DNA from: Oscillospiraceae bacterium
Lineage (GTDB): Bacteria > Bacillota > Clostridia > Oscillospirales > Ruminococcaceae
Assembly (NCBI GenBank): GCA_015067175.1
Contig: SVMX01000007.1
Location: forward strand, 82,690-146,689
Length of the DNA: 64,000 nt
Direction: 5' to 3'
Below are positions 1 through 64,000 of the stretch, one piece after another. The position numbers and the translations under genes were made by a program. How positions within the stretch are numbered: the first letter of the stretch is position 1; the number at the start of each line of letters is the position of its first letter. The notes below the pieces were generated by a model. That model did not search any database and was not told the DNA's origin. It saw only the letters and a program-made list of their open reading frames with translations.

Positions 1-1818
1 TACTCCGCAATCCACATAATACTGCGCCTGCGCCTTGAACATCTCGGCATAGATGCCGCCGCTGCGCTCCGCAAGCTCATCGTGAGTTCCGTATTCTTTG
101 ATCGTATCCTCTGCAAAAACTGCTATTTTATCGCAGAACTTACAGCTTGAAAGGCGATGGGAAATATAGATCGCAGTCTTTCCTCCTACAAGAGTGTTGA
201 ACTGGCGGTAGATATCGTACTCCGCAACAGGATCAAGCGCCGCTGTCGGCTCGTCGAGAATTACTATAGGCGCATTGCGGTAGAGCGCACGGCTTATCGC
301 TGTCTTCTGCTGCTGACCGCCCGAAAGCTCCGTTCCCTTTTCGTCAAAGGACTTGAAAAGTGTCGTGTCAAGTCCGTGTTCAAGCTTCTGAGCGCCCTCG
401 TAAAAGCCTGAAAGCTTCAGCGTTTCTTCTATGCGGCTATCATCTGCCTCCTCCGAAAGAGCTATATTCTCACGCAGGCTGAACGCAAAGAGCTGAAAAT
501 CCTGAAATACAACAGCAAAAAGCCTGCGGTATTCCTCATCGGAATACTCCTTGATATTTACGCCGTCTATAAGTATCTCTCCCTCGGTAACGTCATACAA
601 ACGGCAGAGGAGCTTTATGAAAGTGGTTTTACCTGCGCCGTTAAGTCCCACGATGGAGAGATGCTCACCCGAGCGTATCTTTATATTCACATCACGCAGG
701 ACGTAATTTTCCGAGCGAGGATATTTAAAGCTTACATGGGAGAATTCAATAGTATGCTCGCCCTTGCTTACAGGCTTGCTGCCCTTTGTCATAGCGGCGG
801 GATATGCTGTGAACTCGAGATAGCGGTGCGCATAGCGACAACGCTTGCGAAGCTCCTGCACAGAGGAAACAATATTGAACAGGCTCCAGTATAAACTTGC
901 CGCACTGCTTACGCACATAGAAAAGTCGCCTATAGAGATAGCTTTGGTGACAGCAAGATAGCCTATGTAAAAATAGCTGATACCGTCACGCAGAGCATTT
1001 ACGCCGTCCTTGCCCAACCCAAACGGGCGCATGGTTCGCTGCTGCGACCTCCATATACCTATCTGCTTATCTGCGAATGTGTCGGCTTTCTCGCACATCA
1101 TATCTGCGCTGTTGTACAAGCGGATATCCTTTCCATATCGGAAATCAGACAGCTGATAGAACATATACCCCCATACTCTGTTCATCTTTGAGAGCTTGAG
1201 GAAATCCTCTTCCTCGATCTTGTTTATCTTAGCGTTGAGAAGCGTTATCAGCAGCAGGGAGATTATCTGTACAGGCAGCAGCAGCGGACAGGTTATGATG
1301 ATAATTACAGTAACTCCACAGAGTACAGCGATGTTCATTGTAATATTGAAAAGCTGATCGAGCACTCCCACAACGCCGCCGCTGTACCAGCTCATGCCGT
1401 CCTTTGCCTTGGCTATCTTGTCGAGCGCCTCGGGGTTTTCGGTATGCTCAAAATCCATCGACATCGTATGCTTTGAAAGCTCCACCTCAAAATACTGGTT
1501 GAACCACTCACGAATTACATCAATGATATGATGAGAAAGGGCATTCAGCAGATTTGCCACAAGCGATATGCCGAGAATAAGCGCCGCAAAGAGTATGACC
1601 TTCGTAAGATGCTCCTCAACAGGCGCTCCGCCGATGATAAGGACAAGCTCATCTATCAGAAATTTCGGCAGGAGTATCCCGACCGTGTGCAGAGCTATCT
1701 GAGCTACGAACTGAAGGGCATACACAAAGAACAGCGACGGCTTTTCTTTGCGTACAGTCTTTAGCATAAACCGCAGAGTTTCGCCCACAACAGGCTGTTG
1801 TTTTTCCTTTTTACGCAC
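1..1818 (-). CDS. ABC transporter, fused permease/ATPase (3' end cut by window edge)
   Basis: Half-transporter exporter with an N-terminal membrane domain and a C-terminal nucleotide-binding domain. Translating the minus strand from a GTG at 1818 gives 606 codons without a stop. The ATPase half shows a Walker A variant GLNGAGKT, the signature LSGGQQQ, a Walker B ending ILDEPTAALD and the H-loop in YISHRLSS. The frame reaches the window edge in a tail like that of the upstream paralogue (both have QAQYYVD), so only a few residues should be missing. The GTG overlaps the end of the upstream gene by 8 nt and has a GAGGTG seven bases before it, which favours it over later ATGs. Probably forms a heterodimer with the upstream ABC gene. 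The substrate cannot be read from sequence; the XRE regulator in the operon suggests peptide or drug export (inference). Confidence 0.9.
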   Translation of the reverse strand, partial: MRKKEKQQPVVGETLRFMLKTVRKEKPSLFFVYALQFVAQIALHTVGILLPKFLIDELVLIIGGAPVEEHLTKVILFAALILGISLVANLLNALSHHIIDVIREWFNQYFEVELSKHTMSMDFEHTENPEALDKIAKAKDGMSWYSGGVVGVLDQLFNITMNIAVLCGVTVIIIITCPLLLPVQIISLLLITLLNAKINKIEEEDFLKLSKMNRVWGYMFYQLSDFRYGKDIRLYNSADMMCEKADTFADKQIGIWRSQQRTMRPFGLGKDGVNALRDGISYFYIGYLAVTKAISIGDFSMCVSSAASLYWSLFNIVSSVQELRKRCRYAHRYLEFTAYPAAMTKGSKPVSKGEHTIEFSHVSFKYPRSENYVLRDVNIKIRSGEHLSIVGLNGAGKTTFIKLLCRLYDVTEGEILIDGVNIKEYSDEEYRRLFAVVFQDFQLFAFSLRENIALSEEADDSRIEETLKLSGFYEGAQKLEHGLDTTLFKSFDEKGTELSGGQQQKTAISRALYRNAPIVILDEPTAALDPVAEYDIYRQFNTLVGGKTAIYISHRLSSCKFCDKIAVFAEDTIKEYGTHDELAERSGGIYAEMFKAQAQYYVDCGV

Positions 1819-3667
1819 CTGCAAACACCTCGCTTTCAGGGTCATCTACATAATACTGTGCCTGGATACGGAACATCTCCGCATAAGCACCGCCGCTTTC
1901 CAGCAGGCTTTCATGTGTGCCGTATTCCACCATCTCTCCGTCCTTGAACATCGCCACATTGGAGCAGAACTGCGTGGAACTCAGACGGTGGCTGATATAT
2001 ACTGCGGTCTTTCCGCCGATAAGCTTGTCGAAGTCGCCGTAAAGCTTGCTTTCCGCAAGTGCGTCCAGTGCCGCTGTCGGCTCGTCAAGCACTACAACGG
2101 GAGCGTTCTTGTAGAGTGCTCTCGCAAGGGCGAGCTTTTGTTTTTCACCGCCTGATAGGTCAACTCCGTCATCGTGAATGACCTTAAGCATCTCAGTGGA
2201 AATACCATTGGGAAGTTCTTTCAGCTTTTCGCCGAAGCCTGCGTCCACAAGGCACTTTTCCGCCCTCTGCTTGTCGGTAGCCTCGGGAGTATCCATTGAA
2301 ACATTCTCGGCAAGCGGAAACGCGAACAGCTCCACGTCCTGGAACACAGGGGCAAAAACGCTGTAGTAGCTTTTCTTGCTGTAAGTGTTGATGTTGACTC
2401 CGTTGAGCAGTATCTCGCCCTCGGTAGGCTCATACAAACGGAGAAGCAGCTTTATGAATGTGGATTTGCCTGCACCGTTAAGTCCCACCACCGCAAGACG
2501 TTCTCCTGCCTTGAGGGTGATCGACAGATTTTTCAGTGCATATTTTTCCGCCTTGGGATATTTAAAAGAAACATTACGGAACTCGAAGCCGTAGCTATCG
2601 CAAACGGGAACAGGCTCGCCCTTGTCAGCATAGTCCTTTTCAAAATCCATAAAGCTGCGGAAATCATCCACCTGACGACTGCAATCAAACAGTGTAGTAA
2701 AGCTGTTCAGCAGCTTGCTTATGTAGTCGTAAAAGGTGGTAGCCGAGGCAAGATACAAGCTGAAATTACTGATGGTCATCTCGCCCTGTACTGTCTTATA
2801 TATCAGCCACACATAAACCACGGTGCGTGAAAGTGTGAGCAGAACATTCGCTACGATGCTGCTTGTATACCACATCTTTGCATTTCTTACCTGTGCATCG
2901 CAGCGCTCTTTTTTCATGACCTGCAGCTTTTCGACCAGCCAGTCCTTTAGTCCGAACATTCGGATATCCTTTGCACTGTCGAAGTTTGTGGTGATGTCGC
3001 GCATATAATTATCCCTGCGCCACCAGTTTGCGAGAGGGTCCCATATCAGCTTTTTGCTTTTCTTCTGTATGTGGAGCGTGTAGAGGGAATTCGCCACGCA
3101 TACCACCAGCATGAGGAGCACTATCCAGATATTCATAGTTCCGAGGATGATAAGACCTACGGTAACCACCGCCGCCGACATGAGCAGGTCAACTACGGCT
3201 CTCATCATGCCCTCGACACCGTTTGTGTTTCCGCCGCAGGCATTTCCAGCTTTCTGATAGCAGTCCATCACATCAGAATTTTCAAGGTGCTGAAAATCCA
3301 GCCTCATTACCTTTGCATTCTTCTCGGACATAAGCCTGAATCGTGTGAAGATGTACCTCCACCATATTTCGCTGTAGTAATATGTATTGAGCATAGTGGA
3401 CACCATCTGAATTGCGGCAAACATCACCATAAGCCACAGCAGGCTTTCCACGCCCTTTTCACCCGTTATCATATCAATGACGAACTTCGAGATGAATGTC
3501 CACAGATACTGCATGACAGGCGCACATATCACACCGATAGGGATAAGCACCAGAAACCATTTGTTGTGGCTTATCATCGCTTTCAGCACATAGCGTGTGT
3601 TGCTCAGTACGCCGTAATCCTTATGAAGCGGATTTTTGTTCTCCTCTTTTATTTCTTTCTTTTTCAT
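1811..3667 (-). CDS. ABC transporter, fused permease/ATPase
   Basis: A 618-residue ABCB-type half-exporter. The first ~330 residues hold the hydrophobic membrane domain, after a charged Lys/Glu-rich N-terminus. The ATPase domain carries Walker A GLNGAGKS, signature LSGGEKQ, Walker B VVLDEPTAALDA and the H-loop YISHRLSS. It follows the XRE regulator by 3 nt and overlaps the next ABC gene by 8 nt, so the three genes form one minus-strand operon. The two ABC proteins share the same unusual P-loop and similar C-termini, which suggests an in-place duplication and a heterodimeric pump. Which compound is exported is unknown. Confidence 0.93.
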   Translation of the reverse strand: MKKKEIKEENKNPLHKDYGVLSNTRYVLKAMISHNKWFLVLIPIGVICAPVMQYLWTFISKFVIDMITGEKGVESLLWLMVMFAAIQMVSTMLNTYYYSEIWWRYIFTRFRLMSEKNAKVMRLDFQHLENSDVMDCYQKAGNACGGNTNGVEGMMRAVVDLLMSAAVVTVGLIILGTMNIWIVLLMLVVCVANSLYTLHIQKKSKKLIWDPLANWWRRDNYMRDITTNFDSAKDIRMFGLKDWLVEKLQVMKKERCDAQVRNAKMWYTSSIVANVLLTLSRTVVYVWLIYKTVQGEMTISNFSLYLASATTFYDYISKLLNSFTTLFDCSRQVDDFRSFMDFEKDYADKGEPVPVCDSYGFEFRNVSFKYPKAEKYALKNLSITLKAGERLAVVGLNGAGKSTFIKLLLRLYEPTEGEILLNGVNINTYSKKSYYSVFAPVFQDVELFAFPLAENVSMDTPEATDKQRAEKCLVDAGFGEKLKELPNGISTEMLKVIHDDGVDLSGGEKQKLALARALYKNAPVVVLDEPTAALDALAESKLYGDFDKLIGGKTAVYISHRLSSTQFCSNVAMFKDGEMVEYGTHESLLESGGAYAEMFRIQAQYYVDDPESEVFAGA

Positions 3668-3670
3668 GGT

Positions 3671-4600
3671 TTACTCCTTTTTGCCGTTTTTGATAAAGGC
3701 AAGCTCGTTTCTGTGGATCCATTCTCCGCCGCCCTCACGACTGCACGTCTGCATGGAATAATTTTGCGGGGTTTTCAACATACCGTCAACCGCCACAAGC
3801 ACCATCAGAGGCATAACGGTACGTGTGTGGGCTGCGTGATAGATACTTTCGCTTTTGTTAAATTCGTTAATGATCTGTGCCTTGAAAAAAGTGTGCTTTA
3901 CAACTGAATCAGCAAGAAATTCAAGTGCTTTTTCGACCTTTTCAACAGGGATATCAAGCTGTATTGCAATAGTCTGCGACCGCACGCTTTCGTCCCATTT
4001 CAGGCTCATCATAAATAGCGTTATCTTCAGATTATCCTTATCACCGAAAAATCTGAAAAGCTTTGTCATGTCATTAAGCCTCTGCTCATCCGAAAAATAC
4101 CTTGCAAATCCGTTTTCGGGTTCCTTTATCAGCATATAATACTCAAGGCTTTTGTTCAGGGACATGAATGATGTGCCGCAATTCATGTTCAGCTGTGAGG
4201 CAAGGTAACCGTTCTTTTCGTCGTCAATTACATTTCTGTCATAATATACATTATCTGAACGCCAGCTTGCCACCTGCATCGACCACAGTATCTTCATCAT
4301 CTGCTCAAAGTATTCATCGTGGTCGTATTTGCTGCCCTTTTTCCTGATCTCAATGCTCTGCAGTTGGTTGAGTATACGCTGTTCAAGGGATATATCATCT
4401 GTGGCTCTGCCATAAAGATGATCTATTGAAACGCCGAAGAAATCCGCTATCTGCGGAAGCAGGTCGCCGTCGGGATAGCTGCCGTTCTCCCATTTGCTGA
4501 CCGCCTGCGGACTTACTCCGAGATGAGACGCGAGTACGTCCTGGGTTATTCCTTTTTCCTTGCGAAGCTTCTGAAGCTGAACAGAGAATGTTGTATCCAT
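3671..4600 (-). CDS. XRE-family transcriptional regulator of the ABC operon
   Basis: A 309-residue protein. Residues about 7-60 form a Cro/C1-type helix-turn-helix with the recognition region SPQAVSKWENG followed by a conserved YPDGDLLPQIADFF stretch. The remaining ~240 residues are helical and match no family I can name; they may sense the transported compound (inference). It is first in the operon, 3 nt before the ABC genes, so it probably controls pump expression and its own. A TTTACA-N17-TACACT promoter and a 21-bp palindrome lie just upstream. Confidence 0.88.
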   Translation of the reverse strand: MDTTFSVQLQKLRKEKGITQDVLASHLGVSPQAVSKWENGSYPDGDLLPQIADFFGVSIDHLYGRATDDISLEQRILNQLQSIEIRKKGSKYDHDEYFEQMMKILWSMQVASWRSDNVYYDRNVIDDEKNGYLASQLNMNCGTSFMSLNKSLEYYMLIKEPENGFARYFSDEQRLNDMTKLFRFFGDKDNLKITLFMMSLKWDESVRSQTIAIQLDIPVEKVEKALEFLADSVVKHTFFKAQIINEFNKSESIYHAAHTRTVMPLMVLVAVDGMLKTPQNYSMQTCSREGGGEWIHRNELAFIKNGKKE

Positions 4601-4632
4601 ATTTCAAAACCCCTTTCGGTTGTGTTGTATAC

Positions 4633-4661
4633 AGTGTATCACAAAAATCGGTTGTTGTAAA
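4633..4661 (-). promoter_or_regulatory. Sigma-A type promoter of the XRE-ABC operon
   Basis: On the minus strand TTTACA (4656-4661) and TACACT (4633-4638) are separated by exactly 17 bases, 32 bases before the regulator ATG at 4600. The run into the ATG contains GAAAGGGG as ribosome site. Confidence 0.65.
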
Positions 4662-4682
4662 TACAAAATATCAACTGTAATT

Positions 4683-4703
4683 CTATTATCAGTGTGATAA
4701 TAG
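4683..4703. promoter_or_regulatory. Palindromic operator candidate
   Basis: Perfect inverted repeat with 9-bp arms CTATTATCA / TGATAATAG around GTG. It lies about 22 bp upstream of the -35 box of the XRE-ABC promoter. There is no T-tract and it is AT-rich, so a protein-binding site is more likely than a terminator. The regulator binding here is unproven; the adjacent XRE protein is the obvious candidate. Confidence 0.5.
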
Positions 4704-4959
4704 TCTGAAATCAACTTTTGGTTGAAATAGGGTGCGGGAACAAACAAAAATTATCATTGGCTGTCTTTTCCTTACATTGGATTACGAAGTCCCCCCTCTG
4801 TACCTCGCTAAGATTCAGTAGTTGTCCTTGTAGGAGTATGCTAGAAAGGGCCAAGAGAATAATACGTAAATGTTATAAAAATGATTTCGCCTGAATGAAA
4901 GGATAATTATGTAAAGTGGGTATTCTGGAAATGTGTACCCGCTTTTCTGTTGAAATATA
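4704..4959. other. Non-coding gap between divergent/convergent units
   Basis: No credible reading frame was found here. It contains a hairpin at 4913-4945 (AAAGTGGGTA paired with TACCCGCTTT, one G-T wobble) that could terminate plus-strand transcripts. Near 4711-4725 there is a short inverted pair TCAAC/GTTGA. Confidence 0.4.
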
Positions 4960-4996
4960 ATGCACCTCCAAAAATGTGGACTTTTTGGAGGTGCAT
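4960..4996 (-). terminator. Terminator of the LysR gene
   Basis: Perfect 15-bp inverted repeat (4960-4974 and 4982-4996) around a 7-nt loop, placed 30 bases after the stop of the minus-strand LysR gene. The following minus-strand sequence is T/A-rich (TTATATTTC). Confidence 0.7.
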
Positions 4997-5025
4997 ATTG
5001 CTTTGTGGTTCTGTTGATAAAAAGG

Positions 5026-5889
5026 TTAGTGTTCCTCTCTGCTTTTTTCAAATAAGCTCACCGCATATTCCGAAAAAGGTGTATCAAGATAAACATAGTT
5101 GAATTCACGGAAAACATCCCAACCCTTAATGCGGAATTCAGCAAGTGCATCATTATTCTCGCCTACTGCACGATAGGCGAATGTGATACAGTTGTTGTTC
5201 TCCAACAGCTTTGTAATAAGTCCGAAATTGCTGATGGTCGTAATTCTGTCAAACTCCGCAAAAGAGTGATTATATTCTGTAAGAAGCTGTCCGAGAATAT
5301 CTCTTGTGCCGCTGCCCTCTTCACGAAGAATAAGATCTTCTCTCCATATCTTATCAATCGGAACAGTTTTGTTTGCAAAAGGATGTTTTTTTCCGCAGAG
5401 TCCCACAAACGGCTCTTTTCTGTAAAGCCTTGAAACGTATCTGCTTTTGTCGAAATAACCCTCTATGAGCGCAAAATCCAGCTTTCCTGCGGATAATTCC
5501 GATAACAATGTTTCGGTGTTTTCCACATTGACGGAAATACTGTTTTTCGGCACTGAAAGAAATGTGGAAATGTGCTTGTCGATAACATACTCACCGATTG
5601 TTTTTGTTGCACCGATTGAAAGGCTTACGCCATCACTGTGCTCAAGCTCAGCTTTCAGCTTTTTCTCCTGAAACAGGACATTTTCTGCATACTTTTGCAG
5701 AAGCTCAGCCTCTTTGGTCATAGTCAGTGTTCTGCGGTCGTAACTGAACAGCTTACAGCCGTACTGTTCCTCAAGAAAATGGATATGCTGTGTGACGGCT
5801 GGCTGTGTCATATTTAAAAGCTCCGCTGTTTTACGGTAGTTCATCACTCTGCACAGCATTAAAAATGTTTCAATCCTTGTATCAATCAT
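5026..5889 (-). CDS. LysR-family regulator, divergent from yeiH-like exporter
   Basis: A 287-residue LysR-type regulator. Residues 1-60 hold the winged helix-turn-helix (YRKTAELLNMTQPAVTQHI, then FLEEQYGCKLF), and the rest is the periplasmic-binding-like effector domain. Ribosome site AGGAG lies 6 bases before the ATG. It is transcribed away from a YeiH-type membrane protein with about 110 bp between them. That arrangement is typical of the YeiE/CysL group, in which the regulator controls the exporter, often in response to sulfite or sulfur status (family knowledge; ligand here is inferred). Two inverted repeats in the shared gap are candidate binding sites. Confidence 0.9.
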   Translation of the reverse strand: MIDTRIETFLMLCRVMNYRKTAELLNMTQPAVTQHIHFLEEQYGCKLFSYDRRTLTMTKEAELLQKYAENVLFQEKKLKAELEHSDGVSLSIGATKTIGEYVIDKHISTFLSVPKNSISVNVENTETLLSELSAGKLDFALIEGYFDKSRYVSRLYRKEPFVGLCGKKHPFANKTVPIDKIWREDLILREEGSGTRDILGQLLTEYNHSFAEFDRITTISNFGLITKLLENNNCITFAYRAVGENNDALAEFRIKGWDVFREFNYVYLDTPFSEYAVSLFEKSREEH

Positions 5890-5901
5890 ATATTTCTCCT
5901 T

Positions 5902-5918
5902 GATAAGTATATCTTATC
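5902..5918. promoter_or_regulatory. LysR-type operator candidate (T-N11-A)
   Basis: Perfect inverted repeat GATAAG-TATAT-CTTATC just upstream of the LysR start codon. It fits the T-N11-A rule for LysR boxes and is probably an autoregulatory site. Confidence 0.6.
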
Positions 5919-5930
5919 TGCTGATATTAA

Positions 5931-5967
5931 ATGATAATTTGATTTTATCATATTTCTATGGTAAAAT
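5931..5967 (+). promoter_or_regulatory. Promoter and second LysR box of the yeiH-like gene
   Basis: ATGATAA (5931-5937) and TTATCAT (5945-5951) form a 7-bp inverted repeat with a 7-base spacer. It overlaps a promoter with -35 TTGATT (5939-5944), 17 bases, and -10 TAAAAT (5962-5967). A regulator on this repeat would contact the -35 box directly. Confidence 0.55.
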
Positions 5968-5998
5968 CAATACATAAGGAAAAAATAAGGAGAATGTT

Positions 5999-7030
5999 AT
6001 GGAAAAGATAAAAAACGTGGGGAAATTAGTGCCGGGGTTTGCCCTTGCACTTGCAATAGCGGCGGTAGCAAAGCTGATAGAAAGCTTACTGCCTATTCAT
6101 TTGATTGGTGCGTCGGTTATCGCACTTTTCATCGGTATGATAATCAATCACTTCTGGAAACCGAATGAAATCTTCTCGGGCGGTCTGAAATTCACATCGA
6201 AGAAGATACTGAAATTCGCTATTATTCTGCTTGGTGCAAGCCTTAACATCAGCATTGTGCTTGAAGTTGGTAAGATGTCGTTGTGTGTGATGGTGTTCAC
6301 GCTTTTGACCTGCTTCGGTATCGGACATTTTGTTGGCAAGGCTCTGAAGATCAACTGGAAATTATCTAACCTCATTTCGGCAGGAACAGGTATCTGCGGA
6401 GGTTCAGCTATTGCGGCGATCGCTCCTGTTGTTGACGCCGATGACAGCGATATTGCTTACGCAATGTCTGCAACCTTCCTTTTTGATATGGCAATGATCG
6501 TGCTGTTTCCTATTATGGGACAGGCAATGGGACTATCGGATATGGCTTACGGATTATGGGCAGGCACAGCCGTAAACGATACATCAAGCGTTGTTGCGGC
6601 TGGGTATGCCTTTTCAGAAGCGGCAGGCGATTTTGCCACAATGGTAAAGCTCACCCGCACACTTTCCATTATCCCGACAGTTATCACTTTTGCTCTTATA
6701 AGCGCACATCTTAAACGCAAGGAAGCAGGTGCAAACGGCGAGGCAGTCACAGCAAAATTCAGCATCACGAAAATTATCCCTTGGTTCATTCTCGGATTTT
6801 TAGCACTTACAATTATAAACAGCTTCGGTGTAATGCCTGCGACAGTTTCTTCGGGGATGAAGGATGTAAGTAAGTTCCTTATGGTATCTGCACTTGCGGC
6901 GATCGGTCTGAACACCAGCTTCAAGGATATGAAGAAGTCAGGCTTTGCACCAATGCTTCACGGTTTCATTATCTCTGCACTCGTAGTTGTAGTTGCAATT
7001 GCTGTTGAATATTTTATGGGAATCGTTTAA
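5999..7030 (+). CDS. YeiH-family (UPF0324) membrane protein, putative sulfate/sulfur-compound exporter
   Basis: A 343-residue, highly hydrophobic protein with about ten membrane segments. It shows family-typical stretches: FKFAIILLGASLNI-like helix ends, GTGICGGSAIAA around residues 129-141, and the GTAVNDTSSVVAAG motif. AAGGAG six bases before the ATG fixes the start. Next to a divergent LysR gene it matches the yeiE-yeiH arrangement. Members are annotated as putative sulfate exporters, but transport is established for few of them, so the substrate is uncertain. A hairpin with a T-tract follows 30 bases downstream. Confidence 0.9.
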   Translation: MEKIKNVGKLVPGFALALAIAAVAKLIESLLPIHLIGASVIALFIGMIINHFWKPNEIFSGGLKFTSKKILKFAIILLGASLNISIVLEVGKMSLCVMVFTLLTCFGIGHFVGKALKINWKLSNLISAGTGICGGSAIAAIAPVVDADDSDIAYAMSATFLFDMAMIVLFPIMGQAMGLSDMAYGLWAGTAVNDTSSVVAAGYAFSEAAGDFATMVKLTRTLSIIPTVITFALISAHLKRKEAGANGEAVTAKFSITKIIPWFILGFLALTIINSFGVMPATVSSGMKDVSKFLMVSALAAIGLNTSFKDMKKSGFAPMLHGFIISALVVVVAIAVEYFMGIV

Positions 7031-7060
7031 ATCGACCATTGCATATAAAGCTCCGTATCA

Positions 7061-7094
7061 GCCGTTTGTGATTACAGTCACAGGCGGCTTTCTT
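7061..7094 (+). terminator. Terminator of the yeiH-like gene
   Basis: GCCGTTTGTGA (7061-7071) pairs with TCACAGGCGGC (7078-7088), with two G-T wobbles, followed by TTTCTT. It lies 30 bases after the stop codon. Confidence 0.75.
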
Positions 7095-7105
7095 CGTTTC
7101 GTGAA

Positions 7106-7256
7106 GATTTAACGATTACTTGATTTTTTGACGATTATCCGACTTTTTAACGATTAACCTATTTTTTAACGATTGCTAGGACTTTTTAACGATTGTATCT
7201 GTGATTTTTTAACGATTACCCCCACTTTTTAACGATTATGGATTATTTAACGATTT
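7106..7256 (+). repeat. Array of eight direct repeats, consensus TTTTTAACGATT
   Basis: AACGATT (once GACGATT) recurs at 7111, 7130, 7149, 7168, 7188, 7211, 7231 and 7249, nearly always after a T-run. Unit spacings are 19, 19, 19, 20, 23, 20 and 18 bases, close to two helical turns. The sequence between cores is not conserved. The phasing would place all cores on roughly one face of the DNA, as in multimer-binding or iteron-like sites. No known protein site was recognised and no gene overlaps the array. Confidence 0.8.
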
Positions 7257-7340
7257 ATGCTATTACGGCGTTTACAAACTACTACGGTGTATTTCTAGAA
7301 ACACACCAAAATAAAGTCCCCCGATGAATAATCAAAATGA

Positions 7341-7374
7341 AAAAGTGGCTACAAAGCCTTTTGTAGCCACTTTT
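7341..7374. terminator. Isolated 15-bp perfect hairpin
   Basis: AAAAGTGGCTACAAA and TTTGTAGCCACTTTT flank a 4-base loop, with A and T runs at either end. It would work as a terminator in both directions. No gene abuts it on either side, so it may be the relic of a lost gene or shield the neighbouring element. Confidence 0.6.
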
Positions 7375-7390
7375 CACGCATTTTCTAAAA

Positions 7391-7427
7391 ATAATAGCAC
7401 GGTAGAAATTGTATCAAATCTACCGTG
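7391..7427. other. Recombination-site-like sequence (core with inverted arms)
   Basis: CACGGTAGA (7398-7406) and TCTACCGTG (7419-7427) are perfect 9-bp inverted arms around a 12-base centre, the layout of a tyrosine recombinase core site. The left part (7391-7412) recurs with two mismatches at 8349-8370, just after an integrase remnant. That this is an attachment site is inference. Confidence 0.4.
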
Positions 7428-7497
7428 TCACGTGGTCATGGTGGAGCCGAGGCGTACTAAACCATGTTTTCATATAAGGTCACTCTGAGAAAAATCT

Positions 7498-8040
7498 GAC
7501 CTTTTCCAACTCAAAAACAGCAGATAAAATTGCTCAAATTCAGCGAATGAAAACAAGATTCGCTATATGTCGTCCGTTAATTCTAGCAAAGTGTATCTTT
7601 TTTATCTTTCTGCCATTCTGCTATGAGCTTTTGTGAGATACAGCTCTTTAAATGATGTAATTTTGTGATTTTTCCTCTCTGCATCCCTGTAATTCTGTGA
7701 TACACATGATTAAGTATGATGAAAAACTCCGATTAAAAAGTCTGAAGGAGTAGCAAAACTTGACAACATGGCACCCCTGATGTATAATGTAAACAGAGCT
7801 TTGCCAAATGGCGCTGTTAAGCGGAATTCTGGGTGGGCAACAATTTCACGGACAGAGTTGCCATCGTCTGCTTGCGCAGTTGCGGTTGAAGAGGCTATGA
7901 AGTAATGGCTTAACAAAGCCATTCTCAGAGCGTTTAGATAACATCTGCAACATTCTGATAATAAACAAGGTTGAACACGTTATTTGCAAGAAATTGTGAT
8001 GACGTGTTCAATTTGTTTTTGGGCGAAAAGTCAGAAAGGA
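7498..8040. repeat. Dispersed ~0.5-kb repeat, copy A
   Basis: This stretch aligns over its whole length, with small gaps, to 12999-13490. Shared blocks include GAATGAAAACAAGATTCGCT, GCAACAATTTCACGGACA and the terminal hairpin. A short plus-strand frame 7768-7905 (45 codons ending EEAMK) corresponds to the frame of copy B, but its start region is frameshifted. Differences between the copies are mostly amino-acid changing in either reading direction, which argues against a maintained protein. The copy ends in a T-tailed hairpin just before the integrase remnant. Confidence 0.75.
7971..8020 (+). terminator. Conserved hairpin at the end of repeat copy A
   Basis: TTGAACACGTTAT pairs with ATGACGTGTTCAA (13 bp with one T-G wobble) around a 15-base loop, followed by TTTGTTTTT. 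The equivalent in copy B has a C-G pair where this copy has A-T, a compensatory change. Confidence 0.75.
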
Positions 8041-8049
8041 TGCGGTGTT

Positions 8050-8352
8050 ATGCAGAAAATGAAGATGCGAGACCTCTCTAATTATCTTACTTTTTCAGAA
8101 GGTCAGGAGGAGTATATCAGGGATTGTAAGGTGCGAAATCTAAGGGCAGGAACTATCAGACACTGGACAGATTCTTTTACAAATATGTGTCATTATATTG
8201 ACCCCGACACTCTTATTTCTGATTTTGACGAAAACACAATGTCTGAATTTATGCACAAGCACATTTCATTAAAGAAGGCCAAGAGAAACATGAAATCTGA
8301 TCCCTCTGAAAGTATGGTTGATCGATTTTTGAGGGTTACAGAATATACATAA
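8050..8352 (+). pseudogene. Tyrosine recombinase (integrase) fragment, N-terminal part only
   Basis: A 100-residue frame with AGAAAGGA nine bases before its ATG. It resembles the SAM-like core-binding domain of phage-type integrases (EEYIRDCKVRNLRAGTIRHW, then a predicted helix FDENTMSEFM). The catalytic domain with its R-H-R-Y residues is absent and the frame ends in TAA with nothing homologous after it. It is therefore a truncated relic, or possibly a small DNA-binding derivative. Repeat copy A lies immediately upstream. Confidence 0.6.
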
Positions 8353-8370
8353 TAGTACGGTAGATATTGT
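8349..8370. repeat. 22-bp near-repeat of the 7391-7412 site
   Basis: Twenty of 22 bases match 7391-7412 (core ACGGTAGA). The pair brackets repeat copy A and the integrase remnant, about 960 bp apart, as attachment-site halves might. Confidence 0.5.
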
Positions 8371-8519
8371 TAAATTAACAGATGATTTGTAGTACCGCCC
8401 ATTTTTGATTAATCAAGGTAAGCAGTACACCACTTCCAACGCCTTTGGCGTTGCGATGAAAGCACTGACGATAGTTTTCAGCGGCTATGACTATCCCGAC
8501 AGGGGCGGGTCTAATCGGC

Positions 8520-8549
8520 TTGACAAGACCCGCATGCCTGTGATATACT
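8520..8549 (+). promoter_or_regulatory. Promoter of the ECF sigma operon
   Basis: TTGACA (8520-8525), 18 bases, TATACT (8544-8549), 29 bases before the sigma-factor ATG. It is a housekeeping-type promoter. Between 8438 and 8454 a small hairpin CAACGCC-TTT-GGCGTTG precedes it. Confidence 0.7.
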
Positions 8550-8578
8550 TCAGTTGAGTGAAATAAAGGAGGGCAGAT

Positions 8579-9112
8579 ATGCTGCAATTTTATCTTTCGC
8601 TGGTGGATAATACCGAAGAAAAACAGCGCATTGAGTTTTTATATATGAATTACAGGCAGCTTATGTACAAGACAGCGCTTGCGATAGTCCATTCTCCCGA
8701 GCTTGCCGAGGACGCGGTACATGAGGCTTTTCTGAGGGTTATAAAAAATATTTCAAAATTTTTTTCATTTTCATGTAATGAAAACGCTTCGTATCTTGTT
8801 ATTATAGTAAGGGGCATAGCGCTTAATATGCTGAACAGGCAGCAGAGGCTCATCGAGCTTGACGAAGATCTGCCGTCTGACGATGATATTGAGGCTGCTG
8901 CCGAAATTAGACTGAGCTTTGAGGACGTTCTGAGGAATGTCGGTAAGCTTTCGCCTGCACTGAAAAACGTTGCAACGCTGTATTATGCTCACAGGCTGTC
9001 GGAGAGCGAGATCGCCGAAATGCTTGATATGAAGATAAACACCGTTCGCGTTTCGCTGATGCGTGCGAGAGCCGTTCTCAGGCAGATGGGCAAGGAGAAT
9101 GAATATGAATGA
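8579..9112 (+). CDS. ECF-type RNA polymerase sigma factor
   Basis: A 177-residue sigma-70 family regulator of the extracytoplasmic type. Region 2 lies at about residues 20-90 (YRQLMYKTALAIVHSPELAEDAVHEAFLRV) and region 4 at about 115-172 (LSESEIAEMLDMKINTVRVSLMRAR). Regions 1 and 3 are missing, as usual. AGGAGG precedes the ATG closely. The next gene overlaps it by 8 nt and encodes a single-pass membrane protein, the classic sigma / anti-sigma coupling. It probably drives the secreted-protein genes downstream (inference). Confidence 0.92.
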   Translation: MLQFYLSLVDNTEEKQRIEFLYMNYRQLMYKTALAIVHSPELAEDAVHEAFLRVIKNISKFFSFSCNENASYLVIIVRGIALNMLNRQQRLIELDEDLPSDDDIEAAAEIRLSFEDVLRNVGKLSPALKNVATLYYAHRLSESEIAEMLDMKINTVRVSLMRARAVLRQMGKENEYE

Positions 9113-9797
9113 TCGTGAAATGTATGCACAAGCTTTACGGTTCAGTATGGAGAGCGACATAGCAGAGTATGAAAAGCAGCCCGATCATAAGTTTTCACGC
9201 CGTTTTGAGCGCAGAATGAAAAAGCTGATTTCACAGGGAAATACACTGCAATATACGCCTGTCAGGGCGCGTATGCCTTTAAAAAAAGCGCTTGCGATCG
9301 CTGCGATAATCGTGCTTGCGTCAACTCTGCTTGTCGGGGCAACCATCGCGGGCTACAAGCTGTGGGAGAGCTTTTACTTCAGGGATAATGTGAGCTTTTC
9401 AACTATGTACATTTCACAGATCGAGGGCGCACCGAAAACGCTGGAGGAAAAATACGACATTGGCGCGGATATGAGCGGATATGTCAGGACGGTGGACTTT
9501 GAGAATGAATATATATTTACCGTTGATTACGATGTGCCCAATACGGATAAATGGCTTACCTTTGAACAAAGAACAAGAGAAGCGTGCGAGCAGACATGGC
9601 TTTGGACAGAGGACGCTATTGTCAAGCCTCGCGCAATCGTTGTAAACGGCTATAAAGGGATAACTTATCAGGAAAAAACTGGCTGTATATGTTTGTATTG
9701 GGATACTGGTGACTATATTTTTGGCATAGGCGCTAATCCAATCAGTGAAGAAGAGTTGATGCGGCTGGCCGAATCAGTGCAAAGGATAGATAATTGA
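9105..9797 (+). CDS. Membrane anti-sigma factor, DUF4367-like
   Basis: A 230-residue protein starting at the ATG at 9105, chosen because AAGGAG lies seven bases before it inside the sigma gene; longer in-frame starts have no such site. The first ~60 residues are charged and cytoplasmic. One membrane helix follows at about residues 50-75 (ALAIAAIIVLASTLLVGATI) and then an outer domain. The C-terminal end (YIFGIGANPISEEELMRLAESV) resembles the DUF4367 ending found in many Firmicute anti-sigma genes. Presumably it holds the ECF sigma factor at the membrane until an envelope signal arrives. Confidence 0.8.
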   Translation: MNDREMYAQALRFSMESDIAEYEKQPDHKFSRRFERRMKKLISQGNTLQYTPVRARMPLKKALAIAAIIVLASTLLVGATIAGYKLWESFYFRDNVSFSTMYISQIEGAPKTLEEKYDIGADMSGYVRTVDFENEYIFTVDYDVPNTDKWLTFEQRTREACEQTWLWTEDAIVKPRAIVVNGYKGITYQEKTGCICLYWDTGDYIFGIGANPISEEELMRLAESVQRIDN

Positions 9798-9975
9798 TAA
9801 AATGCTGCATGAACTGACTAAGAAAGGTGTGGGCTTTTGGTAAAATTATACTGATTTGATTTTTGCTTTTTGTGCAAAACGCAGAAATGCAAGAAATTTT
9901 AAAAATTTATGTAATGCTTTGCCGAATAACGTTGTTTATGTTATAGAGGGACTCCTCAGGAAAGGTGGCGAAAAA

Positions 9976-10383
9976 ATGAAAAAGCTTTTATCGTGCGTTA
10001 TTGCTGCTGTGATGATGCTTGTATGCTGCACCAATGCGTTTGCTGCGGCGCAAACGAGGGCGGTTGGCGGACAAAGAAAAGAAAGCTCTTTGGAGATCTC
10101 GGGTAATACCGCTGTCTACATAAGCAATTATGAAGATAGTAGCAAACAGACGCAAAGGGTCGTGATAACGCAGACGCTTGAAAAGCATTGCTATTTCTGG
10201 ACGTGGGAAACGATAGGCAGCGCACGCACCAAGACAGTAAGCGGCAGCTCCGCTTCGCTTTCCGCAAGAGTGAGCGGACTGAAAAGCGGAACATATCGGG
10301 CAAAGACTGTGTTCAAGGTCACCGATAAGTCGGGAAAAACGCAGGAGATAACGGTCTACAGCGCGGAAAAGAAAGTAGCGTAA
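9976..10383 (+). CDS. Small secreted protein of unknown function
   Basis: A 135-residue protein. A clear signal peptide (MKKLLSCVIAAVMMLVCC... ending in NAFAAAQ) points to export. The start at 9976 follows an AGGTGG site; an upstream in-frame ATG at 9856 has no ribosome site and would bury the signal peptide. The mature part is short, beta-rich and Ser/Thr/Lys-rich, with a Trp-containing centre (YFWTWETIG) and an SGLKSGTYRAKTVFKV stretch resembling an immunoglobulin-like fold (weak inference). It lies 180 bp after the anti-sigma gene and may be regulated with it. No family recognised. Confidence 0.7.
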   Translation: MKKLLSCVIAAVMMLVCCTNAFAAAQTRAVGGQRKESSLEISGNTAVYISNYEDSSKQTQRVVITQTLEKHCYFWTWETIGSARTKTVSGSSASLSARVSGLKSGTYRAKTVFKVTDKSGKTQEITVYSAEKKVA

Positions 10384-10426
10384 GCTGAACAATGAGTAAA
10401 AAATGAATTATATGGAGGAAATTATT

Positions 10427-10787
10427 ATGAAAAAATCAATTTTGAAGACAATTATGTCTTTTTCACTCTCGTTAGTCGTTATGGGTTCGACAATTACTTA
10501 TGCAGAAAAAGCTTGTGATGATACAATGGTTAATAATGGAATATAGTTTTATAAAAGGATACTGCCCTATTATCACACTCACTGATACTTCACAATTAAG
10601 CTATTATCAAGGAAGAAGCTACAACCATTGGGTGACTGTTTCGCAGATTGATGACATTCACCACACAGTGACTTTAGTTGATCCGTTTAATCCAGAATTG
10701 TGTAACGGTTTATCTTCTTTTGGTGGCACTCATGTGGTAACAATGGATGAATTTTATGCTGCGATCGGTGTTGGTGGTGATTGTTGA
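10427..10787 (+). pseudogene. Remnant of a secreted C39-like cysteine peptidase
   Basis: A good ribosome site (GGAGG) and ATG at 10427 open a signal peptide (MKKSILKTIMSFSLSL... ITYA) that stops after 39 codons at 10544-10546. In another frame, 10536-10787 encodes a tail with YYQGRSYNHWVTVSQID and VTLVDPFNP. These resemble the His-containing half of peptidase C39-like domains. The N-terminal half with the catalytic Cys is missing. An internal deletion plus frameshift best explains the pair. Confidence 0.55.
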
Positions 10788-10855
10788 TTAGTTTTAGATA
10801 CGATGCACCCTGAGTGGGCTGCGTAGTTTCAATAATACAGAAAGCTGAGTGATTA

Positions 10856-12046
10856 ATGATGAAATTTATAAGAAATGTACTATTAATCATCCCTGTTCTA
10901 ATTCTCGTAGGCTGCGAGTCTGCCAAGACAGATGGCATTAGCTTAGTTGATAGCAGTTCTGTTGATTTGGCTCCGGACAGTTCACAGACAAGCATACTGG
11001 CAAGCTCTGTGTCAACTGCACAGCAAGAAGCTGAGACTGTTTCTCTTTCTGCTGAAACGTTGAAATATAGTGTTTCATTGACGTACAATATATATGACGA
11101 ATACAATGGCAGAGCGGAAATATCTCCTGCCACGCTTGAGGTCATGAATAACAGCACGGGCGAAACATATGCAGCGAGTGACAGTTTGTATTTGGGAGAG
11201 TCTTCCGCTGATGATTGCCTGACTATATATAGTCAGCCAAGGCTTAATATCTTAGAGTTCCCCGATTGGTGCATTGCGGCTGTGAGAGTTCCTGAAGCTG
11301 ATAAAGCTGTGCATAAGGTTTGGCTGTATTATTTTAACGACAGCACCGTGCAGCTTCTAGGAAATAGCAGATTTTATCCTTTTATTCCCGCAGACAGTGA
11401 AATCGGTATTGATGCTGAAAACAACTGCTTCTTGCTTACAGATATAAAGGGCGACAGTGCACGATACACTGTTGTGCTAGATAAAAACGAGCCGATATAT
11501 CCCTATTGCCTGAGGTCTGTGGATCATATAGCGGAGCCTGTTGTATTAACTCACACTACGGCTTTCGGAAAGATTAGTTTTTCTTATGATGTGTATGACC
11601 GCAGTGACAACCATCTGAAGATATCTGCGCATAATTTTGTGGAATTTGAAGATAACCGAGGCGAAAAGCATAGCTGTGAGGTTAAGTCGCCTGTGTATCA
11701 GCCTGCTATGAGCTATGATGGGCTTACTGATATTGAAGCTCATATGGAGCTTGAAATCGCAGCGCTTGCCGATTGGGGCGTTGTTGCAGTGAGAGTTCCG
11801 ACGACAGATCCACAGAGTGGGGCACAGCTTCATGTTGCTTCGTTCTACTATTTTGATAGAGATACATTTCAGCAGCTTGGCGACGGATATTTCTTCCCTG
11901 AATTGCTCGCAGACTGCAAAATTGTAGCAGATAGTGAGAATAATTGTTTTTCTTTTACAAATGCAGATGGAGTTGCTGAGCGGTATACTGTCGTTGCAGA
12001 TACGGACGCTTCACAGCATATTCTGCTTCAGCCCATCGTTGATTGA
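10856..12046 (+). CDS. Lipoprotein with an internally duplicated domain, unknown function
   Basis: A 396-residue protein. The N-terminus has a signal with lipobox LILVGC (Cys about 20), then a Ser-rich linker to about residue 65. Two homologous halves follow, about 68-220 and 235-396. Each contains YxxYD, an A(A/V)VRVP segment after a Trp (PDWCIAAVRVP / ADWGVVAVRVP), YYF(N/D), an LG(N/D)xxFxP turn, ENNCF and RYTVV. The duplication is visible only as protein, so it is old. The start has a weak ribosome site (GAGTGATT). It is probably a surface-anchored binding protein in the ECF-linked region; no named family. Confidence 0.75.
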   Translation: MMKFIRNVLLIIPVLILVGCESAKTDGISLVDSSSVDLAPDSSQTSILASSVSTAQQEAETVSLSAETLKYSVSLTYNIYDEYNGRAEISPATLEVMNNSTGETYAASDSLYLGESSADDCLTIYSQPRLNILEFPDWCIAAVRVPEADKAVHKVWLYYFNDSTVQLLGNSRFYPFIPADSEIGIDAENNCFLLTDIKGDSARYTVVLDKNEPIYPYCLRSVDHIAEPVVLTHTTAFGKISFSYDVYDRSDNHLKISAHNFVEFEDNRGEKHSCEVKSPVYQPAMSYDGLTDIEAHMELEIAALADWGVVAVRVPTTDPQSGAQLHVASFYYFDRDTFQQLGDGYFFPELLADCKIVADSENNCFSFTNADGVAERYTVVADTDASQHILLQPIVD

Positions 12047-12119
12047 GAAATGTTTTGAAATAAAATTGCAGATAACAAAACTAATAATCCGGAGAGGTTT
12101 AATGTAAGGAGGAATTCAT

Positions 12120-12611
12120 ATGACTGCAAAAAAGATAGTATTGATAGTTCTTGCCGCTATTGTTGCGGTATTGGCGATTGGTTTCGGCATTTTTTATTTA
12201 AATGTAAGTCAGATACGCTTTGACTACTGTGATTCAAATGTATATGTAGATGCACCCGACCTTGACAAGCTGCTGGACAGCGGCTATATCATGTCTTATC
12301 CGTTTTTCGGCAATTCAGCGACCATATCATCGGGTGATGTATATGGTTTTCCGTTCGGTATAGGCGAGCAGAATATTCCTGTGTATGACGCGGTGAATGT
12401 TCACATCAGAGGCTGGGCGTATGCTACGGTGACGGAGTATGATAACAGAGTAAAGATAGATTATAACGTTGAGTCCGACGGAAAAACGCTGACTGTAGTT
12501 TTAAATGGAACAGGCGAAAAAGCGGACGGCGTTGAAGAGAAAATTGAAAAGACCTTTGTATTTGATATTGAAAATGCTTCTCTTGATAATCTGCCGAAGC
12601 TTTTGAGCTGA
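12120..12611 (+). CDS. Membrane-anchored protein of unknown function
   Basis: A 163-residue protein with an excellent ribosome site (AAGGAGG) eight bases before the ATG. Residues 5-27 form one membrane helix (IVLIVLAAIVAVLAIGFGIF), and the rest lies outside the cell. The outer part is rich in Asp, Tyr and Val and likely beta-structured. No family recognised. It is the last plus-strand gene of the ECF region. Confidence 0.7.
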   Translation: MTAKKIVLIVLAAIVAVLAIGFGIFYLNVSQIRFDYCDSNVYVDAPDLDKLLDSGYIMSYPFFGNSATISSGDVYGFPFGIGEQNIPVYDAVNVHIRGWAYATVTEYDNRVKIDYNVESDGKTLTVVLNGTGEKADGVEEKIEKTFVFDIENASLDNLPKLLS

Positions 12612-12622
12612 GAATTGAATGT

Positions 12623-12742
12623 TCATCTGTGCTCAAAATAGCAGCAGCCCGTGCTCTGACAGCTTATTGCGGTGATATCCTCGAGTGTGCACACTCCGTC
12701 CTGCTGCCAACGGCAATCCTCTGCGCATAGTATAAAGTTCAA
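12623..12742 (-). CDS. 39-residue Cys-rich protein (clostridial small zinc-binding-like family)
   Basis: A short minus-strand gene starting at TTG 12742, with GGAGG eight bases before it. The product has the pattern C-A-E-D-C-R-W-Q-Q-D-G-V-C, then C after about ten residues, and ends CCYFEHR. Small clostridial proteins with C-x3-C-x(Y/W)Qx-DGxC-TL and CxYF endings are common and often misnamed hydroxymyristoyl-ACP dehydratase. The Cys pattern suggests metal binding (inference). It runs convergent to the membrane protein upstream, with 11 bases between the stops. Confidence 0.65.
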   Translation of the reverse strand: MNFILCAEDCRWQQDGVCTLEDITAISCQSTGCCYFEHR

Positions 12743-12998
12743 TGCTGTTCCCTCCGTTTGATTTATGATGATATATTGCACCGCGGTATGTTACTGCTTT
12801 TATGATATAGTTGTACAGAACATAGACGGTTAGTATCCGGTGACCTCATGTGCGACATCGGAAGGGCTCATGCTTCACGCTGAGCATGGTCATTACTACG
12901 GAACAGACCGTATAGATAAGAGCATTATTACAAATGACAGGCTGAAGCCTGCGGAGCGTCGATAAAAAAGGAGGACATCTTAATGAACAAGCTAATCC
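12743..12998. other. Non-coding gap with a possible gene remnant
   Basis: No complete gene was found. A plus-strand frame ending at about 12962 encodes HGHYYGTDRIDKSII and ends LKPAERR, but it lacks a start region. Directly after it, AAGGAGG precedes an ATG at 12983 that opens only 20 codons (MNKLIRPFYTP...), running into repeat copy B. This looks like a gene start cut off by the repeat. Confidence 0.35.
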
Positions 12999-13186
12999 GA
13001 CCTTTTTACACTCCAAAACAGCAGATAAAAATTACGTATATCTAGTGAATGAAAACAAGATTCGCTATATGCGGTCAGTTAATTTCTGAAGTTCGTATCT
13101 CTATTTACTTCCACTATGCCAAACGGTGTAATTTTGTGATTTTCCCTCTCTATATTCCTATAATTCCGTGATACATTTGATTGTGT

Positions 13187-13366
13187 ATGACGAAAAAACA
13201 GTCTGAAGTAGCATCAAGACTTGACAACGCAGCGCCCTTGATGTATACTGCAAACAAAGTCTTTACAAATGCCGCTGTTAAGAGTAATTCCGGGCGGGCA
13301 ACAATTTCACGGACAAAGTTCCCATCGTCTTCTTGCGCAGTTGTGGTTGAAGAGACTATGAAGTAA
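13187..13366 (+). CDS. Doubtful 59-codon frame inside repeat copy B
   Basis: An open frame from ATG 13187 (MTKKQSEVASRLDNAAP...) ending VVVEETMK. Copy A has the same ending but a frameshifted start. Codon differences between the copies are largely non-synonymous, and no ribosome site precedes the ATG. I list it because both copies end on the same stop codon; it may equally be non-coding. Confidence 0.25.
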   Translation: MTKKQSEVASRLDNAAPLMYTANKVFTNAAVKSNSGRATISRTKFPSSSCAVVVEETMK

Positions 13367-13422
13367 TCAGCGAAGCGCTGCACCAGATCCGCCTGACAGA
13401 AGTAACAAAATAATAAATAAGA

Positions 13423-13471
13423 TTGCACACGTTATTTGCAGGAAATTGCTATAACGTGTGCAATTTGTTTT
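13423..13471 (+). terminator. Conserved hairpin at the end of repeat copy B
   Basis: TTGCACACGTTAT and ATAACGTGTGCAA form a perfect 13-bp stem with a 15-base loop, followed by TTTGTTTTTT. It is the structural twin of 7971-8020, with a paired base change. Confidence 0.78.
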
Positions 13472-13712
13472 TTGACGAAAAGTAAGAAAGATTTCATGAG
13501 ATTGGATTTGATTTCAATGCGTATACGCTTACTCTCAAAGTAGCAGATTAAAATAAGATCACAAAAGCTCAAATCGTTACTTAACAAATATCTTCGCAAC
13601 CATTGTATATAGATACCCTCACTCCTGAGTGGATTTGAGCAAAGGCCATGAATATTTCACAGCAAAAAATAATTATAATTACTAATTGATATACCAAAAT
13701 CATTTTTATCCA

Positions 13713-13721
13713 TGTTATACT
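13713..13721 (+). promoter_or_regulatory. Extended -10 promoter of the FHA/PP2C/kinase operon
   Basis: TG-T-TATACT is an extended -10 element about 95 bases before the first gene, in an AT-rich 325-bp gap (13491-13815) that holds no gene. No good -35 box is present, which fits the extended type. The leader before the ATG carries GAAAGGAAG as ribosome site. Confidence 0.5.
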
Positions 13722-13815
13722 TGTCTTGCAAATGAAAAATGTCGAAATGCATCGCTGTCTTAAACAAAAACAAATTAATAAGCATATCGGCACATAACGA
13801 AAGGAAGTATTTAAA

Positions 13816-14451
13816 ATGAAACAATGTGAAAACGGTCATATCTACGATGAAAAAACACATTCAGTATGCCCCTACTGCAATCAGGCAGGCTTGTCAGTTG
13901 TTCGTCCGTTAGAGGGAGGCAACGACCTTGCATTCCCGAAGACAACCCCACTTGACACAAGCGGCGCGCCCGATTTCCCAAAAACAACTCCTCTTGAAGC
14001 AGCCAGCACCCCTGTCGTTCCCGCAGCACCTGCGGCTCCTGTAGCTCCTGTAATACCTGCTCGCCCCAAAAAGGAAATGAGCGCTACTATCGCGCTTAAT
14101 GTAAGCGATGCGGGCATCGCCCCCGTATGTGGTTGGCTGGTAGTTGTCGAGGGTGATAATAAAGGAGTGTCTTTCCCTATCCACAGTGAAAAGAATACGA
14201 TCGGCAGAGGCTCAAACTTTGATATAAACCTCTCATTCGATAAGGCTATCTCCAAGGAGGGCGACGCAGTAATTACATACGATTCCCGTGGTAAAAAGTT
14301 CTATGTTACACTCGGTTCGGGCAAGAACAATGTATATCACAACAACGGACTTCTTCTCACGCCCGAAGAGGTAAAGGACTACGACGTGATCGAAGCGGGC
14401 TCGACAAAGATGGTGTTCAGAAGCTTCTGCAACGATGAGTTTACATACTGA
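13816..14451 (+). CDS. Zinc-ribbon / FHA-domain phosphothreonine-binding protein
   Basis: A 211-residue cytoplasmic protein. Residues 1-21 form a Cys/His zinc ribbon (CENGHIY, then CPYC). A Pro/Ala/Thr-rich linker with two copies of FPKTTPL (Thr sites suited to kinase phosphorylation) runs to about 95. An FHA domain fills about 105-205, with the typical NTIGRGSNFDINL strand and a YHNNGLLL turn. FHA domains bind phosphothreonine, so it is probably an adaptor for the kinases of this locus and may itself be phosphorylated in the linker (inference). It is the first gene of a tightly packed operon and its end overlaps the next gene by 17 nt. Confidence 0.85.
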   Translation: MKQCENGHIYDEKTHSVCPYCNQAGLSVVRPLEGGNDLAFPKTTPLDTSGAPDFPKTTPLEAASTPVVPAAPAAPVAPVIPARPKKEMSATIALNVSDAGIAPVCGWLVVVEGDNKGVSFPIHSEKNTIGRGSNFDINLSFDKAISKEGDAVITYDSRGKKFYVTLGSGKNNVYHNNGLLLTPEEVKDYDVIEAGSTKMVFRSFCNDEFTY

Positions 14452-15229
14452 TATGGAAGACAGATTTGTTGTAAGCCTAAGCATCTCAGGCTCAGATGTT
14501 ACCGAGATATCTATCGGAAACGCACAAAGCCGCGGCGCGAGGGATTATCAGGAGGATAGCTTTGGATATACTCCGCTGGATAAGGTCGGCTCAAACGGTT
14601 TTGTGGCAGTCGTTGCCGACGGTATGGGCGGATTGGCGGCAGGCGATAAGGTAAGCTCCTATGTAGTATCCTCGCTTCTGGGTATGCGCGACCTTATAAG
14701 CGGCTGCAATGTTGCGGATAAATTCAGGCAAACGGTCTCGCAGTTAAACCACGATGTCGTTCTCGGCGGAACGGGCGGCGGCTGTACTCTTGCGGCAGTT
14801 TATTGCCGCAGCGACGGAATTTATTGGTGCAGCGTCGGCGACAGCCGTATATATCTATTCAGAAGCGGAATGGTCTTTCAGCTATCCGAGGACGGTGATT
14901 ATCAAAATCAGCTCCTTGATGACGTCATTGCACAAAGGCTCTCGTTTGAGGATATGATCGAAAACGAAAAAAAGGATTCGCTGGTGCATTATATCGGCAG
15001 CAAAAGCGAGCCGATACCCGATGTGAATATATGTCCGCTTATCCCGCGCTCGGGCGATAAGCTGCTGATATGCAGCGATGGCGTATACAATGCGCTCACC
15101 GATGAGGAAATGTCGTTTGCACTTTTAACCCCCGCACAGCAAGCGGCAGACGCACTCGCAAACGCAATAATAAACAAAAACTATACAAATCAGGACAACA
15201 ACACTATGATCGTCCTTGAATTTGTTTAA
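14435..15229 (+). CDS. PP2C-family Ser/Thr protein phosphatase (soluble)
   Basis: A 264-residue PP2C/PPM phosphatase. The metal-binding motifs are intact: ARDYQEDSFG (Asp41), VADGMGG (Asp62, Gly63), VGDSRIY (Asp136), CSDGVYNAL (Asp215) and QDNNTM (Asp254, Asn255). No membrane segment is seen. The frame opens at an ATG inside the preceding FHA gene; a second ATG at 14453, just after that gene's stop, is an equally possible start because neither has a strong ribosome site. It should reverse the kinases' phosphorylation. The protease gene follows after 15 nt. Confidence 0.92.
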   Translation: MSLHTDMEDRFVVSLSISGSDVTEISIGNAQSRGARDYQEDSFGYTPLDKVGSNGFVAVVADGMGGLAAGDKVSSYVVSSLLGMRDLISGCNVADKFRQTVSQLNHDVVLGGTGGGCTLAAVYCRSDGIYWCSVGDSRIYLFRSGMVFQLSEDGDYQNQLLDDVIAQRLSFEDMIENEKKDSLVHYIGSKSEPIPDVNICPLIPRSGDKLLICSDGVYNALTDEEMSFALLTPAQQAADALANAIINKNYTNQDNNTMIVLEFV

Positions 15230-15244
15230 AGAAAGGGAATTATT

Positions 15245-16477
15245 ATGAAAACAATAATGAAACGCTTAGCCATTCTTATGATGGCGCTGCTGACGCTGGT
15301 AGTAAGCAGCACAGTAACTTTTGCAGACACAGTGAAGATAACCAACGCTAATGAAGCAAGAAATGCAGTAGTATGGATAAAGGTGCCTGCCGGCGACGTC
15401 TATTATTCGGGAACAGGCTTTGCCATCGGTGATCCGAATGAGCCCGTGGAGTATATCGTCACAAACGCACACGTAGTAACAATAGATGATAAAGGTACGA
15501 TCGGTTCAAAGGTTCTGGTGTACTTTTCGGAAGCACAAAACGACTATGTTATCACCACAATTTACAAGGTAGACCAGCAAAAGGATATCGCTATCTTAAA
15601 GCTGCCCGAGCCTACAACAAAGCGTACCGCACTTGTACTGTGTCCATCAGACGAAGTGGATATGAACGGTGAGGTCACCGCCTTGGGTTATCCGAGCATG
15701 TCGGACAAACTCAACGACAACAGAAAACATGATATGAATGATATTACCGTCACAAGAGGTATAATTTCCAGAAAATATCACGAAAACAGCAGAATGCGTT
15801 CAATGTATCAGATAGACGCATATATCAATCACGGCAACTCGGGCGGTCCTCTTGTCAACGCAAAGGGCGAGGTCATAGGCATTGCCAGCGGAGGAATTGA
15901 GGGCGAAGCAAATGTTAATGAAGCAATTTGCATCGACGAGCTTATCAATCTTGTTTCGCGCGAGCAGGTAAACTATGTGCTGTCCACTGACGCCGCTCCG
16001 TTCGACCCCACTCCCATCATTATCGTTGCGGCAGCAGTTGTAGTCGTAGCGGCAGCTGCGGTAGTTGTAGTAATCATGATGAAGAAAAACAAGGGTCAGT
16101 CCGCTCCCGCTCCTGTAAGTGCAGCAGCACCCTCAAAGGCAGCCGCTCCTGCAAGTAACAGCTCCGCAAGCCCTGTTATCATCTGCGAAAAGGGACTTCT
16201 TGCAGGTCGTTCTTTCCCCATCGGAGCAAGCGTTATTATCGGCAGAAACACACAGAAGTGCACCATTTGTTTCCCTGTAGACGCAAAGGGCGTATCGGGA
16301 GTTCACTGCGAGATACGCAAGTCCGCTAACGGATATGAGATCATTGACCGCGGTTCTTCCTACGGCACTACCTTAGGAAACGGTCAGAAGCTCACGGCAA
16401 ATGTTCCTGTGGCTATCCCTAACGGAACATATTTTATGGTAGGAAGCGCTGAGCAGCTTTTCCAGATAAAGTATTGA
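15245..16477 (+). CDS. HtrA-like trypsin-family protease with transmembrane helix and C-terminal FHA domain
   Basis: A 410-residue protein with AAAGGG eight bases before the ATG. Residues 1-27 are a signal peptide (ending TVTFA). The S1C-type protease domain covers about 38-245, with a complete triad: His76 in TNAHVV, Asp114 in KDIAIL and Ser199 in GNSGGPL. A very hydrophobic Ala/Val helix spans 257-279, followed by a Lys-rich stop and an Ala/Pro/Ser linker. An FHA domain occupies about 325-408 (IGRN, GVSGVHCEI, GSSYGTTLGNG). The topology is protease outside, FHA inside, linking an envelope protease to intracellular phosphothreonine. No PDZ domain is visible, unlike classical HtrA. Confidence 0.9.
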   Translation: MKTIMKRLAILMMALLTLVVSSTVTFADTVKITNANEARNAVVWIKVPAGDVYYSGTGFAIGDPNEPVEYIVTNAHVVTIDDKGTIGSKVLVYFSEAQNDYVITTIYKVDQQKDIAILKLPEPTTKRTALVLCPSDEVDMNGEVTALGYPSMSDKLNDNRKHDMNDITVTRGIISRKYHENSRMRSMYQIDAYINHGNSGGPLVNAKGEVIGIASGGIEGEANVNEAICIDELINLVSREQVNYVLSTDAAPFDPTPIIIVAAAVVVVAAAAVVVVIMMKKNKGQSAPAPVSAAAPSKAAAPASNSSASPVIICEKGLLAGRSFPIGASVIIGRNTQKCTICFPVDAKGVSGVHCEIRKSANGYEIIDRGSSYGTTLGNGQKLTANVPVAIPNGTYFMVGSAEQLFQIKY

Positions 16478-16478
16478 T

Positions 16479-17660
16479 ATGAATATTGATTTATACAGCT
16501 ATTCGGGAATTGGCGGCAGGCCCGTCAATGAGGACAGTTATGTAACAGGCAACGGCTATTTTATCGTGTCTGATGGTCTCGGAGGCCACGACAACGGCGA
16601 ATTAGCCTCAGGCGCAGTTACACGTTATATAGCTGAAAATTTCACTTCCCCCGACCTTTCAAACGAACACATCTCAAGTCTTATCCAAGGCGCAGATGAG
16701 GCGGTAAAACAGTCTGGTGATGGCGGCAAGGCAACGCTTGCTGCACTCTTCACCGATGGAAGTACGATAAGGCTTGACAACATCGGTGACAGCAGAGTTT
16801 ACTATTTCCGCGGGGGCAATATCCTGTTTCGCACCAAGGATCATTCGGTCTGCCAAGCGTCCGTTGATATGGGCGAAATGACCGATATCGACGTGCGAAA
16901 CAGCGCCGACCGTTCAGGATTGTTCAAGGTGCTGGGCGACAGCGCTCCGCTTAAATTGCCGAAGCCCTATGATCTTATCGACCCGATAAACGGCGACGCA
17001 TTTCTGATATGCAGCGATGGCTTTTGGGAGCATATTTACGAAGCCGAAATGGAAGCCGATCTGCTGAAATCCTACAGCGCAAAGGAATGGCTTGATCATA
17101 TGCTGAAGCGGCATTTGGTGCGCTCAAAGAACAACGGCGATAATTTCACTGCGATATGCGGAATTATTAAATCAGAAAAAGTCGTACCGTATACTATCGC
17201 CGCGCCCGCTGCCGATATACCAAGAACAGTTGAGCTTACAGCTGATACAGTACAATCATCGGTGCCTTTTAAAAGCAAGATCATAATAGCTGCCTGTGCG
17301 CTGATAGCCTTGGCAGCTGTAGCAGCAGCGGTAATACTGCTTATCGTGAACAAGGGGGCTTCGGACGCTCCACCCATTTCATCATCTTCGGAAAGTCAGA
17401 CAATTGAGGATAGTTCATCCACTGTAGAAAGCCCCTCGACCGTGGAAGTACCCTCTACTGTAGAAGCCCCATCTACTGAAGACCCCCCCTCCACTGTGGA
17501 AGCTCCATCTACTGAAGAAACACCCCCAACTGTGGAGAGTCCCTCCACCGAAGAAGCTCCCTCAACCGAGGGAATACCAAATGAGCCTGAAGCTCCAAAC
17601 GAGCCGTTTGACCCAGAGCTTCCCAATATCTTACCCTCTCTTGAACCGTCAATACTGTAA
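16479..17660 (+). CDS. Membrane PP2C-family phosphatase with extracytoplasmic Pro/Ser/Thr/Glu stalk
   Basis: A 393-residue protein starting one base after the protease stop. A PP2C domain spans 1-232 with intact metal ligands: NEDSY (Asp19), VSDGLGG (Asp32), IGDSRVY (Asp104), CSDGFWE (Asp180) and GDNFTA (Asp221). One membrane helix lies at about 267-290. The outer tail of ~100 residues is built of PSTVE/PSTEE-type repeats and ends in a Pro-rich segment. The catalytic domain is inside and the stalk outside, the mirror of a receptor kinase. The stalk may contact the wall or be glycosylated (inference). Confidence 0.9.
   Translation: MNIDLYSYSGIGGRPVNEDSYVTGNGYFIVSDGLGGHDNGELASGAVTRYIAENFTSPDLSNEHISSLIQGADEAVKQSGDGGKATLAALFTDGSTIRLDNIGDSRVYYFRGGNILFRTKDHSVCQASVDMGEMTDIDVRNSADRSGLFKVLGDSAPLKLPKPYDLIDPINGDAFLICSDGFWEHIYEAEMEADLLKSYSAKEWLDHMLKRHLVRSKNNGDNFTAICGIIKSEKVVPYTIAAPAADIPRTVELTADTVQSSVPFKSKIIIAACALIALAAVAAAVILLIVNKGASDAPPISSSSESQTIEDSSSTVESPSTVEVPSTVEAPSTEDPPSTVEAPSTEETPPTVESPSTEEAPSTEGIPNEPEAPNEPFDPELPNILPSLEPSIL
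17403..17573 (+). repeat. Low-complexity coding repeat (PSTVE/PSTEE units)
   Basis: About ten short imperfect units, each encoding a variant of A/S-PST-V/E-E, within the stalk of the membrane PP2C. The DNA units differ by several synonymous changes, so the array is not recent but is prone to length change. Confidence 0.7.
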
Positions 17661-17700
17661 TAATTGCGGGAATATTATTATGTAACGCGAGGTAAAAACA

Positions 17701-20133
17701 ATGATCGAAATAAATGGCAAGCATTTGTGCGAAAGCTGCTTTTGCGAGATGACGGAAGGCGCTTTCTGTACAAACTGCGGCTATAATCCAAGTACGACTG
17801 TCGGAGACCCTACGATGCTGAATCCCGGAAGTGTTCTTCTCGGAAAATACGTTGTCGGAAAAGTAATAGGCAAGGGCGGCTTTGGAGTTACATATGTGGC
17901 ATACGATGTCACCACACAAAAAAAGGTAGCCATAAAGGAATATTTCCCTTATGGCGTAGCGCTTCGCGCCCCCGGCACAACTACCGTTTCCGTTTCGTCG
18001 ATGGATAATGCGGAAGCGTTCAGAATGGGCGCGAAGAAATTCTATAACGAAGCAAAGATGGTATCGCGCTTTAACGGAAACCCCAACATTGTTGGCGTTC
18101 ACGAATTCTTTTACGAAAACGATACCGTATACTTTGCGATGGAATATCTGCAAGGACACACACTGAAAGACCATATCAAAACTCACGGTGTACTGTCCCC
18201 CGCACAAGCGCTTTTCATCATGAATAACGTTTCCAATGCGCTTATGGCGGCGCATAGTTCTAATGTTCTGCACCGCGACATTTCCCCCGACAACATAATT
18301 CTCTGCGATAACGGCAATGTTACGCTGATAGATTTCGGAGCGGCAAGACAGGTCGTGGCTGAACATTCGCAAAGCTTTTCGGTTATCTTAAAGCCCGGCT
18401 TTGCGCCTCTTGAGCAATACCAGAAAAAGGGCAATCAAGGTCCCTGGACGGATATTTATTCACTCGGAACGACTATCTATCATGCACTCACAGGTGATAT
18501 CCCCGAGGACCCCATGTCCAGAATCGACGATGACGAGGAGTTCAGCTCCAATGCTTATGATATTGAGCCTGAGCTTTGGGCGGTTATCCAAAAGGCAACT
18601 CAGCTCAAGGTCGAAGACAGATACGGCGACGTTTTTATGCTGAGAAACGACCTCAGCCGTATCTCGTATCAGCCACAGCCTGTTATAGTTCCGACCGCGG
18701 ATACCAGTGAAAAAATGCCTGAATTTCAGACAGCTGTTCCGTTTGGAATGACGCAGATGAGTACAGCCACAGCAGTTCAGCCTGTTACAAGCGCTGTAAC
18801 TCAGCCTGTGCCTACGCAGAAGAAAAAGTTCAATTTTGCTGAGTTTTGCAAAAAGCACGGGAAGATCATTGCTGGTGTGGCTGCAGTGTTGGTGCTTGGT
18901 ATCGCAGCGGCGATAGTTATCCCCAATGTGTTACAGACAGCCGACAAGCCCACTTACACAAGCGGCGACTATTCTTATGATAACGGCTATAATGACACAA
19001 GCGGCTCGACTTCAGAACCGAACTCTTCTCAGGATAGCACATCATCTTCGCAGGGCGGTTCGTCCTCCTCAAAGCAGATGGATATCATAGAGCTTAACAC
19101 ATTGGCTTCCCAAATAAAAAGAGATTTGGATACTGCAAACACAGCTTATGAAGCAAAAGTCGGAGGAGGCGTTAGTAGAGAACAGCTGTTCGGTTATTTC
19201 AAAGTAACCGATGACGGCAAGTGGTCTATGACGTTTGACGAGTTTGATACTAATGAACACTTGTCTTATCTGTTTGATTATCTGAAAAAAATGCACCCCG
19301 ATATGAGAGATATGTCAGTTTGCGTATACAAAACATACAACTCAAGCTTCGACCTTGTCACCTGCACGCAGGGCGCGGATTCTGTGAACAGTCTTTCGAG
19401 TCTGACGCAGTATATTATCGATTCTATTTGGGTATGGGACCCGTCCGCATTTAAATATGAAATCGGCACCTTTGAATGGGAGGGCTCGACTGTGGGCGTT
19501 ACCGAGGACGGAATGTTGGTAGGTACCTATCCTGTTTTCGGCGCAAAAGGCTCAACGTCACAGAATACAACATCAGAGCCCGAAGCTCCGTCTGATGAAA
19601 AGTTATTTGAAATAAAGGACGCTAATAAGCTAGCTGATGATATCCGCTCCAGATATTCCACTAAGCTGGAAACAATGTCGCTCAATGGTTCGGGCAGAAA
19701 AACAACTGCGCTTGAACTGGTACGCATTGAAGTGGATGGAAACGGATATTGGTCGCTTACAGGCCTTAATCCCGATTATTACGAAACTGTTTCGGCTCAG
19801 GGATACAAATGGAGATGGGAATCAAGTGCAAAGGGTATCAAAGCAGATTCAGGGCAATCAGATAATCATACCGCAAATATGCTGCGTTATCTTGCAGAGT
19901 GCTTTCCTGATGTAAGAAACTGTGCAATGTGCTTAGGCATTAAAGGTATGTCCTGCAGCTTTATTGCCCTTTCTTTCGATATCACAGATGCTGACCGCCT
20001 TATGGAGATCGTAAATGAAATGGACATCAACCATGACGGCGTTGGAAGCACCTATATCTGGGACGGAAAAACTCCGGGTCTTACAAAGGACGGAGCGGTT
20101 ATAGGTACCGACCCGACTGTAAAGCTAAAATAA
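17701..20133 (+). CDS. Receptor Ser/Thr protein kinase with duplicated extracytoplasmic module
   Basis: An 810-residue Hanks-type kinase. Residues 10-26 form a zinc ribbon (CESCFC, CTNC). The kinase domain is at about 50-320 with glycine loop GKGGFG (57-62), Lys79 in AIKE, His-Arg-Asp 191-193 with Asn198, Asp-Phe-Gly 211-213 and APLE in place of APE. The juxtamembrane linker to 388 is Thr/Gln/Pro-rich. The membrane helix is at 389-411 and a Ser/Gly-rich outer hinge follows. Two related modules of ~155-175 residues come next, each ending in G(V/L)T(E/K)DG-(M/A)-(L/V)(V/I)GT-(Y/D)P. There are no PASTA domains. The ligand is unknown. A terminator follows, so the gene closes the first transcription unit of the locus. 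Confidence 0.93.
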   Translation: MIEINGKHLCESCFCEMTEGAFCTNCGYNPSTTVGDPTMLNPGSVLLGKYVVGKVIGKGGFGVTYVAYDVTTQKKVAIKEYFPYGVALRAPGTTTVSVSSMDNAEAFRMGAKKFYNEAKMVSRFNGNPNIVGVHEFFYENDTVYFAMEYLQGHTLKDHIKTHGVLSPAQALFIMNNVSNALMAAHSSNVLHRDISPDNIILCDNGNVTLIDFGAARQVVAEHSQSFSVILKPGFAPLEQYQKKGNQGPWTDIYSLGTTIYHALTGDIPEDPMSRIDDDEEFSSNAYDIEPELWAVIQKATQLKVEDRYGDVFMLRNDLSRISYQPQPVIVPTADTSEKMPEFQTAVPFGMTQMSTATAVQPVTSAVTQPVPTQKKKFNFAEFCKKHGKIIAGVAAVLVLGIAAAIVIPNVLQTADKPTYTSGDYSYDNGYNDTSGSTSEPNSSQDSTSSSQGGSSSSKQMDIIELNTLASQIKRDLDTANTAYEAKVGGGVSREQLFGYFKVTDDGKWSMTFDEFDTNEHLSYLFDYLKKMHPDMRDMSVCVYKTYNSSFDLVTCTQGADSVNSLSSLTQYIIDSIWVWDPSAFKYEIGTFEWEGSTVGVTEDGMLVGTYPVFGAKGSTSQNTTSEPEAPSDEKLFEIKDANKLADDIRSRYSTKLETMSLNGSGRKTTALELVRIEVDGNGYWSLTGLNPDYYETVSAQGYKWRWESSAKGIKADSGQSDNHTANMLRYLAECFPDVRNCAMCLGIKGMSCSFIALSFDITDADRLMEIVNEMDINHDGVGSTYIWDGKTPGLTKDGAVIGTDPTVKLK

Positions 20134-20148
20134 CCGCAATACTAAGTT

Positions 20149-20184
20149 AAAAAGGTCAAGCCAATATCTGCACTTGACCTTTTT
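20149..20184 (+). terminator. Terminator after the first kinase gene
   Basis: AAAAAGGTCAAG (20149-20160) and CTTGACCTTTTT (20173-20184) form a perfect 12-bp stem with a 12-base loop, 16 bases after the stop codon, and the T-run is part of the stem. Confidence 0.85.
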
Positions 20185-20202
20185 GGCGATTTGTGATAGA
20201 AT
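20174..20202 (+). promoter_or_regulatory. Promoter of the second kinase gene, overlapping the terminator
   Basis: TTGACC (20174-20179), 17 bases, TAGAAT (20197-20202). The -35 box is the descending arm of the upstream terminator hairpin, so the two elements share DNA. Confidence 0.6.
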
Positions 20203-20247
20203 AAAATAGTTTATTCTGTCGAAAAAACTACCCAAAGGGGGATCTGA

Positions 20248-22632
20248 ATGATCGAAATAAACGGAAAGAAATTATGCGAAAATTGCTTTGAGGAAATATC
20301 AGGCGAGAAATGCAGCTGCTGCGGCTTTGACCCGTCCGACGGTGTGCTGGATCAATCTCTGCTCGCTTCGGGAAGCATACTGTCAGACCGCTATGTTATC
20401 GGACAGGTAATAGGAAAAGGCGGCTTCGGTACGACATATCTTGCTTATGACGCACTTGTCTGCAAAAAGATCGCCATAAAGGAATATTTCCCTTACGGCA
20501 TTGCACAGCGTACTTTTGAAAGTGCCGATGTATCTGTTTTGTCCGAGGACAATGCACAGGCGTTTAAGCTTGGCGCAGAGAAGTTCTACAACGAGGCGAA
20601 GCTGGTTTCCAGATTCAACGGAAATCCAAACATCGTGGGCGTTTACGACTGCTTTTACGAAAACAACACCGTCTATATGGCGATGGAATATCTCAGCGGC
20701 TGCACCCTAAAGGAGTATATCCGCGAGCACGGAGTTCTCAGTGTTCCTCAGGCGCTGTATGTTGCGAAAAGTGTTGTTGGAGCGCTTGTTGTTGCGCACA
20801 GCGCCTCGATACTGCACCGCGATATTTCGCCCGATAACATTATCATCGGTAACGACGGAAACATAAAGCTTATTGATTTCGGCGCGGCAAGACAGGTCGT
20901 GGCTGAGCATTCACAGAGCTTCTCTGTTATACTGAAACCTGGCTTCGCACCGCCCGAGCAATACAGCAAAAAGGGAAATCAGAGCGCGTGGACAGATGTT
21001 TATTCTGTCGGAACAACGCTTTATTACATGATAACGGGAGATATTCCCGAGGACCCGTCGGCACGCTTTGACAACGACGACACATTTAACGAAAATAAGT
21101 TTGATATCGACCCAGCTCTGTGGGAGGTCATCACAAAAGCGACCAAGCTTAAAGTCGAGGATAGATATCAGGACGCTTATGAGTTAAAAAAGGCGCTTGA
21201 CCTTATTCCGACTGACACTGAGCCGCTTGTTATTCCCGAAGATGCGGAGCAGGAGAACGAGGAAGCCGCGCCCGAGCAGGATAGCCGTTCCGAGCTGACA
21301 GTTTCCATAAAGAAGCCAAAGCAAAAGCAGAGCTTCTGGAAAAAGCACCGCCGCACGTTTATTGAGGTGGTCTGCGGTCTGCTTGTTGTGGCGCTTGTGG
21401 TTCCGCTTGCGATAAAGGCATATACTCCTGTGGTGACAGGCAATCCCCAGTCGGGCACGTCCGATACCTCGTCACAGCCGACAGTGAACGGCTCTGTTGC
21501 GGCGATAGGAGCCAAGCCTACTCTTGAGGATATAAACTACTCGGGTCCGCTGTATGACGGCCTTGATACAGCCGAGCGCCAGCTTTACAGCGATATCTAC
21601 TACGGACTTATCAAGGACGAAAAGGAAATCGTTCTTGACACTCTTACATACACGATAGACGATATAGATTATGTTTACAGCTGTGTTCTGAACGAAGAAC
21701 CCGTGCTTGTCCATACAAGAGGATACAACGTAAACTATAACGATCTGAACAACAACAAGCAGCCCGACCCTGACGAGTATGTAAACTCTATCGCTCCGAT
21801 ATATTCGGGAATAGACAGAGTGGAATACCAAAATTTTATATTAGAGTATATAAAGAATAACCTGCGCGCGAAAGATATTGATAATAGCACTGATGCCGAC
21901 ACGCTCCTGTATAAGGATGTAGAGGCGCTTAAATATTGCTTTAACGATATCGCACTTAACACGACTGTATTGGGAGGATATAATACAAGGCCTTCCGCCT
22001 CCACCGCTTATGGTGCGATGGTTGACCATTACGCAGACAAGCTTGGCGTAGCAAGGGCATTATGTGATGTTGCACAGCGTATGGGTTTTGACAGTTATGT
22101 ACACGAGGGGTACGAAGCTGACGGCGACAAGATCGCGTACTGCCGTGTAAAAATTGATGATGTCTGGTATATGGTAGACGTGTATCTTGCGTCATATTTT
22201 GTACAGAACGGCATTACAGCAGTACCGTTTGCCGAGGACGAAGTATGCCATTTTTACTTTTTAATGGCAGATGCTCCGTCTCTTGAGGATATTTCAGCGA
22301 TAGACGAAAGACAGCGTCACCTCTGGGATACAGGCGATAAGGTGTATAATAATGAGTATGATACCTTATATTATTTTAAGGAACATCTTAAGGTGCCTTA
22401 TTACAGCGAATCTTACGAGGAAACCTATGCCGCACTTCTGGAGGAAACAAAAAAGCAGGCAGACCGGAACAGCAATAAGGTCGATCTCTATGTATTATCG
22501 CTTTATGTAGACACAATTTGGGCAATTATGGAGGAGCAATACATCTCCGACCTTTCCGAGAAATACGGAATTACCATCACAGACTTCACGGGCGAGTATG
22601 CCGATGATTGTCTGCACATTACGCTGACTTAA
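20248..22632 (+). CDS. Receptor Ser/Thr protein kinase with degenerate transglutaminase-like outer domain
   Basis: A 794-residue paralogue of the upstream kinase, with GGGG ribosome site before the ATG. Zinc ribbon CENC/CSCC lies at 10-25. Kinase motifs are intact: GKGGFG, Lys78, His-Arg-Asp 190-192, Asn197, Asp-Phe-Gly 210-212 and APPE. One membrane helix lies at about 371-390. The outer part of ~400 residues contains, at about 590-650, the outline of a transglutaminase-like fold: LGVARALCDVAQRMGF, then VKIDDVWYMVDV. Active family members have Cys after the GV and a His before the VKI strand; here these positions read Ala and non-His, so only the Asp of MVDV remains. It is most likely a catalytically dead binding domain used as sensor (inference). 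It has its own promoter and ends at a strong terminator. Confidence 0.92.
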   Translation: MIEINGKKLCENCFEEISGEKCSCCGFDPSDGVLDQSLLASGSILSDRYVIGQVIGKGGFGTTYLAYDALVCKKIAIKEYFPYGIAQRTFESADVSVLSEDNAQAFKLGAEKFYNEAKLVSRFNGNPNIVGVYDCFYENNTVYMAMEYLSGCTLKEYIREHGVLSVPQALYVAKSVVGALVVAHSASILHRDISPDNIIIGNDGNIKLIDFGAARQVVAEHSQSFSVILKPGFAPPEQYSKKGNQSAWTDVYSVGTTLYYMITGDIPEDPSARFDNDDTFNENKFDIDPALWEVITKATKLKVEDRYQDAYELKKALDLIPTDTEPLVIPEDAEQENEEAAPEQDSRSELTVSIKKPKQKQSFWKKHRRTFIEVVCGLLVVALVVPLAIKAYTPVVTGNPQSGTSDTSSQPTVNGSVAAIGAKPTLEDINYSGPLYDGLDTAERQLYSDIYYGLIKDEKEIVLDTLTYTIDDIDYVYSCVLNEEPVLVHTRGYNVNYNDLNNNKQPDPDEYVNSIAPIYSGIDRVEYQNFILEYIKNNLRAKDIDNSTDADTLLYKDVEALKYCFNDIALNTTVLGGYNTRPSASTAYGAMVDHYADKLGVARALCDVAQRMGFDSYVHEGYEADGDKIAYCRVKIDDVWYMVDVYLASYFVQNGITAVPFAEDEVCHFYFLMADAPSLEDISAIDERQRHLWDTGDKVYNNEYDTLYYFKEHLKVPYYSESYEETYAALLEETKKQADRNSNKVDLYVLSLYVDTIWAIMEEQYISDLSEKYGITITDFTGEYADDCLHITLT

Positions 22633-22641
22633 AACAAAGAA

Positions 22642-22670
22642 CTCCTCCCCTTTTTTGGGGAGGAGCTTTT
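22642..22670. terminator. Terminator between kinase 2 and the XRE gene
   Basis: CTCCTCCCC and GGGGAGGAG flank a T6 loop, followed by CTTTTG on the plus strand. It lies 9 bases after the kinase stop and just beyond the stop of the convergent gene, so it can serve both. Confidence 0.85.
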
Positions 22671-22674
22671 GTGT

Positions 22675-23076
22675 TTAAACATTATCGCTGTTGTACCAAA
22701 TGAAATCCACAGCGTCATAATAATCCATACGGTGATTTATCGCATAGAACACTCTTGCGTCCACAAGATTTCGGACATAGAGCGTTGATTTCCCTGCAAG
22801 CTGCAGCAAATAGTTCATTTCGTCTATATCAAGCTTCAGTATCAGGCTTGTCTGGATAATGAAATTTCTTGTAGGGGTGCGCTTTCCGTTAAGCACCTGA
22901 TAACCGTAGTTGCGGTCAACATTTATCATTCTGATAAGGTCGGATTTTTTAATTTTTCTGTCGTCGATAAGTCGGTTAAGCACATCGGCAAGTTCAGGCG
23001 GAGCCTCATTTATCACAGTGCTCTCATCGAAAGCGCCGCGCTTTTTAAGCTCTTCTTCAAGCTCTACTGTCAGCAA
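22675..23076 (-). CDS. XRE-like helix-turn-helix regulator linked to the kinase locus
   Basis: A 133-residue protein. The centre holds a helix-turn-helix (KKSDLIRMINVDRNYGYQVLNG) followed by KRTPTRNFIIQTSLILKLDIDEMNYLLQLAG. This resembles the small clostridial regulators with YGYQIFxGxRxPSRDKLI that tend to sit beside receptor kinases (from memory of such loci). The C-terminal ~35 residues include a Tyr-rich helix. The TTG at 23076 was chosen because AGAGGTG precedes it. The longer frame starting at 23112 would begin upstream of the predicted transcription start. It is convergent with kinase 2 and could be a phosphorylation target. Confidence 0.75.
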   Translation of the reverse strand: MLTVELEEELKKRGAFDESTVINEAPPELADVLNRLIDDRKIKKSDLIRMINVDRNYGYQVLNGKRTPTRNFIIQTSLILKLDIDEMNYLLQLAGKSTLYVRNLVDARVFYAINHRMDYYDAVDFIWYNSDNV

Positions 23077-23116
23077 AAAATCACCTCTGTTGTCAGAAAT
23101 CAAGTTAACCAATTGT

Positions 23117-23145
23117 ATTATAACATAGATTGCGCGTTATTTCAA
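23117..23145 (-). promoter_or_regulatory. Promoter of the XRE-like gene
   Basis: On the minus strand TTGAAA (23140-23145), 17 bases, TATAAT (23117-23122): an almost perfect sigma-A promoter. Expected transcription start near 23110, which rules out the frame start at 23112. Confidence 0.8.
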
Positions 23146-23270
23146 TAGGTAGAATCAATTAATGATGTTATTATATTGATTTGTCTCAGTTTTTCTGACG
23201 AGTTTTATGTGCAAAACATTACAAATCCATCATCGTTTATAAGTCGATAACGTTTAATAATCACTGTGCC

Positions 23271-23299
23271 TTGACTTATACACTCTCGTATGATACAAT
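23271..23299 (+). promoter_or_regulatory. Promoter of the small Cys-containing protein gene
   Basis: TTGACT (23271-23276), 17 bases, TACAAT (23294-23299), 21 bases before the ATG. Confidence 0.75.
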
Positions 23300-23319
23300 A
23301 ATTCTAAAGGAGTGATCGT

Positions 23320-23559
23320 ATGGACGATTGGCGCTTGAATGGACAGGAAGCTTACCTGTCTGAAGTTAAACTGAAATACATAAGTTTCTCTGGCAGACGC
23401 AACAAAGGCTCTGACCACGAACACTGCGAATTCTGCTGGGAAAAGATAAGCGAATATCCCGATACACTCAGCGCAGCTTACTGTACCGAAAATGAATATC
23501 ATTGGATCTGCGAAACATGCTTTGCTGATTTCAAAGAAAAATTCCGTTGGAAGATATAA
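23320..23559 (+). CDS. Small conserved protein with two CxxC motifs
   Basis: A 79-residue protein with AAAGGAG seven bases before its ATG and a sigma-A promoter directly upstream. It has the pattern MDDWRLNGQEAYL, then DHEHCEFCWEKISE, then YCTENEYHWICETCFADFK. The two Cys pairs (CEFC, CETC) look like one zinc-binding unit. Similar short proteins with DWRLNGQE and DH-HCEFC occur in many Firmicutes as hypothetical proteins; the function is unknown to me. It is monocistronic and ends at a hairpin shared with the convergent response-regulator gene. Confidence 0.8.
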   Translation: MDDWRLNGQEAYLSEVKLKYISFSGRRNKGSDHEHCEFCWEKISEYPDTLSAAYCTENEYHWICETCFADFKEKFRWKI

Positions 23560-23595
23560 CTTTGCTTGAAATGCACTCAAATCTTGCTTAAAAAC

Positions 23596-23635
23596 AAACC
23601 ACACGTTATTTTTATTGATAACGTGTGGTTTTTAA
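23596..23635. terminator. Bidirectional terminator with the ACACGTTAT/ATAACGTGT core
   Basis: AAACCACACGTTAT (23596-23609) and ATAACGTGTGGTTT (23618-23631) form a perfect 14-bp stem around 8 bases. The stem core is the same as in the hairpins ending repeat copies A and B. It serves the convergent genes on both sides. Confidence 0.8.
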
Positions 23636-24312
23636 TTATATCCGTTAGCCGAAAACATATATCCAACGCCGCGCACGCTTTTTATACATTCGCCATAGCT
23701 CGAAAGCTTGCGCCTGAGCTTATTGATATGCACAGTCAATGTGCGATTGTCATCAAGTATCCTGCCCCATACATATGAGGAAAGCTCGCTGCGGCTGAAT
23801 GGTCTTTCGGGCTGTGACATCATGAGATAAAGCAGCTCCATCTCCTTTGGCGAAACCTCTGCGCAAACGCCATCAACGCTCACAGTATAGCTTTTTATAT
23901 CCAACGCAAGTCCTTTGAAGCTCAATATTTTACTTTCCAAGTCTTCCGGCTTGCTATTTTTCAAATGCTCCGCTGTAAGCTCTACAAGTTTGCTGATGGC
24001 AAACGGCTTTAAAATAATGCTGTCAGCATTGCATTGCGAAAGCTGCTGCTCGGATAGGTCATCGCCCATCTCCACAAGCAATATCACAGGAACCTCTCTT
24101 TTTCCTTTCAGTTCCCATATTTCCTCTTGAAGCGCGTCACCGCATAACCCACTATCAAGCAGAATAACATCTGAACGCTCAGCCTCGCTCAGCGAATAAG
24201 CATCAATACGCGAAGAGGAGAAAACCTCCATACCTACTTGCTGAAGCTGCTCAGATATCAGTCTGCGAAGCCGCGCCCCCTCTTCCAACAAAAGTATTTT
24301 TCCGTAAGGCAT
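23632..24312 (-). CDS. OmpR-type response regulator with atypical receiver domain (orphan)
   Basis: A 226-residue protein with a receiver domain at 1-115 and a winged-helix DNA-binding domain at about 125-225 (SPKEMELLYLMM, ELSSYVWG, TLTVHINKLRRKL, SVRGVGYMF). The phospho-acceptor Asp53 (ILLDSGL) and Lys102 (LKPF) are present. The acidic pair reads Glu10-Glu11, and the switch Thr/Ser position after VPVILL is Val. The acidic residues survive but signalling may be unusual. No histidine kinase gene is near. It follows a small membrane protein by 8 nt. Whether the nearby Ser/Thr kinases act on it is open. Confidence 0.87.
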   Translation of the reverse strand: MPYGKILLLEEGARLRRLISEQLQQVGMEVFSSSRIDAYSLSEAERSDVILLDSGLCGDALQEEIWELKGKREVPVILLVEMGDDLSEQQLSQCNADSIILKPFAISKLVELTAEHLKNSKPEDLESKILSFKGLALDIKSYTVSVDGVCAEVSPKEMELLYLMMSQPERPFSRSELSSYVWGRILDDNRTLTVHINKLRRKLSSYGECIKSVRGVGYMFSANGYN

Positions 24313-24320
24313 ACCGCACC

Positions 24321-24563
24321 TTACACTTTCATAATAGGATTAGGATTTATCTCGCTCATTATTTCCGAATGCAAAGATATCAAAAAGATAAGTCCTGCAA
24401 CAGAAGCCGCAATAATAATTATACCAAGTATCAGCACAAGAACATCTGTACTGCTGTGATCTTTTTTGCGAAGATTTCTTACTCCGACCGCGCTCATAGC
24501 GAAGCCTGTAAGTATTCCGACCGCTGCTGTAATTATCAGCATCACAAGCATAACGATATCCAT
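24321..24563 (-). CDS. Small two-helix membrane protein
   Basis: An 80-residue hydrophobic protein: helix at about 3-27 (MLVMLIITAAVGILTGFAMS), a short loop RNLRKKDHSSTD, and a helix at 41-64. It lies 8 nt before the response regulator and is probably cotranscribed. It could be a membrane partner or input for that regulator (inference). No family recognised. Confidence 0.6.
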   Translation of the reverse strand: MDIVMLVMLIITAAVGILTGFAMSAVGVRNLRKKDHSSTDVLVLILGIIIIAASVAGLIFLISLHSEIMSEINPNPIMKV

Positions 24564-24598
24564 CTATATCACTCCCATAGTATTTATATTGACCAAAA

Positions 24599-24627
24599 AC
24601 CGCCGCATTCGTTAAAAATGCGGCGGT
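24599..24627 (-). terminator. Terminator of the cellobiose phosphorylase gene
   Basis: ACCGCCGCAT and ATGCGGCGGT form a perfect 10-bp stem around 9 bases, followed on the minus strand by TTTTTGG. It lies 32 bases after the GH94 stop. Confidence 0.85.
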
Positions 24628-24658
24628 CCTGTCATTTTATTATGAAGCGTTCAGCTTA

Positions 24659-27181
24659 TCAGCCGAGAACTACCTCTACCTCATGCTCGCCGCCGTCAAA
24701 TACGGGGATAACATTTCCGTCTACAGCCTTGCCGTCAACAGTCATGCTCTTAACGCCTGCGCAAACGTGGTCAGGGTTCTTTACTGTGATGTTGTAAACA
24801 GCGCCTCTGAACAGTCTGGAAGCCTTGAAGCCGTCCCAAGCTGCGGGAATGGAGGGGCTTATCTCAAGACCGTTGTACTGGGGCTTAACACCGAGAATGT
24901 ACTGGGATACAGCAACGAAGTTCCAAGCAGCTGTACCTGTCAGCCAAGAGTTCTTAGCCTCGCCGTGACGCATAGCGTCCTTACCTGCAATCATCTGAGC
25001 GTATACATAAGGCTCAGTTCTGTGCAGATCGGACTTCTCCTCACGGAATGCGGGAGCGATCTTGCTGTAGTACTCATATGCCTTGTCGCCGTGGCCAACA
25101 AAAGCCTCAGCGCAGATGATCCATGCGTTGTTGTGGCAGAATACGCCTGCGTTCTCCTTGTAGCCGCCGGGGTATGTGGAGATCTCACCGTACTCGACCT
25201 TGTATGTGGTGAATGCGGGGTTGTTAAGAACCATACCATGTTCGGAGTTGAGGTACTTGTCAATGCTCTCAAGAGTCTTGATATCATAGCCCTTATCCTT
25301 GCCGAGACCTGCAAGAACGCACCAGCCCTGCGGCTCGATAAAGATCTTGCCCTCTTCGCACTCCTTGGATCCAACCTTGTTGCCGTTGTGATCGTATGCA
25401 CGGAGATACCACTCGCCGTCGTAACCATACTTAACGGTAAGCTCTCTCATCTTCTCGATCTCAGCTTCAGCTCTCTTAGCCTCTTCCTCGTCGCCCTTCA
25501 GACGGCACATAGCAGCATACTCGGGAGCGATAAAGCAGAACATACCTGCGATCATTACGGACTCTGCAACCTGAGAATAGAAAGGAGGATTCGGGAAGAT
25601 CTCCTTGTTGTTGTATGTCTGGAAGCTCTCACCGGGCTTATCGGAGAAGCAGGAGAGGTTCAGGCAGTCATTCCAGTCAGCACGTCCGGAAAGAGGCAGA
25701 CCGTGAGGACCAACCTTCTTAACAACGTGGTAGAATGCTCTCTTAACGTGGTCGAGCATTGTGTCAGCAAGCTCAGCCTTGTTCTCGTAGGGAACCATCT
25801 CATCGAGAATGGTGAGGTCGCCTGTTTCCTTGATGTATGCGGAAACTGCGAGGATCATCCACAGCGGGTCATCGTTGAAGTTAGAGCCAAGCTCGTGGTT
25901 ACCCATCTTTGTGAGGGGCTGATACTGGTGGTATGCACCGCCGTCCTCGAGCATTGTAGCAGCGAGGTCGATAAGTCTTTCACGCGCTCTCTCGGGGATC
26001 TGGTGAACGAAGCCGAGCAGATCCTGGTTGGAGTCACGGAAGCCCATGCCGCGTCCGATACCGCTCTCGAAGTAGGAAGCGGAACGGGACATATTGAATG
26101 TAACCATGCACTGGTACTGGTTCCAGATGTTAACCATTCTGTTGAGCTTCTCATCGGGAGAATCTACGCTGTACTGTGTCAGCAGCTTATCCCAGTAAGC
26201 CTTCAGTGTATCAAACAGCTTGTCAGCCTTCTCGGGAGTATCGCACATAGCGATCATCTCGTTAGCCTTTGTCTTGTTGATAACATTTGCGAGGGGCTTT
26301 TTGTTGCCGTTGCCGTCAACTGTGTAGCTTGCCTTGATGCCGTCATAGTTGCCGCTCTTGTCGAACTTCTCTGCTGCGGGCATCTCAACATAGCCGAGGC
26401 AGAATACAAGCTCCTTGCTCTCGCCGGGGTTAAGCTCGATCTCTATGTAGTGAGAAGCGATGGGAGACCAACCGTCTGCAACGGAGTTCTTGGGAGCGCC
26501 TGCTGTAACTACGTCAGGTCTGTCAAAGCCGTTGTAAAGGCCGAGAAAGCTCTCTCTGTCTGTATCAAAGCCCTGAATGGGAGCGTTTACTGTATAGAAT
26601 GCGAAATGGTCGCGGCGCTCCTTATACTCTGTCTTGTGGAAGATAGTAGAGCCAACGATCTCAACTTCGCCTGTGTTGAAGTTTCTCTGGAAGTTTGTTG
26701 TATCATCATTAGCGTCCCAAAGGCACCACTCGAGGAAGCTGAACAGCTTCAGGCTCTTCTTTTCGCTGCCCTCGTTTGTGATTGTAACCTTCTGAATCTC
26801 GCCGTTGAAATCCTGAGGAACGAAGAACTTTACAGTAGCCTTTACGTCGTTCTTCTTACCGCTGATGATGGTGTAGCCCATACCGTGGCGGCACTCGTAA
26901 GCGTCAAGCTCGGTCTTAACGGGAGACCAGCCGGGATTCCAGACAGTATCGCCGTCCTTGAGGTAGAAATATCTGCCGCCCATGTCAACAGGAACGTTGT
27001 TGTAGCGATAACGTGTGATGCGGCGAAGTCTTGCGTCCTTATAGAAGCTGTAGCCGCCTGCTGTATTGGATATCAGCGAGAAAAATCCCTGTGTACCGAG
27101 GTAGTTTATCCACGGATAGGGTGTACGGGGAGAGGTAATGACGTATTCGCGGTTGGCGTCGTCGAAATAACCGAATTTCAT
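24659..27181 (-). CDS. cbpA: GH94 cellobiose phosphorylase
   Basis: An 840-residue cytoplasmic enzyme of family GH94. It splits cellobiose with phosphate into glucose 1-phosphate and glucose, saving ATP for a cellulose degrader. The N-terminus [18 protein letters not shown] matches known ruminococcal and clostridial cellobiose phosphorylases. The general-acid Asp lies in RADWND (about residue 505), and [10 protein letters not shown] and the C-terminal GTAAWNFVA segment are also family marks. The start at 27181 has AAGAAGG before it; a frame start 15 codons upstream adds residues unlike the family. It is divergent from a GH5 cellulase with a cre-like operator in between. Close GH94 relatives such as cellodextrin phosphorylase are less likely given the N-terminus. 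Confidence 0.93.
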
Positions 27182-27265
27182 ATTGACCTTCTTTCTTTGT
27201 GATGTATGGGAGCTTTGCTCACTCACAAAATATAGTATAAGGGCATAGACATGCCGCTAATACTT

Positions 27266-27294
27266 AGTATACTATAAATCGCTTCCAATTACAA
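27266..27294 (-). promoter_or_regulatory. Promoter of cellobiose phosphorylase with embedded LacI-like half-site
   Basis: On the minus strand TTGTAA (27289-27294), 17 bases, TATACT (27266-27271). The spacer contains TTGGAAGCGATTT, similar to a catabolite-repressor half-site, well placed for repression. Confidence 0.55.
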
Positions 27295-27298
27295 GTAG

Positions 27299-27312
27299 TG
27301 AAAACGATAACA
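27299..27312. promoter_or_regulatory. cre-like operator between GH94 and GH5
   Basis: TGAAAACGATAACA fits the LacI/CcpA consensus TGWAANCGNTNWCA at every position. It lies just upstream of the GH94 -35 box and about 90 bp before the cellulase promoter. A CcpA-type or dedicated LacI-family regulator could act on both genes. Confidence 0.6.
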
Positions 27313-27400
27313 CACATTTTTCTTTTTGCAATTTTACTATAAAAACGAAAATCCATCTCTCAATATAGTAAATATGCATAAAATTTTACCCTCTCCCCTC

Positions 27401-27429
27401 TTGACGTAGACCGCAAACTACTATATAAT
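27401..27429 (+). promoter_or_regulatory. Promoter of the GH5 cellulase gene
   Basis: TTGACG (27401-27406), 17 bases, TATAAT (27424-27429), 35 bases before the ATG; ribosome site GAAAGGA. Confidence 0.82.
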
Positions 27430-27464
27430 AAATATATTAGTACATCTACGAAAGGAATACTGGT

Positions 27465-28682
27465 ATGAAGATCAAAAAAATCGCGGCGTTTCTTGCCGCT
27501 TCCGTAATGTCACTTGGCTTGCTGTCGGGATGCGGAGGTAATAATACATCACAGGAAAGCGAAAGCACCACACAAAGTGTTCCGCAGACGGAGGAAGTTG
27601 TGATAGAAGAATTTGACGATACACTCACAGCACTGGAATTTACATCTCAGATAAATGTCGGCTGGAACTTGGGAAATACTATGGACGCTACAGGCACAGG
27701 TCTTGAAAGCGAAAGGTCATGGGGCAATCCCAAGACTACGCCTGAAATGATAAAGGCGGTAAAGGACGCAGGCTTCAATGCGATAAGACTGCCTGTTTCA
27801 TGGGGCACTCATCTTGACGAAAACAACAATATCGACCCGCAGTGGCTCGCGCGTGTAAAAGAAATAGTTGACTACGCCTATGATATTGATATGTACATCA
27901 TACTGAATACTCACCACGAGGAATGGTATGACCCTTACGAGGACAACAAAGCGGCGGCAGGCGAAAAGCTCGCAAAGGTATGGTCGCAGATAGCTGAAGA
28001 ATTTAAAGGCTATGACGAGCATCTTATTTTCGAGGGCATGAACGAGCCGCGCTGGAGAGGCACCTCTGAAGAATGGAGCGGCGGCAACGACGAAGGCAGA
28101 GCAGTCGTGAACTACTTCAACAGCATTTTTATCGACACCGTACGCGCCGCAGGCGGCAATAACGAAAAGCGCTTTCTTATGATATGCCCTTATGCCGCTA
28201 ACTGCTCCGAAGCAACGCTTTCCGCGCTTGAAATTCCCGAGGACGACAAAAACATCATCGTTTCAGTGCACGCATATATTCCTTACAACTTTGCGCTTCA
28301 GGACGGCGGCTCTGCAAAGTGGCTTCCGGACAAGGCAACCTGCATAAAGGATATCGACACTCTCGCCGAGGTGCTTGACAGACTGTTTATCAGCAAGGGT
28401 ACTGCTGTAATAATCGGCGAAACAGGCGCACGCAGCAAGTACATAGTCGTTCCCAAAACAGGAACAGAGGACGAAACAATAACTGTTGTAAACGACGAAT
28501 ATCGTATCCAGTGGGCTGAGTATTACTTTGCTAAATTCAAGGCACTGGGTATCCCCTGCTTCTGGTGGGACAACGGCGCTTTTGTAAGCGGCGAGACCTT
28601 TGGTATGTTTAAGCGCTCCGCACTTGAGTGGAGATATCCCGAGCTGCTCGACGCAGTAATGAGAGGCGCAGGAGTAAAATAA
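27465..28682 (+). CDS. GH5-family endoglucanase lipoprotein
   Basis: A 405-residue cellulase of glycoside hydrolase family 5. The signal peptide ends in lipobox LLSGC, so Cys23 should be lipidated and the enzyme anchored to the outer face of the membrane. An acidic linker leads to the barrel at about residue 57. Typical motifs are NVGWNLGNTMDA, NAIRLPVSW, NTHHEEW, acid/base Glu194 in GMNEPR, HAYIPY and nucleophile Glu319 in IIGETGA. The usual GEFG reads GETG. No dockerin or carbohydrate-binding module is present, so it probably trims short cello-oligosaccharides at the cell surface and feeds the divergent phosphorylase pathway. Confidence 0.92.
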   Translation: MKIKKIAAFLAASVMSLGLLSGCGGNNTSQESESTTQSVPQTEEVVIEEFDDTLTALEFTSQINVGWNLGNTMDATGTGLESERSWGNPKTTPEMIKAVKDAGFNAIRLPVSWGTHLDENNNIDPQWLARVKEIVDYAYDIDMYIILNTHHEEWYDPYEDNKAAAGEKLAKVWSQIAEEFKGYDEHLIFEGMNEPRWRGTSEEWSGGNDEGRAVVNYFNSIFIDTVRAAGGNNEKRFLMICPYAANCSEATLSALEIPEDDKNIIVSVHAYIPYNFALQDGGSAKWLPDKATCIKDIDTLAEVLDRLFISKGTAVIIGETGARSKYIVVPKTGTEDETITVVNDEYRIQWAEYYFAKFKALGIPCFWWDNGAFVSGETFGMFKRSALEWRYPELLDAVMRGAGVK

Positions 28683-28688
28683 CAAACA

Positions 28689-28927
28689 AAACGGCGGGGC
28701 GTTGTCCCGCCGAACCAAACCGTCGAAAAAGTCCCTGTGGGACTTTCCCGCCGAAGCATCCGCACTGCCGCGCACTCCTTGGCGGCTTTACCGCCAACTC
28801 GCACGGTTGTGCGGATAGAAGTGTTTTTTGGCGCGGCGAAGCCACACCAAAAAAGTTATTTAAAACGCTCGCTTAGTGAGCAGAGTTTCAATTTTTCAGT
28901 TAAACGGCGGGGCGTTGTCCCGCCGAA
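28689..28927. repeat. Structured non-coding segment bounded by 26-bp direct repeats
   Basis: An identical 26-bp sequence occurs at 28689-28714 and 28902-28927. It is itself a hairpin: CGGCGGG, 7 bases, CCCGCCG. The 187 bp between them hold further stems: AAAGTCCC/GGGACTTT, TTGGCGG/CCGCCAA and GCTC/GAGC. No believable gene lies here. It resembles a small repeated element or tandem hairpins after the cellulase gene, and the first hairpin may end cellulase transcription. Confidence 0.7.
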
Positions 28928-28956
28928 TTTATGTAAGTATTCAGTAAGGAGCGGCT

Positions 28957-30066
28957 ATGAGATTTTTTCACATAAGCGACCTTCATATAGGAAAACAGCT
29001 CGGCGGCTTCGATCTGACCGAGGATATGCGTTATGTGCTTTTTGAGCAGATACTCGGCAGCGCATACGAAAAATACAAGCCCGACGCACTGATAATAGCC
29101 GGCGATGTCTACGACAAGGCTTCCCCGCCTGCGCAGAGCGTTGCGCTTTTTGACGAGCTTATAACACGCGCCGCGGAACTTTCGCTTGATGTGTATATAA
29201 TAAGCGGAAACCATGACAGCGCCGAACGCGTAAGCTACGGCAGACGTATTTTTTCCGAAAGAGGCGTGTATATCAGCGAGCCGTTCAGCTCGCAAACGCC
29301 TGTGACGATATTCTCACGCGGTAAAATAGACATCGCACTTTTGCCGTACATCTCAGCAGAAGCTGCGATAAGCGCTTTCCCAGACGAGAATATAACCGAT
29401 ATCACCTCGGCTCTTTCTGCGGTATTTCGCCGCGCAGGACTTCCGCGCGAGGGCAGACCATGCTTGTTAGTCGCACATCAAGCGGCGGCAGGCGCGGGTG
29501 CACCGCAGATAGGAAGCCTTGAAACGGCCGATTATCGGGTTTTTGAGCCGTTTGCATACACCGCGCTCGGACATTTTCATACGCCGCATAATGTAGGCGG
29601 TCCCAAAGTGCGCTACTGCGGCTCTCCCCTGTGCTTTTCCGCAAAGGAAGCTCAGTCGCCGCAGAAATATCTCGATATCATTGATATAAACGACAACGGC
29701 GAGATCGTTACCGATAATGTTCCGCTTGCGCCGCTTTACGGCGTTCAGATACTCGAGGACGGTTTTGACGCGCTGATGTCAGATAAATACACCGACTGCG
29801 AGGCTTACACTTTTATAACGGTGCTCGGGGATAATGCACTTAGCGGTGCGGCGCGGCAGCTCACCTCTAAATTTCCGCGCTGTGTGGGTATAAAGTATGA
29901 GCAGAAACGCACACTTCGCAAGGAAGAGCGCGAATACTCCGAAATGGAGTTTGGCGAGCTTTTCAGCGACTTCTACAAGCTTGCAATGGGCACAGAGCCT
30001 GAAAAACATCTGCTTGATATGGCAAGGGAGATATTTGATGAGGCTCAAAAGGAGGCGCGCCGATGA
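28957..30066 (+). CDS. sbcD: Exonuclease SbcCD, subunit D
   Basis: A 369-residue metallophosphoesterase, the nuclease half of the SbcCD (Mre11-Rad50) complex that opens hairpins and cleans DNA ends. Active-site motifs are SDLHIGK, GDVYDK, SGNHDS and GHFHTPH; the middle carries the DNA-binding and capping regions. AAGGAG sits six bases before the ATG. The last 4 nt overlap the sbcC start (ATGA), the usual coupling. It lies just after hairpin-rich repeats, which is probably coincidence. Confidence 0.95.
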   Translation: MRFFHISDLHIGKQLGGFDLTEDMRYVLFEQILGSAYEKYKPDALIIAGDVYDKASPPAQSVALFDELITRAAELSLDVYIISGNHDSAERVSYGRRIFSERGVYISEPFSSQTPVTIFSRGKIDIALLPYISAEAAISAFPDENITDITSALSAVFRRAGLPREGRPCLLVAHQAAAGAGAPQIGSLETADYRVFEPFAYTALGHFHTPHNVGGPKVRYCGSPLCFSAKEAQSPQKYLDIIDINDNGEIVTDNVPLAPLYGVQILEDGFDALMSDKYTDCEAYTFITVLGDNALSGAARQLTSKFPRCVGIKYEQKRTLRKEEREYSEMEFGELFSDFYKLAMGTEPEKHLLDMAREIFDEAQKEARR

Positions 30067-33000
30067 TTATACAAAAGCTTACACTGTGCGCTTTCGGGCC
30101 GTACGCCGACGAGCAGACAGTTGACCTCACCCCTTTTATGGGTAAGGTTTTTCTCATAACAGGCGACACAGGCGCAGGAAAGACCACAATATTTGACGGT
30201 ATCACCTATGCCCTTTTCGGACAGACAAGCGGCAGCGTGCGCGACGAAAAAAGTCTTCGCAGTCAGCACGCCGACCCCAAAAGCAAAAGCTATGCGCAGC
30301 TTGTTTTTACCGCAGGCGGCAGGACCTACACCGCGTACCGCGCGACCGAGTGCAAAAAGCGCTCCGACCACTATCTTAAAGATGACATTGGCGGCTACTG
30401 GGAGCTTAACGCTGAGATACTCGCTAAAATAAATGAGGTAACAAGCTTTGACTACGACTCTTTCTGCCGTGTTTCAATGCTTGCACAAGGTGAATTTGAT
30501 AAATTCTTAAGGCTGAAATCATCAGAGCGCGAAAAGACGCTGAGAAAGCTTTTCGGCACGGCGGATTACGAGCGATTCACACTGCTTCTGAAAGAAAAGA
30601 ACGACCGCTGCGAGGCTGAAATAAAAGAGCTTCGCCGCGACTTTGAAAAAACTCTTGGCACAGAGGAGCTTGAAAACACCGAATGTTGCATTGACAATGC
30701 CGAAGAGGTGCTAAAGCTTCTTGAGGAAAAGCGACTTGACAGCGATCATCAAGCCGAAGCTCTTTCGCTTGAAATAGCTAAGCTTGACAAGGCGGTATCC
30801 GATGCTGCCGCAGAAATTGCCGCAGCAGAGCAGCATAACAAGACTATTGACGCGCTGCAAAACGCCGAAGCGGAGCTTAAACGGTTGCAAGAGCGCAACA
30901 GCGTAATCCAGAAAAAGAAAGCGGAGCTTTCGATCCTTGAAACGGCGGCTGAAATAAAGCCGCTTTATGATGAAGCTGTACGCTGCCGTTCACAGGTAAC
31001 GGAATGCAGCGTTTCTCTCTCCAACGCCGCGGAAGCCGCTGAGGAAGCCGAGGCAAAGCTTTATTCAGCGCAGGAGAACAAAAAGCTTTGCGATGAAAAC
31101 ACGCCGAAGATACAGCAGATAAACAGCGAGCTTGCAAGACTTACCGCCTTGCTCCCGAAATTTACAGAAGCACAGGAAGCCCGCAATAAAGCCGATGGAC
31201 TTCTTCCTAAAATAAATGAAGCTGCAGCTGACGAACAAAGGCTCAGCAGCGAAATAAAAAGCAATACCGAACAGCTAAGCGCACTGCAAGACGATCTGGA
31301 GCATTCCCGTCTTAAAACAGCGGAGCTTATGCCGCTGCGCGAAAAAATCGCAGCAGCCAGAAACGTCATTAATGACATAGAAGCGCTTTGTACCGCGATA
31401 TCCGACAGCGAAGCGGCAGAAAAGGAGCTTTCGCTCAGCAAGAACCAACGCGATAGTGCTGCGTTATCATGCAGCGAAGCTGAGCAAAGCTACCACGAAA
31501 CAGCGGCGCTATACCACATGAATGCTGCCGCAGTGCTTGCCGAAGCGCTCCGAAACGGCACGGAAAAGCGCTGTCCCGTCTGCGGCTCTACGGAGCACCC
31601 GCAGCTTGCGGAAATGCACGATGACGCGCCTACCGAAAAGCAGCTTAACGACGCAGAAAACCTGTGGAAAAAGCTGCAAAAACAGCTTAGTTCTGCGGAA
31701 AAAGCATACAATATCGCACTGGTCGCACATAAGACAGCCTGCGAAAAAGCACAGGAAAAATACCATGCGCTGTTTGGTGAAGCGCTTCCCAAAAACGGCG
31801 CAGATGAACGAATAAACGAACTGAAAACCGAAAAAGAGCAGCAGCTTGCAGTACTTACGGAAAAGCTTGTCGCGTGCGAGGATATATGCTCAAAGCTGCC
31901 CGAAAAGGAAGCGCGTTTCAAACGCACAGAGGACTGCCTGAAGCAGCTCGAAAAGGATTTGTCTGCCGCAAAAGAAAAGCTTGCGGCACTTAAAACGGAG
32001 CATACCGCGAAAAATGCAGTTGCAGATGAAAAAACTCAGGCGCTCGGAGGCGTTACGCTTCAGCAGGCACAGCAAAATATCGCAGAGCTGAACGAGGAAC
32101 TTTCCGAGCTTACTAAGCTCGCCGAAAGCACCGCCGCGGCGCTGTCAGACGCGGAAAAGCACCTTGCCGAAACACTCGCCGAGAAAAAGACTTTACAGAC
32201 GCAGCTTGAAAAGGCGCGTTCATCAACTGAAGCAGCGGAAAACGCACTTCTTACCGCTTTTACAAAGCAAGGCTTTACAGACGAAAACGAGCTTGCTTCG
32301 CGTTTTTCCGAAAAGACAGAAAGAGAAGCGCTATCAAGTGAGATAAACGCTCACATTGCCGAAATTGCAGCGGCAGAGGCTGCTGTCGAGGAGTACAAGC
32401 ATTCGCTTCCCGACAAAGCAGAGCGCGCTGATATCTCAGCGCTTTCCGCAAAAGAAAGTGCGCTCACTGAGCAGAGAAATGTCAAACGCACCGAGCACAA
32501 CGAGGCGTTGTCCGAAACACGCAGACTATCCGAAAAGACCGCAAGCCTCAAAAAGATAATAGCGCAAAGCGGCGAAAAGGCGGCGTATGCCGCAGACATG
32601 GCGCGGCTGTATCGCGCGGCTTCGGGTCAGGGTGCGGAGAAGATAAGCCTTGAACGCTACGTGCAAGGACAGCTTTTTGACCGCGTTCTGGATAGAGCGA
32701 ATGACAGGCTCCACCACATGAGCGAGGGACGCTATCGCTTTGAGCGCCGCAGCGTAAACGAAAACGCACGCTCCACTGCGGGACTTGATATAAACATAAT
32801 CGACAACAACGCGGGCGCAAGCTGCACGCGCGACGTTTCCACTCTGTCGGGCGGTGAGAGATTTCTCGCTTCGTTCTCGCTTGCGATAGGGCTTTCTGAT
32901 TTTGCTCTGGAGCAAGGCGGAGCGCACCACAGCGATGTGCTTTTCATCGACGAGGGCTTCTCAGCGCTTGACGAAAACACCTTTGAGCTTGCGCTGGAGG

Positions 33001-33131
33001 TAATCAACAAAATATCTGCGCAAAACCGAATGGTTGGCATAGTATCCCATGTAAAGGAGATACAGCAGCGCTTCCCCGACCGCCGTATCTATATTGAAAA
33101 AGGCAGACAGGGCAGCAGGATACGCGCATAA
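30063..33131 (+). CDS. sbcC: Exonuclease SbcCD, subunit C (SMC-like ATPase)
   Basis: A 1022-residue Rad50-type ATPase. Walker A GDTGAGKTT is at about residue 34. Long Glu/Ala/Lys-rich coiled coils fill about 180-490 and 530-870, separated by the zinc hook CPVCG at about 504. The signature LSGGERFLASFSLA is near 928, followed by Walker B VLFIDEGFSALDE. The length is normal for the family. It is translationally coupled to sbcD through an ATGA overlap. Confidence 0.95.
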   Translation: MIIQKLTLCAFGPYADEQTVDLTPFMGKVFLITGDTGAGKTTIFDGITYALFGQTSGSVRDEKSLRSQHADPKSKSYAQLVFTAGGRTYTAYRATECKKRSDHYLKDDIGGYWELNAEILAKINEVTSFDYDSFCRVSMLAQGEFDKFLRLKSSEREKTLRKLFGTADYERFTLLLKEKNDRCEAEIKELRRDFEKTLGTEELENTECCIDNAEEVLKLLEEKRLDSDHQAEALSLEIAKLDKAVSDAAAEIAAAEQHNKTIDALQNAEAELKRLQERNSVIQKKKAELSILETAAEIKPLYDEAVRCRSQVTECSVSLSNAAEAAEEAEAKLYSAQENKKLCDENTPKIQQINSELARLTALLPKFTEAQEARNKADGLLPKINEAAADEQRLSSEIKSNTEQLSALQDDLEHSRLKTAELMPLREKIAAARNVINDIEALCTAISDSEAAEKELSLSKNQRDSAALSCSEAEQSYHETAALYHMNAAAVLAEALRNGTEKRCPVCGSTEHPQLAEMHDDAPTEKQLNDAENLWKKLQKQLSSAEKAYNIALVAHKTACEKAQEKYHALFGEALPKNGADERINELKTEKEQQLAVLTEKLVACEDICSKLPEKEARFKRTEDCLKQLEKDLSAAKEKLAALKTEHTAKNAVADEKTQALGGVTLQQAQQNIAELNEELSELTKLAESTAAALSDAEKHLAETLAEKKTLQTQLEKARSSTEAAENALLTAFTKQGFTDENELASRFSEKTEREALSSEINAHIAEIAAAEAAVEEYKHSLPDKAERADISALSAKESALTEQRNVKRTEHNEALSETRRLSEKTASLKKIIAQSGEKAAYAADMARLYRAASGQGAEKISLERYVQGQLFDRVLDRANDRLHHMSEGRYRFERRSVNENARSTAGLDINIIDNNAGASCTRDVSTLSGGERFLASFSLAIGLSDFALEQGGAHHSDVLFIDEGFSALDENTFELALEVINKISAQNRMVGIVSHVKEIQQRFPDRRIYIEKGRQGSRIRA

Positions 33132-33192
33132 AACAAAGCATTATTAGGCGGTGCGCCGCCGACAAGAACAATATCATCTGGAGGACTTGACT

Positions 33193-34938
33193 TTGCTTAA
33201 ACTTGCAAGATATCTGAAATATTTTAAGCTTCACGTTTCGCTTGGACCTGCGTGCAAGCTTATCGAAGCAATATTTGAGCTTATCGTGCCGCTGGTAATG
33301 GCGGACATAATCGACAACGGCATACTTACAGGCGACGAGAACGTTGTATGGCAGGGTGGCGTTAAGCTCATCATTTTTGCGGTGTGCGGACTATCGTTCA
33401 CGCTCGTATGTCAGTACCTTGCCTCGGTCGCATCACAGGGCGTTGGAACAAAGCTTCGCCACGACCTTTACGCACACATAAATACCCTGTCTTACAAAGA
33501 GATCGACAAGCTGTCAACTCCCGCGCTTGTGACCCGTATCACAAATGACGTGAATCAGGTGCAGACAGCAGTTGCTATGCTTATCCGCCTTGTTATAAGA
33601 GCGCCGTTCCTCGTTGTGGGTGCAACTGTAATGGCGATGACGATAGACCTGAAGCTCTCGCTGATATTCTTCGGCTGTATGGCGGCGATAATTGCTGTAA
33701 TGGTGCCTGTAATGACGGTGACAGTTAAGCTTTTCAAGCGTCAGCAGAAAAGCCTCGATGATATCTCCCGCATAACCCGCGAAAATCTTTCGGGCGTGCG
33801 CGTTGTAAGAGCCTTTGCAAGACAGGAGCATGAGCAGCAGCGCTTTGAACAGAGTGCTGAGGAATACCGCCGCTTTGCTCTCAAAGCAGGCAGAATAAAT
33901 GCTCTGCTGAACCCCGCAATCTTTGCCGCTGTAAATATCGCATATCTGCTGATAGTGTACTTCGGCGGCGGCATGGTAACTCCCGACGGACTTACACAGG
34001 GTCAGGTCATAGCGCTTGTAAACTACATGACGCAGATATCCCTTGCTCTGGTGGTGGTCGCAAATCTTGTTACTATCTTTACAAAGGCGGCAGCTTCTTC
34101 GCACCGTATCAATGAGATATTCGACACAAAATCAACGGTCGTTGGAGCAGACGCCGCTCCCGAAACAGATCCCAACGCTCCCGCAATAGAGTTCAGAAAC
34201 GTAAGCTTCTCCTACCTTGACGGCGAGGGCGCAGAAAAGTCGCTTGAAAACATAAGCTTCACGCTTGAAAACGGCGAGGTGCTGGGAATCATCGGCGGCA
34301 CAGGCTCGGGTAAATCCACGCTTGTAAACCTGCTTCAGCGCTTTTATGACGCGACTGAGGGCGAGGTGCTGATAAACGGCGCAGACGTGCGCAGCTATCC
34401 CGACAACCTGCTTCGCAAAAAGCTTGGAATAGTTCCACAGAAAACGGAGCTTTTAAGCGGCACTATTCGCGAAAACATGACGATGGGCAGAGCGGATATA
34501 ACAGACGAGCAGATATATGCGGCACTTGAAACCGCACAGGCTAAGGAGTTTACCGACAATCTCCCCGATGGACTTGACGCAAAGATACTTCAAGGTGGAA
34601 AGAACTTCTCGGGCGGACAAAAACAGCGCCTTGCAATCGCGAGAGCGGTCGCAAAGTCTCCCGAGATACTGATACTTGACGACAGCTCAAGTGCGCTTGA
34701 CTACGCGACAGACGCAAAACTCAGAAAAGCGCTGAAAAAGCTTTCTATGACAATAGTCATAGTATCGCAAAGAGCAAATTCCATACGTCACGCCGACAAG
34801 ATAATCGTGCTTGACGACGGTATTGTTGAGGGCATTGACACTCACGCAAATCTGCTGAAAAGCTGTGCTGTCTACCGCGAGATATGTCTTACACAATACA
34901 CCGAGCAGGAGCTACTCGAACAGGAAAAGGAGGGATAA
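33193..34938 (+). CDS. Heterodimeric ABC exporter, subunit 1
   Basis: A 581-residue membrane/ATPase fusion. The TTG at 33193 was chosen: GGAGG lies seven bases before it and the product then begins MLKLARYLKYFK, typical for this family. A GTG start 42 bases upstream adds an unlikely Arg-rich leader. Membrane domain is about 1-310. ATPase motifs are Walker A GGTGSGKST, signature FSGGQKQRLAIARA and Walker B ILILDDSSSALD, with Asp-Asp in place of Asp-Glu. The degenerate Walker B end marks the non-canonical half of an asymmetric exporter such as BmrC/D or LmrC/D types. Its partner follows after 3 nt. Confidence 0.92.
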   Translation: MLKLARYLKYFKLHVSLGPACKLIEAIFELIVPLVMADIIDNGILTGDENVVWQGGVKLIIFAVCGLSFTLVCQYLASVASQGVGTKLRHDLYAHINTLSYKEIDKLSTPALVTRITNDVNQVQTAVAMLIRLVIRAPFLVVGATVMAMTIDLKLSLIFFGCMAAIIAVMVPVMTVTVKLFKRQQKSLDDISRITRENLSGVRVVRAFARQEHEQQRFEQSAEEYRRFALKAGRINALLNPAIFAAVNIAYLLIVYFGGGMVTPDGLTQGQVIALVNYMTQISLALVVVANLVTIFTKAAASSHRINEIFDTKSTVVGADAAPETDPNAPAIEFRNVSFSYLDGEGAEKSLENISFTLENGEVLGIIGGTGSGKSTLVNLLQRFYDATEGEVLINGADVRSYPDNLLRKKLGIVPQKTELLSGTIRENMTMGRADITDEQIYAALETAQAKEFTDNLPDGLDAKILQGGKNFSGGQKQRLAIARAVAKSPEILILDDSSSALDYATDAKLRKALKKLSMTIVIVSQRANSIRHADKIIVLDDGIVEGIDTHANLLKSCAVYREICLTQYTEQELLEQEKEG

Positions 34939-34941
34939 GCT

Positions 34942-36687
34942 GTGGCAAAAAACAACAAAAAAGGCTCGCTGCTGCGTATCCTCCGATATGTAAAGCCGCA
35001 GCTTTGGCTCGTTATTATCGCGCTTATATGCGCCGCGGCAAGCGTACTGCTGTCGCTTTATACAACGGTATTGGTCGGCGAGGCTGTAGACTGCATAACC
35101 GAGCTTGGCGCGGATTTCGCCGCTATGACGCCGATACTGATAAAGATAGCGGTTATAATCCCGATTGTTGCGGGACTGCAATGGCTGATGTACTTCTGCA
35201 CCAACGCGATAACTCACCGCACCGTAAAGGCGCTTCGCACAGACGCTTTCCGCCAGGTGCAGAATATACCGCTTTCATATATTGATACCAACGCGCACGG
35301 CGATATCATAAGCCGCGTGGTAAACGATGTTGACACGGTATCCGACGGACTTTTACAGGGCTTTCAGCAGCTTTTCACAGGCGTTGTCACCATAATCGGC
35401 ACGCTGTGCTTCATGCTGTCGCTCAACCTCGAAATTACCCTTGTCGTTGTATTAATAACGCCTGTTTCCTTTGCCGTTGCGGCAGTCATTTCAAAACTGT
35501 GCTTCAACAAATTCCGCGAGCAGTCGAAATTAAAGGGTGAGCTTACAGGCTTTATTGACGAGCATATCGGCGGTCAGAAGCTTGTTAAGGCTTTCGGCTA
35601 TGAGGAGGCTTCGCAGCAGCAATTCGACGATATAAATGAGAGGCTCAATATCTGCGGCAGACGTGCGCAATTCTACTCCGCGCTTACAAACCCCTGCACG
35701 CGTTTTGTTAATTCCCTCGTTTACGCGGGCGTGGGAGTTTTTGGCGCTCTGCGAGTTATCACCTCGGCGGGTACTTTCAGCGTGGGCGGTCTGTCCTGCT
35801 TTTTGCAATACGCTAATCAGTACACAAAGCCATTCAATGAGATATCGGGAGTTATCACAGAGCTTCAGAACGCTATCGCGTCGGCAGGACGTATATTTGA
35901 GCTTATCGACGAACCCGAGGAGGTTTCCGATAAGAACTGCGAAGTGCTTCAAAACTGTGACGGCGAGGTGCTGCTTGACGATGTATCGTTCAGCTATGTT
36001 CCCGAAAAGCCGCTTATCGAGGAGCTTAACCTAAACGTTAAGAGCGGTCAGCACATAGCGATAGTTGGCCCGACAGGCTGCGGAAAGACAACGCTTATAA
36101 ATCTGCTCATGCGCTTTTATGATGTCGTATCAGGTGAGATAAGGGTCAGCGGAACGCCGATAAAGCAGCTCACCCGAAACAGCCTGCGCAGGGGCTTCGG
36201 AATAGTACTTCAGGAAACATGGCTGTTCAAAGGTACGGTGCGCGAAAACATCGCCTATGGCAGACCCGAAGCTACGCTTGACGAGGTGATAGAAGCGGCT
36301 AAAGCGGCTCACGCCCACAGCTTCATCAGACGACTTCCGCAGGGCTATGACACGGTAATCTCTGACGGCGGCGACCTTTCTCAGGGACAAAAGCAGCTTC
36401 TGAGCATCGCAAGAGTTATGCTCACCCTGCCGCCTATGCTGATACTGGACGAGGCTACATCTTCGATCGATACGCGCACCGAAATGCGTATTCAGAGCGC
36501 ATTCGACAGAATGATGACAGGCAGAACAAGCTTTGTCGTTGCGCACAGGCTGTCCACTATCAGAAACGCCGACTGTATCCTAGTTATGAAGTCAGGTCAC
36601 ATAGTAGAGCAAGGCACCCATGAGCAGCTTATGGCAAACGGCGGTTTTTACTCCGAGCTTATCAACAGCCGCAAGGAAAATGCATAG
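34942..36687 (+). CDS. Heterodimeric ABC exporter, subunit 2
   Basis: A 581-residue ABC half-transporter starting at GTG with AGGAGG before it, 3 nt after subunit 1. Membrane domain is about 1-320. Motifs are Walker A GPTGCGKTT, Q-loop VLQETWLF, signature LSQGQKQLLSIARV, a full Walker B MLILDEATSSID with catalytic Glu, and H-loop VAHRLST. The signature reads LSQGQ rather than LSGGQ, common in this group. With its degenerate partner it forms an exporter with one active ATP site; the substrate, often drugs or lipids, is not readable. Confidence 0.92.
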   Translation: MAKNNKKGSLLRILRYVKPQLWLVIIALICAAASVLLSLYTTVLVGEAVDCITELGADFAAMTPILIKIAVIIPIVAGLQWLMYFCTNAITHRTVKALRTDAFRQVQNIPLSYIDTNAHGDIISRVVNDVDTVSDGLLQGFQQLFTGVVTIIGTLCFMLSLNLEITLVVVLITPVSFAVAAVISKLCFNKFREQSKLKGELTGFIDEHIGGQKLVKAFGYEEASQQQFDDINERLNICGRRAQFYSALTNPCTRFVNSLVYAGVGVFGALRVITSAGTFSVGGLSCFLQYANQYTKPFNEISGVITELQNAIASAGRIFELIDEPEEVSDKNCEVLQNCDGEVLLDDVSFSYVPEKPLIEELNLNVKSGQHIAIVGPTGCGKTTLINLLMRFYDVVSGEIRVSGTPIKQLTRNSLRRGFGIVLQETWLFKGTVRENIAYGRPEATLDEVIEAAKAAHAHSFIRRLPQGYDTVISDGGDLSQGQKQLLSIARVMLTLPPMLILDEATSSIDTRTEMRIQSAFDRMMTGRTSFVVAHRLSTIRNADCILVMKSGHIVEQGTHEQLMANGGFYSELINSRKENA

Positions 36688-36740
36688 TGTGACGAAAAGA
36701 TGAAAATCCCGTCATTCATATATGAGGGAAGTATTTCCTC

Positions 36741-36769
36741 TTGACACAGACAGCAATTGATGATAAAAT
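36741..36769 (+). promoter_or_regulatory. Promoter of the M23 peptidase gene
   Basis: TTGACA (36741-36746), 17 bases, TAAAAT (36764-36769), followed by a ~95-base leader containing small hairpins (e.g. GCCGCATATAGCGGC). Confidence 0.8.
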
Positions 36770-36864
36770 AACAATATGATGGCACAGTATTTTTCCTGAT
36801 GGTTTATGAAAATACTGCAGAAAAATGCCGCATATAGCGGCTTATTCCACAGAAAGGGGAATTT

Positions 36865-38208
36865 ATGGGGAAGTTTAAAATAAACAAAAGAATAACGCGT
36901 CTTCTGCTTGCGGCTACTGTCGCGTTTACGACGCTTGCCGCTCCTACATTCAACGCGCAGCTTTCGGCTTCCGCTATCGACTATGACGCGGAAATTGCAG
37001 AGCTTGAAGCAAAGGCCGAGAAGCTTGCAAAGGAGAACGAAAAGCGCGAAAAAGAGATAGACGGACTCAGCGGTGACATTGCCGACAACGAATACGCTAT
37101 GAGCCTTATCAACGATCAGATCGCAGGCTATAACGAGGAGATCGACAATCTCGGCGACCAGATAACAACAATGCAGATAAGAATAGCCGAGAAAGAAGCC
37201 GAGATCGAAAATGTTGAGCTTAAAATTGAGGACAAGGAAGAAGAGATCGAGCTGAAACGCGACACTATCTCAGAGCTTGAGCAGCAGAACGCGCTCAATC
37301 TTGAGAAATTCGCACAGCTTGTACGCGCGCTTTATATGAACGACGCTACCGACACCGCACCGATACTCAACGGCTCGGACGACTGGTATGACTTCCTTGT
37401 TTATGTTGATGTTGTGCAGAATATAAGCCAGCAAAACCTTGATTTCATGAACGAGCTTCTGGACGATATCCATCATCAGGAGGATCTGATACAGGGTCTT
37501 AATAATGACATCGCACAGCTTAACGCTGACAAATCAGCGCTTCAGGATAAAAAGCTTATTCTGGAGCAGGAGGCTTCCGTTCTCTTTGACAAAAAGGACG
37601 AGGTGCAGAAGATATCCGATGAGCGTTACGAAAAGCTGAACGAATACGCTGAATACAACGAAAGCCTTGAATGGCAGATCAAATCCCTCAGAAGCGATAC
37701 CGATGAATACGAGGAACAGATCGAAGAAATAAACGACGAGATAGAATCTCTCGTGCGCAGAAAGCAGGCAGAGCTTTCGGGCGGATACGACTACAGCTCC
37801 GATGGCTTCAGATGGCCACTTGATAAGAAATATCAGCTCATCACTACATATTTCGGATATGACGCATGGCGAGGCGGCAGCCACTACGGCATAGACGTAG
37901 GAAACCGCGGAATCGGCGGCTCAAACATCTATGCAGCGCAGAGCGGCACCGTTATCACCGCATACAATGACAGCGGCTGGCACGGCGGCTACGGAAACTA
38001 TGTAATAATCGACCACGGCGGCGGACTTTCCACGCTGTATGCACACTGCTACGCTACCACTGTTAAGGTAGGTCAGGAAGTAAAGAAGGGCGAGGTCATC
38101 GGCTATGTCGGAACGACAGGCTGGTCAACGGGTAACCACCTCCACTTTGAGACCCGTGTAAACGGCGTTGCAAAGAATCCTTTCAACTATTCTTATGAAT
38201 ATATTTAA
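36865..38208 (+). CDS. Secreted coiled-coil M23 peptidase (EnvC/NlpD-like)
   Basis: A 447-residue envelope protein. A signal peptide spans about 1-37 (ending QLSASA). A long coiled coil from about 38 to 305 is dominated by Glu, Lys and Ile/Leu heptads. The C-terminal LytM/M23 domain is at about 325-447 with zinc ligands in SHYGIDVG and HLHFE and the NYVIIDHGGGLSTLYAH core. Such proteins cut, or activate cutters of, peptidoglycan during cell separation. The active-site residues are all present, so it should be a working endopeptidase. AAAGGGG precedes the ATG; strong promoter upstream, terminator downstream, so it is monocistronic. Confidence 0.92.
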   Translation: MGKFKINKRITRLLLAATVAFTTLAAPTFNAQLSASAIDYDAEIAELEAKAEKLAKENEKREKEIDGLSGDIADNEYAMSLINDQIAGYNEEIDNLGDQITTMQIRIAEKEAEIENVELKIEDKEEEIELKRDTISELEQQNALNLEKFAQLVRALYMNDATDTAPILNGSDDWYDFLVYVDVVQNISQQNLDFMNELLDDIHHQEDLIQGLNNDIAQLNADKSALQDKKLILEQEASVLFDKKDEVQKISDERYEKLNEYAEYNESLEWQIKSLRSDTDEYEEQIEEINDEIESLVRRKQAELSGGYDYSSDGFRWPLDKKYQLITTYFGYDAWRGGSHYGIDVGNRGIGGSNIYAAQSGTVITAYNDSGWHGGYGNYVIIDHGGGLSTLYAHCYATTVKVGQEVKKGEVIGYVGTTGWSTGNHLHFETRVNGVAKNPFNYSYEYI

Positions 38209-38217
38209 TTAAGTTTT

Positions 38218-38260
38218 AAACTCCCCGAAAAGAGCGAACATTCTTTTCGGGGAGTTTTTT
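38218..38260 (+). terminator. Terminator of the M23 peptidase gene
   Basis: A 16-bp perfect stem (38218-38233 with 38242-38257, core CTCCCCGAAAAG) around 8 bases, ending in six T. Confidence 0.9.
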
Positions 38261-38326
38261 GCAGTTAATTTCATACAGCCGCGTTTTATGCTTAATCTGC
38301 GGAACTGCCGCAGAAAGGAGCAAAAT

Positions 38327-38578
38327 ATGGCTAAAAAAGTTACGGCGGCTGAGTTTTTCGATAAGCACAACCGCTCATTTATGAAATTCGGCGAAATGTT
38401 TGCAAAAAAGATAACCGATGAGGAGCTTATCTCTACCCTTGCCGAAAAAGACCTCGAAAAGCTTGCAAAGGTGTTCAGACTGGTGTTTGACATGGTGGAA
38501 GAAAACACCTCCGCCGACGAAAACGACAGGCTTGCAAAGCTAATCAAGGCTTACTCGGAGGTGGAGTGCGATGAGTGA
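38327..38578 (+). CDS. Small protein upstream of terminase (terminase small-subunit position)
   Basis: An 83-residue helical, charged protein. The ATG at 38327 has AAAGGAG seven bases before it; the longer frame from 38288 lacks such a site. It overlaps the terminase large-subunit start by 8 nt, the position of a terminase small subunit in phages. The sequence (EFFDKHNRSFMKFGEMFAKK... LAKVFRLVFDMVEE) shows no clear helix-turn-helix, so the identity as small subunit rests on position only. Confidence 0.6.
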   Translation: MAKKVTAAEFFDKHNRSFMKFGEMFAKKITDEELISTLAEKDLEKLAKVFRLVFDMVEENTSADENDRLAKLIKAYSEVECDE

Positions 38579-39800
38579 GCTTTCGCCGAAGCAGCAGCAA
38601 GCGCTGTCAATGCTGAAAAGCGGAAAGCTTCGCCGCATAAACATTTTGGAGGGCAGCGTAAGAAGCGGCAAGACCTATATCTCAATGATATTATGGGGCT
38701 TCTGGGTGGCTGCGTGTCCGCGTGAACAGGCGTATCTCATGGCGGGAAAAACTCTCACCACGCTTAAAAGGAACGTGCTGGAGCCTATGTGCGAGCTGTT
38801 CGGAAGCAGCTTTTCCTACAGCCTCACAAAAAAACAGGCTCAGCTTTTCGGGCGCAGGATATATCTGGAGGGCGCGGCAAATGCGGGCGCAGAGGGCAAG
38901 ATACGCGGTATGACACTGCGCGGAGCATACTGCGATGAGCTTTCGCTGTTTGGCGAGGATTTCTTCGCCATGCTGCTGTCAAGACTCTCGGAAGATGGTG
39001 CGAAGCTTTTTGCAACCACAAACCCCGACACTCCGTCGCATTGGCTTAAAAGAGATTATCTCGACAAGGAGCTTCCCGACCTGCTGTCGCTGAAATTTAC
39101 ACTTGACGACAATCCGCATCTCCCCTCGGATTATGTCAAGGCGCTGAAATCGGAGTTTTCGGGAGTGTTCTATGACCGATTTATCCTCGGAAACTGGGTC
39201 GCCGCCGAGGGCAGAATATACGATGGATTTTCCAAGGCTTGCGTAATAAGCGCCGAGCAGCTTTCTCAAAAGCTGTCCGAGAACAGGCTTTTGACCTCGG
39301 TTGTAGGCGTGGACTACGGCGGCAACGGCAGCGCAAGCGTGTTCTGTCATGTAGGCTTTGACGTTGGTTTTAAAAACGTATATGTGCTGTCGGAATACTA
39401 CGACAGCCGCAACCGCTCGGCAGAGAGTCTTATTTCCGCATTCTCGCAGTATATCACAGAAGAAAAGCGTCAGCGCCCTACCCTTGCCGCCGCCTACTGC
39501 GACAGTGCGGAGCAGCTTCTTGTGAAAAGTTTTCGCAGCGCGGTAAGGCTGGAGGTGCGAAACGCCCTGAAGCGCCCTATAAATACGCGTATCAATATGC
39601 TGTGCAGACTGATATCCGCAGGGCGTTTTTACGTTCTTGACGAATGTCCGAAGCTTATTGAAGCGATAAACAGCGCTGTGTGGGACGAGCATGATATACA
39701 CCGCGATACACGTCTTGACAACGGCACAACTAACATCGACAGCTTAGACGCATTCGAATATGCCATAGAACGATTTGAAAAGGAGCTTTTCAGACTTTAG
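38571..39800 (+). CDS. PBSX-type phage terminase large subunit (orphan)
   Basis: A 409-residue packaging ATPase/nuclease. Walker A EGSVRSGKT (27-35), Walker B end GAYCDE (Asp122, Glu123), coupling motif FATTNPD (148-153), and nuclease Asp248 in VGVDYGG with a further Asp in YCDSAE. Normal length, no frameshift. No portal, capsid, tail, integrase or lysis gene lies near it; the neighbours are an M23 peptidase and glmS, each with its own promoter. Either the last trace of a prophage or a kept, repurposed terminase. Confidence 0.9.
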   Translation: MSELSPKQQQALSMLKSGKLRRINILEGSVRSGKTYISMILWGFWVAACPREQAYLMAGKTLTTLKRNVLEPMCELFGSSFSYSLTKKQAQLFGRRIYLEGAANAGAEGKIRGMTLRGAYCDELSLFGEDFFAMLLSRLSEDGAKLFATTNPDTPSHWLKRDYLDKELPDLLSLKFTLDDNPHLPSDYVKALKSEFSGVFYDRFILGNWVAAEGRIYDGFSKACVISAEQLSQKLSENRLLTSVVGVDYGGNGSASVFCHVGFDVGFKNVYVLSEYYDSRNRSAESLISAFSQYITEEKRQRPTLAAAYCDSAEQLLVKSFRSAVRLEVRNALKRPINTRINMLCRLISAGRFYVLDECPKLIEAINSAVWDEHDIHRDTRLDNGTTNIDSLDAFEYAIERFEKELFRL

Positions 39801-39855
39801 GCAGATAATTCCTCATAAAAAATGTCGTCTGCGCATAAAAACGCTTGTAAAATTA

Positions 39856-39884
39856 TTGACAATCGGGCTGTAATGCTGTAAAAT
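39856..39884 (+). promoter_or_regulatory. Promoter of glmS
   Basis: TTGACA (39856-39861), 17 bases, TAAAAT (39879-39884). The ~90-base leader has one small hairpin (ATGCGG/CCGCAT at about 39900-39916) and no sign of the glmS ribozyme core. Confidence 0.8.
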
Positions 39885-39978
39885 AAAAGGTAGGAATTTT
39901 ATGCGGAAAAACCGCATATTTTCAAATAAACGGCTTTGCGCCTAATATAAATAAAAATCAAAAACAGGGGGAAATATC

Positions 39979-41799
39979 ATGTGCGGAATAGTGGGCTATG
40001 TCGGCAGAAACACCTGCGCCGAAATACTGCTCGGTACACTGGAAAAGCTGGAGTATCGCGGCTATGACAGTGCTGGTATCGCGGTGTTCGACCATGACAA
40101 TATCGAAGTAAGAAAGGCACAGGGCAGACTTGCAGACCTGCGCCGCAGAATGGAAAAGGACGGTGTTCCGTCGGGCTGTGCGGGTATAGGTCACACGCGC
40201 TGGGCAACTCACGGTGAGCCGTCCGACGTGAACTCTCACCCTCACAACGGCGGAAACGTCACCATCGTTCATAACGGAATAATCGAAAACTATAAGGAAA
40301 TTAAGAATTTCCTTATCGGCAAGGGCAGACATTTTGTAAGCCAGACCGATACCGAGGTAGCGGCTCAGCTTCTCGACTATTACTACAGCGGCGACCCTGT
40401 CGAGGCTATCGTGGAAACTATGCACAATGTACGCGGAAGCTTCGCACTTGGTATAATGTTCCGCGATTTCCCCAATACCGTTTTCGCGGTAAGAAAGGAA
40501 AGTCCGCTGATAGTCGGTCTTGGTACAGACGAAAGCTTTATCGCTTCGGACGTTACCGCTATACTGAACTACACCCGTGACTACTACCTTTTAGAGCCTG
40601 ACGAGATAGCGGTACTGTCGCCCTATGGTACGAATATTTACGACCTGCACTACAACAAGCTCAACAAGAACGTTATGCACGCAGACTGGGATCAGAATGC
40701 GGCAGAAAAACAGGGCTATGCACACTTCATGCTTAAAGAGATACACGAGCAGCCCGAGGCGGTCAAGACAACGGTAACTCCCCGTATTTCGGACGGTCTG
40801 CCTAATCTTGAAGAGTGCGGCATAACACTCGAAATGCTGCGTAGCTTCCGCAATATCCATGTGGTAGCCTGCGGTACTGCAATGCACGCGGGGCTTGTTG
40901 GAAAATACATAATAGAGGAGCTTGCGCGCGTATCCGTTAATGTTGATATTGCGTCCGAGTTCAGATACAGAAAGCCGCTTGTCACAAAGGACGACCTTGT
41001 GATAATTATTTCGCAGTCGGGCGAAACCGCCGACTCCCTTGCGGCATTAAGACTATCAAAGGAGCTTGGCGCAAAAACGCTTGCTATTGTAAATGCAAAG
41101 GGCAGCTCCATTGCGCGTGAAGCAGATATGCTGATATACACGCTTGCAGGCCCTGAGATAGCGGTAGCCTCGACCAAGGCATATATGGTGCAGATAGCAG
41201 TCATGTATCTGTTTGCGTTTTCTTTGGCGCTTGCAAACGGCACTATCGACGAAGCAAAATGCCGCGAACTTACAGCGGAGCTTCTGAAAATGCCCGAGCG
41301 CATCGAAAAAGCGGTCGCACTTGAAGAAAAGTCGCAGTATGCGGCGTCTACTCTTGTCAACGCAGAAAGCCTTTTGTATGTCGGCAGAGGTCTTGACTAT
41401 GCGCTCAGCATGGAGGGCAGCTTAAAGCTGAAAGAGCTTAGCTATATCCACAGCGAAAGCTACGCTGCAGGCGAGCTGAAGCACGGCACTATATCGCTTA
41501 TAACCGAGGGAATGCCTGCTATCGCGGTAGTAACCCAGCGCGCTCTCGTTGAAAAGACCGTTAGCAACATGAAAGAAATGAAAGCACGCGGCGCGTATGT
41601 TATCGCTGTGTGCGCTGATGGAATCTCGATAGATCCCGACGCTGCCGATTATGTGATAGAGCTTGAGGAATGCCCAGATATACTCGCACCGATGACGGCG
41701 GTCGTACCGCTTCAGCTTATTGCTTACTACACCGCGGTGCTGAAAGGCAACGATGTTGACAAGCCGAGAAATCTCGCTAAATCCGTTACGGTCGAATAA
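39979..41799 (+). CDS. glmS: Glutamine-fructose-6-phosphate aminotransferase (isomerizing)
   Basis: A 606-residue enzyme making glucosamine 6-phosphate, the entry to peptidoglycan amino sugars. The N-terminal glutaminase begins MCGIVGYVG, so Cys2 becomes the N-terminal nucleophile, and contains GHTRWATHG. Two SIS sugar isomerase domains follow, with marks SQSGETADS, ASTKAY and the C-terminal DKPRNLAKSVTVE. AGGGGG precedes the ATG. Monocistronic between a strong promoter and a terminator. Control by ribozyme, common in Bacillota, is not supported by the leader. Confidence 0.97.
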   Translation: MCGIVGYVGRNTCAEILLGTLEKLEYRGYDSAGIAVFDHDNIEVRKAQGRLADLRRRMEKDGVPSGCAGIGHTRWATHGEPSDVNSHPHNGGNVTIVHNGIIENYKEIKNFLIGKGRHFVSQTDTEVAAQLLDYYYSGDPVEAIVETMHNVRGSFALGIMFRDFPNTVFAVRKESPLIVGLGTDESFIASDVTAILNYTRDYYLLEPDEIAVLSPYGTNIYDLHYNKLNKNVMHADWDQNAAEKQGYAHFMLKEIHEQPEAVKTTVTPRISDGLPNLEECGITLEMLRSFRNIHVVACGTAMHAGLVGKYIIEELARVSVNVDIASEFRYRKPLVTKDDLVIIISQSGETADSLAALRLSKELGAKTLAIVNAKGSSIAREADMLIYTLAGPEIAVASTKAYMVQIAVMYLFAFSLALANGTIDEAKCRELTAELLKMPERIEKAVALEEKSQYAASTLVNAESLLYVGRGLDYALSMEGSLKLKELSYIHSESYAAGELKHGTISLITEGMPAIAVVTQRALVEKTVSNMKEMKARGAYVIAVCADGISIDPDAADYVIELEECPDILAPMTAVVPLQLIAYYTAVLKGNDVDKPRNLAKSVTVE

Positions 41800-41802
41800 A
41801 TT

Positions 41803-41831
41803 AAAAGGCACTCGCCACGGGTGCCTTTTTT
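41803..41831 (+). terminator. Terminator of glmS
   Basis: AAAAGGCAC and GTGCCTTTT form a 9-bp stem around 9 bases, followed by two more T. Confidence 0.85.
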
Positions 41832-41898
41832 GGTATGCATCGAATATCCGCGCCCAAAACTGAGTATATTAAATGAAAATATGACGGAGGAAAAACCT

Positions 41899-42204
41899 AT
41901 GAACGTTATCACTCTCACAAAGGAAAATTTCAGCGATACCATAAACTGCGGAAAAACAGTTCTTGTAGATTTCAGAGCAGATTGGTGTGCGCCTTGTATT
42001 GCACTTTCACCTGTTATTGCCGATATCGCCGCAGAAAATCCCGATGTTTTTGTCGGAGAGGTCAATATCGACGAACAGCCGGAGCTAGCCGATGAGTATG
42101 GAATCAGCAGTATCCCTACCCTACTGGTGTTCAGAAACAGCGAGATAGTAAACGCTGCTGTGGGACTTAAAACAAAAGAGCATATCACATCAATGTTGAA
42201 ATAA
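41899..42204 (+). CDS. Thioredoxin
   Basis: A 101-residue thioredoxin with the redox motif WCAPC in VDFRADWCAPC, the cis-Pro in SSIPTLLVF and the conserved VNIDEQPELADEYGI strand-helix. The start at 41899 has GGAGG before it; the frame open from 41821 runs back through the glmS terminator and is not used. Active site WCAPC differs from the common WCGPC, a known variant. No thioredoxin reductase is adjacent. Confidence 0.93.
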   Translation: MNVITLTKENFSDTINCGKTVLVDFRADWCAPCIALSPVIADIAAENPDVFVGEVNIDEQPELADEYGISSIPTLLVFRNSEIVNAAVGLKTKEHITSMLK

Positions 42205-42303
42205 TAACACTTTAAGAAATATTACGACGACATTTTAAAAAACGTATAGTGATTAAGCAAGCAATACAAGTATTAAAACCTCAAAAAAACGTCGTTTTTT
42301 AGT

Positions 42304-42330
42304 ATCCCCCTGTTATCACAGGGGGATATT
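42304..42330. terminator. Hairpin in the gap before the V-ATPase operon
   Basis: ATCCCCCTGT and ACAGGGGGAT form a perfect 10-bp stem around 4 bases, followed by ATTTGT. It lies 100 bases after the thioredoxin stop and probably ends that transcript. The preceding bases contain AAAAACGTCGTTTTTT, a second small palindrome. Confidence 0.65.
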
Positions 42331-42406
42331 TGTCAATATAATACAAACCATAGCTAAAAAACGGTAAAACTTAATATTCAACCGCGATATTTGTACAATA
42401 TTGCTA

Positions 42407-42435
42407 TTGAAGTATTTCGGATTTTGGATTATTAT
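42407..42435 (+). promoter_or_regulatory. Promoter candidate of the V-ATPase operon
   Basis: TTGAAG (42407-42412), 17 bases, TATTAT (42430-42435); an overlapping TATAAT at 42433 is an alternative -10 with poorer spacing. 54 bases before the first start codon. Confidence 0.45.
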
Positions 42436-42489
42436 AATAAATAGCGCATTTATATATAAATATGTAGACCACAAGGCAGGTTGAATTAT

Positions 42490-42798
42490 ATGGATATTAT
42501 ACAGAGTATTATTGAGCTGGATAAGGCTGCCGCACGCCGCACAGAGGATATACGCAAGGCAGAGCTTCAAAAGCTGGATACCGTTGACAAAAATGCAGAG
42601 CGTAAGCAGCAAAAGCTTATAGAAAAGCATCACGGTATCGCTGACAGCAAGCGCGCAGAGCAGGAGCAGCTTCTGAACGAGAAAAAAGTTGACGCCACAA
42701 CAGCACTTGAACAAAGCAAGGCTCGCATTGACGAGGTGTTCTCCTCTCACAGTGAGCAGTGGCAAAACGAGATAATCAGCCGTATCACCGGAATATAG
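42490..42798 (+). CDS. V-type ATPase peripheral-stalk subunit G/H
   Basis: A 102-residue, almost wholly helical protein rich in Lys, Glu and Gln (RKAELQKLDTVDKNAERKQQ), the pattern of the G/H stalk subunit that pairs with subunit E. It is the first gene of the nine-gene operon, where this subunit often sits. ATG 42490 preferred over an in-frame TTG at 42481 because the GGCAGG-type site fits it better; the choice is not firm. Confidence 0.8.
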   Translation: MDIIQSIIELDKAAARRTEDIRKAELQKLDTVDKNAERKQQKLIEKHHGIADSKRAEQEQLLNEKKVDATTALEQSKARIDEVFSSHSEQWQNEIISRITGI

Positions 42799-42813
42799 GA
42801 GCTTTAGGATATC

Positions 42814-43848
42814 ATGTCATTTTCGTTTAATTCCGTTATCGCAAAGGCGAGAGCGGTGTACGGCAAGGCGCTTACGCCCGAGGATTACGCTGTGCTTTGC
42901 AGCAGAGCCTCCGTTGCTGAGGCCGCCGCATTTCTGAAACAAACGCCGCGATATGAAAAAGCGCTTTCTGCGATAAATCCTCAGACAGTGCACCGCGGAC
43001 AGCTTGAAGCCCTGCTGACAAGATCTATATTTGAAGTGTTTGAGCGCTTTCACAGCTTCGATTTCAGCGAGAGCCGCGCGTTTTTCCGTTATATAATAAT
43101 GGAGCTTGAGGCAGAGCAGCTTCTTACCGCTATCGAAGGCATCGGGGCAGGCTCGGCAGAGCGCTATATCGCAGAGCTTCCCGTATTTCTGACACGCCAC
43201 GCACAGACCGATCTCATCGCGCTCGGAAAAGCTCGCAGCTATCTAGATATCGCGGAGTTACTTTCGGGCACGTCTTACGATAAGATACTGCGACCGCTGC
43301 TTGTAGACGCACAGGAAAACGGCAATATATGCATAAGAGAATGTGAGCGCAGACTGTATACCGCATACTATATGTCCGCACTGAAATCGGCAGAAAAGAT
43401 ATACCGCGGAAAACAGCGTGACGAGCTTAAACGCGCACTTCTTAAAAGCGTGGACATGGAAAATGTCGTGACCTGCTTGCGTATGAGAGCATTCGGCGCG
43501 GATAAGGGTGAAATGAAAGAGCTTCTGCTGCCGTTCAAATATCGCCTTAACGACGAGCAGACCGAATACCTCATGCAACTCGACAGCGCCGCAAAGGTCG
43601 AAGCGCATCTTGAAAAGCTGGGTTACAGAACAGACGCGCCCGCGCAGTTCGACACAGTAGAACAGCTTACAGAAAAAATAACTATGCACCATCTGCGGCG
43701 TATGATAAGGCTGTCGCAAAACTCGGCGGCAGTTTATTACGCGCTGATAGAGTGTCTAAAAATAGAACAAAGAAATGTAAAGACTGCAATCGAAGGTATC
43801 CGCTACGGACTAAGTAGCAGCGAGATACTCGATATGCTGGTAATATGA
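42814..43848 (+). CDS. ntpC: V-type ATPase subunit C
   Basis: A 344-residue soluble subunit that seats the central rotor on the membrane ring (the d-like subunit of eukaryotes). The N-terminus FNSVIAKARAVYGKALTPEDY, the middle LRMRAFGADKGEMKELLLP and the end EQRNVKTAIEGIRYGLSS are typical. AGGAGC precedes the ATG. It sits between the G/H and I subunits, 15 nt from each. Confidence 0.9.
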   Translation: MSFSFNSVIAKARAVYGKALTPEDYAVLCSRASVAEAAAFLKQTPRYEKALSAINPQTVHRGQLEALLTRSIFEVFERFHSFDFSESRAFFRYIIMELEAEQLLTAIEGIGAGSAERYIAELPVFLTRHAQTDLIALGKARSYLDIAELLSGTSYDKILRPLLVDAQENGNICIRECERRLYTAYYMSALKSAEKIYRGKQRDELKRALLKSVDMENVVTCLRMRAFGADKGEMKELLLPFKYRLNDEQTEYLMQLDSAAKVEAHLEKLGYRTDAPAQFDTVEQLTEKITMHHLRRMIRLSQNSAAVYYALIECLKIEQRNVKTAIEGIRYGLSSSEILDMLVI

Positions 43849-43863
43849 AAGGGGTGTAACTGA

Positions 43864-45822
43864 ATGGGTATTGAAAAAATGTCGCGCCTTACAATCGAGG
43901 GCAGCATTGATAAGCTTGACAGTGCTTTGATGCTGTGCTGTGAGAGCAAGATATTTCAGATATCCGAAATGGGCGACACTGCCATGCTGCGCAGTATGAA
44001 CGAGCAAAATCCCTACGAGAGCGCCTACACCGCGATATGCGATATAGCAGCTTCGGTAAAGATAAAGCCGCAGTTCACAGATTTCAGCAAGGTCACGCTG
44101 CAAACAGGAGAGGAGTTTTCCGACTACTGCGATAAAACAAGCGAGGAGCTTGCGTGGATAAAAAAAGAATACGATGATATCACCGCTTCTCTTGAGGAGC
44201 ACAAGCGTACCGACGCTTATATTAAACATCTTATCGGTCTTAACGTAAGCTTCCACGACCTGTATAATCTGAAATATACAAAGGTTCGCATAGGCAGGCT
44301 TCCAACCGAAAATCTGCAGAAGCTTGAATACTACGACAATAAGGCTCTGCTTTTCGTACCATTTGAAAGCAGCGGCGACTATACATGGGGATTGTATCTT
44401 GCACCGAAAGATAACGCAAGCTTTGCGGATACAGTCATGAACTCCCTGTTCTTTGAGCGCATGAAGCTGCCCGATTATCTTGTGGCTGACGCAGCGACCT
44501 CAGATGAGATACTTGAAAAGGTCATCGAGGACGAAAAAGCGCTTCAGGCAGAGCTTCAGAAAAAGCTTGACAAATACATCGAAAGTCACAAAGACGAATT
44601 TCTCGCAGTGATGAGCAAGCTTAAATACCTCAGCGAATGCTTTGAACTGAGAAAAAAGGCGTTTATCTCAGAAGAGAACTTTACACTGTCAGGATACTGC
44701 CCGACAAAGCAGAGCAAAGCGCTTTGCGAAAAGCTAGACGCTATCGAGGGCGTCAGCGCAGTCGGAGTTGCGGTAAAGAGCGGAACGGCTTCCGCAGATG
44801 TTCCGATAAGACTTAAAAACAACATCATATTCCGCCCATTTGAAATGTTCGTAAAGATGTACGGACTTCCCGAATATGGCACGTTTGATCCGACGCCGTA
44901 TGTTGCGGTGACATATATGCTGCTGTTCGGAATAATGTTCGGCGATGTGGGTCAGGGTCTTCTGATATCCTTGTTCGGACTTATCCTCAGCAAGCTTACC
45001 AAAAACGGACTTGCTCCGATAATGACGCGAATAGGTCTTTGCTCGGCGGCAATGGGCGTTGTCTATGGCTCAGTTTTCGGAATAGAAACGCTTATTGAGC
45101 CTTTCTTCCACCGCGAAGAGATATGGAAGCTTCTCGGCTATACCGAGCGACCCGAAAACATATTCCAAGTTGCGACTATGCTGCTTATTGCGGCGCTCGC
45201 TATCGGTATCGTGCTGATAACGATATCCATGAGCTTCAACACCGTGCTGAACTTCAAAAAGCGCAAGATAGGCGAAGCGCTGTTCAGCATAAACGGCGTT
45301 TGCGGTCTGGTGTTCTACATCTCGCTCGTCGCAGGCGCTGCAGGAATGTTCATGTTCGGCGCAGAGCTGTTTACACCAGCATATGTGATATGCCTTATCG
45401 TTCTGCCGCTGGTGCTGATATTCTTCAAGCACCCGCTGTCCGACCTTATCAGCGGCAAAAAGCACGCCGAAAAGATTTCTGTCGGAAACTTCATCATTGA
45501 GAATTTCATCGAGCTGTTTGAGGCGGCGCTCAGCTTCCTTTCAAATACGATGTCGTTCCTCCGTGTGGGCGGCTTTATCCTGAGCCACGCGGGCATGATG
45601 CTGGTAGTTGCACAGCTTGCGGGAACAAATGCTCCCGACGCACAGATATCGGTAACAACAATCATAACCTACATCATAGGCAACCTGTTCGTAATGGGCG
45701 TTGAGGGTCTGCTGGTAGGTATCCAGATACTGAGACTTGAATTCTACGAGATATTCAATCGCTTCTACAGCGGAAACGGACAGAGCTTCCGTCCGCTTGA
45801 AATAACATTTGAACAAAACTGA
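43864..45822 (+). CDS. ntpI: V-type ATPase subunit I (membrane a-type subunit)
   Basis: A 652-residue protein. The N-terminal ~340 residues are soluble with two coiled-coil arms. The C-terminal half has about eight membrane helices, from YVAVTYMLLFGIMFGDVGQG onward, including SFLRVGGFILSHAGM and the final GVEGLLVGIQILRLEFYEIFNRFYSG. This subunit forms the ion half-channels facing the K ring; the functional Arg should lie in the last helices (RLEFYE region, family knowledge). AAAGGGG precedes the ATG. Confidence 0.93.
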   Translation: MGIEKMSRLTIEGSIDKLDSALMLCCESKIFQISEMGDTAMLRSMNEQNPYESAYTAICDIAASVKIKPQFTDFSKVTLQTGEEFSDYCDKTSEELAWIKKEYDDITASLEEHKRTDAYIKHLIGLNVSFHDLYNLKYTKVRIGRLPTENLQKLEYYDNKALLFVPFESSGDYTWGLYLAPKDNASFADTVMNSLFFERMKLPDYLVADAATSDEILEKVIEDEKALQAELQKKLDKYIESHKDEFLAVMSKLKYLSECFELRKKAFISEENFTLSGYCPTKQSKALCEKLDAIEGVSAVGVAVKSGTASADVPIRLKNNIIFRPFEMFVKMYGLPEYGTFDPTPYVAVTYMLLFGIMFGDVGQGLLISLFGLILSKLTKNGLAPIMTRIGLCSAAMGVVYGSVFGIETLIEPFFHREEIWKLLGYTERPENIFQVATMLLIAALAIGIVLITISMSFNTVLNFKKRKIGEALFSINGVCGLVFYISLVAGAAGMFMFGAELFTPAYVICLIVLPLVLIFFKHPLSDLISGKKHAEKISVGNFIIENFIELFEAALSFLSNTMSFLRVGGFILSHAGMMLVVAQLAGTNAPDAQISVTTIITYIIGNLFVMGVEGLLVGIQILRLEFYEIFNRFYSGNGQSFRPLEITFEQN

Positions 45823-45839
45823 CTCGGAGGTAACTAAAA

Positions 45840-46274
45840 ATGGAGATCGTAATGTTTTTTGCAATGCCGCTTATCGCAGTAGCTGCGATACTGCTTCCCT
45901 TATTCATCAACCTTAAGCGCACTAAGGAGCACAAGCCCACCAACAGAAAGCGCGCAGTTATCACTAATATTGCTTCCTTTATCGGTGTTATGGCGATAAT
46001 GACCGTTATCCCTATGACAGGTGCATTTGCCGCAGGCGACACCGCAGCAGCCGCTGACGGCTTTACAGAGGGTATGAAGTACCTCGCTGCCGCTCTTTCT
46101 ACAGGTATGGCTACTATCGGTACAGGTATCGCAGTAGGAAGCGCAGCTCCTGCAGCTATTGGCGCTGTAAGCGAGAACGACAAGTCATTTACAAAGGCAC
46201 TTATCTTCGTTGCTCTCGGCGAGGGTGTAGCTATCTACGGCCTGCTGATATCTATCCTTATCCTGTTCGGATAA
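45840..46274 (+). CDS. ntpK: V-type ATPase subunit K (proteolipid ring)
   Basis: A 144-residue proteolipid with GGAGG before its ATG. Four hydrophobic segments can be drawn: 1-23, 41-64, 79-110 and 116-143. Only the last has the ion-binding carboxylate, in LGEGVAIYGLLIS. The Gln and Thr sodium ligands known from Enterococcus NtpK are not seen, which suggests proton coupling (inference). The N-terminal pair of helices lacks the Gly-rich ring pattern; clostridial K subunits of this shape are known, so the ring probably has one carboxylate per subunit. Confidence 0.92.
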   Translation: MEIVMFFAMPLIAVAAILLPLFINLKRTKEHKPTNRKRAVITNIASFIGVMAIMTVIPMTGAFAAGDTAAAADGFTEGMKYLAAALSTGMATIGTGIAVGSAAPAAIGAVSENDKSFTKALIFVALGEGVAIYGLLISILILFG

Positions 46275-46281
46275 TAAGACT

Positions 46282-46590
46282 ATGAAATTCTATCTGATAA
46301 GCGATAACATCGACACTCAAATGGGTATGAGGCTTGCGGGCGTCGAGGGCGAGGTCGCGCACACTCCCGAGGAGGTAACGACAGCGCTTGACAAGGCTTT
46401 CTCGGACGAAAATATCGCGGTCGTGCTTATGACCGAAAAGCTGGTCGAGCTTTGCCGCGAATATGTTTACAAGCTTAAGCTAAGCTGCCGCCGTCCGCTT
46501 ATTATCGAGATACCCGACCGACACGGAAGCTCGCGCGTGACCGAGGCTATCAGCCGTTATGTCAGTGAGGCAGTCGGAATAAAGCTGTGA
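46282..46590 (+). CDS. V-type ATPase subunit F
   Basis: A 102-residue rotor-shaft subunit (named F, or NtpG in Enterococcus). It shows the family start KFYLISDNIDTQMGMRLAGVEG, the central IAVVLMTEKL and the end RPLIIEIPDRHGSSR. It follows the K gene by 7 nt without a strong ribosome site and is probably read by coupling. Confidence 0.9.
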   Translation: MKFYLISDNIDTQMGMRLAGVEGEVAHTPEEVTTALDKAFSDENIAVVLMTEKLVELCREYVYKLKLSCRRPLIIEIPDRHGSSRVTEAISRYVSEAVGIKL

Positions 46591-46624
46591 CCATCAGCTA
46601 ACGCAAACAGAAAGGTTTTGCAAA

Positions 46625-47203
46625 ATGGATAACAATGCTAAATTAGAACTGTTCAGACAGGCAATAAGCCGTCAGAGCGAGGAGGACGCAGCCGCTATCA
46701 CCGCTGAGATACGCGAGAGAAGAAAGGCTGCGCATAAAGTAAAAAGCGAGCTTGCCGCAAAGGACGAGCTTGACGGAATAAAGCAGGAGATATCAAGAAG
46801 CGACGCGGAGTTCAGGCGTGAAATGTCCCGCTGCGACTATGAGCTGAAAAAGGCTGTGCTGTCCTACAGAAACGAGCGCATCACAGAGTTTTTCTCGGAA
46901 ACCGAGAAAAGGCTGCAGGACTTTGTAAGCTCTGAGCAATACCCCGAATATCTCAAAAGATCGCTTGAAAAGATACGCGCCTCGATAGCGCTCGACAGTG
47001 CAACACTGATCTATGCGAGAGCCTGCGATGTTGATATCGTGCGCTCGCTCACAAGCTGTGAGGTGACCGCTGATAACAGCATAAAGCTTGGCGGTCTGCG
47101 AGCTGTTTGCCGCACCAAAAACGTGCTTTGCGACGTTACACTTGATATGGCGCTTGGCGACGAAAAGCGCCTTTTCACAGAAAAGACCGAGCTTAGATTA
47201 TGA
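46625..47203 (+). CDS. V-type ATPase peripheral-stalk subunit E
   Basis: A 192-residue protein with an N-terminal long helix of Glu, Arg, Lys and Ala (EEDAAAITAEIRERRKAAHKV) and a compact C-terminal domain, the layout of stalk subunit E. It pairs with the G/H subunit encoded at the start of the operon. GAAAGG precedes the ATG. Sequence is poorly conserved, so the call leans partly on operon position. Confidence 0.85.
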   Translation: MDNNAKLELFRQAISRQSEEDAAAITAEIRERRKAAHKVKSELAAKDELDGIKQEISRSDAEFRREMSRCDYELKKAVLSYRNERITEFFSETEKRLQDFVSSEQYPEYLKRSLEKIRASIALDSATLIYARACDVDIVRSLTSCEVTADNSIKLGGLRAVCRTKNVLCDVTLDMALGDEKRLFTEKTELRL

Positions 47204-47242
47204 TGTAAGCTATAATTTCCATGCTGAAAGGAAAGAAGCGAT

Positions 47243-48991
47243 TTGAATACTATTCATGCTATAAACGGACCTGTCGTTAAGGTCGCCGCAGCAAAGGATT
47301 TTTCCATGCTGGAGATGGTTTACGTCGGCGAAAAGCGCCTTATCGGCGAGGTCATTGGCGTAAACGACAGTGTTACAACCATTCAGGTATATGAAAATAC
47401 CGCGGGGCTTAAAATAGGCGAGCCTGTTATCCCTACAGGCACACCTGTATGCGCCACTCTCGGCCCAGGTATAATCTCTAATATTTTTGACGGAATACAG
47501 CGCCCGCTGCGCGACATGACGAAGATAAACGGCGTTTTCGTTGCCGAGGGAAGCAACATTGCCTCTCTTGACGAAGAACGCGAATTTGACGTTACTGTTA
47601 CTGCAAAGGTCGGCGATAAGCTTTCGGGTGGTGAAATATACTGCACCTGTCCCGAAACTGCGCTTATAACTCATAAGTGCATGGTGCCGCCCAATGTAAG
47701 CGGTACTGTTACATTCGCCGCTGAAAACGGAAAATACAGAGTAAACGATGTAATTATAAAGCTGACGCTCGACGATGGAACAGAGCTTCCGCTGACGATG
47801 GTACAGAAGTGGGCGATAAAAAAGAGCCGTCCCATAGCAAAGCGCCTGCCTGTAAGCAGACCGCTCATCACAGGTCAGCGTATCATCGACACCATCTGCC
47901 CTATCGCAAAGGGCGGCACAGCGGCCATTCCCGGCGGCTTTGGCACAGGCAAAACTATGACCCAGCACCAGCTTGCAAAATGGTGCGACGCTGATATAAT
48001 CGTGTACATCGGCTGCGGCGAGCGCGGCAACGAAATGACACAGGTGCTTGAGGAGTTCAGCGAGCTTATCGACCCGAAATCGGGCAGACCTCTCACTGAC
48101 AGAACAGTGCTTATCGCAAACACCTCAAATATGCCTGTTGCGGCTCGTGAGGCTTCTATCTACACAGGTATAACCCTTGCGGAATACTACCGCGATATGG
48201 GCTATCATATCGCCATCATGGCAGACTCCACTTCACGCTGGGCTGAGGCGCTGCGTGAGATATCGGGACGTCTTGAGGAAATGCCCGCAGAAGAGGGCTT
48301 CCCTGCTTATCTCCCCTCTCGTCTTTCCGAGTTCTATGAGCGCGCAGGCTATGCCGAAACGCTTTGCGGCAGCGAGGGCAGCGTTACCATAATCGGCGCC
48401 GTTTCTCCTCAGGGAAGTGACTTCTCCGAGCCTGTTACACAGAATACAAAGCGCTTTGTGCGCTGCTTCTGGGCGCTTGACAAGTCGCTTGCATACGCAC
48501 GTCATTATCCCGCAATTGACTGGACAAACAGCTACAGCGAGTATCTCGATGAGCTTTCGGATTTCTATACCGATAACGTTGGCGCAGAGTTTATGAAGCT
48601 TCGCCGCGAGATGTCCAATATCCTGCTGGAAGAAAGCAAGCTTATGGAGATAGTAAAGCTTATTGGTGCGGACGTTCTTCCCGATGACCAGAAGCTTGCG
48701 ATCGAGATCGCAAAGGTCGTTAGAGTGGGCTTCTTACAGCAGAACGCTTACCACAAGGACGATACCTATGTTCCGCTTGAAAAGCAGATGCTTATGATGA
48801 AGGCTATCTCAAAGCTTTACAGCCTTTCACTTATCGCTGTAAAGAGCGGCGTTCCGATCGCCGATGTGATCGCACTGGGCTTCTTCGACAAGCTGATAAA
48901 GATGAAATACGATATCCCCAATGACAGACCCGAAATGTTTGCGGAGTACTTCGCACAGATGGACGAAGCATTCCGCACGCTTTCCGTCTGA
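47243..48991 (+). CDS. ntpA: V-type ATPase catalytic subunit A
   Basis: A 582-residue catalytic subunit starting at TTG, with GAAAGGAAAG before it. It contains the A-specific insert after the beta-barrel, the P-loop [11 protein letters not shown] at about 232-242, the catalytic-Glu region [18 protein letters not shown], the [25 protein letters not shown] segment read in parts, and [11 protein letters not shown]. The complex pumps ions with ATP or makes ATP from the gradient. Normal length and all key motifs are intact. Confidence 0.96.
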
Positions 48992-49009
48992 CTGCAAAGG
49001 AGTTAATAT

Positions 49010-50413
49010 ATGAGCTTACAATACATGGGGCTTAAAGATATAAACGGGCCTCTTATTGCGCTGGAGGGCGTTTCGGGCGTTTCGTTCGATGAAATAGCTT
49101 CTATCCGTCTTGACGACGGCACGGAGCGTATCGGCAGAGTTGTTGAGATGCAGGGCGACAAGGTCGTGCTGCAGGTATTCGAGGGCACAAACGGTATCTC
49201 CCTCAATAATACTAGAACTGTATTTTCGGGAAAGCCCCTTGAGATCCCGCTTGCTCCCGAGATACTCGGCAGAGTTTTCAGCGGTGCAGGCAAGCCCATT
49301 GACGGACTTGGCGCAGTGTTCCCCGAAAAGATGGGCGATGTAAACGGACAGGCGCTTAATCCCGTTGCAAGACAATACCCCAGAAACTATATCCACACAG
49401 GTATATCCTCTATCGACGCGCTGATGACGCTTATCCGCGGACAAAAGCTTCCGATATTCTCGGGTGCGGGTCTGTCGCATAACAAGCTTGCGGTGCAGAT
49501 AGTAAAGCAAGCAAAGCTTGCAAAGCAAGAGGATTCCGATTTCGCGGTAGTTTTCGCTGCAATGGGCGTTCAGAATGACGTTGCGGACTATTTCCGCCGC
49601 TCGTTTGAGGAAAACGGCGCGATAGAGCGTGTTGCGATGTTCCTCAATCTTTCCAATGACCCGATAATCGAGCGTATCCTGACACCTATGTGCGCGCTGA
49701 CCGCCGCTGAATACCTCGCATACGAAAAGAATATGCATATCCTCGTTATCATGACTGATATGACGTCTTATGCCGAAGCGCTGCGTGAGTTCTCCTCCTC
49801 AAAGGGCGAGATACCGGGCAGAAAGGGCTACCCGGGCTATCTTTATTCAAACCTTGCAGCTCTGTATGAGCGCGCGGGAGTTGTAGAGGGCAGCACAGGC
49901 TCGGTAACTCAGATACCGATACTCACCATGCCTAACGATGATATAACTCACCCGATTCCCGACCTTACAGCCTACATCACTGAGGGACAGATAGTTTTTG
50001 ACCGCGACCTTGATCAGCGTGGCATTTATCCAGGTCTTTCCGTGCTTCTGTCGCTGTCGCGTCTTATGAAGGACGGTATCGGCGAGGGCTACACAAGAGC
50101 AGACCACTCCGCTGTTTCAAACCAGCTTTTTGCGGCGTATGCAAGAGTTCAGGACGCTCGCTCGCTTGCTTCCGTTATCGGCGAGGAGGAGCTTTCCGAA
50201 AACGACCGCGCATATATGGCTTTCGGCAAGCTGTTTGAGGACAACTTCTTAAATCAAGGCTTTGACGAAAACCGTTCTATGGACGACACACTTGAGCTTG
50301 GCTGGGATCTTCTGTGTACTCTTCCAAGAACAGAGCTTGACCGTATCGACGACCAGCTTCTCAATGAAAAATACGATCCTGCAAGAGCAGAACGTTTCAG
50401 CAAGAACGCTTAA
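49010..50413 (+). CDS. ntpB: V-type ATPase regulatory subunit B
   Basis: A 467-residue non-catalytic subunit that alternates with A in the head. The P-loop is replaced by [11 protein letters not shown], as expected for B, and [33 protein letters not shown], seen here in parts, is a B hallmark. AAAGGAG precedes the ATG. It lies 18 nt after subunit A. Confidence 0.96.
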
Positions 50414-50445
50414 AAATCAGATAACACCGAAAGGAGCGTAAAGAT

Positions 50446-51063
50446 TTGGCTGAACAGATATTCCCTACCAAGGGTAATTTAATAAAGGCGAAGCGCTCCT
50501 TGCGTCAGGCTAAGATGGGATATGAGCTTATGGACAGAAAGCGCAATATCCTTATCCGCGAAATGGTGGAGCTGACAGACGCTGCAAAAGAGATACGCAA
50601 CAGTATAGACAGCACCTACACAGCCGCCTACAAAGCACTGCAGCGCGCTAATATCTCAATGGGCGTTGTCAGTGATGTCGCAAATACGTTTCCTGTTGAT
50701 GATTCGCTTGATCTCAGCACGAGAAGCGTAATGGGCGTTGAGCTTCCAAAGCTGACGCACGAGAAAACAGAAGCCGCGGACTATCGCCTGCATCTGACCA
50801 ACTCAAGCTTTGATGAGGCGTATATCAGCTTTAACAAGGTGAAGCTGCTGACTGTTCGTCTTGCCGAAATAGAAAACAGCATATACCGCCTTGCTGTGGC
50901 TATCAAAAAAACACAGAAGCGTGCAAATGCGCTTAAAAACATCATGATACCGAAATTCGAGGGAACTGTGCGTTTTATAACCAACGCCCTCGAAGAAAAA
51001 GAGCGCGAGGAATTCTCACGCCAAAAGGTCATCAAGAAAGCAAAGCTTAAAAAACAGGCATAA
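50446..51063 (+). CDS. ntpD: V-type ATPase rotor subunit D
   Basis: A 205-residue coiled-coil rotor shaft. It starts at TTG with AAAGGAG before it and begins EQIFPTKGNLIKAKRSLRQAK, the typical N-terminus (usually xxPTKxxLxxLKxxL). The C-terminal helix contains KKTQKRANALKNIMIPKF. It ends the operon at a T-tailed hairpin shared with the convergent XRE gene. Confidence 0.93.
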   Translation: MAEQIFPTKGNLIKAKRSLRQAKMGYELMDRKRNILIREMVELTDAAKEIRNSIDSTYTAAYKALQRANISMGVVSDVANTFPVDDSLDLSTRSVMGVELPKLTHEKTEAADYRLHLTNSSFDEAYISFNKVKLLTVRLAEIENSIYRLAVAIKKTQKRANALKNIMIPKFEGTVRFITNALEEKEREEFSRQKVIKKAKLKKQA

Positions 51064-51066
51064 AAG

Positions 51067-51098
51067 ATAAGGCATACCATTTGGTATGCCTTATTTTT
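51067..51098. terminator. Terminator of the V-ATPase operon (bidirectional)
   Basis: ATAAGGCATACC and GGTATGCCTTAT form a perfect 12-bp stem around 4 bases, followed by T5. The convergent XRE gene stops 5 bases beyond it. Confidence 0.9.
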
Positions 51099-51102
51099 AT
51101 GC

Positions 51103-51471
51103 TCAAAACAGAAATTCCTTTACAAGATTACCTATCACCTCAGATTGCTCCGCTGTAAGCTTGTCGACTGCAAGACGATTTTTATTCCTCATCAGCTCAG
51201 CTATGCGGATAAGCAGCCCTGCCTGCTCCTCTGTCAGACCGTGAACAGATATAACGCCCTGCTTTTCGACTCCGCCGAGATAATCAAGCGACACATTAAA
51301 TATCGCCGCAAAATCGCGCATGGTCTCAAACGGCGGCGTCTGATAGTTATTTTCATAGCGGCTGATTATGCCCTTATCGCGGTTTATCCTCTCACCAAGC
51401 TCCTGCTGTGACATACCCGCGTCAAGTCTGAGTTTTTTTAGTATCAAGCCAAGATCGTACCCATTCTGCAT
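51103..51471 (-). CDS. XRE-family repressor-like regulator
   Basis: A 122-residue protein with an N-terminal Cro/C1 helix-turn-helix (residues about 8-62: KKLRLDAGMSQQELGERINRDKGIISRYENN) and a short helical tail (LTEEQAGLLIRIAELM). It is divergent from a surface-protein gene. Between them are a strong promoter and an AACTTTT/AAAAGTT inverted repeat that could be its operator. It may repress both genes (inference). Confidence 0.88.
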   Translation of the reverse strand: MQNGYDLGLILKKLRLDAGMSQQELGERINRDKGIISRYENNYQTPPFETMRDFAAIFNVSLDYLGGVEKQGVISVHGLTEEQAGLLIRIAELMRNKNRLAVDKLTAEQSEVIGNLVKEFLF

Positions 51472-51522
51472 CGTAAAAACCTCTTTAAAGTCTTATTTTA
51501 TTCAAATTTTAGCAAAAAAGTG

Positions 51523-51551
51523 TTGCAAAATCTAAAACTTTATGATATAAT
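51523..51551 (+). promoter_or_regulatory. Promoter of the surface-protein gene
   Basis: TTGCAA (51523-51528), 17 bases, TATAAT (51546-51551), giving a leader of about 90 bases. Confidence 0.78.
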
Positions 51552-51566
51552 ATATGCGAAATCAAT

Positions 51567-51586
51567 AACTTTTCGCACAAAAAGTT
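51567..51586. promoter_or_regulatory. Operator candidate: AACTTTT-N6-AAAAGTT
   Basis: A 7-bp inverted repeat just downstream of the -10 box, where a bound repressor would block transcription. Similar half-sites (AAAACTTTA, AAAAAGTGTTGCA) occur around the -35 box. Confidence 0.45.
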
Positions 51587-51646
51587 GCAGAATTTCAAAC
51601 ACAGCACGCACTAATGTGCAAAACTAATCAAAATTGGAGGAAAAAC

Positions 51647-52942
51647 ATGAAACTTAGGAGAATTATGTCAGCCATGCTGGCAGCGTCACTTGTGACAAGC
51701 ACAGTTGCTTTTGCGGACGAGGTGATTGCTGAACAGCCCGATTTTGTTAACTTTGCAGTTAGCAATGATAAGGGAACTTATACTTTCAGCGATGCCCAGC
51801 TTGAAGCTTACTTAGATTACATGGTAGAGGTCAACGGCATGACCGAGGACACAACTGTTGTCAACGAGCCTGGGTATATCTTCGGTGAGGACAGCACTTT
51901 CACCGTTGCAGACTGCGAACGCTACAATTTAAACCAGATATGGCAGGTATCGGTTGAATACATAGATGTACAGGCTGACGCTGACGGCAACATAAGCATG
52001 CGGCAGTTGTTACACTCTGTAGGATACAGCGTATCAGCCTCTCATATCTGGACGCCCAGTTACATAACAGGCAACGCTAACGGGGGTGAGGGCGATACCG
52101 TTACCGCATCAAGAATAATTAATGCATATTTATATGCTCCTTGGGCTGAAACCACTGATTTTGCCGATGTAGATATAATTCAGTTCTACTTTAATTATGG
52201 CGAGGATGAAGTTGAGTACAACGACATGGGTCTCCCCATACAGCCCGAGGAAAGCAAGTGGTCAGGTGAATGGGTGTTCACTGAAAGCGGTGCAGCTATG
52301 CTGAGCGAACTTGCAGCCAACGAATCCGAAAATGTTCCTGATACTTCTTCCGAAGCTTATGAGGTTGACGTAACATCAGCGCTCTCCGCTGAGGATATCG
52401 CTGATGTTATCGCAGCAAATGCTGATTCCGATGTTGTTATCAATGGCGAGAACGGCGTTTCCTTTAAGTTTGCAAAGGGCACAATGACAACGGTTGACGG
52501 CGTTGAGGCTTATGACTTCACAAGCACTATCTCCACAGACCTCGCTGATGCGGCAAGCGCCAAGCTGACAGAAGATAACTTTGTTCTGTCTATCGACTAC
52601 GCTTACAGCGGCAAGCTCCCCGCAAAGGCTGAGATCACTATTCCTGTTGGCGCTGAGTATGTAGACAAGACGCTGTACTACAGCAGAGTTCTTGAAAACG
52701 GCGTTAAGCTTATTGACAGCGCAAAGGTAGACGAAAACGGCTATATCACCGTAACACAGGACAGCTGCTCTGATTATATTCTCACTACAGAGGATATCTC
52801 CGCTGATGCGGCAGGCAGCACCGATGGCGCAGACAGCGATGACAAAAATTCCGCCGACACAGGCGCTCAGGGCGTTGCAGCGGCGGCAGGTATTGCACTT
52901 GCGGCAGGTGCGGCAGTTCTGTTCTCACGCAAGAGAAAGTGA
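51647..52942 (+). CDS. Secreted surface protein with sorting-signal-like C-terminus
   Basis: A 431-residue protein. The ATG at 51647 has GGAGG eight bases before it and opens a signal peptide (MKLRRIMSAMLAASLVTSTVAFA); the longer frame from 51614 would hide it. The mature part has about 400 acidic residues with a low Cys content and matches no family I can name. The last ~35 residues copy a cell-wall sorting signal: a DTG in NSADTGAQG, a hydrophobic Ala-rich helix, then SRKRK. The canonical LPxTG is absent, so a variant sortase motif or simple membrane anchoring is likely. Confidence 0.78.
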   Translation: MKLRRIMSAMLAASLVTSTVAFADEVIAEQPDFVNFAVSNDKGTYTFSDAQLEAYLDYMVEVNGMTEDTTVVNEPGYIFGEDSTFTVADCERYNLNQIWQVSVEYIDVQADADGNISMRQLLHSVGYSVSASHIWTPSYITGNANGGEGDTVTASRIINAYLYAPWAETTDFADVDIIQFYFNYGEDEVEYNDMGLPIQPEESKWSGEWVFTESGAAMLSELAANESENVPDTSSEAYEVDVTSALSAEDIADVIAANADSDVVINGENGVSFKFAKGTMTTVDGVEAYDFTSTISTDLADAASAKLTEDNFVLSIDYAYSGKLPAKAEITIPVGAEYVDKTLYYSRVLENGVKLIDSAKVDENGYITVTQDSCSDYILTTEDISADAAGSTDGADSDDKNSADTGAQGVAAAAGIALAAGAAVLFSRKRK

Positions 52943-52980
52943 TCGTTGCAAAATCTTCATAAAACTTCAAACTAATTCCT

Positions 52981-53011
52981 CAAAAAAGCGCCCCAATGAT
53001 GTCGGGGCGCT
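52981..53011 (-). terminator. Distal minus-strand terminator after the transketolase genes
   Basis: AGCGCCCC and GGGGCGCT around 9 bases, followed on the minus strand by T6. It may also help to end the convergent surface-protein transcript. Confidence 0.7.
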
Positions 53012-53029
53012 CGCGCGTAATTAAAACAA

Positions 53030-53057
53030 AAAGGCTGTGCAGCTTGGCACAGCCTTT
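53030..53057. terminator. Proximal terminator between convergent genes
   Basis: AAAGGCTGTGC and GCACAGCCTTT form an 11-bp stem around 6 bases. The T-rich run on the minus side (TTTTGTTTT) lies just after the transketolase stop at 53080. Confidence 0.85.
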
Positions 53058-53079
53058 ATTATATAACCTTGTTCTTAAC

Positions 53080-54015
53080 TTACTTACCCAACGCAGCCTT
53101 AGCGGTAGCAACAATGTTGTCTGCGCACAGACCAAACTCCTTAAGCAGTGCAACTGCGGGGCCGCTGTGACCGTAGGTATCCTTTACGCCGATCTTGATA
53201 ACAGGTACGGGGCACTCCTCTGTAACAACTTCTGCAACAGCCGAGCCAAGTCCGCCGATAACGCTGTGCTCTTCAACAGTGATAATCTTGCCTGTTTCCT
53301 TTGCGGCCTTGATGATGATGTCGCGGTCGATAGGCTTGATTGTGTGGATATTGATAACGCGCGCGTCAATGCCCTGCTCTGCAAGAGCCTTGCCTGCCTC
53401 AATAGCCTCTGCAACCATCAGACCTGTTGCGATGATTGTGATATCCTTGCCGTCCTTAATCTGAACGCCCTTGCCTACTTCAAACTTGTAGGTAGCCGCG
53501 TCGTTGAAGATGGGAGCAGCAAGACGACCAAATCTCATGTAGGTAGGACCTACATAGTCAGCCATTGCGAGAACTGCTGCCTTTGCCTCAACATCGTCAG
53601 CAGGGTTTATTATTGTCATACCGGGGATAGCGCGCATGATAGCGATATCCTCGTTACACTGGTGAGAAGCACCGTCCTCGCCTACGGATATACCTGCGTG
53701 TGTTGCGCCGATCTTAACGTTGAGGTGAGGGTAGCCGATGCTGTTTCTAACGATCTCAAACGCTCTGCCTGCTGCAAACATCGCAAAGGAGCTTGCAAAT
53801 ACAAGCTTACCTGTTGTTGCGATACCTGCGGCAACGCCCATCATATTAGCCTCTGCAATACCGCAGTCAAAAAACTTGTCGGGATATGCAGCCTTGAATG
53901 TACCTGTTTTTGTTGCGGCAGCAAGGTCAGCGTCCAGAACTACGAGGTCGGGGCGCTTCTCAGCGAGCATTACCAGAGCTTCGCCGTAGCTGTCACGGGT
54001 TGCTTTCTTTTCCAT
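53080..54015 (-). CDS. Transketolase, C-terminal subunit
   Basis: A 311-residue protein holding the pyrimidine-binding and C-terminal domains of transketolase. It shows VVLDADLAAAT, FDCGIAEANMMGVAAGIA (with the catalytic Glu that activates thiamine diphosphate), VEEHSVIGGLGSAV and a final VKDTYGHSGPA. Together with the upstream gene it makes a two-chain enzyme of the non-oxidative pentose phosphate pathway. It lies 24 nt after the N-terminal subunit gene. Confidence 0.95.
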   Translation of the reverse strand: MEKKATRDSYGEALVMLAEKRPDLVVLDADLAAATKTGTFKAAYPDKFFDCGIAEANMMGVAAGIATTGKLVFASSFAMFAAGRAFEIVRNSIGYPHLNVKIGATHAGISVGEDGASHQCNEDIAIMRAIPGMTIINPADDVEAKAAVLAMADYVGPTYMRFGRLAAPIFNDAATYKFEVGKGVQIKDGKDITIIATGLMVAEAIEAGKALAEQGIDARVINIHTIKPIDRDIIIKAAKETGKIITVEEHSVIGGLGSAVAEVVTEECPVPVIKIGVKDTYGHSGPAVALLKEFGLCADNIVATAKAALGK

Positions 54016-54039
54016 ATCTATAACTTCCTTTCGGTGTGA

Positions 54040-54882
54040 TTACTTCTCAAGTTCTGCAAGACGTGCCTTCAGCTCGTCCATAGCCTTTGCATACTCCTCG
54101 TCATTGGGAGCCTTGCCGTGCCAGCCGCACTGGTTTTCCATAAAGGAAACGCCCTTGCCCTTTGTGGAACGCTGAATGATAACTGTGGGCTTGTTGAGAA
54201 CTGTTTCAGCCTCGTTGAATGCCTTTTCGATCTCGTCAAAATCGTGACCGTTGATGCAGATAACGTGCCAGCCGAATGCCGCGAACTTCTCGTCGATGGG
54301 ATAGGGACTCATAACATCGCCAATCTTACCGTCGATCTGAAGACCGTTGTTGTCAACAACTGCTACAAGATTATCAAGCTGGTAGTGAGCCGCAAACATT
54401 GCAGCCTCCCAAACCTGACCCTCCTGTATCTCACCGTCGCCGAGAACGGTGTATACCTTATAGGTATCACTCGAAATCTTGCCCGAAAGCGCCATACCGC
54501 AAGCCGCGGAGATACCCTGACCGAGCGATCCTGTGCTCATATCAACGCCGGGAACCTTGCCTCTTACGGGGTGACCCTGAAGTCTGGAGTCGATCTTACG
54601 CAGAGTTTTCAGCTCCTCAACAGGGAAAAATCCTCTGTGTGCAAGACAAGCGTACAGCGCGGGCGCTGTGTGTCCCTTGGACAGCACAAGTCTGTCGCGG
54701 TCTGCCATTTCGGGGTTTGCGGGATCGACGTTCATTCTGTTCATATACAGATATGTCAGAGTGTCCGCAACGGAGAGAGAGCCGCCGGGGTGACCCGCCT
54801 TAGCATTGTAAACGCCCTCAATTACGCCCATTCTGACCTTTGTCGCAGCTATTTCAAGCTGCTTTTTCAGTTGTTCGTCCAT
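54040..54882 (-). CDS. Transketolase, N-terminal subunit
   Basis: A 280-residue protein with the diphosphate-binding part of transketolase: AKAGHPGGSLS, LSKGHTAPALYA, the GDGEIQEGQVWEA metal and cofactor motif, and DNNGLQIDG. Ends AELEK. Split transketolases of this size are normal in Clostridia and Archaea, so this is not a broken gene. AGGAGG precedes the ATG and a strong promoter lies about 55 bases upstream. Confidence 0.95.
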   Translation of the reverse strand: MDEQLKKQLEIAATKVRMGVIEGVYNAKAGHPGGSLSVADTLTYLYMNRMNVDPANPEMADRDRLVLSKGHTAPALYACLAHRGFFPVEELKTLRKIDSRLQGHPVRGKVPGVDMSTGSLGQGISAACGMALSGKISSDTYKVYTVLGDGEIQEGQVWEAAMFAAHYQLDNLVAVVDNNGLQIDGKIGDVMSPYPIDEKFAAFGWHVICINGHDFDEIEKAFNEAETVLNKPTVIIQRSTKGKGVSFMENQCGWHGKAPNDEEYAKAMDELKARLAELEK

Positions 54883-54936
54883 GTTTAGTCCTCCTGTATT
54901 TTACAAATCGGTGATTCCGATATTTATTCCATAATT

Positions 54937-54965
54937 ATTATACCTTGTATTAGTGAATTAGTCAA
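54937..54965 (-). promoter_or_regulatory. Promoter of the transketolase operon
   Basis: On the minus strand TTGACT (54960-54965), 17 bases, TATAAT (54937-54942). Confidence 0.82.
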
Positions 54966-55032
54966 TATCAATACTGTACAAGATTACTGTGTTTAATCGC
55001 TGTCTGTTACGCGAACATGATAACGCTGAGCA

Positions 55033-55836
55033 TTACAAGCTCTCAATATACTCGATTATCTCAGCAATCGCGCCGCTGTTGTTGTCGCATACAACGAGGT
55101 CGGCCGCCGCCTTTACTTTCTCCTGTGCGGAAGCTACCGCAACGCCGAGGTCGGCCTTCTGTATCATCGCGAGATCGTTCATGTAATCGCCCGATGCAAC
55201 TGTGAACCTGTCCTCCGCGCCGAGTATCCTTATAAGCTGCCTGTAGCCCATGGATTTATCCACGCCCTCGGGCAAGCACTCGTAGTAAACAGGCGCGCTG
55301 CGCACCCACTGAGCCTGCTGCATATCAGACTGCTCGATGTAACGCTGTATCTCGTCCATTCGCTGCGGCTCGTGCGCAAGCAAAACTTTCAGCCAGCCCT
55401 TTTCGGGAAGCTCCTCTATCGTGCAAGGGTGAGGCTCGATCTTTTCAAGTGCAAGATGGTCAAGCTCCGTCTGATTTATAAACGGAGTGTATATCGTCTG
55501 CTCGTGCAGCACCTCTATGCCGAGGTCGGGAAAAAGCTCGGAAAGGCGCTTTACATATTCCCTCGCGTGGTTTCCTATCTCGCACTGCCACACGAATTTG
55601 TCAGCTTTAAAATCATACACCGCCGCACCGTTGAACACAACAGCGGGAATATCAACACCCAGCTTTTCAACCGCAGAACGTGCCATTCCGCAGCCGCGTC
55701 CCGTTGCAACGGTAAAAATTCCTCCGCCCTTTCTGAAACGCTCTATTGCCGCCAGATCGCACGGCAATATCTGTTTATCGTCAGTAAGCAGCGTTCCGTC
55801 AAGGTCGGTCATGAAAATGACTTTACTAAAATCCAT
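55033..55836 (-). CDS. HAD-superfamily (Cof-type) phosphatase
   Basis: A 267-residue hydrolase of the Cof subfamily. Motif I is TDLDGTLL (nucleophile Asp11), motif II TGRG, motif III Lys in DKSMGYRQL and motif IV GDYMNDLAMI. The large cap between motifs II and III is the substrate lid. Such enzymes remove phosphate from sugar phosphates, FMN or pyridoxal phosphate; the actual substrate cannot be told. It starts 2 nt after the pseudouridine synthase stop and is the last gene of the ileS-lspA group. Confidence 0.92.
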   Translation of the reverse strand: MDFSKVIFMTDLDGTLLTDDKQILPCDLAAIERFRKGGGIFTVATGRGCGMARSAVEKLGVDIPAVVFNGAAVYDFKADKFVWQCEIGNHAREYVKRLSELFPDLGIEVLHEQTIYTPFINQTELDHLALEKIEPHPCTIEELPEKGWLKVLLAHEPQRMDEIQRYIEQSDMQQAQWVRSAPVYYECLPEGVDKSMGYRQLIRILGAEDRFTVASGDYMNDLAMIQKADLGVAVASAQEKVKAAADLVVCDNNSGAIAEIIEYIESL

Positions 55837-55838
55837 TC

Positions 55839-56735
55839 TTATCCCTCAATGCTTTTCAGGAATTTTGTGAAATACTCGGGCAGCTCGCTTTCAAACTCCA
55901 TATATTCGCGCGTTCTGGGGTGAACAAAGCCCAGCTTCTTTGCGTGCAGACACTGACCATTAAGCCACTTCGGCTTTCCGCTTCCATAAACCTCATCACC
56001 TGCAACAGGATTTCCCTTGTAAGCCATGTGAACGCGTATCTGATGAGTTCTGCCTGTTTCAAGCTTAACTCTCAGATGCGTGTAGCCCGAATATCTGCGT
56101 ATTACGGAATAGTGCGTTATTGCCTCGCGTGAATTTTCTAACGTCACGCACATTTTTTTGCGGTCGTTCTTGCTTCTGCCTATCGGAGCGTCTACCTTGC
56201 CGTCCTCCTTGACAGCGCCGCAGACCACCGCCTCATACTCACGTGTAAAGCTGTGCTCCTTTATCTGCTCGGACAGCCCGATGTGCGCAAGGTCATTCTT
56301 TGCAACCATCAGCAATCCGCTTGTGTCCTTGTCTATTCGATGGACTATTCCAGGGCGTATCTCACCGTTTATTCCCGAAAGGCTGTCGCCGCAGTGAAAC
56401 ATCAGCGCGTTCACAAGAGTGCCGCTGTAATGCCCCGCCGCCGGGTGTACTACCATGCCCTTTGGTTTATTCACAACAAGCAGGTCGTCGTCCTCATACA
56501 CTATCTCTATCGGGATATCCTCGGGAAGTATGTCAACGCCCTGCGGCTCGGGGAGTGTTATCTCGATTAGCGCACCGCTTTTCGGCGTATCCTTTTTGTT
56601 CGCAGTTTTGCCGTCAACAAGCACCGCGCCCTCCTCGATAAGCTTCGCCGCCGAGCTTCGGGAAAGCTCCGTCTGCTCGGATATCAGCTTGTCAAGGCGA
56701 ACTCCACCCTCTGCGTAAAACTCAATTTTCTCCAT
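55839..56735 (-). CDS. RluA-family 23S rRNA/tRNA pseudouridine synthase
   Basis: A 298-residue enzyme of the RluA/RluD type. An N-terminal S4 RNA-binding domain (about 12-60: VRLDKLISEQTELSRSSAAKLIEEG) is followed by the synthase domain with the catalytic Asp in HRIDKDTSGLLMVAK and the LETGRTHQIRVHM motif. It overlaps the end of lspA by 14 nt, the common lspA-rluD pairing. The precise uridine target is not deducible. Confidence 0.93.
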   Translation of the reverse strand: MEKIEFYAEGGVRLDKLISEQTELSRSSAAKLIEEGAVLVDGKTANKKDTPKSGALIEITLPEPQGVDILPEDIPIEIVYEDDDLLVVNKPKGMVVHPAAGHYSGTLVNALMFHCGDSLSGINGEIRPGIVHRIDKDTSGLLMVAKNDLAHIGLSEQIKEHSFTREYEAVVCGAVKEDGKVDAPIGRSKNDRKKMCVTLENSREAITHYSVIRRYSGYTHLRVKLETGRTHQIRVHMAYKGNPVAGDEVYGSGKPKWLNGQCLHAKKLGFVHPRTREYMEFESELPEYFTKFLKSIEG

Positions 56736-57312
56736 CTTCAGTCACTTCTTCGGTGCTTTCAGCTTTATCATCGTCCGAAGCCTTTTCGGCTTTCTTTTTA
56801 CGAACTTCGGACACCTCGTCTATAATAACAAGCACGCACAGCAGAATTCCGCCGCATACCGCGCATATATCCGCAAAATTGAATATTGCAAAATTTATTA
56901 TCCTGACATCAATAAAGTCTATAACATTTCCGTCATTGAATATCCTGTCGATAAGATTTCCCACACCTCCGCCGATGACAAGCGAAAACGAGAGAATATA
57001 CCACGGACGGCGAACATGCTTCAGCACCATAGCGCACACCATAGCCCCCAACATAAGCGAGGTTACGCAGATGAGCATTGCTGTCTGCCCTTCAAACATA
57101 CTGAAAGCCGAGCCGTCGTTCAGATAGTACGACAGGTTGAGCACCTGCGTATCTCCGAATTTTATCAGAAATATAGAATCGTGCAGCTCCATATTCTGCA
57201 CTACCAGCCATTTTGTAAGCTGATCGATACCAACGAGCACCGCCGAAAGCAGCAGCCCGATAAGCACCATGATATTGATCTTTTTATCAGATACTATCTC
57301 TTTATTGCTCAA
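56722..57312 (-). CDS. lspA: Lipoprotein signal peptidase (signal peptidase II)
   Basis: A 196-residue membrane aspartic protease that removes lipoprotein signal peptides. Four hydrophobic segments are present, with catalytic Asp in GNLIDRI and in IFNFAD. It starts at TTG with AAGGGG eight bases before it. The C-terminal tail of ~35 residues is strongly charged (Lys/Glu/Asp), longer than in typical LspA. Its clients in this window would include the GH5 cellulase and the 396-residue lipoprotein. Confidence 0.95.
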   Translation of the reverse strand: MSNKEIVSDKKINIMVLIGLLLSAVLVGIDQLTKWLVVQNMELHDSIFLIKFGDTQVLNLSYYLNDGSAFSMFEGQTAMLICVTSLMLGAMVCAMVLKHVRRPWYILSFSLVIGGGVGNLIDRIFNDGNVIDFIDVRIINFAIFNFADICAVCGGILLCVLVIIDEVSEVRKKKAEKASDDDKAESTEEVTEDGEN

Positions 57313-57334
57313 TTATTGTTCCCCTTAAACACAA

Positions 57335-57365
57335 TTAGGGGAAAGGGGTAAACCCCTCCCCCTAA
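57335..57365 (-). terminator. Hairpin between ileS and lspA
   Basis: AGGGG and CCCCCT enclose an inner GGGG-TAAA-CCCC stem. It lies just after the ileS stop on the minus strand and lacks a clean T-run, so it may only partly stop transcription into lspA. Confidence 0.5.
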
Positions 57366-57375
57366 AATATTCAGA

Positions 57376-60198
57376 TCACTTGCCGAAATCCACCATAACT
57401 GCAGCGCAGCGTGCGCAAAGGTGCGGATACTCTGCTACTGTGCCTACTGTTGCGTTGTGGCTCCAGCAGCGCTCGCACATTTCACCTGCCGCCTTTTCAA
57501 CGGTCACGGAAACGCCCTCAACAGCGCCCTTGAACTCACCCTCGCCAACTGCGACATTTAAATAGGAAACGCCGAATACCGCAGCAAGCTCTGCATAAGC
57601 GGAAAGCTCTGCAACTGTCTTTTCGTCTGCGTATACATTTACGCCTGCGTCAAGTGCCTTACCGATAACGCCTGCGGTTCTCTTTTCCTCAAGAGCCTTC
57701 AGAACATCATCGCGTACAGCGTGAATACGGCTCCACTTAGTCTCAAACACTGCGTCTACGGTAACGCCTGTCTTTTCAGCCATTGCGTTAAACGGAACAC
57801 CGCGCAGATCGTCAATAGACTTATGAGGCATATACTGCCAGATCTCGTCAGCTGTGAATGTAAGGATAGGAGCAATGAGTCTTACGAGAGAATCAAGAAT
57901 GATGTACATAGTTGTCTGTACAGCCTTTCTCTCCTCAGACTTTTCAGCGGAACAATAAAGTGTATCCTTAACGATATCAAGGTAGAAGTTGGACATATCA
58001 ACAACACAGAAGCTGTGGATAGCATGATATGCAAGGTAGAAGTCGAAGCTCTCATAAGAAGCCTTGACCTTTTCAATAACCGCGTCAAGACGGGACAGCG
58101 CCCACTTGTCGATATCGCTGAGCTTATCGAGAGAAACCATCTCGGTGTCAGGATTGAAGCCATCACCGTTTCCGAGGTTACCAAGGATAAATCTCGCTGT
58201 ATTTCTGATCTTTCTGTATGCCTCGGAAAGCTGCTTCAGCATATCCTGAGATACTCTCATATCGTTGTGGAAGTCAAGAGAAGCAACCCACAGACGAAGC
58301 ACGTCGGCGCCGTACTGCTTTATTACCTCTTCGGGGAGGATAACGTTGCCCTTGGACTTATGCATCTGCTCGCCCTTGCCGTCAACTACCCAACCGTGTG
58401 TGCAGACAGCCTTATAAGGAGCTACGCCCTTAGTTGCAACAGATGTGAGCAGCGACGACTGGAACCAGCCTCTGTACTGGTCGCAGCCTTCAAGATAAAG
58501 GTCAGCGGGCCAAGAAAGCTCGGGACGTTCCTCAACAACAGCTGCATGAGTTACACCGGAATCGAACCAAACGTCGAAGATATCCATTTCCTTGCGGAAC
58601 TTGCCGCAGCCGCATTCGCACTTAACGTCAGCGGGAATAAACTCGCTTGCGTCCTTGCTGTACCATGCATCGGAGCTTTCCTTGCGGAACATATCCGCAG
58701 TAGCCTTGATGGTCTTATCGTTAACGATGGTAGCACCGCAGTCCTCGCAGTAGAGCATAGGAATCGGAACGCCCCATCTTCTCTGACGGGAAATACACCA
58801 GTCGGAACGCATATTTACCATGTTTTTGATGCGCTCCTCACCCCACTCGGGGATCCACTTAACTTCCTCGATAGCCTTTACAGCTTCTTCCTTGAACATA
58901 TCAACACTGCAGAACCACTGGTCTGTAGCACGGTAAATGATAGGCTCGTGGCAGCGCCAGCAGTGAGGATAGGGGTGGACGATCTTCTGCATTGCAAGCA
59001 GAGTGTTGTCGTCCTCAAGGCGCTGAGCGATAACCTTGTTAGCGTCAGCGGTTTTAAGTCCCTCGAAAGGACCTGCCTCGTTTGTGAGGATACCCTTTTC
59101 GTTTACGGGGACAACTATCTCGAACATTCCCTTGTACTTGCTGCAAACCTCAAAGTCCTCAACACCAAAGCCGGGAGCTGTATGAACGCAGCCTGTACCG
59201 CTTTCGAGAGTAACGTGGTCGCCAACAATAACAGGTGATTTTCTGCCCATAAAGGGGTGATCGGTCTCAATAAGCTCAAGCTCTGCACCTGTGAAGCTTC
59301 CGACTGTGGAGTACTTCTTGATGCCTGTAGCCTCCATAACAGAAGCCACGAGGTCGGTAGCCATCAGCAGATATTCGCCGCAGGACTTGCTCTCCTCGTC
59401 CTCAACCTTAACGAATGTATATTCATAATTAGGGCCAAGGCAGATAGCAAGGTTACCGGGGAGCGTCCATGTTGTGGTTGTCCAGATAACAACATAAGCC
59501 TTGGAAAGATCTATTCCGAGGTCGTCAAACTTGCCCTTGCTGTCAGACAGCGGGAACTTAACATAGATAGAGAAGCAGGGATCGTCCTGATACTCGATCT
59601 CAGCCTCAGCGAGCGCGGTGTTGCAGTCTGCGCACCAGTAAACGGGCTTCAGTCCCTTGTAGATGTAGCCCTTCTTTACCATCTCGCCGAATACCTCTAT
59701 CTGCTTCGCCTCAAACTCGGGCTTAATAGTGAGGTAAGGGTTATCAAAATCGCCCCAAACGCCCAGACGCTTGAACTGCGCCTTCTGGTCGTCAAGGCAG
59801 GAAAGTGCGAACTCACGGCAGCTCTTTCTGAGTGCCACAGGGTCGATAGTACCGCTGTCAGCGCCGATCTGCTTGATAGCCTTCAGCTCAATAGGCAGAC
59901 CGTGGCAGTCCCAGCCGGGAACATAGTAGGCATTATAGCCATCCATGCTCTTATACTTAACGATGATATCCTTTAATATCTTGTTCAGCGCAGTGCCGAT
60001 GTGAATGTTGCCGTTAGCATAGGGAGGGCCGTCGTGAAGCGTGTAAGACGGCTTATCCTTATTCTTTTCGGCAAGTGCGTAATAAATGCGCTCCTGCTCC
60101 CACTTTTCGAGCATCTCAGGCTCTCTCTTGGGAAGATTGCCCCTCATGGGGAATTCGGTCTGCGGAAGATTAAGTGTGCTGTTAAAATCCTCTGACAT
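57376..60198 (-). CDS. ileS: Isoleucyl-tRNA synthetase
   Basis: A 940-residue class I aminoacyl-tRNA synthetase. HIGH is present as NGNIHIGTA, KMSKS as HKSKGNV, the editing domain includes WTTTTWTLPGN, and the anticodon region contains DLYLEGCDQYRGWFQSS upstream of it. The C-terminus has a zinc site (CERCWSHN ... CARC). The ATG at 60198 was chosen because GGAGA precedes it; the frame could extend six codons upstream. The short leader lacks a T-box, unlike many Firmicute ileS genes. Confidence 0.96.
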   Translation of the reverse strand: MSEDFNSTLNLPQTEFPMRGNLPKREPEMLEKWEQERIYYALAEKNKDKPSYTLHDGPPYANGNIHIGTALNKILKDIIVKYKSMDGYNAYYVPGWDCHGLPIELKAIKQIGADSGTIDPVALRKSCREFALSCLDDQKAQFKRLGVWGDFDNPYLTIKPEFEAKQIEVFGEMVKKGYIYKGLKPVYWCADCNTALAEAEIEYQDDPCFSIYVKFPLSDSKGKFDDLGIDLSKAYVVIWTTTTWTLPGNLAICLGPNYEYTFVKVEDEESKSCGEYLLMATDLVASVMEATGIKKYSTVGSFTGAELELIETDHPFMGRKSPVIVGDHVTLESGTGCVHTAPGFGVEDFEVCSKYKGMFEIVVPVNEKGILTNEAGPFEGLKTADANKVIAQRLEDDNTLLAMQKIVHPYPHCWRCHEPIIYRATDQWFCSVDMFKEEAVKAIEEVKWIPEWGEERIKNMVNMRSDWCISRQRRWGVPIPMLYCEDCGATIVNDKTIKATADMFRKESSDAWYSKDASEFIPADVKCECGCGKFRKEMDIFDVWFDSGVTHAAVVEERPELSWPADLYLEGCDQYRGWFQSSLLTSVATKGVAPYKAVCTHGWVVDGKGEQMHKSKGNVILPEEVIKQYGADVLRLWVASLDFHNDMRVSQDMLKQLSEAYRKIRNTARFILGNLGNGDGFNPDTEMVSLDKLSDIDKWALSRLDAVIEKVKASYESFDFYLAYHAIHSFCVVDMSNFYLDIVKDTLYCSAEKSEERKAVQTTMYIILDSLVRLIAPILTFTADEIWQYMPHKSIDDLRGVPFNAMAEKTGVTVDAVFETKWSRIHAVRDDVLKALEEKRTAGVIGKALDAGVNVYADEKTVAELSAYAELAAVFGVSYLNVAVGEGEFKGAVEGVSVTVEKAAGEMCERCWSHNATVGTVAEYPHLCARCAAVMVDFGK

Positions 60199-60340
60199 GG
60201 TAATATCTCCTTGCATTTGTTTAGATCAACGGCTTGCCGTTCAGCAGAAGATCATTTTTGCCAAACGGTAATGCAGCCCGCCATCTAAGTGACAGGTCAC
60301 ATCTTGCCTGTATTATATAAAGGCTTAGCCTGATATTTCT
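60199..60340 (-). other. ileS leader / intergenic region
   Basis: On the minus strand a TATAAT lies at 60312-60317 without a good -35 partner, followed by a small stem ACAGG/CCTGT. AGGCTAAGCCT just before it is a palindrome that may weakly end divIVA transcripts. No T-box specifier stems or antiterminator motif are visible, and the space is too short for a full T-box. Confidence 0.4.
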
Positions 60341-61306
60341 TTATTTATTCTTGCCGAACTGCAGATCGTTGTGGCGCTGCTTCTTTTCGGCACCCGCATT
60401 AAAGAACGGCAGATCGAATTCACCTGTTTTTGCTGTGTCCTTCTGCTCGGGAACGCTCTTGAAAGGCTCTTCCTCTGCTTCAACGGGCTGCGGCTTTTTA
60501 GGCTGCTCGGGCTGCTCTGTCTTAACGGGAGCTTCCTGCTTTACAGCAGGCTTTTCAGCCTTTTCTGCCTTTTCGGTCTTTGCAGGCTCGGGCTTAGGTG
60601 CGGGCTTCTGTTGAGCGGCAGCCTTTTCTGCCTCCTTCTGCTTAGCCGCAGCGGCTGCAGCCGCCTTTGCACGCTCTGCCTCGCGCTTTTCTACCTCCTC
60701 GGCAGCCTGCTTAACAAACTCGTTCTCGCAGCTTTCGGGGAGCTTTGTGATAAGCTCGATCTGAGCCTTATATGCGGAAATGATTCTGTTGCGGTATTCG
60801 TCAGCTTCCTTGCGTGTTCTCTGGAGAACAGTCTGCTGAAGCTCGGTCTGACGCTGCATGAGGGTGTGTATCTCCTCAGCCTTTGCACGCGCGTCCTTAA
60901 CAAGCTTGTCGGCGCGCTCATTAGACTCCTTGGTTATGCGCTTTGCATAATCATCTGCGTCCTTCATCATCTTTTCGGTCTTTTCGGTTGCTTCTTTAAG
61001 CTGCTTTGCAACTGCTTCATCGGTCTCCTTCTGCAGCTTGTCCGCAGCATTCTTGGACTCTGAAATTATCTGGTTGCCCTGCTTCTGAGCCATCAGCAGC
61101 GCATCCTTCAGTGCGTCCTCATCATCGCGGTACTCGCGAATCTTGTCAGCAAGCACCTCAAGCTTGCGCTCAAGCTCGTTCTTCTCCTTCTGAAGCTGAG
61201 CAAACTCACCGGAAATCTCTCTCAGAAACTCATCAACGTCGTCTGTCTTGTATCCGTTGAAAGTTGCCTTTTCAAACCGTCTTGCCAATATATCCTTTGC
61301 GTTCAT
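60341..61306 (-). CDS. divIVA: DivIVA-family cell-division / polarity protein
   Basis: A 321-residue protein. The N-terminal lipid-binding DivIVA motif is MNAKDILARRFEKATFNGYKTDDVDEFL, read here in parts at residues 1-28. A coiled coil covers about 30-190, then a Lys/Ala/Glu/Pro-rich low-complexity stretch (about 200-300) and a short conserved tail FDLPFFNAG. The ATG at 61306 has AAGGAAG before it; 25 extra codons upstream have no support. DivIVA marks curved membrane at septa and poles. The Ala/Pro/Lys tail is unusually long. Confidence 0.92.
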   Translation of the reverse strand: MNAKDILARRFEKATFNGYKTDDVDEFLREISGEFAQLQKEKNELERKLEVLADKIREYRDDEDALKDALLMAQKQGNQIISESKNAADKLQKETDEAVAKQLKEATEKTEKMMKDADDYAKRITKESNERADKLVKDARAKAEEIHTLMQRQTELQQTVLQRTRKEADEYRNRIISAYKAQIELITKLPESCENEFVKQAAEEVEKREAERAKAAAAAAAKQKEAEKAAAQQKPAPKPEPAKTEKAEKAEKPAVKQEAPVKTEQPEQPKKPQPVEAEEEPFKSVPEQKDTAKTGEFDLPFFNAGAEKKQRHNDLQFGKNK

Positions 61307-61364
61307 TTGGTTTTCTTCCTTCCTTGAAAGTGCCTGCTCTGACATTTTCACGCAATGCGTGATA

Positions 61365-62120
61365 TCAGATGTATTTTTCAATAACTATGCGGATCCTGCC
61401 TTTACGGCTCTCCCCGCTTATTTCCGACAGGCGGAACCTGCCGCTGCCGCGCACTGAGATCACAGTGTTCTCTTTGACCTCGGCACTGACATTTAAGCAT
61501 GGAGAAAAGTCCGCATTTACCATGCCCGATTTAATGAGCGATGCGGATCTATCTCTTGATATATTCACCGCGGCGCTGACTATGCAGTCAAGCCGCAGAG
61601 AAGATACAGTTGTATCAATACGCTTCGTCTGCTGCTGCGGAATGGGCATAGTTATCCCTTTCTGACAGCTAACGCCGACCTTGCCTATCTTATCAAGCGC
61701 CGAAACCAGCTCTGCCGCCGTTTCATGAACGAACACCACAGCATAGCCTTCCGCCGTAAGGATATCCCCCACAAGCTCACGCTTTATCTGAAGCGAGAGT
61801 ATTGCTCCGAGAAAATCCCTGTGGGAAAGCTTGTCCCGTTGACGATAAGTAAAGGTAAGCGGTATAATGGGAAAACAATCGGACGCAGCAAGCTCTTCGG
61901 CATAAGTGTCCTCCACAAAGCCGCAGATGACCCTTGCCGCACCGTCATATCCCCCGTAAAAGCAGGGGCGCCCTTTCACCGAATTTTCGGCAACAACAGC
62001 CTCACGCTCGTTAAGAAACGCCGAAAACCTCGGCACTCCAGATCTGACGCTCAGCCGCTGAAGATCCGCAATGTGGGCGGAAAGATAGCGCTCCTCCTCG
62101 TTTAAAAGCGAAAATGCCAC
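61365..62120 (-). CDS. ylmH: YlmH-type S4-domain RNA-binding protein
   Basis: A 251-residue protein with an N-terminal domain like that of YlmH (SHRDFLGAILSLQIKRELVGDI) and a C-terminal S4 domain (about 175-235: LRLDCIVSAAVNISRDRSASLIKSGMV). It lies between sepF and divIVA as in most Firmicutes. The group is linked to division and to rescue of stalled ribosomes; the role here is inferred from family and position. Confidence 0.92.
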   Translation of the reverse strand: MAFSLLNEEERYLSAHIADLQRLSVRSGVPRFSAFLNEREAVVAENSVKGRPCFYGGYDGAARVICGFVEDTYAEELAASDCFPIIPLTFTYRQRDKLSHRDFLGAILSLQIKRELVGDILTAEGYAVVFVHETAAELVSALDKIGKVGVSCQKGITMPIPQQQTKRIDTTVSSLRLDCIVSAAVNISRDRSASLIKSGMVNADFSPCLNVSAEVKENTVISVRGSGRFRLSEISGESRKGRIRIVIEKYI

Positions 62121-62123
62121 AGA

Positions 62124-62582
62124 TCAATCAAACTGCTCGTATTCTACAAGGTCACCCTGAAGACTAACGCTTCTGGGAGTTACTGTATATGTGCAGCTTG
62201 CGATCTTCTCCATCTTGCCGTCGATTACAGCGATAACGCCTGTCATGAAATCAACGATTCTCATTCTCGCGTCAGCAGTAACGTTGTCAAGATTAAGGAT
62301 AACTATAGCGTTCTCCTTGAGGAATCTAACTGCTTCCTTCATGATCTCGTCATAGTTCTTGGGCTTAAGTACTACCAGAGTTGAGCCGCCGTAGGAAGCG
62401 CCGCCGTGCATGCTGATAACCTTCTCGCTGCTTCTTGCGGAAGATGTGAACTTGGGAGCGCTTACGCTCTCAGCCTCAGCCTCTGTAACAGCGGAAGAAG
62501 AGGTATCTACATACTCATCATAATCCTCTGCGTACTCGTCCTCGCTCTGACGGAATCTTGCAAATAAATCTCCTAATGCCAT
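62124..62582 (-). CDS. sepF: Cell-division protein SepF
   Basis: A 152-residue FtsZ-binding protein. It begins MALGDLFARFRQ (membrane-binding amphipathic helix), then an acidic Ser-rich linker (20-65). The SepF core at about 68-150 includes LVVLKPKNYDE, AIVILNLDNV and RIVDFMTGVI. The ATG at 62582 has GGAGG before it; five extra codons upstream are not needed. Stop 3 nt before ylmH. Confidence 0.94.
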   Translation of the reverse strand: MALGDLFARFRQSEDEYAEDYDEYVDTSSSAVTEAEAESVSAPKFTSSARSSEKVISMHGGASYGGSTLVVLKPKNYDEIMKEAVRFLKENAIVILNLDNVTADARMRIVDFMTGVIAVIDGKMEKIASCTYTVTPRSVSLQGDLVEYEQFD

Positions 62583-62598
62583 AATATTTTCCTCCAAT

Positions 62599-63333
62599 TT
62601 AATTATTTGTATATTTTCTATATCCGAACAGACCTGAGCCTATTCGGATAATTGTGGACCCGTACTTGATGGCAGTCGCATAATCCCCCGACATGCCCAT
62701 AGACAACGTGTCAAACTTAAAATTATCCTCACTGCTGTTTGGCAGCGGGTGCGCCTTGATGTCCTCGAAAAGCTTTTGCATTGCGGCAAATATCTCCTCG
62801 CTGCACCACGGCGGCGGTATGGTCATAAGGCCTCTGAGCCTTATGTTCGGCAATGAAATCACCTCTGAGCAAAGCTCCCTCACGCTCTGCGGGGAAATTC
62901 CGCCCTTAGTGTCCTCCTCGCCAATGTTGACCTCCACCAATATATCCATGATCTTTCCGTGCTGAGCAGCGCGGCGGCTTATCTCTTGTGCCAACCTTAC
63001 GCTGTCAACCGAATGGATCATTGTGACCTTATCAATTATGTATTTGACCTTGTTCGTCTGAAGTCCGCCGATAAAATGCACCTCGGCAGGCTTGTATCCC
63101 TCGCGCTTATCCAGAAACTCCTGAACGCGATTTTCGCCGAGCAGGTCAACGCCAAGGCCTATCGCGTAATTCACTCGCTCGGTATCGACGGTCTTTGTTA
63201 CCGCCATCAGCTTGACCTCGTCGGTGCGACCCGCCTCGGCCATTACCTTTTTTATATCAGCACAGATCTGTTCATAGCTTTCCTTTATATCGGAAAAGCT
63301 TGTCTGTGTGTTACTCAACGACTTTTCCATCAT
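62599..63333 (-). CDS. YggS/PLPBP pyridoxal-phosphate homeostasis protein
   Basis: A 244-residue single-barrel protein that binds pyridoxal phosphate through Lys47 in MAVTKT. Further marks are GENRVQEF, HFIGGLQTNKVKYI and the phosphate loop LSMGMSGDY. No known enzyme activity; it buffers the cofactor. In Firmicutes it stands upstream of sepF as here. Its start overlaps the preceding gene by 23 nt. Confidence 0.95.
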   Translation of the reverse strand: MMEKSLSNTQTSFSDIKESYEQICADIKKVMAEAGRTDEVKLMAVTKTVDTERVNYAIGLGVDLLGENRVQEFLDKREGYKPAEVHFIGGLQTNKVKYIIDKVTMIHSVDSVRLAQEISRRAAQHGKIMDILVEVNIGEEDTKGGISPQSVRELCSEVISLPNIRLRGLMTIPPPWCSEEIFAAMQKLFEDIKAHPLPNSSEDNFKFDTLSMGMSGDYATAIKYGSTIIRIGSGLFGYRKYTNN

Positions 63334-64000
63334 GAAGATCCTTACCCTCTGTTACGATCTCATCATACAGCTTAACGTAGTCCTCTTCAGCCTCCTGCGA
63401 ACAGATTATATAATCCTCGCCCCAATAAATGACGTTTATCTTTCTGAATGCAAGGCTACTTCCGCGCACTATGTAAACTCCGCGCTCGCCTTCGTCGTTA
63501 TAGCGGATAGCGTCACGCGATATCCTAAGACCGCCGTAGCTGTTGACTACCAGCTTGAAATGCGCCGTGCGGCCCTGCGCCACCTCAGACGTAAGCCTGT
63601 CACACTGGAATACATAAACAGCTGTTCCGTCGCCTCTTCCCGTGTCATTTATAGACACGATCTCAGCTTTAAGCTCAGTATTCTGCGAGCCGACGCGAAG
63701 CGTCACCGTACTGCCCTCATAAATACCGTACAGCTTTGTGCTGTCGAGAACTCCTGCAACACGCCAACGATAGTCCGCGATAAGTTTTCCGACTGCGTTT
63801 TTGCTGTTAGAAATATCGGGTGATTCGATTATCTTTTCAAGCTCCGCAGCAGTGATGGTATCGCCGTCGTCAAACGACAGCTTGTCCTCATAGCCATCAA
63901 CACCGCTCACAAAGTAGCCTGTGCCGTTGGCATAAACACTCTGCACATCGCCCGAAAGCCGCGCACTGAGCTGAGTTCTTTCCTGATTCAGCTGCGCTAT
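63311..64000 (-). CDS. HlyD-like membrane-fusion/adaptor protein of the sepF cluster (5' end cut by window edge)
   Basis: 230 codons in frame from the right edge to the stop at 63311. The visible part starts in a coiled-coil-like stretch (IAQLNQERTQLSARL). It continues through a YFVSGVDGYED barrel piece and a beta-rich segment with GSTVTLRV, and ends VIYWGEDYIIC and HDGKVVE. This pattern is that of HlyD-family efflux adaptor proteins often found before yggS-sepF in Clostridia. The N-terminal membrane anchor lies outside the window. Its link to division is by position only. Confidence 0.75.
   Translation of the reverse strand: MAQLNQERTQLSARLSGDVQSVYANGTGYFVSGVDGYEDKLSFDDGDTITAAELEKIIESPDISNSKNAVGKLIADYRWRVAGVLDSTKLYGIYEGSTVTLRVGSQNTELKAEIVSINDTGRGDGTAVYVFQCDRLTSEVAQGRTAHFKLVVNSYGGLRISRDAIRYNDEGERGVYIVRGSSLAFRKINVIYWGEDYIICSQEAEEDYVKLYDEIVTEGKDLHDGKVVE

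Follow-up and report, generated by a model that had tools for sequence, protein, structure and literature searches.

A conserved locus of Ser/Thr kinases, PP2C phosphatases, FHA proteins and an HtrA-class membrane protease in an Oscillospiraceae bacterium

The outputs of bacterial Ser/Thr kinases are often unclear. Among the closest described systems are the PASTA kinase/phosphatase pairs PrkC-PrpC and PknB-PstP, and the threonine phosphorylation pathway of type VI secretion (T6SS), PpkA-PppA-Fha1, in which a kinase, a PP2C phosphatase and an FHA reader control a membrane machine. The TerY-P triad and the Ter stress systems are the named comparison for a zinc-ribbon kinase with PP2C and vWA proteins. 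In the FHA proteins GarA and OdhI a phosphothreonine motif precedes the FHA domain, Rv1747-type proteins are FHA-FHA-ABC transporters, and the envelope proteases DegS and MarP are anchored by a transmembrane (TM) segment. A linkage of kinase, zinc ribbon, PP2C and vWA, related to TerY-P, is described in one report (PMC7159879), and another presents KKP, the kinase-kinase-phosphatase module, in which a PP2C gene is followed by two kinase genes of 900-1300 bp with CSD or FHA, mostly from gram-negative prophages (PMC11341870).

The DNA analysed here, called the window, is a stretch of 64,000 nucleotides from an Oscillospiraceae bacterium. The host is described as a gut bacterium. Positions 13816-22632 of the window hold a single collinear set of six genes, p1-p6, with the convergent HTH gene p7 beyond (Table 1); two neighbours among p1-p6 overlap by 17 bases, and the others are separated by 1-114 bases. 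All seven reading frames are open at the positions given to them in the initial annotation, and together with the Pfam domains they confirm its gene order, namely zinc-ribbon/FHA, soluble PP2C, protease-TM-FHA, PP2C-TM and two zinc-ribbon kinase-TM-ectodomain proteins. The Pfam matches were PP2C_2 for p2 (3e-11) and p4 (2.3e-5), and Pkinase for p5 (1.2e-37) and p6 (8.6e-39). The Pfam HTH match of p7, named an XRE regulator in the initial annotation, is weak (0.0062, below cut-off); p7 is XRE-like by eye and its relatives adjoin other module copies, in a minority only (12/61 loci by its own profile, window included).

Table 1 Features of the locus, with positions in the window.
Feature	Position	Strand	Remarks
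p1, zinc ribbon (CxxGH...CPYC) - Thr-rich linker - FHA, 211 aa	13816..14451	+	tblastn relative in 54/66 fetched loci
First FPKTTP motif of p1 linker (Thr43/44), candidate phosphothreonine site	13933..13950	+	putative function
Second FPKTTP motif of p1 linker (Thr57/58), candidate phosphothreonine site	13975..13992	+	putative function
p2, soluble PP2C phosphatase, 264 aa	14435..15229	+	relative in 57/66 loci
p3, signal peptide - HtrA-class protease without PDZ - TM - cytoplasmic FHA, 410 aa	15245..16477	+	hallmark protein
p3 protease domain, triad H76, D114, S199	15365..15976	+	closest solved-structure profiles are HtrA/Deg proteases
p3 FHA domain, G333-R334, S351..H354	16181..16459	+	
p4, PP2C - TM - Ser/Thr/Pro/Glu-rich tail, 393 aa	16479..17660	+	relative in 50/66 loci
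p5, zinc ribbon - Ser/Thr kinase - TM - ectodomain, 810 aa	17701..20133	+	relative in 53/66 loci
p5 ectodomain	18934..20130	+	no known family
p6, zinc ribbon - Ser/Thr kinase - TM - ectodomain, 794 aa	20248..22632	+	relative in 53/66 loci
Terminator-like hairpin between convergent p6 and p7	22642-22665	.	
p7, HTH (XRE-like), 145 aa	22675..23112	-	tblastn relative in 11/66 loci

Comparison with other genomes revealed that this gene set recurs. Among 61 loci with the p3 architecture, a kinase gene was found in 53, a PP2C gene in 57 and a second FHA gene in 55, compared with 1 of 20 ordinary HtrA loci for a kinase, for PP2C and for any FHA. These 61 exclude L003, whose p3 runs off the contig; L110 and L112, which are not protease-TM-FHA; L070, L072 and L073, whose protease lacks FHA and in which no kinase, PP2C or FHA was found (L070 spans just 3.7 kb); and the loci L075-L080 of the host genome itself. 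The kinase was not found in 8 of the 61, two of them on very short contigs, and L113 and L129 (19.9 kb viewed) showed no kinase, PP2C or second FHA gene. When 28 window genes were tested across 66 fetched loci, only p1-p6 and, less often, p7 travelled together. The initial annotation had read the locus as writer, eraser, reader and envelope protease, and had counted a failure to co-occur elsewhere against itself; the domains are present and the genes recur as one conserved locus, so this objection did not apply. A comparison of the 28 window genes with five fetched stretches, meant as a genomic-island test, returned in the flanks only a phosphorylase and one 36% response-regulator match (one stretch).

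We propose, with a probability of about 0.6, that the locus encodes a transmembrane module of writers, erasers and readers. Its receptor kinases would make phosphothreonine sites for docking, and through these the membrane effectors tethered by FHA domains, first of all the protease, would be controlled. This reading is supported because the gene set is conserved relative to the control loci, with conservation confined to p1-p6 and partly p7, and because FHA-tethered effectors (vWA, PrsW, ABC) and kinase-FHA fusions recur in the loci. Specifically, vWA-TM-FHA proteins occur in L067 and L102 (and below cut-off in L054), a PrsW-FHA protein is encoded in relatives' loci, an FHA-FHA-ABC gene lies inside L066, kinase-FHA-TM fusions lie inside L126 and L128, and L110 carries an HtrA-TM-kinase-like fusion whose kinase match is below the cut-off. 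The absence of vWA, previously noted for this locus, is confirmed but does not hold throughout the family; since vWA proteins belong to the wider family, their absence is not a defining trait.

The hallmark protein p3 matched Pfam Trypsin_2 (1.1e-26) and FHA (3.5e-12), and its predicted topology places the protease on the secreted side and the FHA domain in the cytoplasm. The H-D-S triad and the FHA G-R and S..H residues are invariant in 26 of 26 aligned p3 proteins, which agrees with the earlier statement that the motifs are intact. At E<=1e-3, p3 gave the sole FHA match in the host genome. An in-frame stop in p3 of G152/G058 proved apparent only, as it falls where the match starts on its upstream side and a 421-aa frame is open. 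It is less probable, although worth weighing, that p3 is a constitutive HtrA-like protease of envelope quality control, which the FHA domain just anchors near the kinases with no proteolytic signalling. In accordance with this, the protease is closest to HtrA/Deg proteases, and Pfam found neither PDZ nor any other known regulatory domain on p3 besides FHA. However, ordinary HtrA genes are unlinked to the gene set (1/20), the p3 FHA residues are invariant and other FHA-tethered effectors accompany the protease, which argues against this alternative.

The second FHA protein, p1, scored 19.5 bits for FHA in Pfam, below the cut-off of 20.7; p1-type proteins of related loci align to this domain with Gly-Arg kept. 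Its FHA has the G-R and Ser but lacks the usual His, and p3 reads SYG at the position where SNG is the usual motif, so the binding specificity of the FHA domains is uncertain. The p1 linker in the window contains two copies of FPxTxP, a number reached by 0 of 2000 shuffles. Thr-centred repeats exceeded shuffles (p<0.05) in 20 of 40 p1 linkers, a non-independent sample drawn from related loci, and were not significant in the remaining 20. Judged from sequence, these repeats are candidate phosphosites.

For the kinases, the VxKE, HRD..N and DFG motifs are intact in 94 of 101 kinases, and five of the seven without the full set are pieces of <140 residues. The ectodomains vary among relatives, and some are leucine-rich repeats. 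Between p5 and its nearest relative the kinase domain is 97% identical and the ectodomain 30%; for p6 in the same genome pair the values are 90% and 76%. The host's PASTA-type kinase, used as a control in this pair, gave 96% and 60%, which weakens the hypervariable ectodomain as a special mark of the module: fast ectodomains are not peculiar to it, because the PASTA-type kinase shows the same trend. AlphaFold gave no usable model of either ectodomain (mean pLDDT 30.8 for p5 and 37.5 for p6), and Foldseek with the low-confidence p6 model returned nothing at E<=0.001. By eye the p5 ectodomain has two similar-looking repeats. The p6 ectodomain matched no known family (Pfam at E<=10, PDB profile search), and a transglutaminase-like domain suspected there by eye was discarded, as neither search supported it; the Cys is kept while the usual His position is not His.

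Such variable receptors could also recognise molecules of phages or neighbouring cells and respond, like KKP, with harmful proteolysis or a stop to growth, an explanation in terms of defence or self-recognition that we consider unlikely. Besides the variable ectodomains, it would fit the patchy distribution, with matches at E<=1e-40 in 28 of 394 genomes from the order and a best match of only E 1.6e-9 in the 3 congeners, and the presence of at least two kinases in 36 of the 61 loci. Two kinase models of PADLOC, mad6 and PD-T4-6, matched p5/p6, but these matches fall in the kinase domain, which is common to many proteins; overall, the matches of p3-p6 to several PADLOC system proteins were confined to the protease, phosphatase or kinase part, and p1, p2 and p7 had no match. 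In addition, no phage gene was found among 15 window genes scanned with Pfam, no toxic intracellular effector is present, and KKP kinases carry CSD or FHA and sit mostly in gram-negative prophages (PMC11341870). An ECF sigma factor gene and an adjacent DUF4367 gene, upstream of the module at 8579-9797, raise the thought that p3 cleaves the DUF4367 protein, like DegS, to control the extracytoplasmic sigma factor, a link we reject as highly improbable since each gene had a relative in 0 of 66 fetched loci.

In the transmembrane phospho-signalling module that we favour, p5 and p6 would sense a presumed outside cue through their variable ectodomains and phosphorylate threonines inside the cell, most likely in the p1 linker repeats and possibly in their own juxtamembrane segments. 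These phosphothreonines would dock FHA domains, in the first place the one on p3, the protein whose protease part is predicted to face the outside. Such binding would gather or reorient p3, so that proteolysis of a putative substrate at the cell surface is switched or localised, with gating presumably running from inside to outside. In other family members, the same docking may serve vWA, PrsW or ABC-transporter effectors, and the PP2C proteins p2 and p4 would reset the signal. With copies of the six-gene set in many related bacteria, the module seems to be a common, unnamed route from an outside signal to surface proteolysis. A more tentative extension is that p1 serves as a phospho-scaffold: once the fast-evolving receptor kinases have phosphorylated its tandem Thr motifs, it might gather several FHA-tethered effectors (protease, vWA, PrsW, ABC transporter) into one patch; those kinases with leucine-rich-repeat ectodomains would resemble plant receptor kinases in outline. 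If so, an entire bacterial phylum would share a general plug-in system by which membrane effectors are put under inside-out phospho-control. The small conserved locus brings together sensor, kinase, phosphatase, reader and membrane protease, and because all parts lie together, the whole phospho-pathway could be rebuilt with extracellular proteolysis as an output that can be measured. Bacterial receptor kinases with leucine-rich repeats, together with FHA-docked effectors that can replace one another, would be widely relevant to the evolution of signalling.

Searches of open-access literature found no named system or description matching the module, in line with the initial remark that no named system with this composition was known. 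Like the PASTA pairs, the module has a Hanks-type kinase domain, a TM, an ectodomain and linked PP2C; unlike them, it lacks PASTA repeats and has an N-terminal zinc ribbon and a protease-FHA partner. The Pfam scan of p5 and p6 found no PASTA families, and both fall far under the NF033483 PASTA-kinase cut-off of 450 (167.3 and 198.2 bits, the match stopping near the TM), which upholds the view that this is not a PASTA locus; a separate host kinase, PASTA-type by eye, adjoins a PP2C gene on another contig. With TerY-P/Ter the module shares the zinc-ribbon kinase, PP2C and, in some relatives, vWA, whereas the relatives' vWA is fused to TM and FHA and TerD/TelA/YceG are lacking. No stand-alone vWA (TerY) or TerD/TelA was found among eight genes scanned at 13816-24312, and the host's separate Ter locus sits on another contig, so the locus was rightly kept apart from Ter. 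KKP also has two adjacent kinases with PP2C and uses FHA, but p5 (2433 bp) and p6 (2385 bp) carry a zinc ribbon and TM without CSD/FHA, and a protease is present. The layout of p1, with its proposed phosphothreonine motif N-terminal to FHA, is like that of GarA/OdhI, from which p1 differs in having a zinc ribbon and linker motifs that are repeated; the profile matches of p1 did not include the OdhI model. An Rv1747-like FHA-FHA-ABC gene is found in relative L066, but not in the window. A link to type VII secretion, for which the initial annotation saw no gene, was rejected within the set of 25 tested genomes that carry p3-type loci, as YukC (T7SSb YukC/EssB) was found in 0 of 25 at E<=0.001 and the positive control was detected in B. 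subtilis. As for T6SS, none of its genes was found among ten window genes scanned, and p3 scored 21.6 bits on the VI_FHA (TagH) model, against a cut-off of 120.25. p3 shares with HtrA/DegP/DegS and MarP a trypsin-like catalytic domain (H-D-S) at the envelope, but has no PDZ, scores 81.6 bits on TIGR02037 against a curated cut-off of 416.2, and carries a cytoplasmic FHA across the TM. The module resembles PpkA-PppA-Fha1 in its kinase, PP2C and FHA reader, and differs from it in its effector, which is a protease-TM-FHA protein.

The six genes p1–p6 follow one another closely, with a 17-base overlap between p1 and p2 and 1–114 bases between the other neighbours, and a terminator-like hairpin lies between p6 and p7. 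The overlap, the short gaps and the hairpin fit a single operon.

Features of the module and of the other loci discussed (coordinates in the window or in the fetched locus; topology of p1–p7 predicted by a simple hydropathy scan)
Feature	Coordinates	Orientation	Content	Identified by
p1–p6	13816-22632	collinear	six genes	ORFs of the window
p1			zinc ribbon (CxxGH...CPYC), FHA	Pfam, NCBIfam, own profiles
p2			PP2C	Pfam, NCBIfam, own profiles
p3			signal peptide, trypsin/HtrA-class protease, TM, FHA	signal peptide by eye and hydropathy
p4			PP2C, TM, tail rich in Ser/Thr/Pro/Glu
p5, p6			zinc ribbon, kinase, TM, ectodomain of ~400 aa each	zinc ribbon by motif search
p7	22675-23112	convergent to p6	HTH gene	Pfam, NCBIfam, own profiles
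Pair upstream of module	8579-9797		ECF sigma factor, overlapping DUF4367 gene
L076 (G000:C11:142000-161900)	8558-15909		Ter-type locus: PP2C, kinase, TerD, YceG, TelA
L077 (G000:C13:12000-31900)	8502-12879		two more TM kinases with related ectodomains, adjoining p7-type (HTH7) sequence
L108, module locus	10867-12186	(+)	PrsW intramembrane protease-FHA fusion
L110	3-1946	(-)	HtrA protease-TM-degenerate kinase-like region

The initial annotation had proposed, from sequence alone, a phospho-signalling locus of kinases, PP2C, FHA proteins and a protease, and this gene set does recur in other genomes. The family search found matches of some kind to the hallmark protein p3 in 233 of 247 genomes, many over the protease half only, and matches spanning both protease and FHA in at least 22. 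With the p3 profile at E≤1e-40, matches occurred in 28/394 genomes of the order, 16/391 of the class and 6/398 of the phylum, samples that have genomes in common and in which several matches cover the protease half only. From the named relatives (two Oscillospiraceae MAGs and Candidatus Colinaster scatohippi), we infer that the phylum sampled was Bacillota. The neighbourhoods of good p3 matches were fetched, with class and phylum matches taken only if they extended into the FHA. Profiles made from the earliest loci then served to annotate these neighbourhoods.

The resulting set of protease-TM-FHA loci numbered 61 including the window (20 numbered families, plus L002 and L004), and 51 of them jointly carried a kinase, a PP2C and a second FHA. 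Taken singly, a kinase was present in 53 loci (two or more in 36), PP2C in 57 (two or more in 48), a zinc-ribbon FHA in 51, any second FHA in 55, and a p7-type gene in 12; at least four core genes stood in one same-strand run in 43 of the 49 loci counted first. With 28 genes from positions up to 39800 of the window as tblastn queries against 66 fetched loci, p1–p6 each had relatives in 50–66, p7 in 11 and every other gene in 0–8. Twenty ordinary HtrA loci of the same family, hand-picked from the lower part of the p3 match list (15 of ~19.9 kb, five shorter), served as controls; one of them had a kinase, one a PP2C, one an FHA and none a p7-type gene (kinases, Fisher p 2.6e-11, relatedness of loci ignored). 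A single control, L138 (G231:C12), carried the kinase, PP2C and FHA genes, all three. Eight protease-TM-FHA loci had no kinase (L004, L069, L074, L094, L109, L113, L123, L129); the contigs that hold L094 and L109 are very short, and over the 19.9 kb covered L113 and L129 are genuine exceptions.

The catalytic His, Asp and Ser were invariant in 26 aligned p3 proteins, as were Gly-Arg and Ser..His of their FHA, and the position of the usual Asn held Asn, Tyr, Cys, His or Phe. The p1 FHA kept Gly-Arg and Ser in 25 aligned sequences, with the usual His replaced in many. Three tested kinase motifs were intact in 94 of 101 kinases, and five of the remaining seven were pieces shorter than 140 residues.

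FPxTxP occurs twice in the p1 linker of the window; 10 of 40 linkers contain one to three copies, and Thr-centred repeats of other kinds, such as GKTVAA, occur in other lineages. Of the 40 linkers, 20 had more Thr-centred repeats than composition shuffles at p<0.05, against 2 expected by chance, a count over related and hence not independent sequences. GarA and OdhI offer a precedent for phosphorylation of this kind; given the repeats and this analogy, p1 is the best candidate substrate of the kinases.

In the most economical reading, a receptor kinase would place phosphothreonine on p1, and perhaps also on the kinases or p7, p3 would dock to it through its FHA, proteolysis outside would be altered or localised, and p2 and p4 would reset the signal. 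One rival is that the protease performs constitutive quality control with the FHA merely as a tether, and another is a role in defence or recognition. A DegS-like sigma pathway is disfavoured, since the upstream ECF sigma/DUF4367 pair was not conserved with the module by tblastn across the 66 loci.

The p5 and p6 ectodomains matched no family in the family and profile searches; leucine-rich repeats form the ectodomains of Ser/Thr receptor kinases in L056, L057, L065 and L066. Compared with the nearest relative's locus (L003), p5 is 97% identical in the kinase domain and 30% in the ectodomain, the drop starting around the TM, and p6 is 90% and 76% identical, respectively. A PASTA-type kinase of the same genome pair shows 96% and 60%. 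Judged from these identities, p5 is an extreme case, and rapid ectodomain divergence also occurs outside the module.

The host genome (G000; 2.14 Mb, 83.8% complete) gave eight kinase and six PP2C matches, and a single FHA match at E≤1e-3, p3 itself, in a search that under-detects (p1 was missed). A PASTA-type kinase, recognized by eye, and an adjoining PP2C lie on another contig than the module. The Ter-type locus L076 of this genome is likewise on a contig other than that of the module, and no PP2C, FHA or protease was found within the L077 stretch.

Related loci carry other membrane proteins with FHA domains besides that of L108: vWA-TM-FHA (L067, L102, and L054 with vWA slightly under the cut-off), FHA-FHA-ABC transporter (L066) and FHA-DUF4013 (L128) proteins inside the locus, and kinase-FHA-TM fusions (L126, L128). 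The kinase-like part of the L110 protein (Pfam Pkinase E 0.0059, under the cut-off) resembles a C-lobe with a degraded-looking catalytic motif, and the fusion is possibly a pseudokinase-protease.

No listed NCBIfam model matched p1–p6 at its curated cut-off, PADLOC matched no system as a whole among the window module proteins, a search of 25 genomes for YukC gave no match, and searches of open-access literature listed no description of the module. In that literature, the combination of genes, its conservation in the phylum samples and the family of membrane effectors tethered by FHA domains appear undescribed. The parts are of known kinds and the module is of the kinase/PP2C/FHA signalling type, so we class it as a variant within such signalling.
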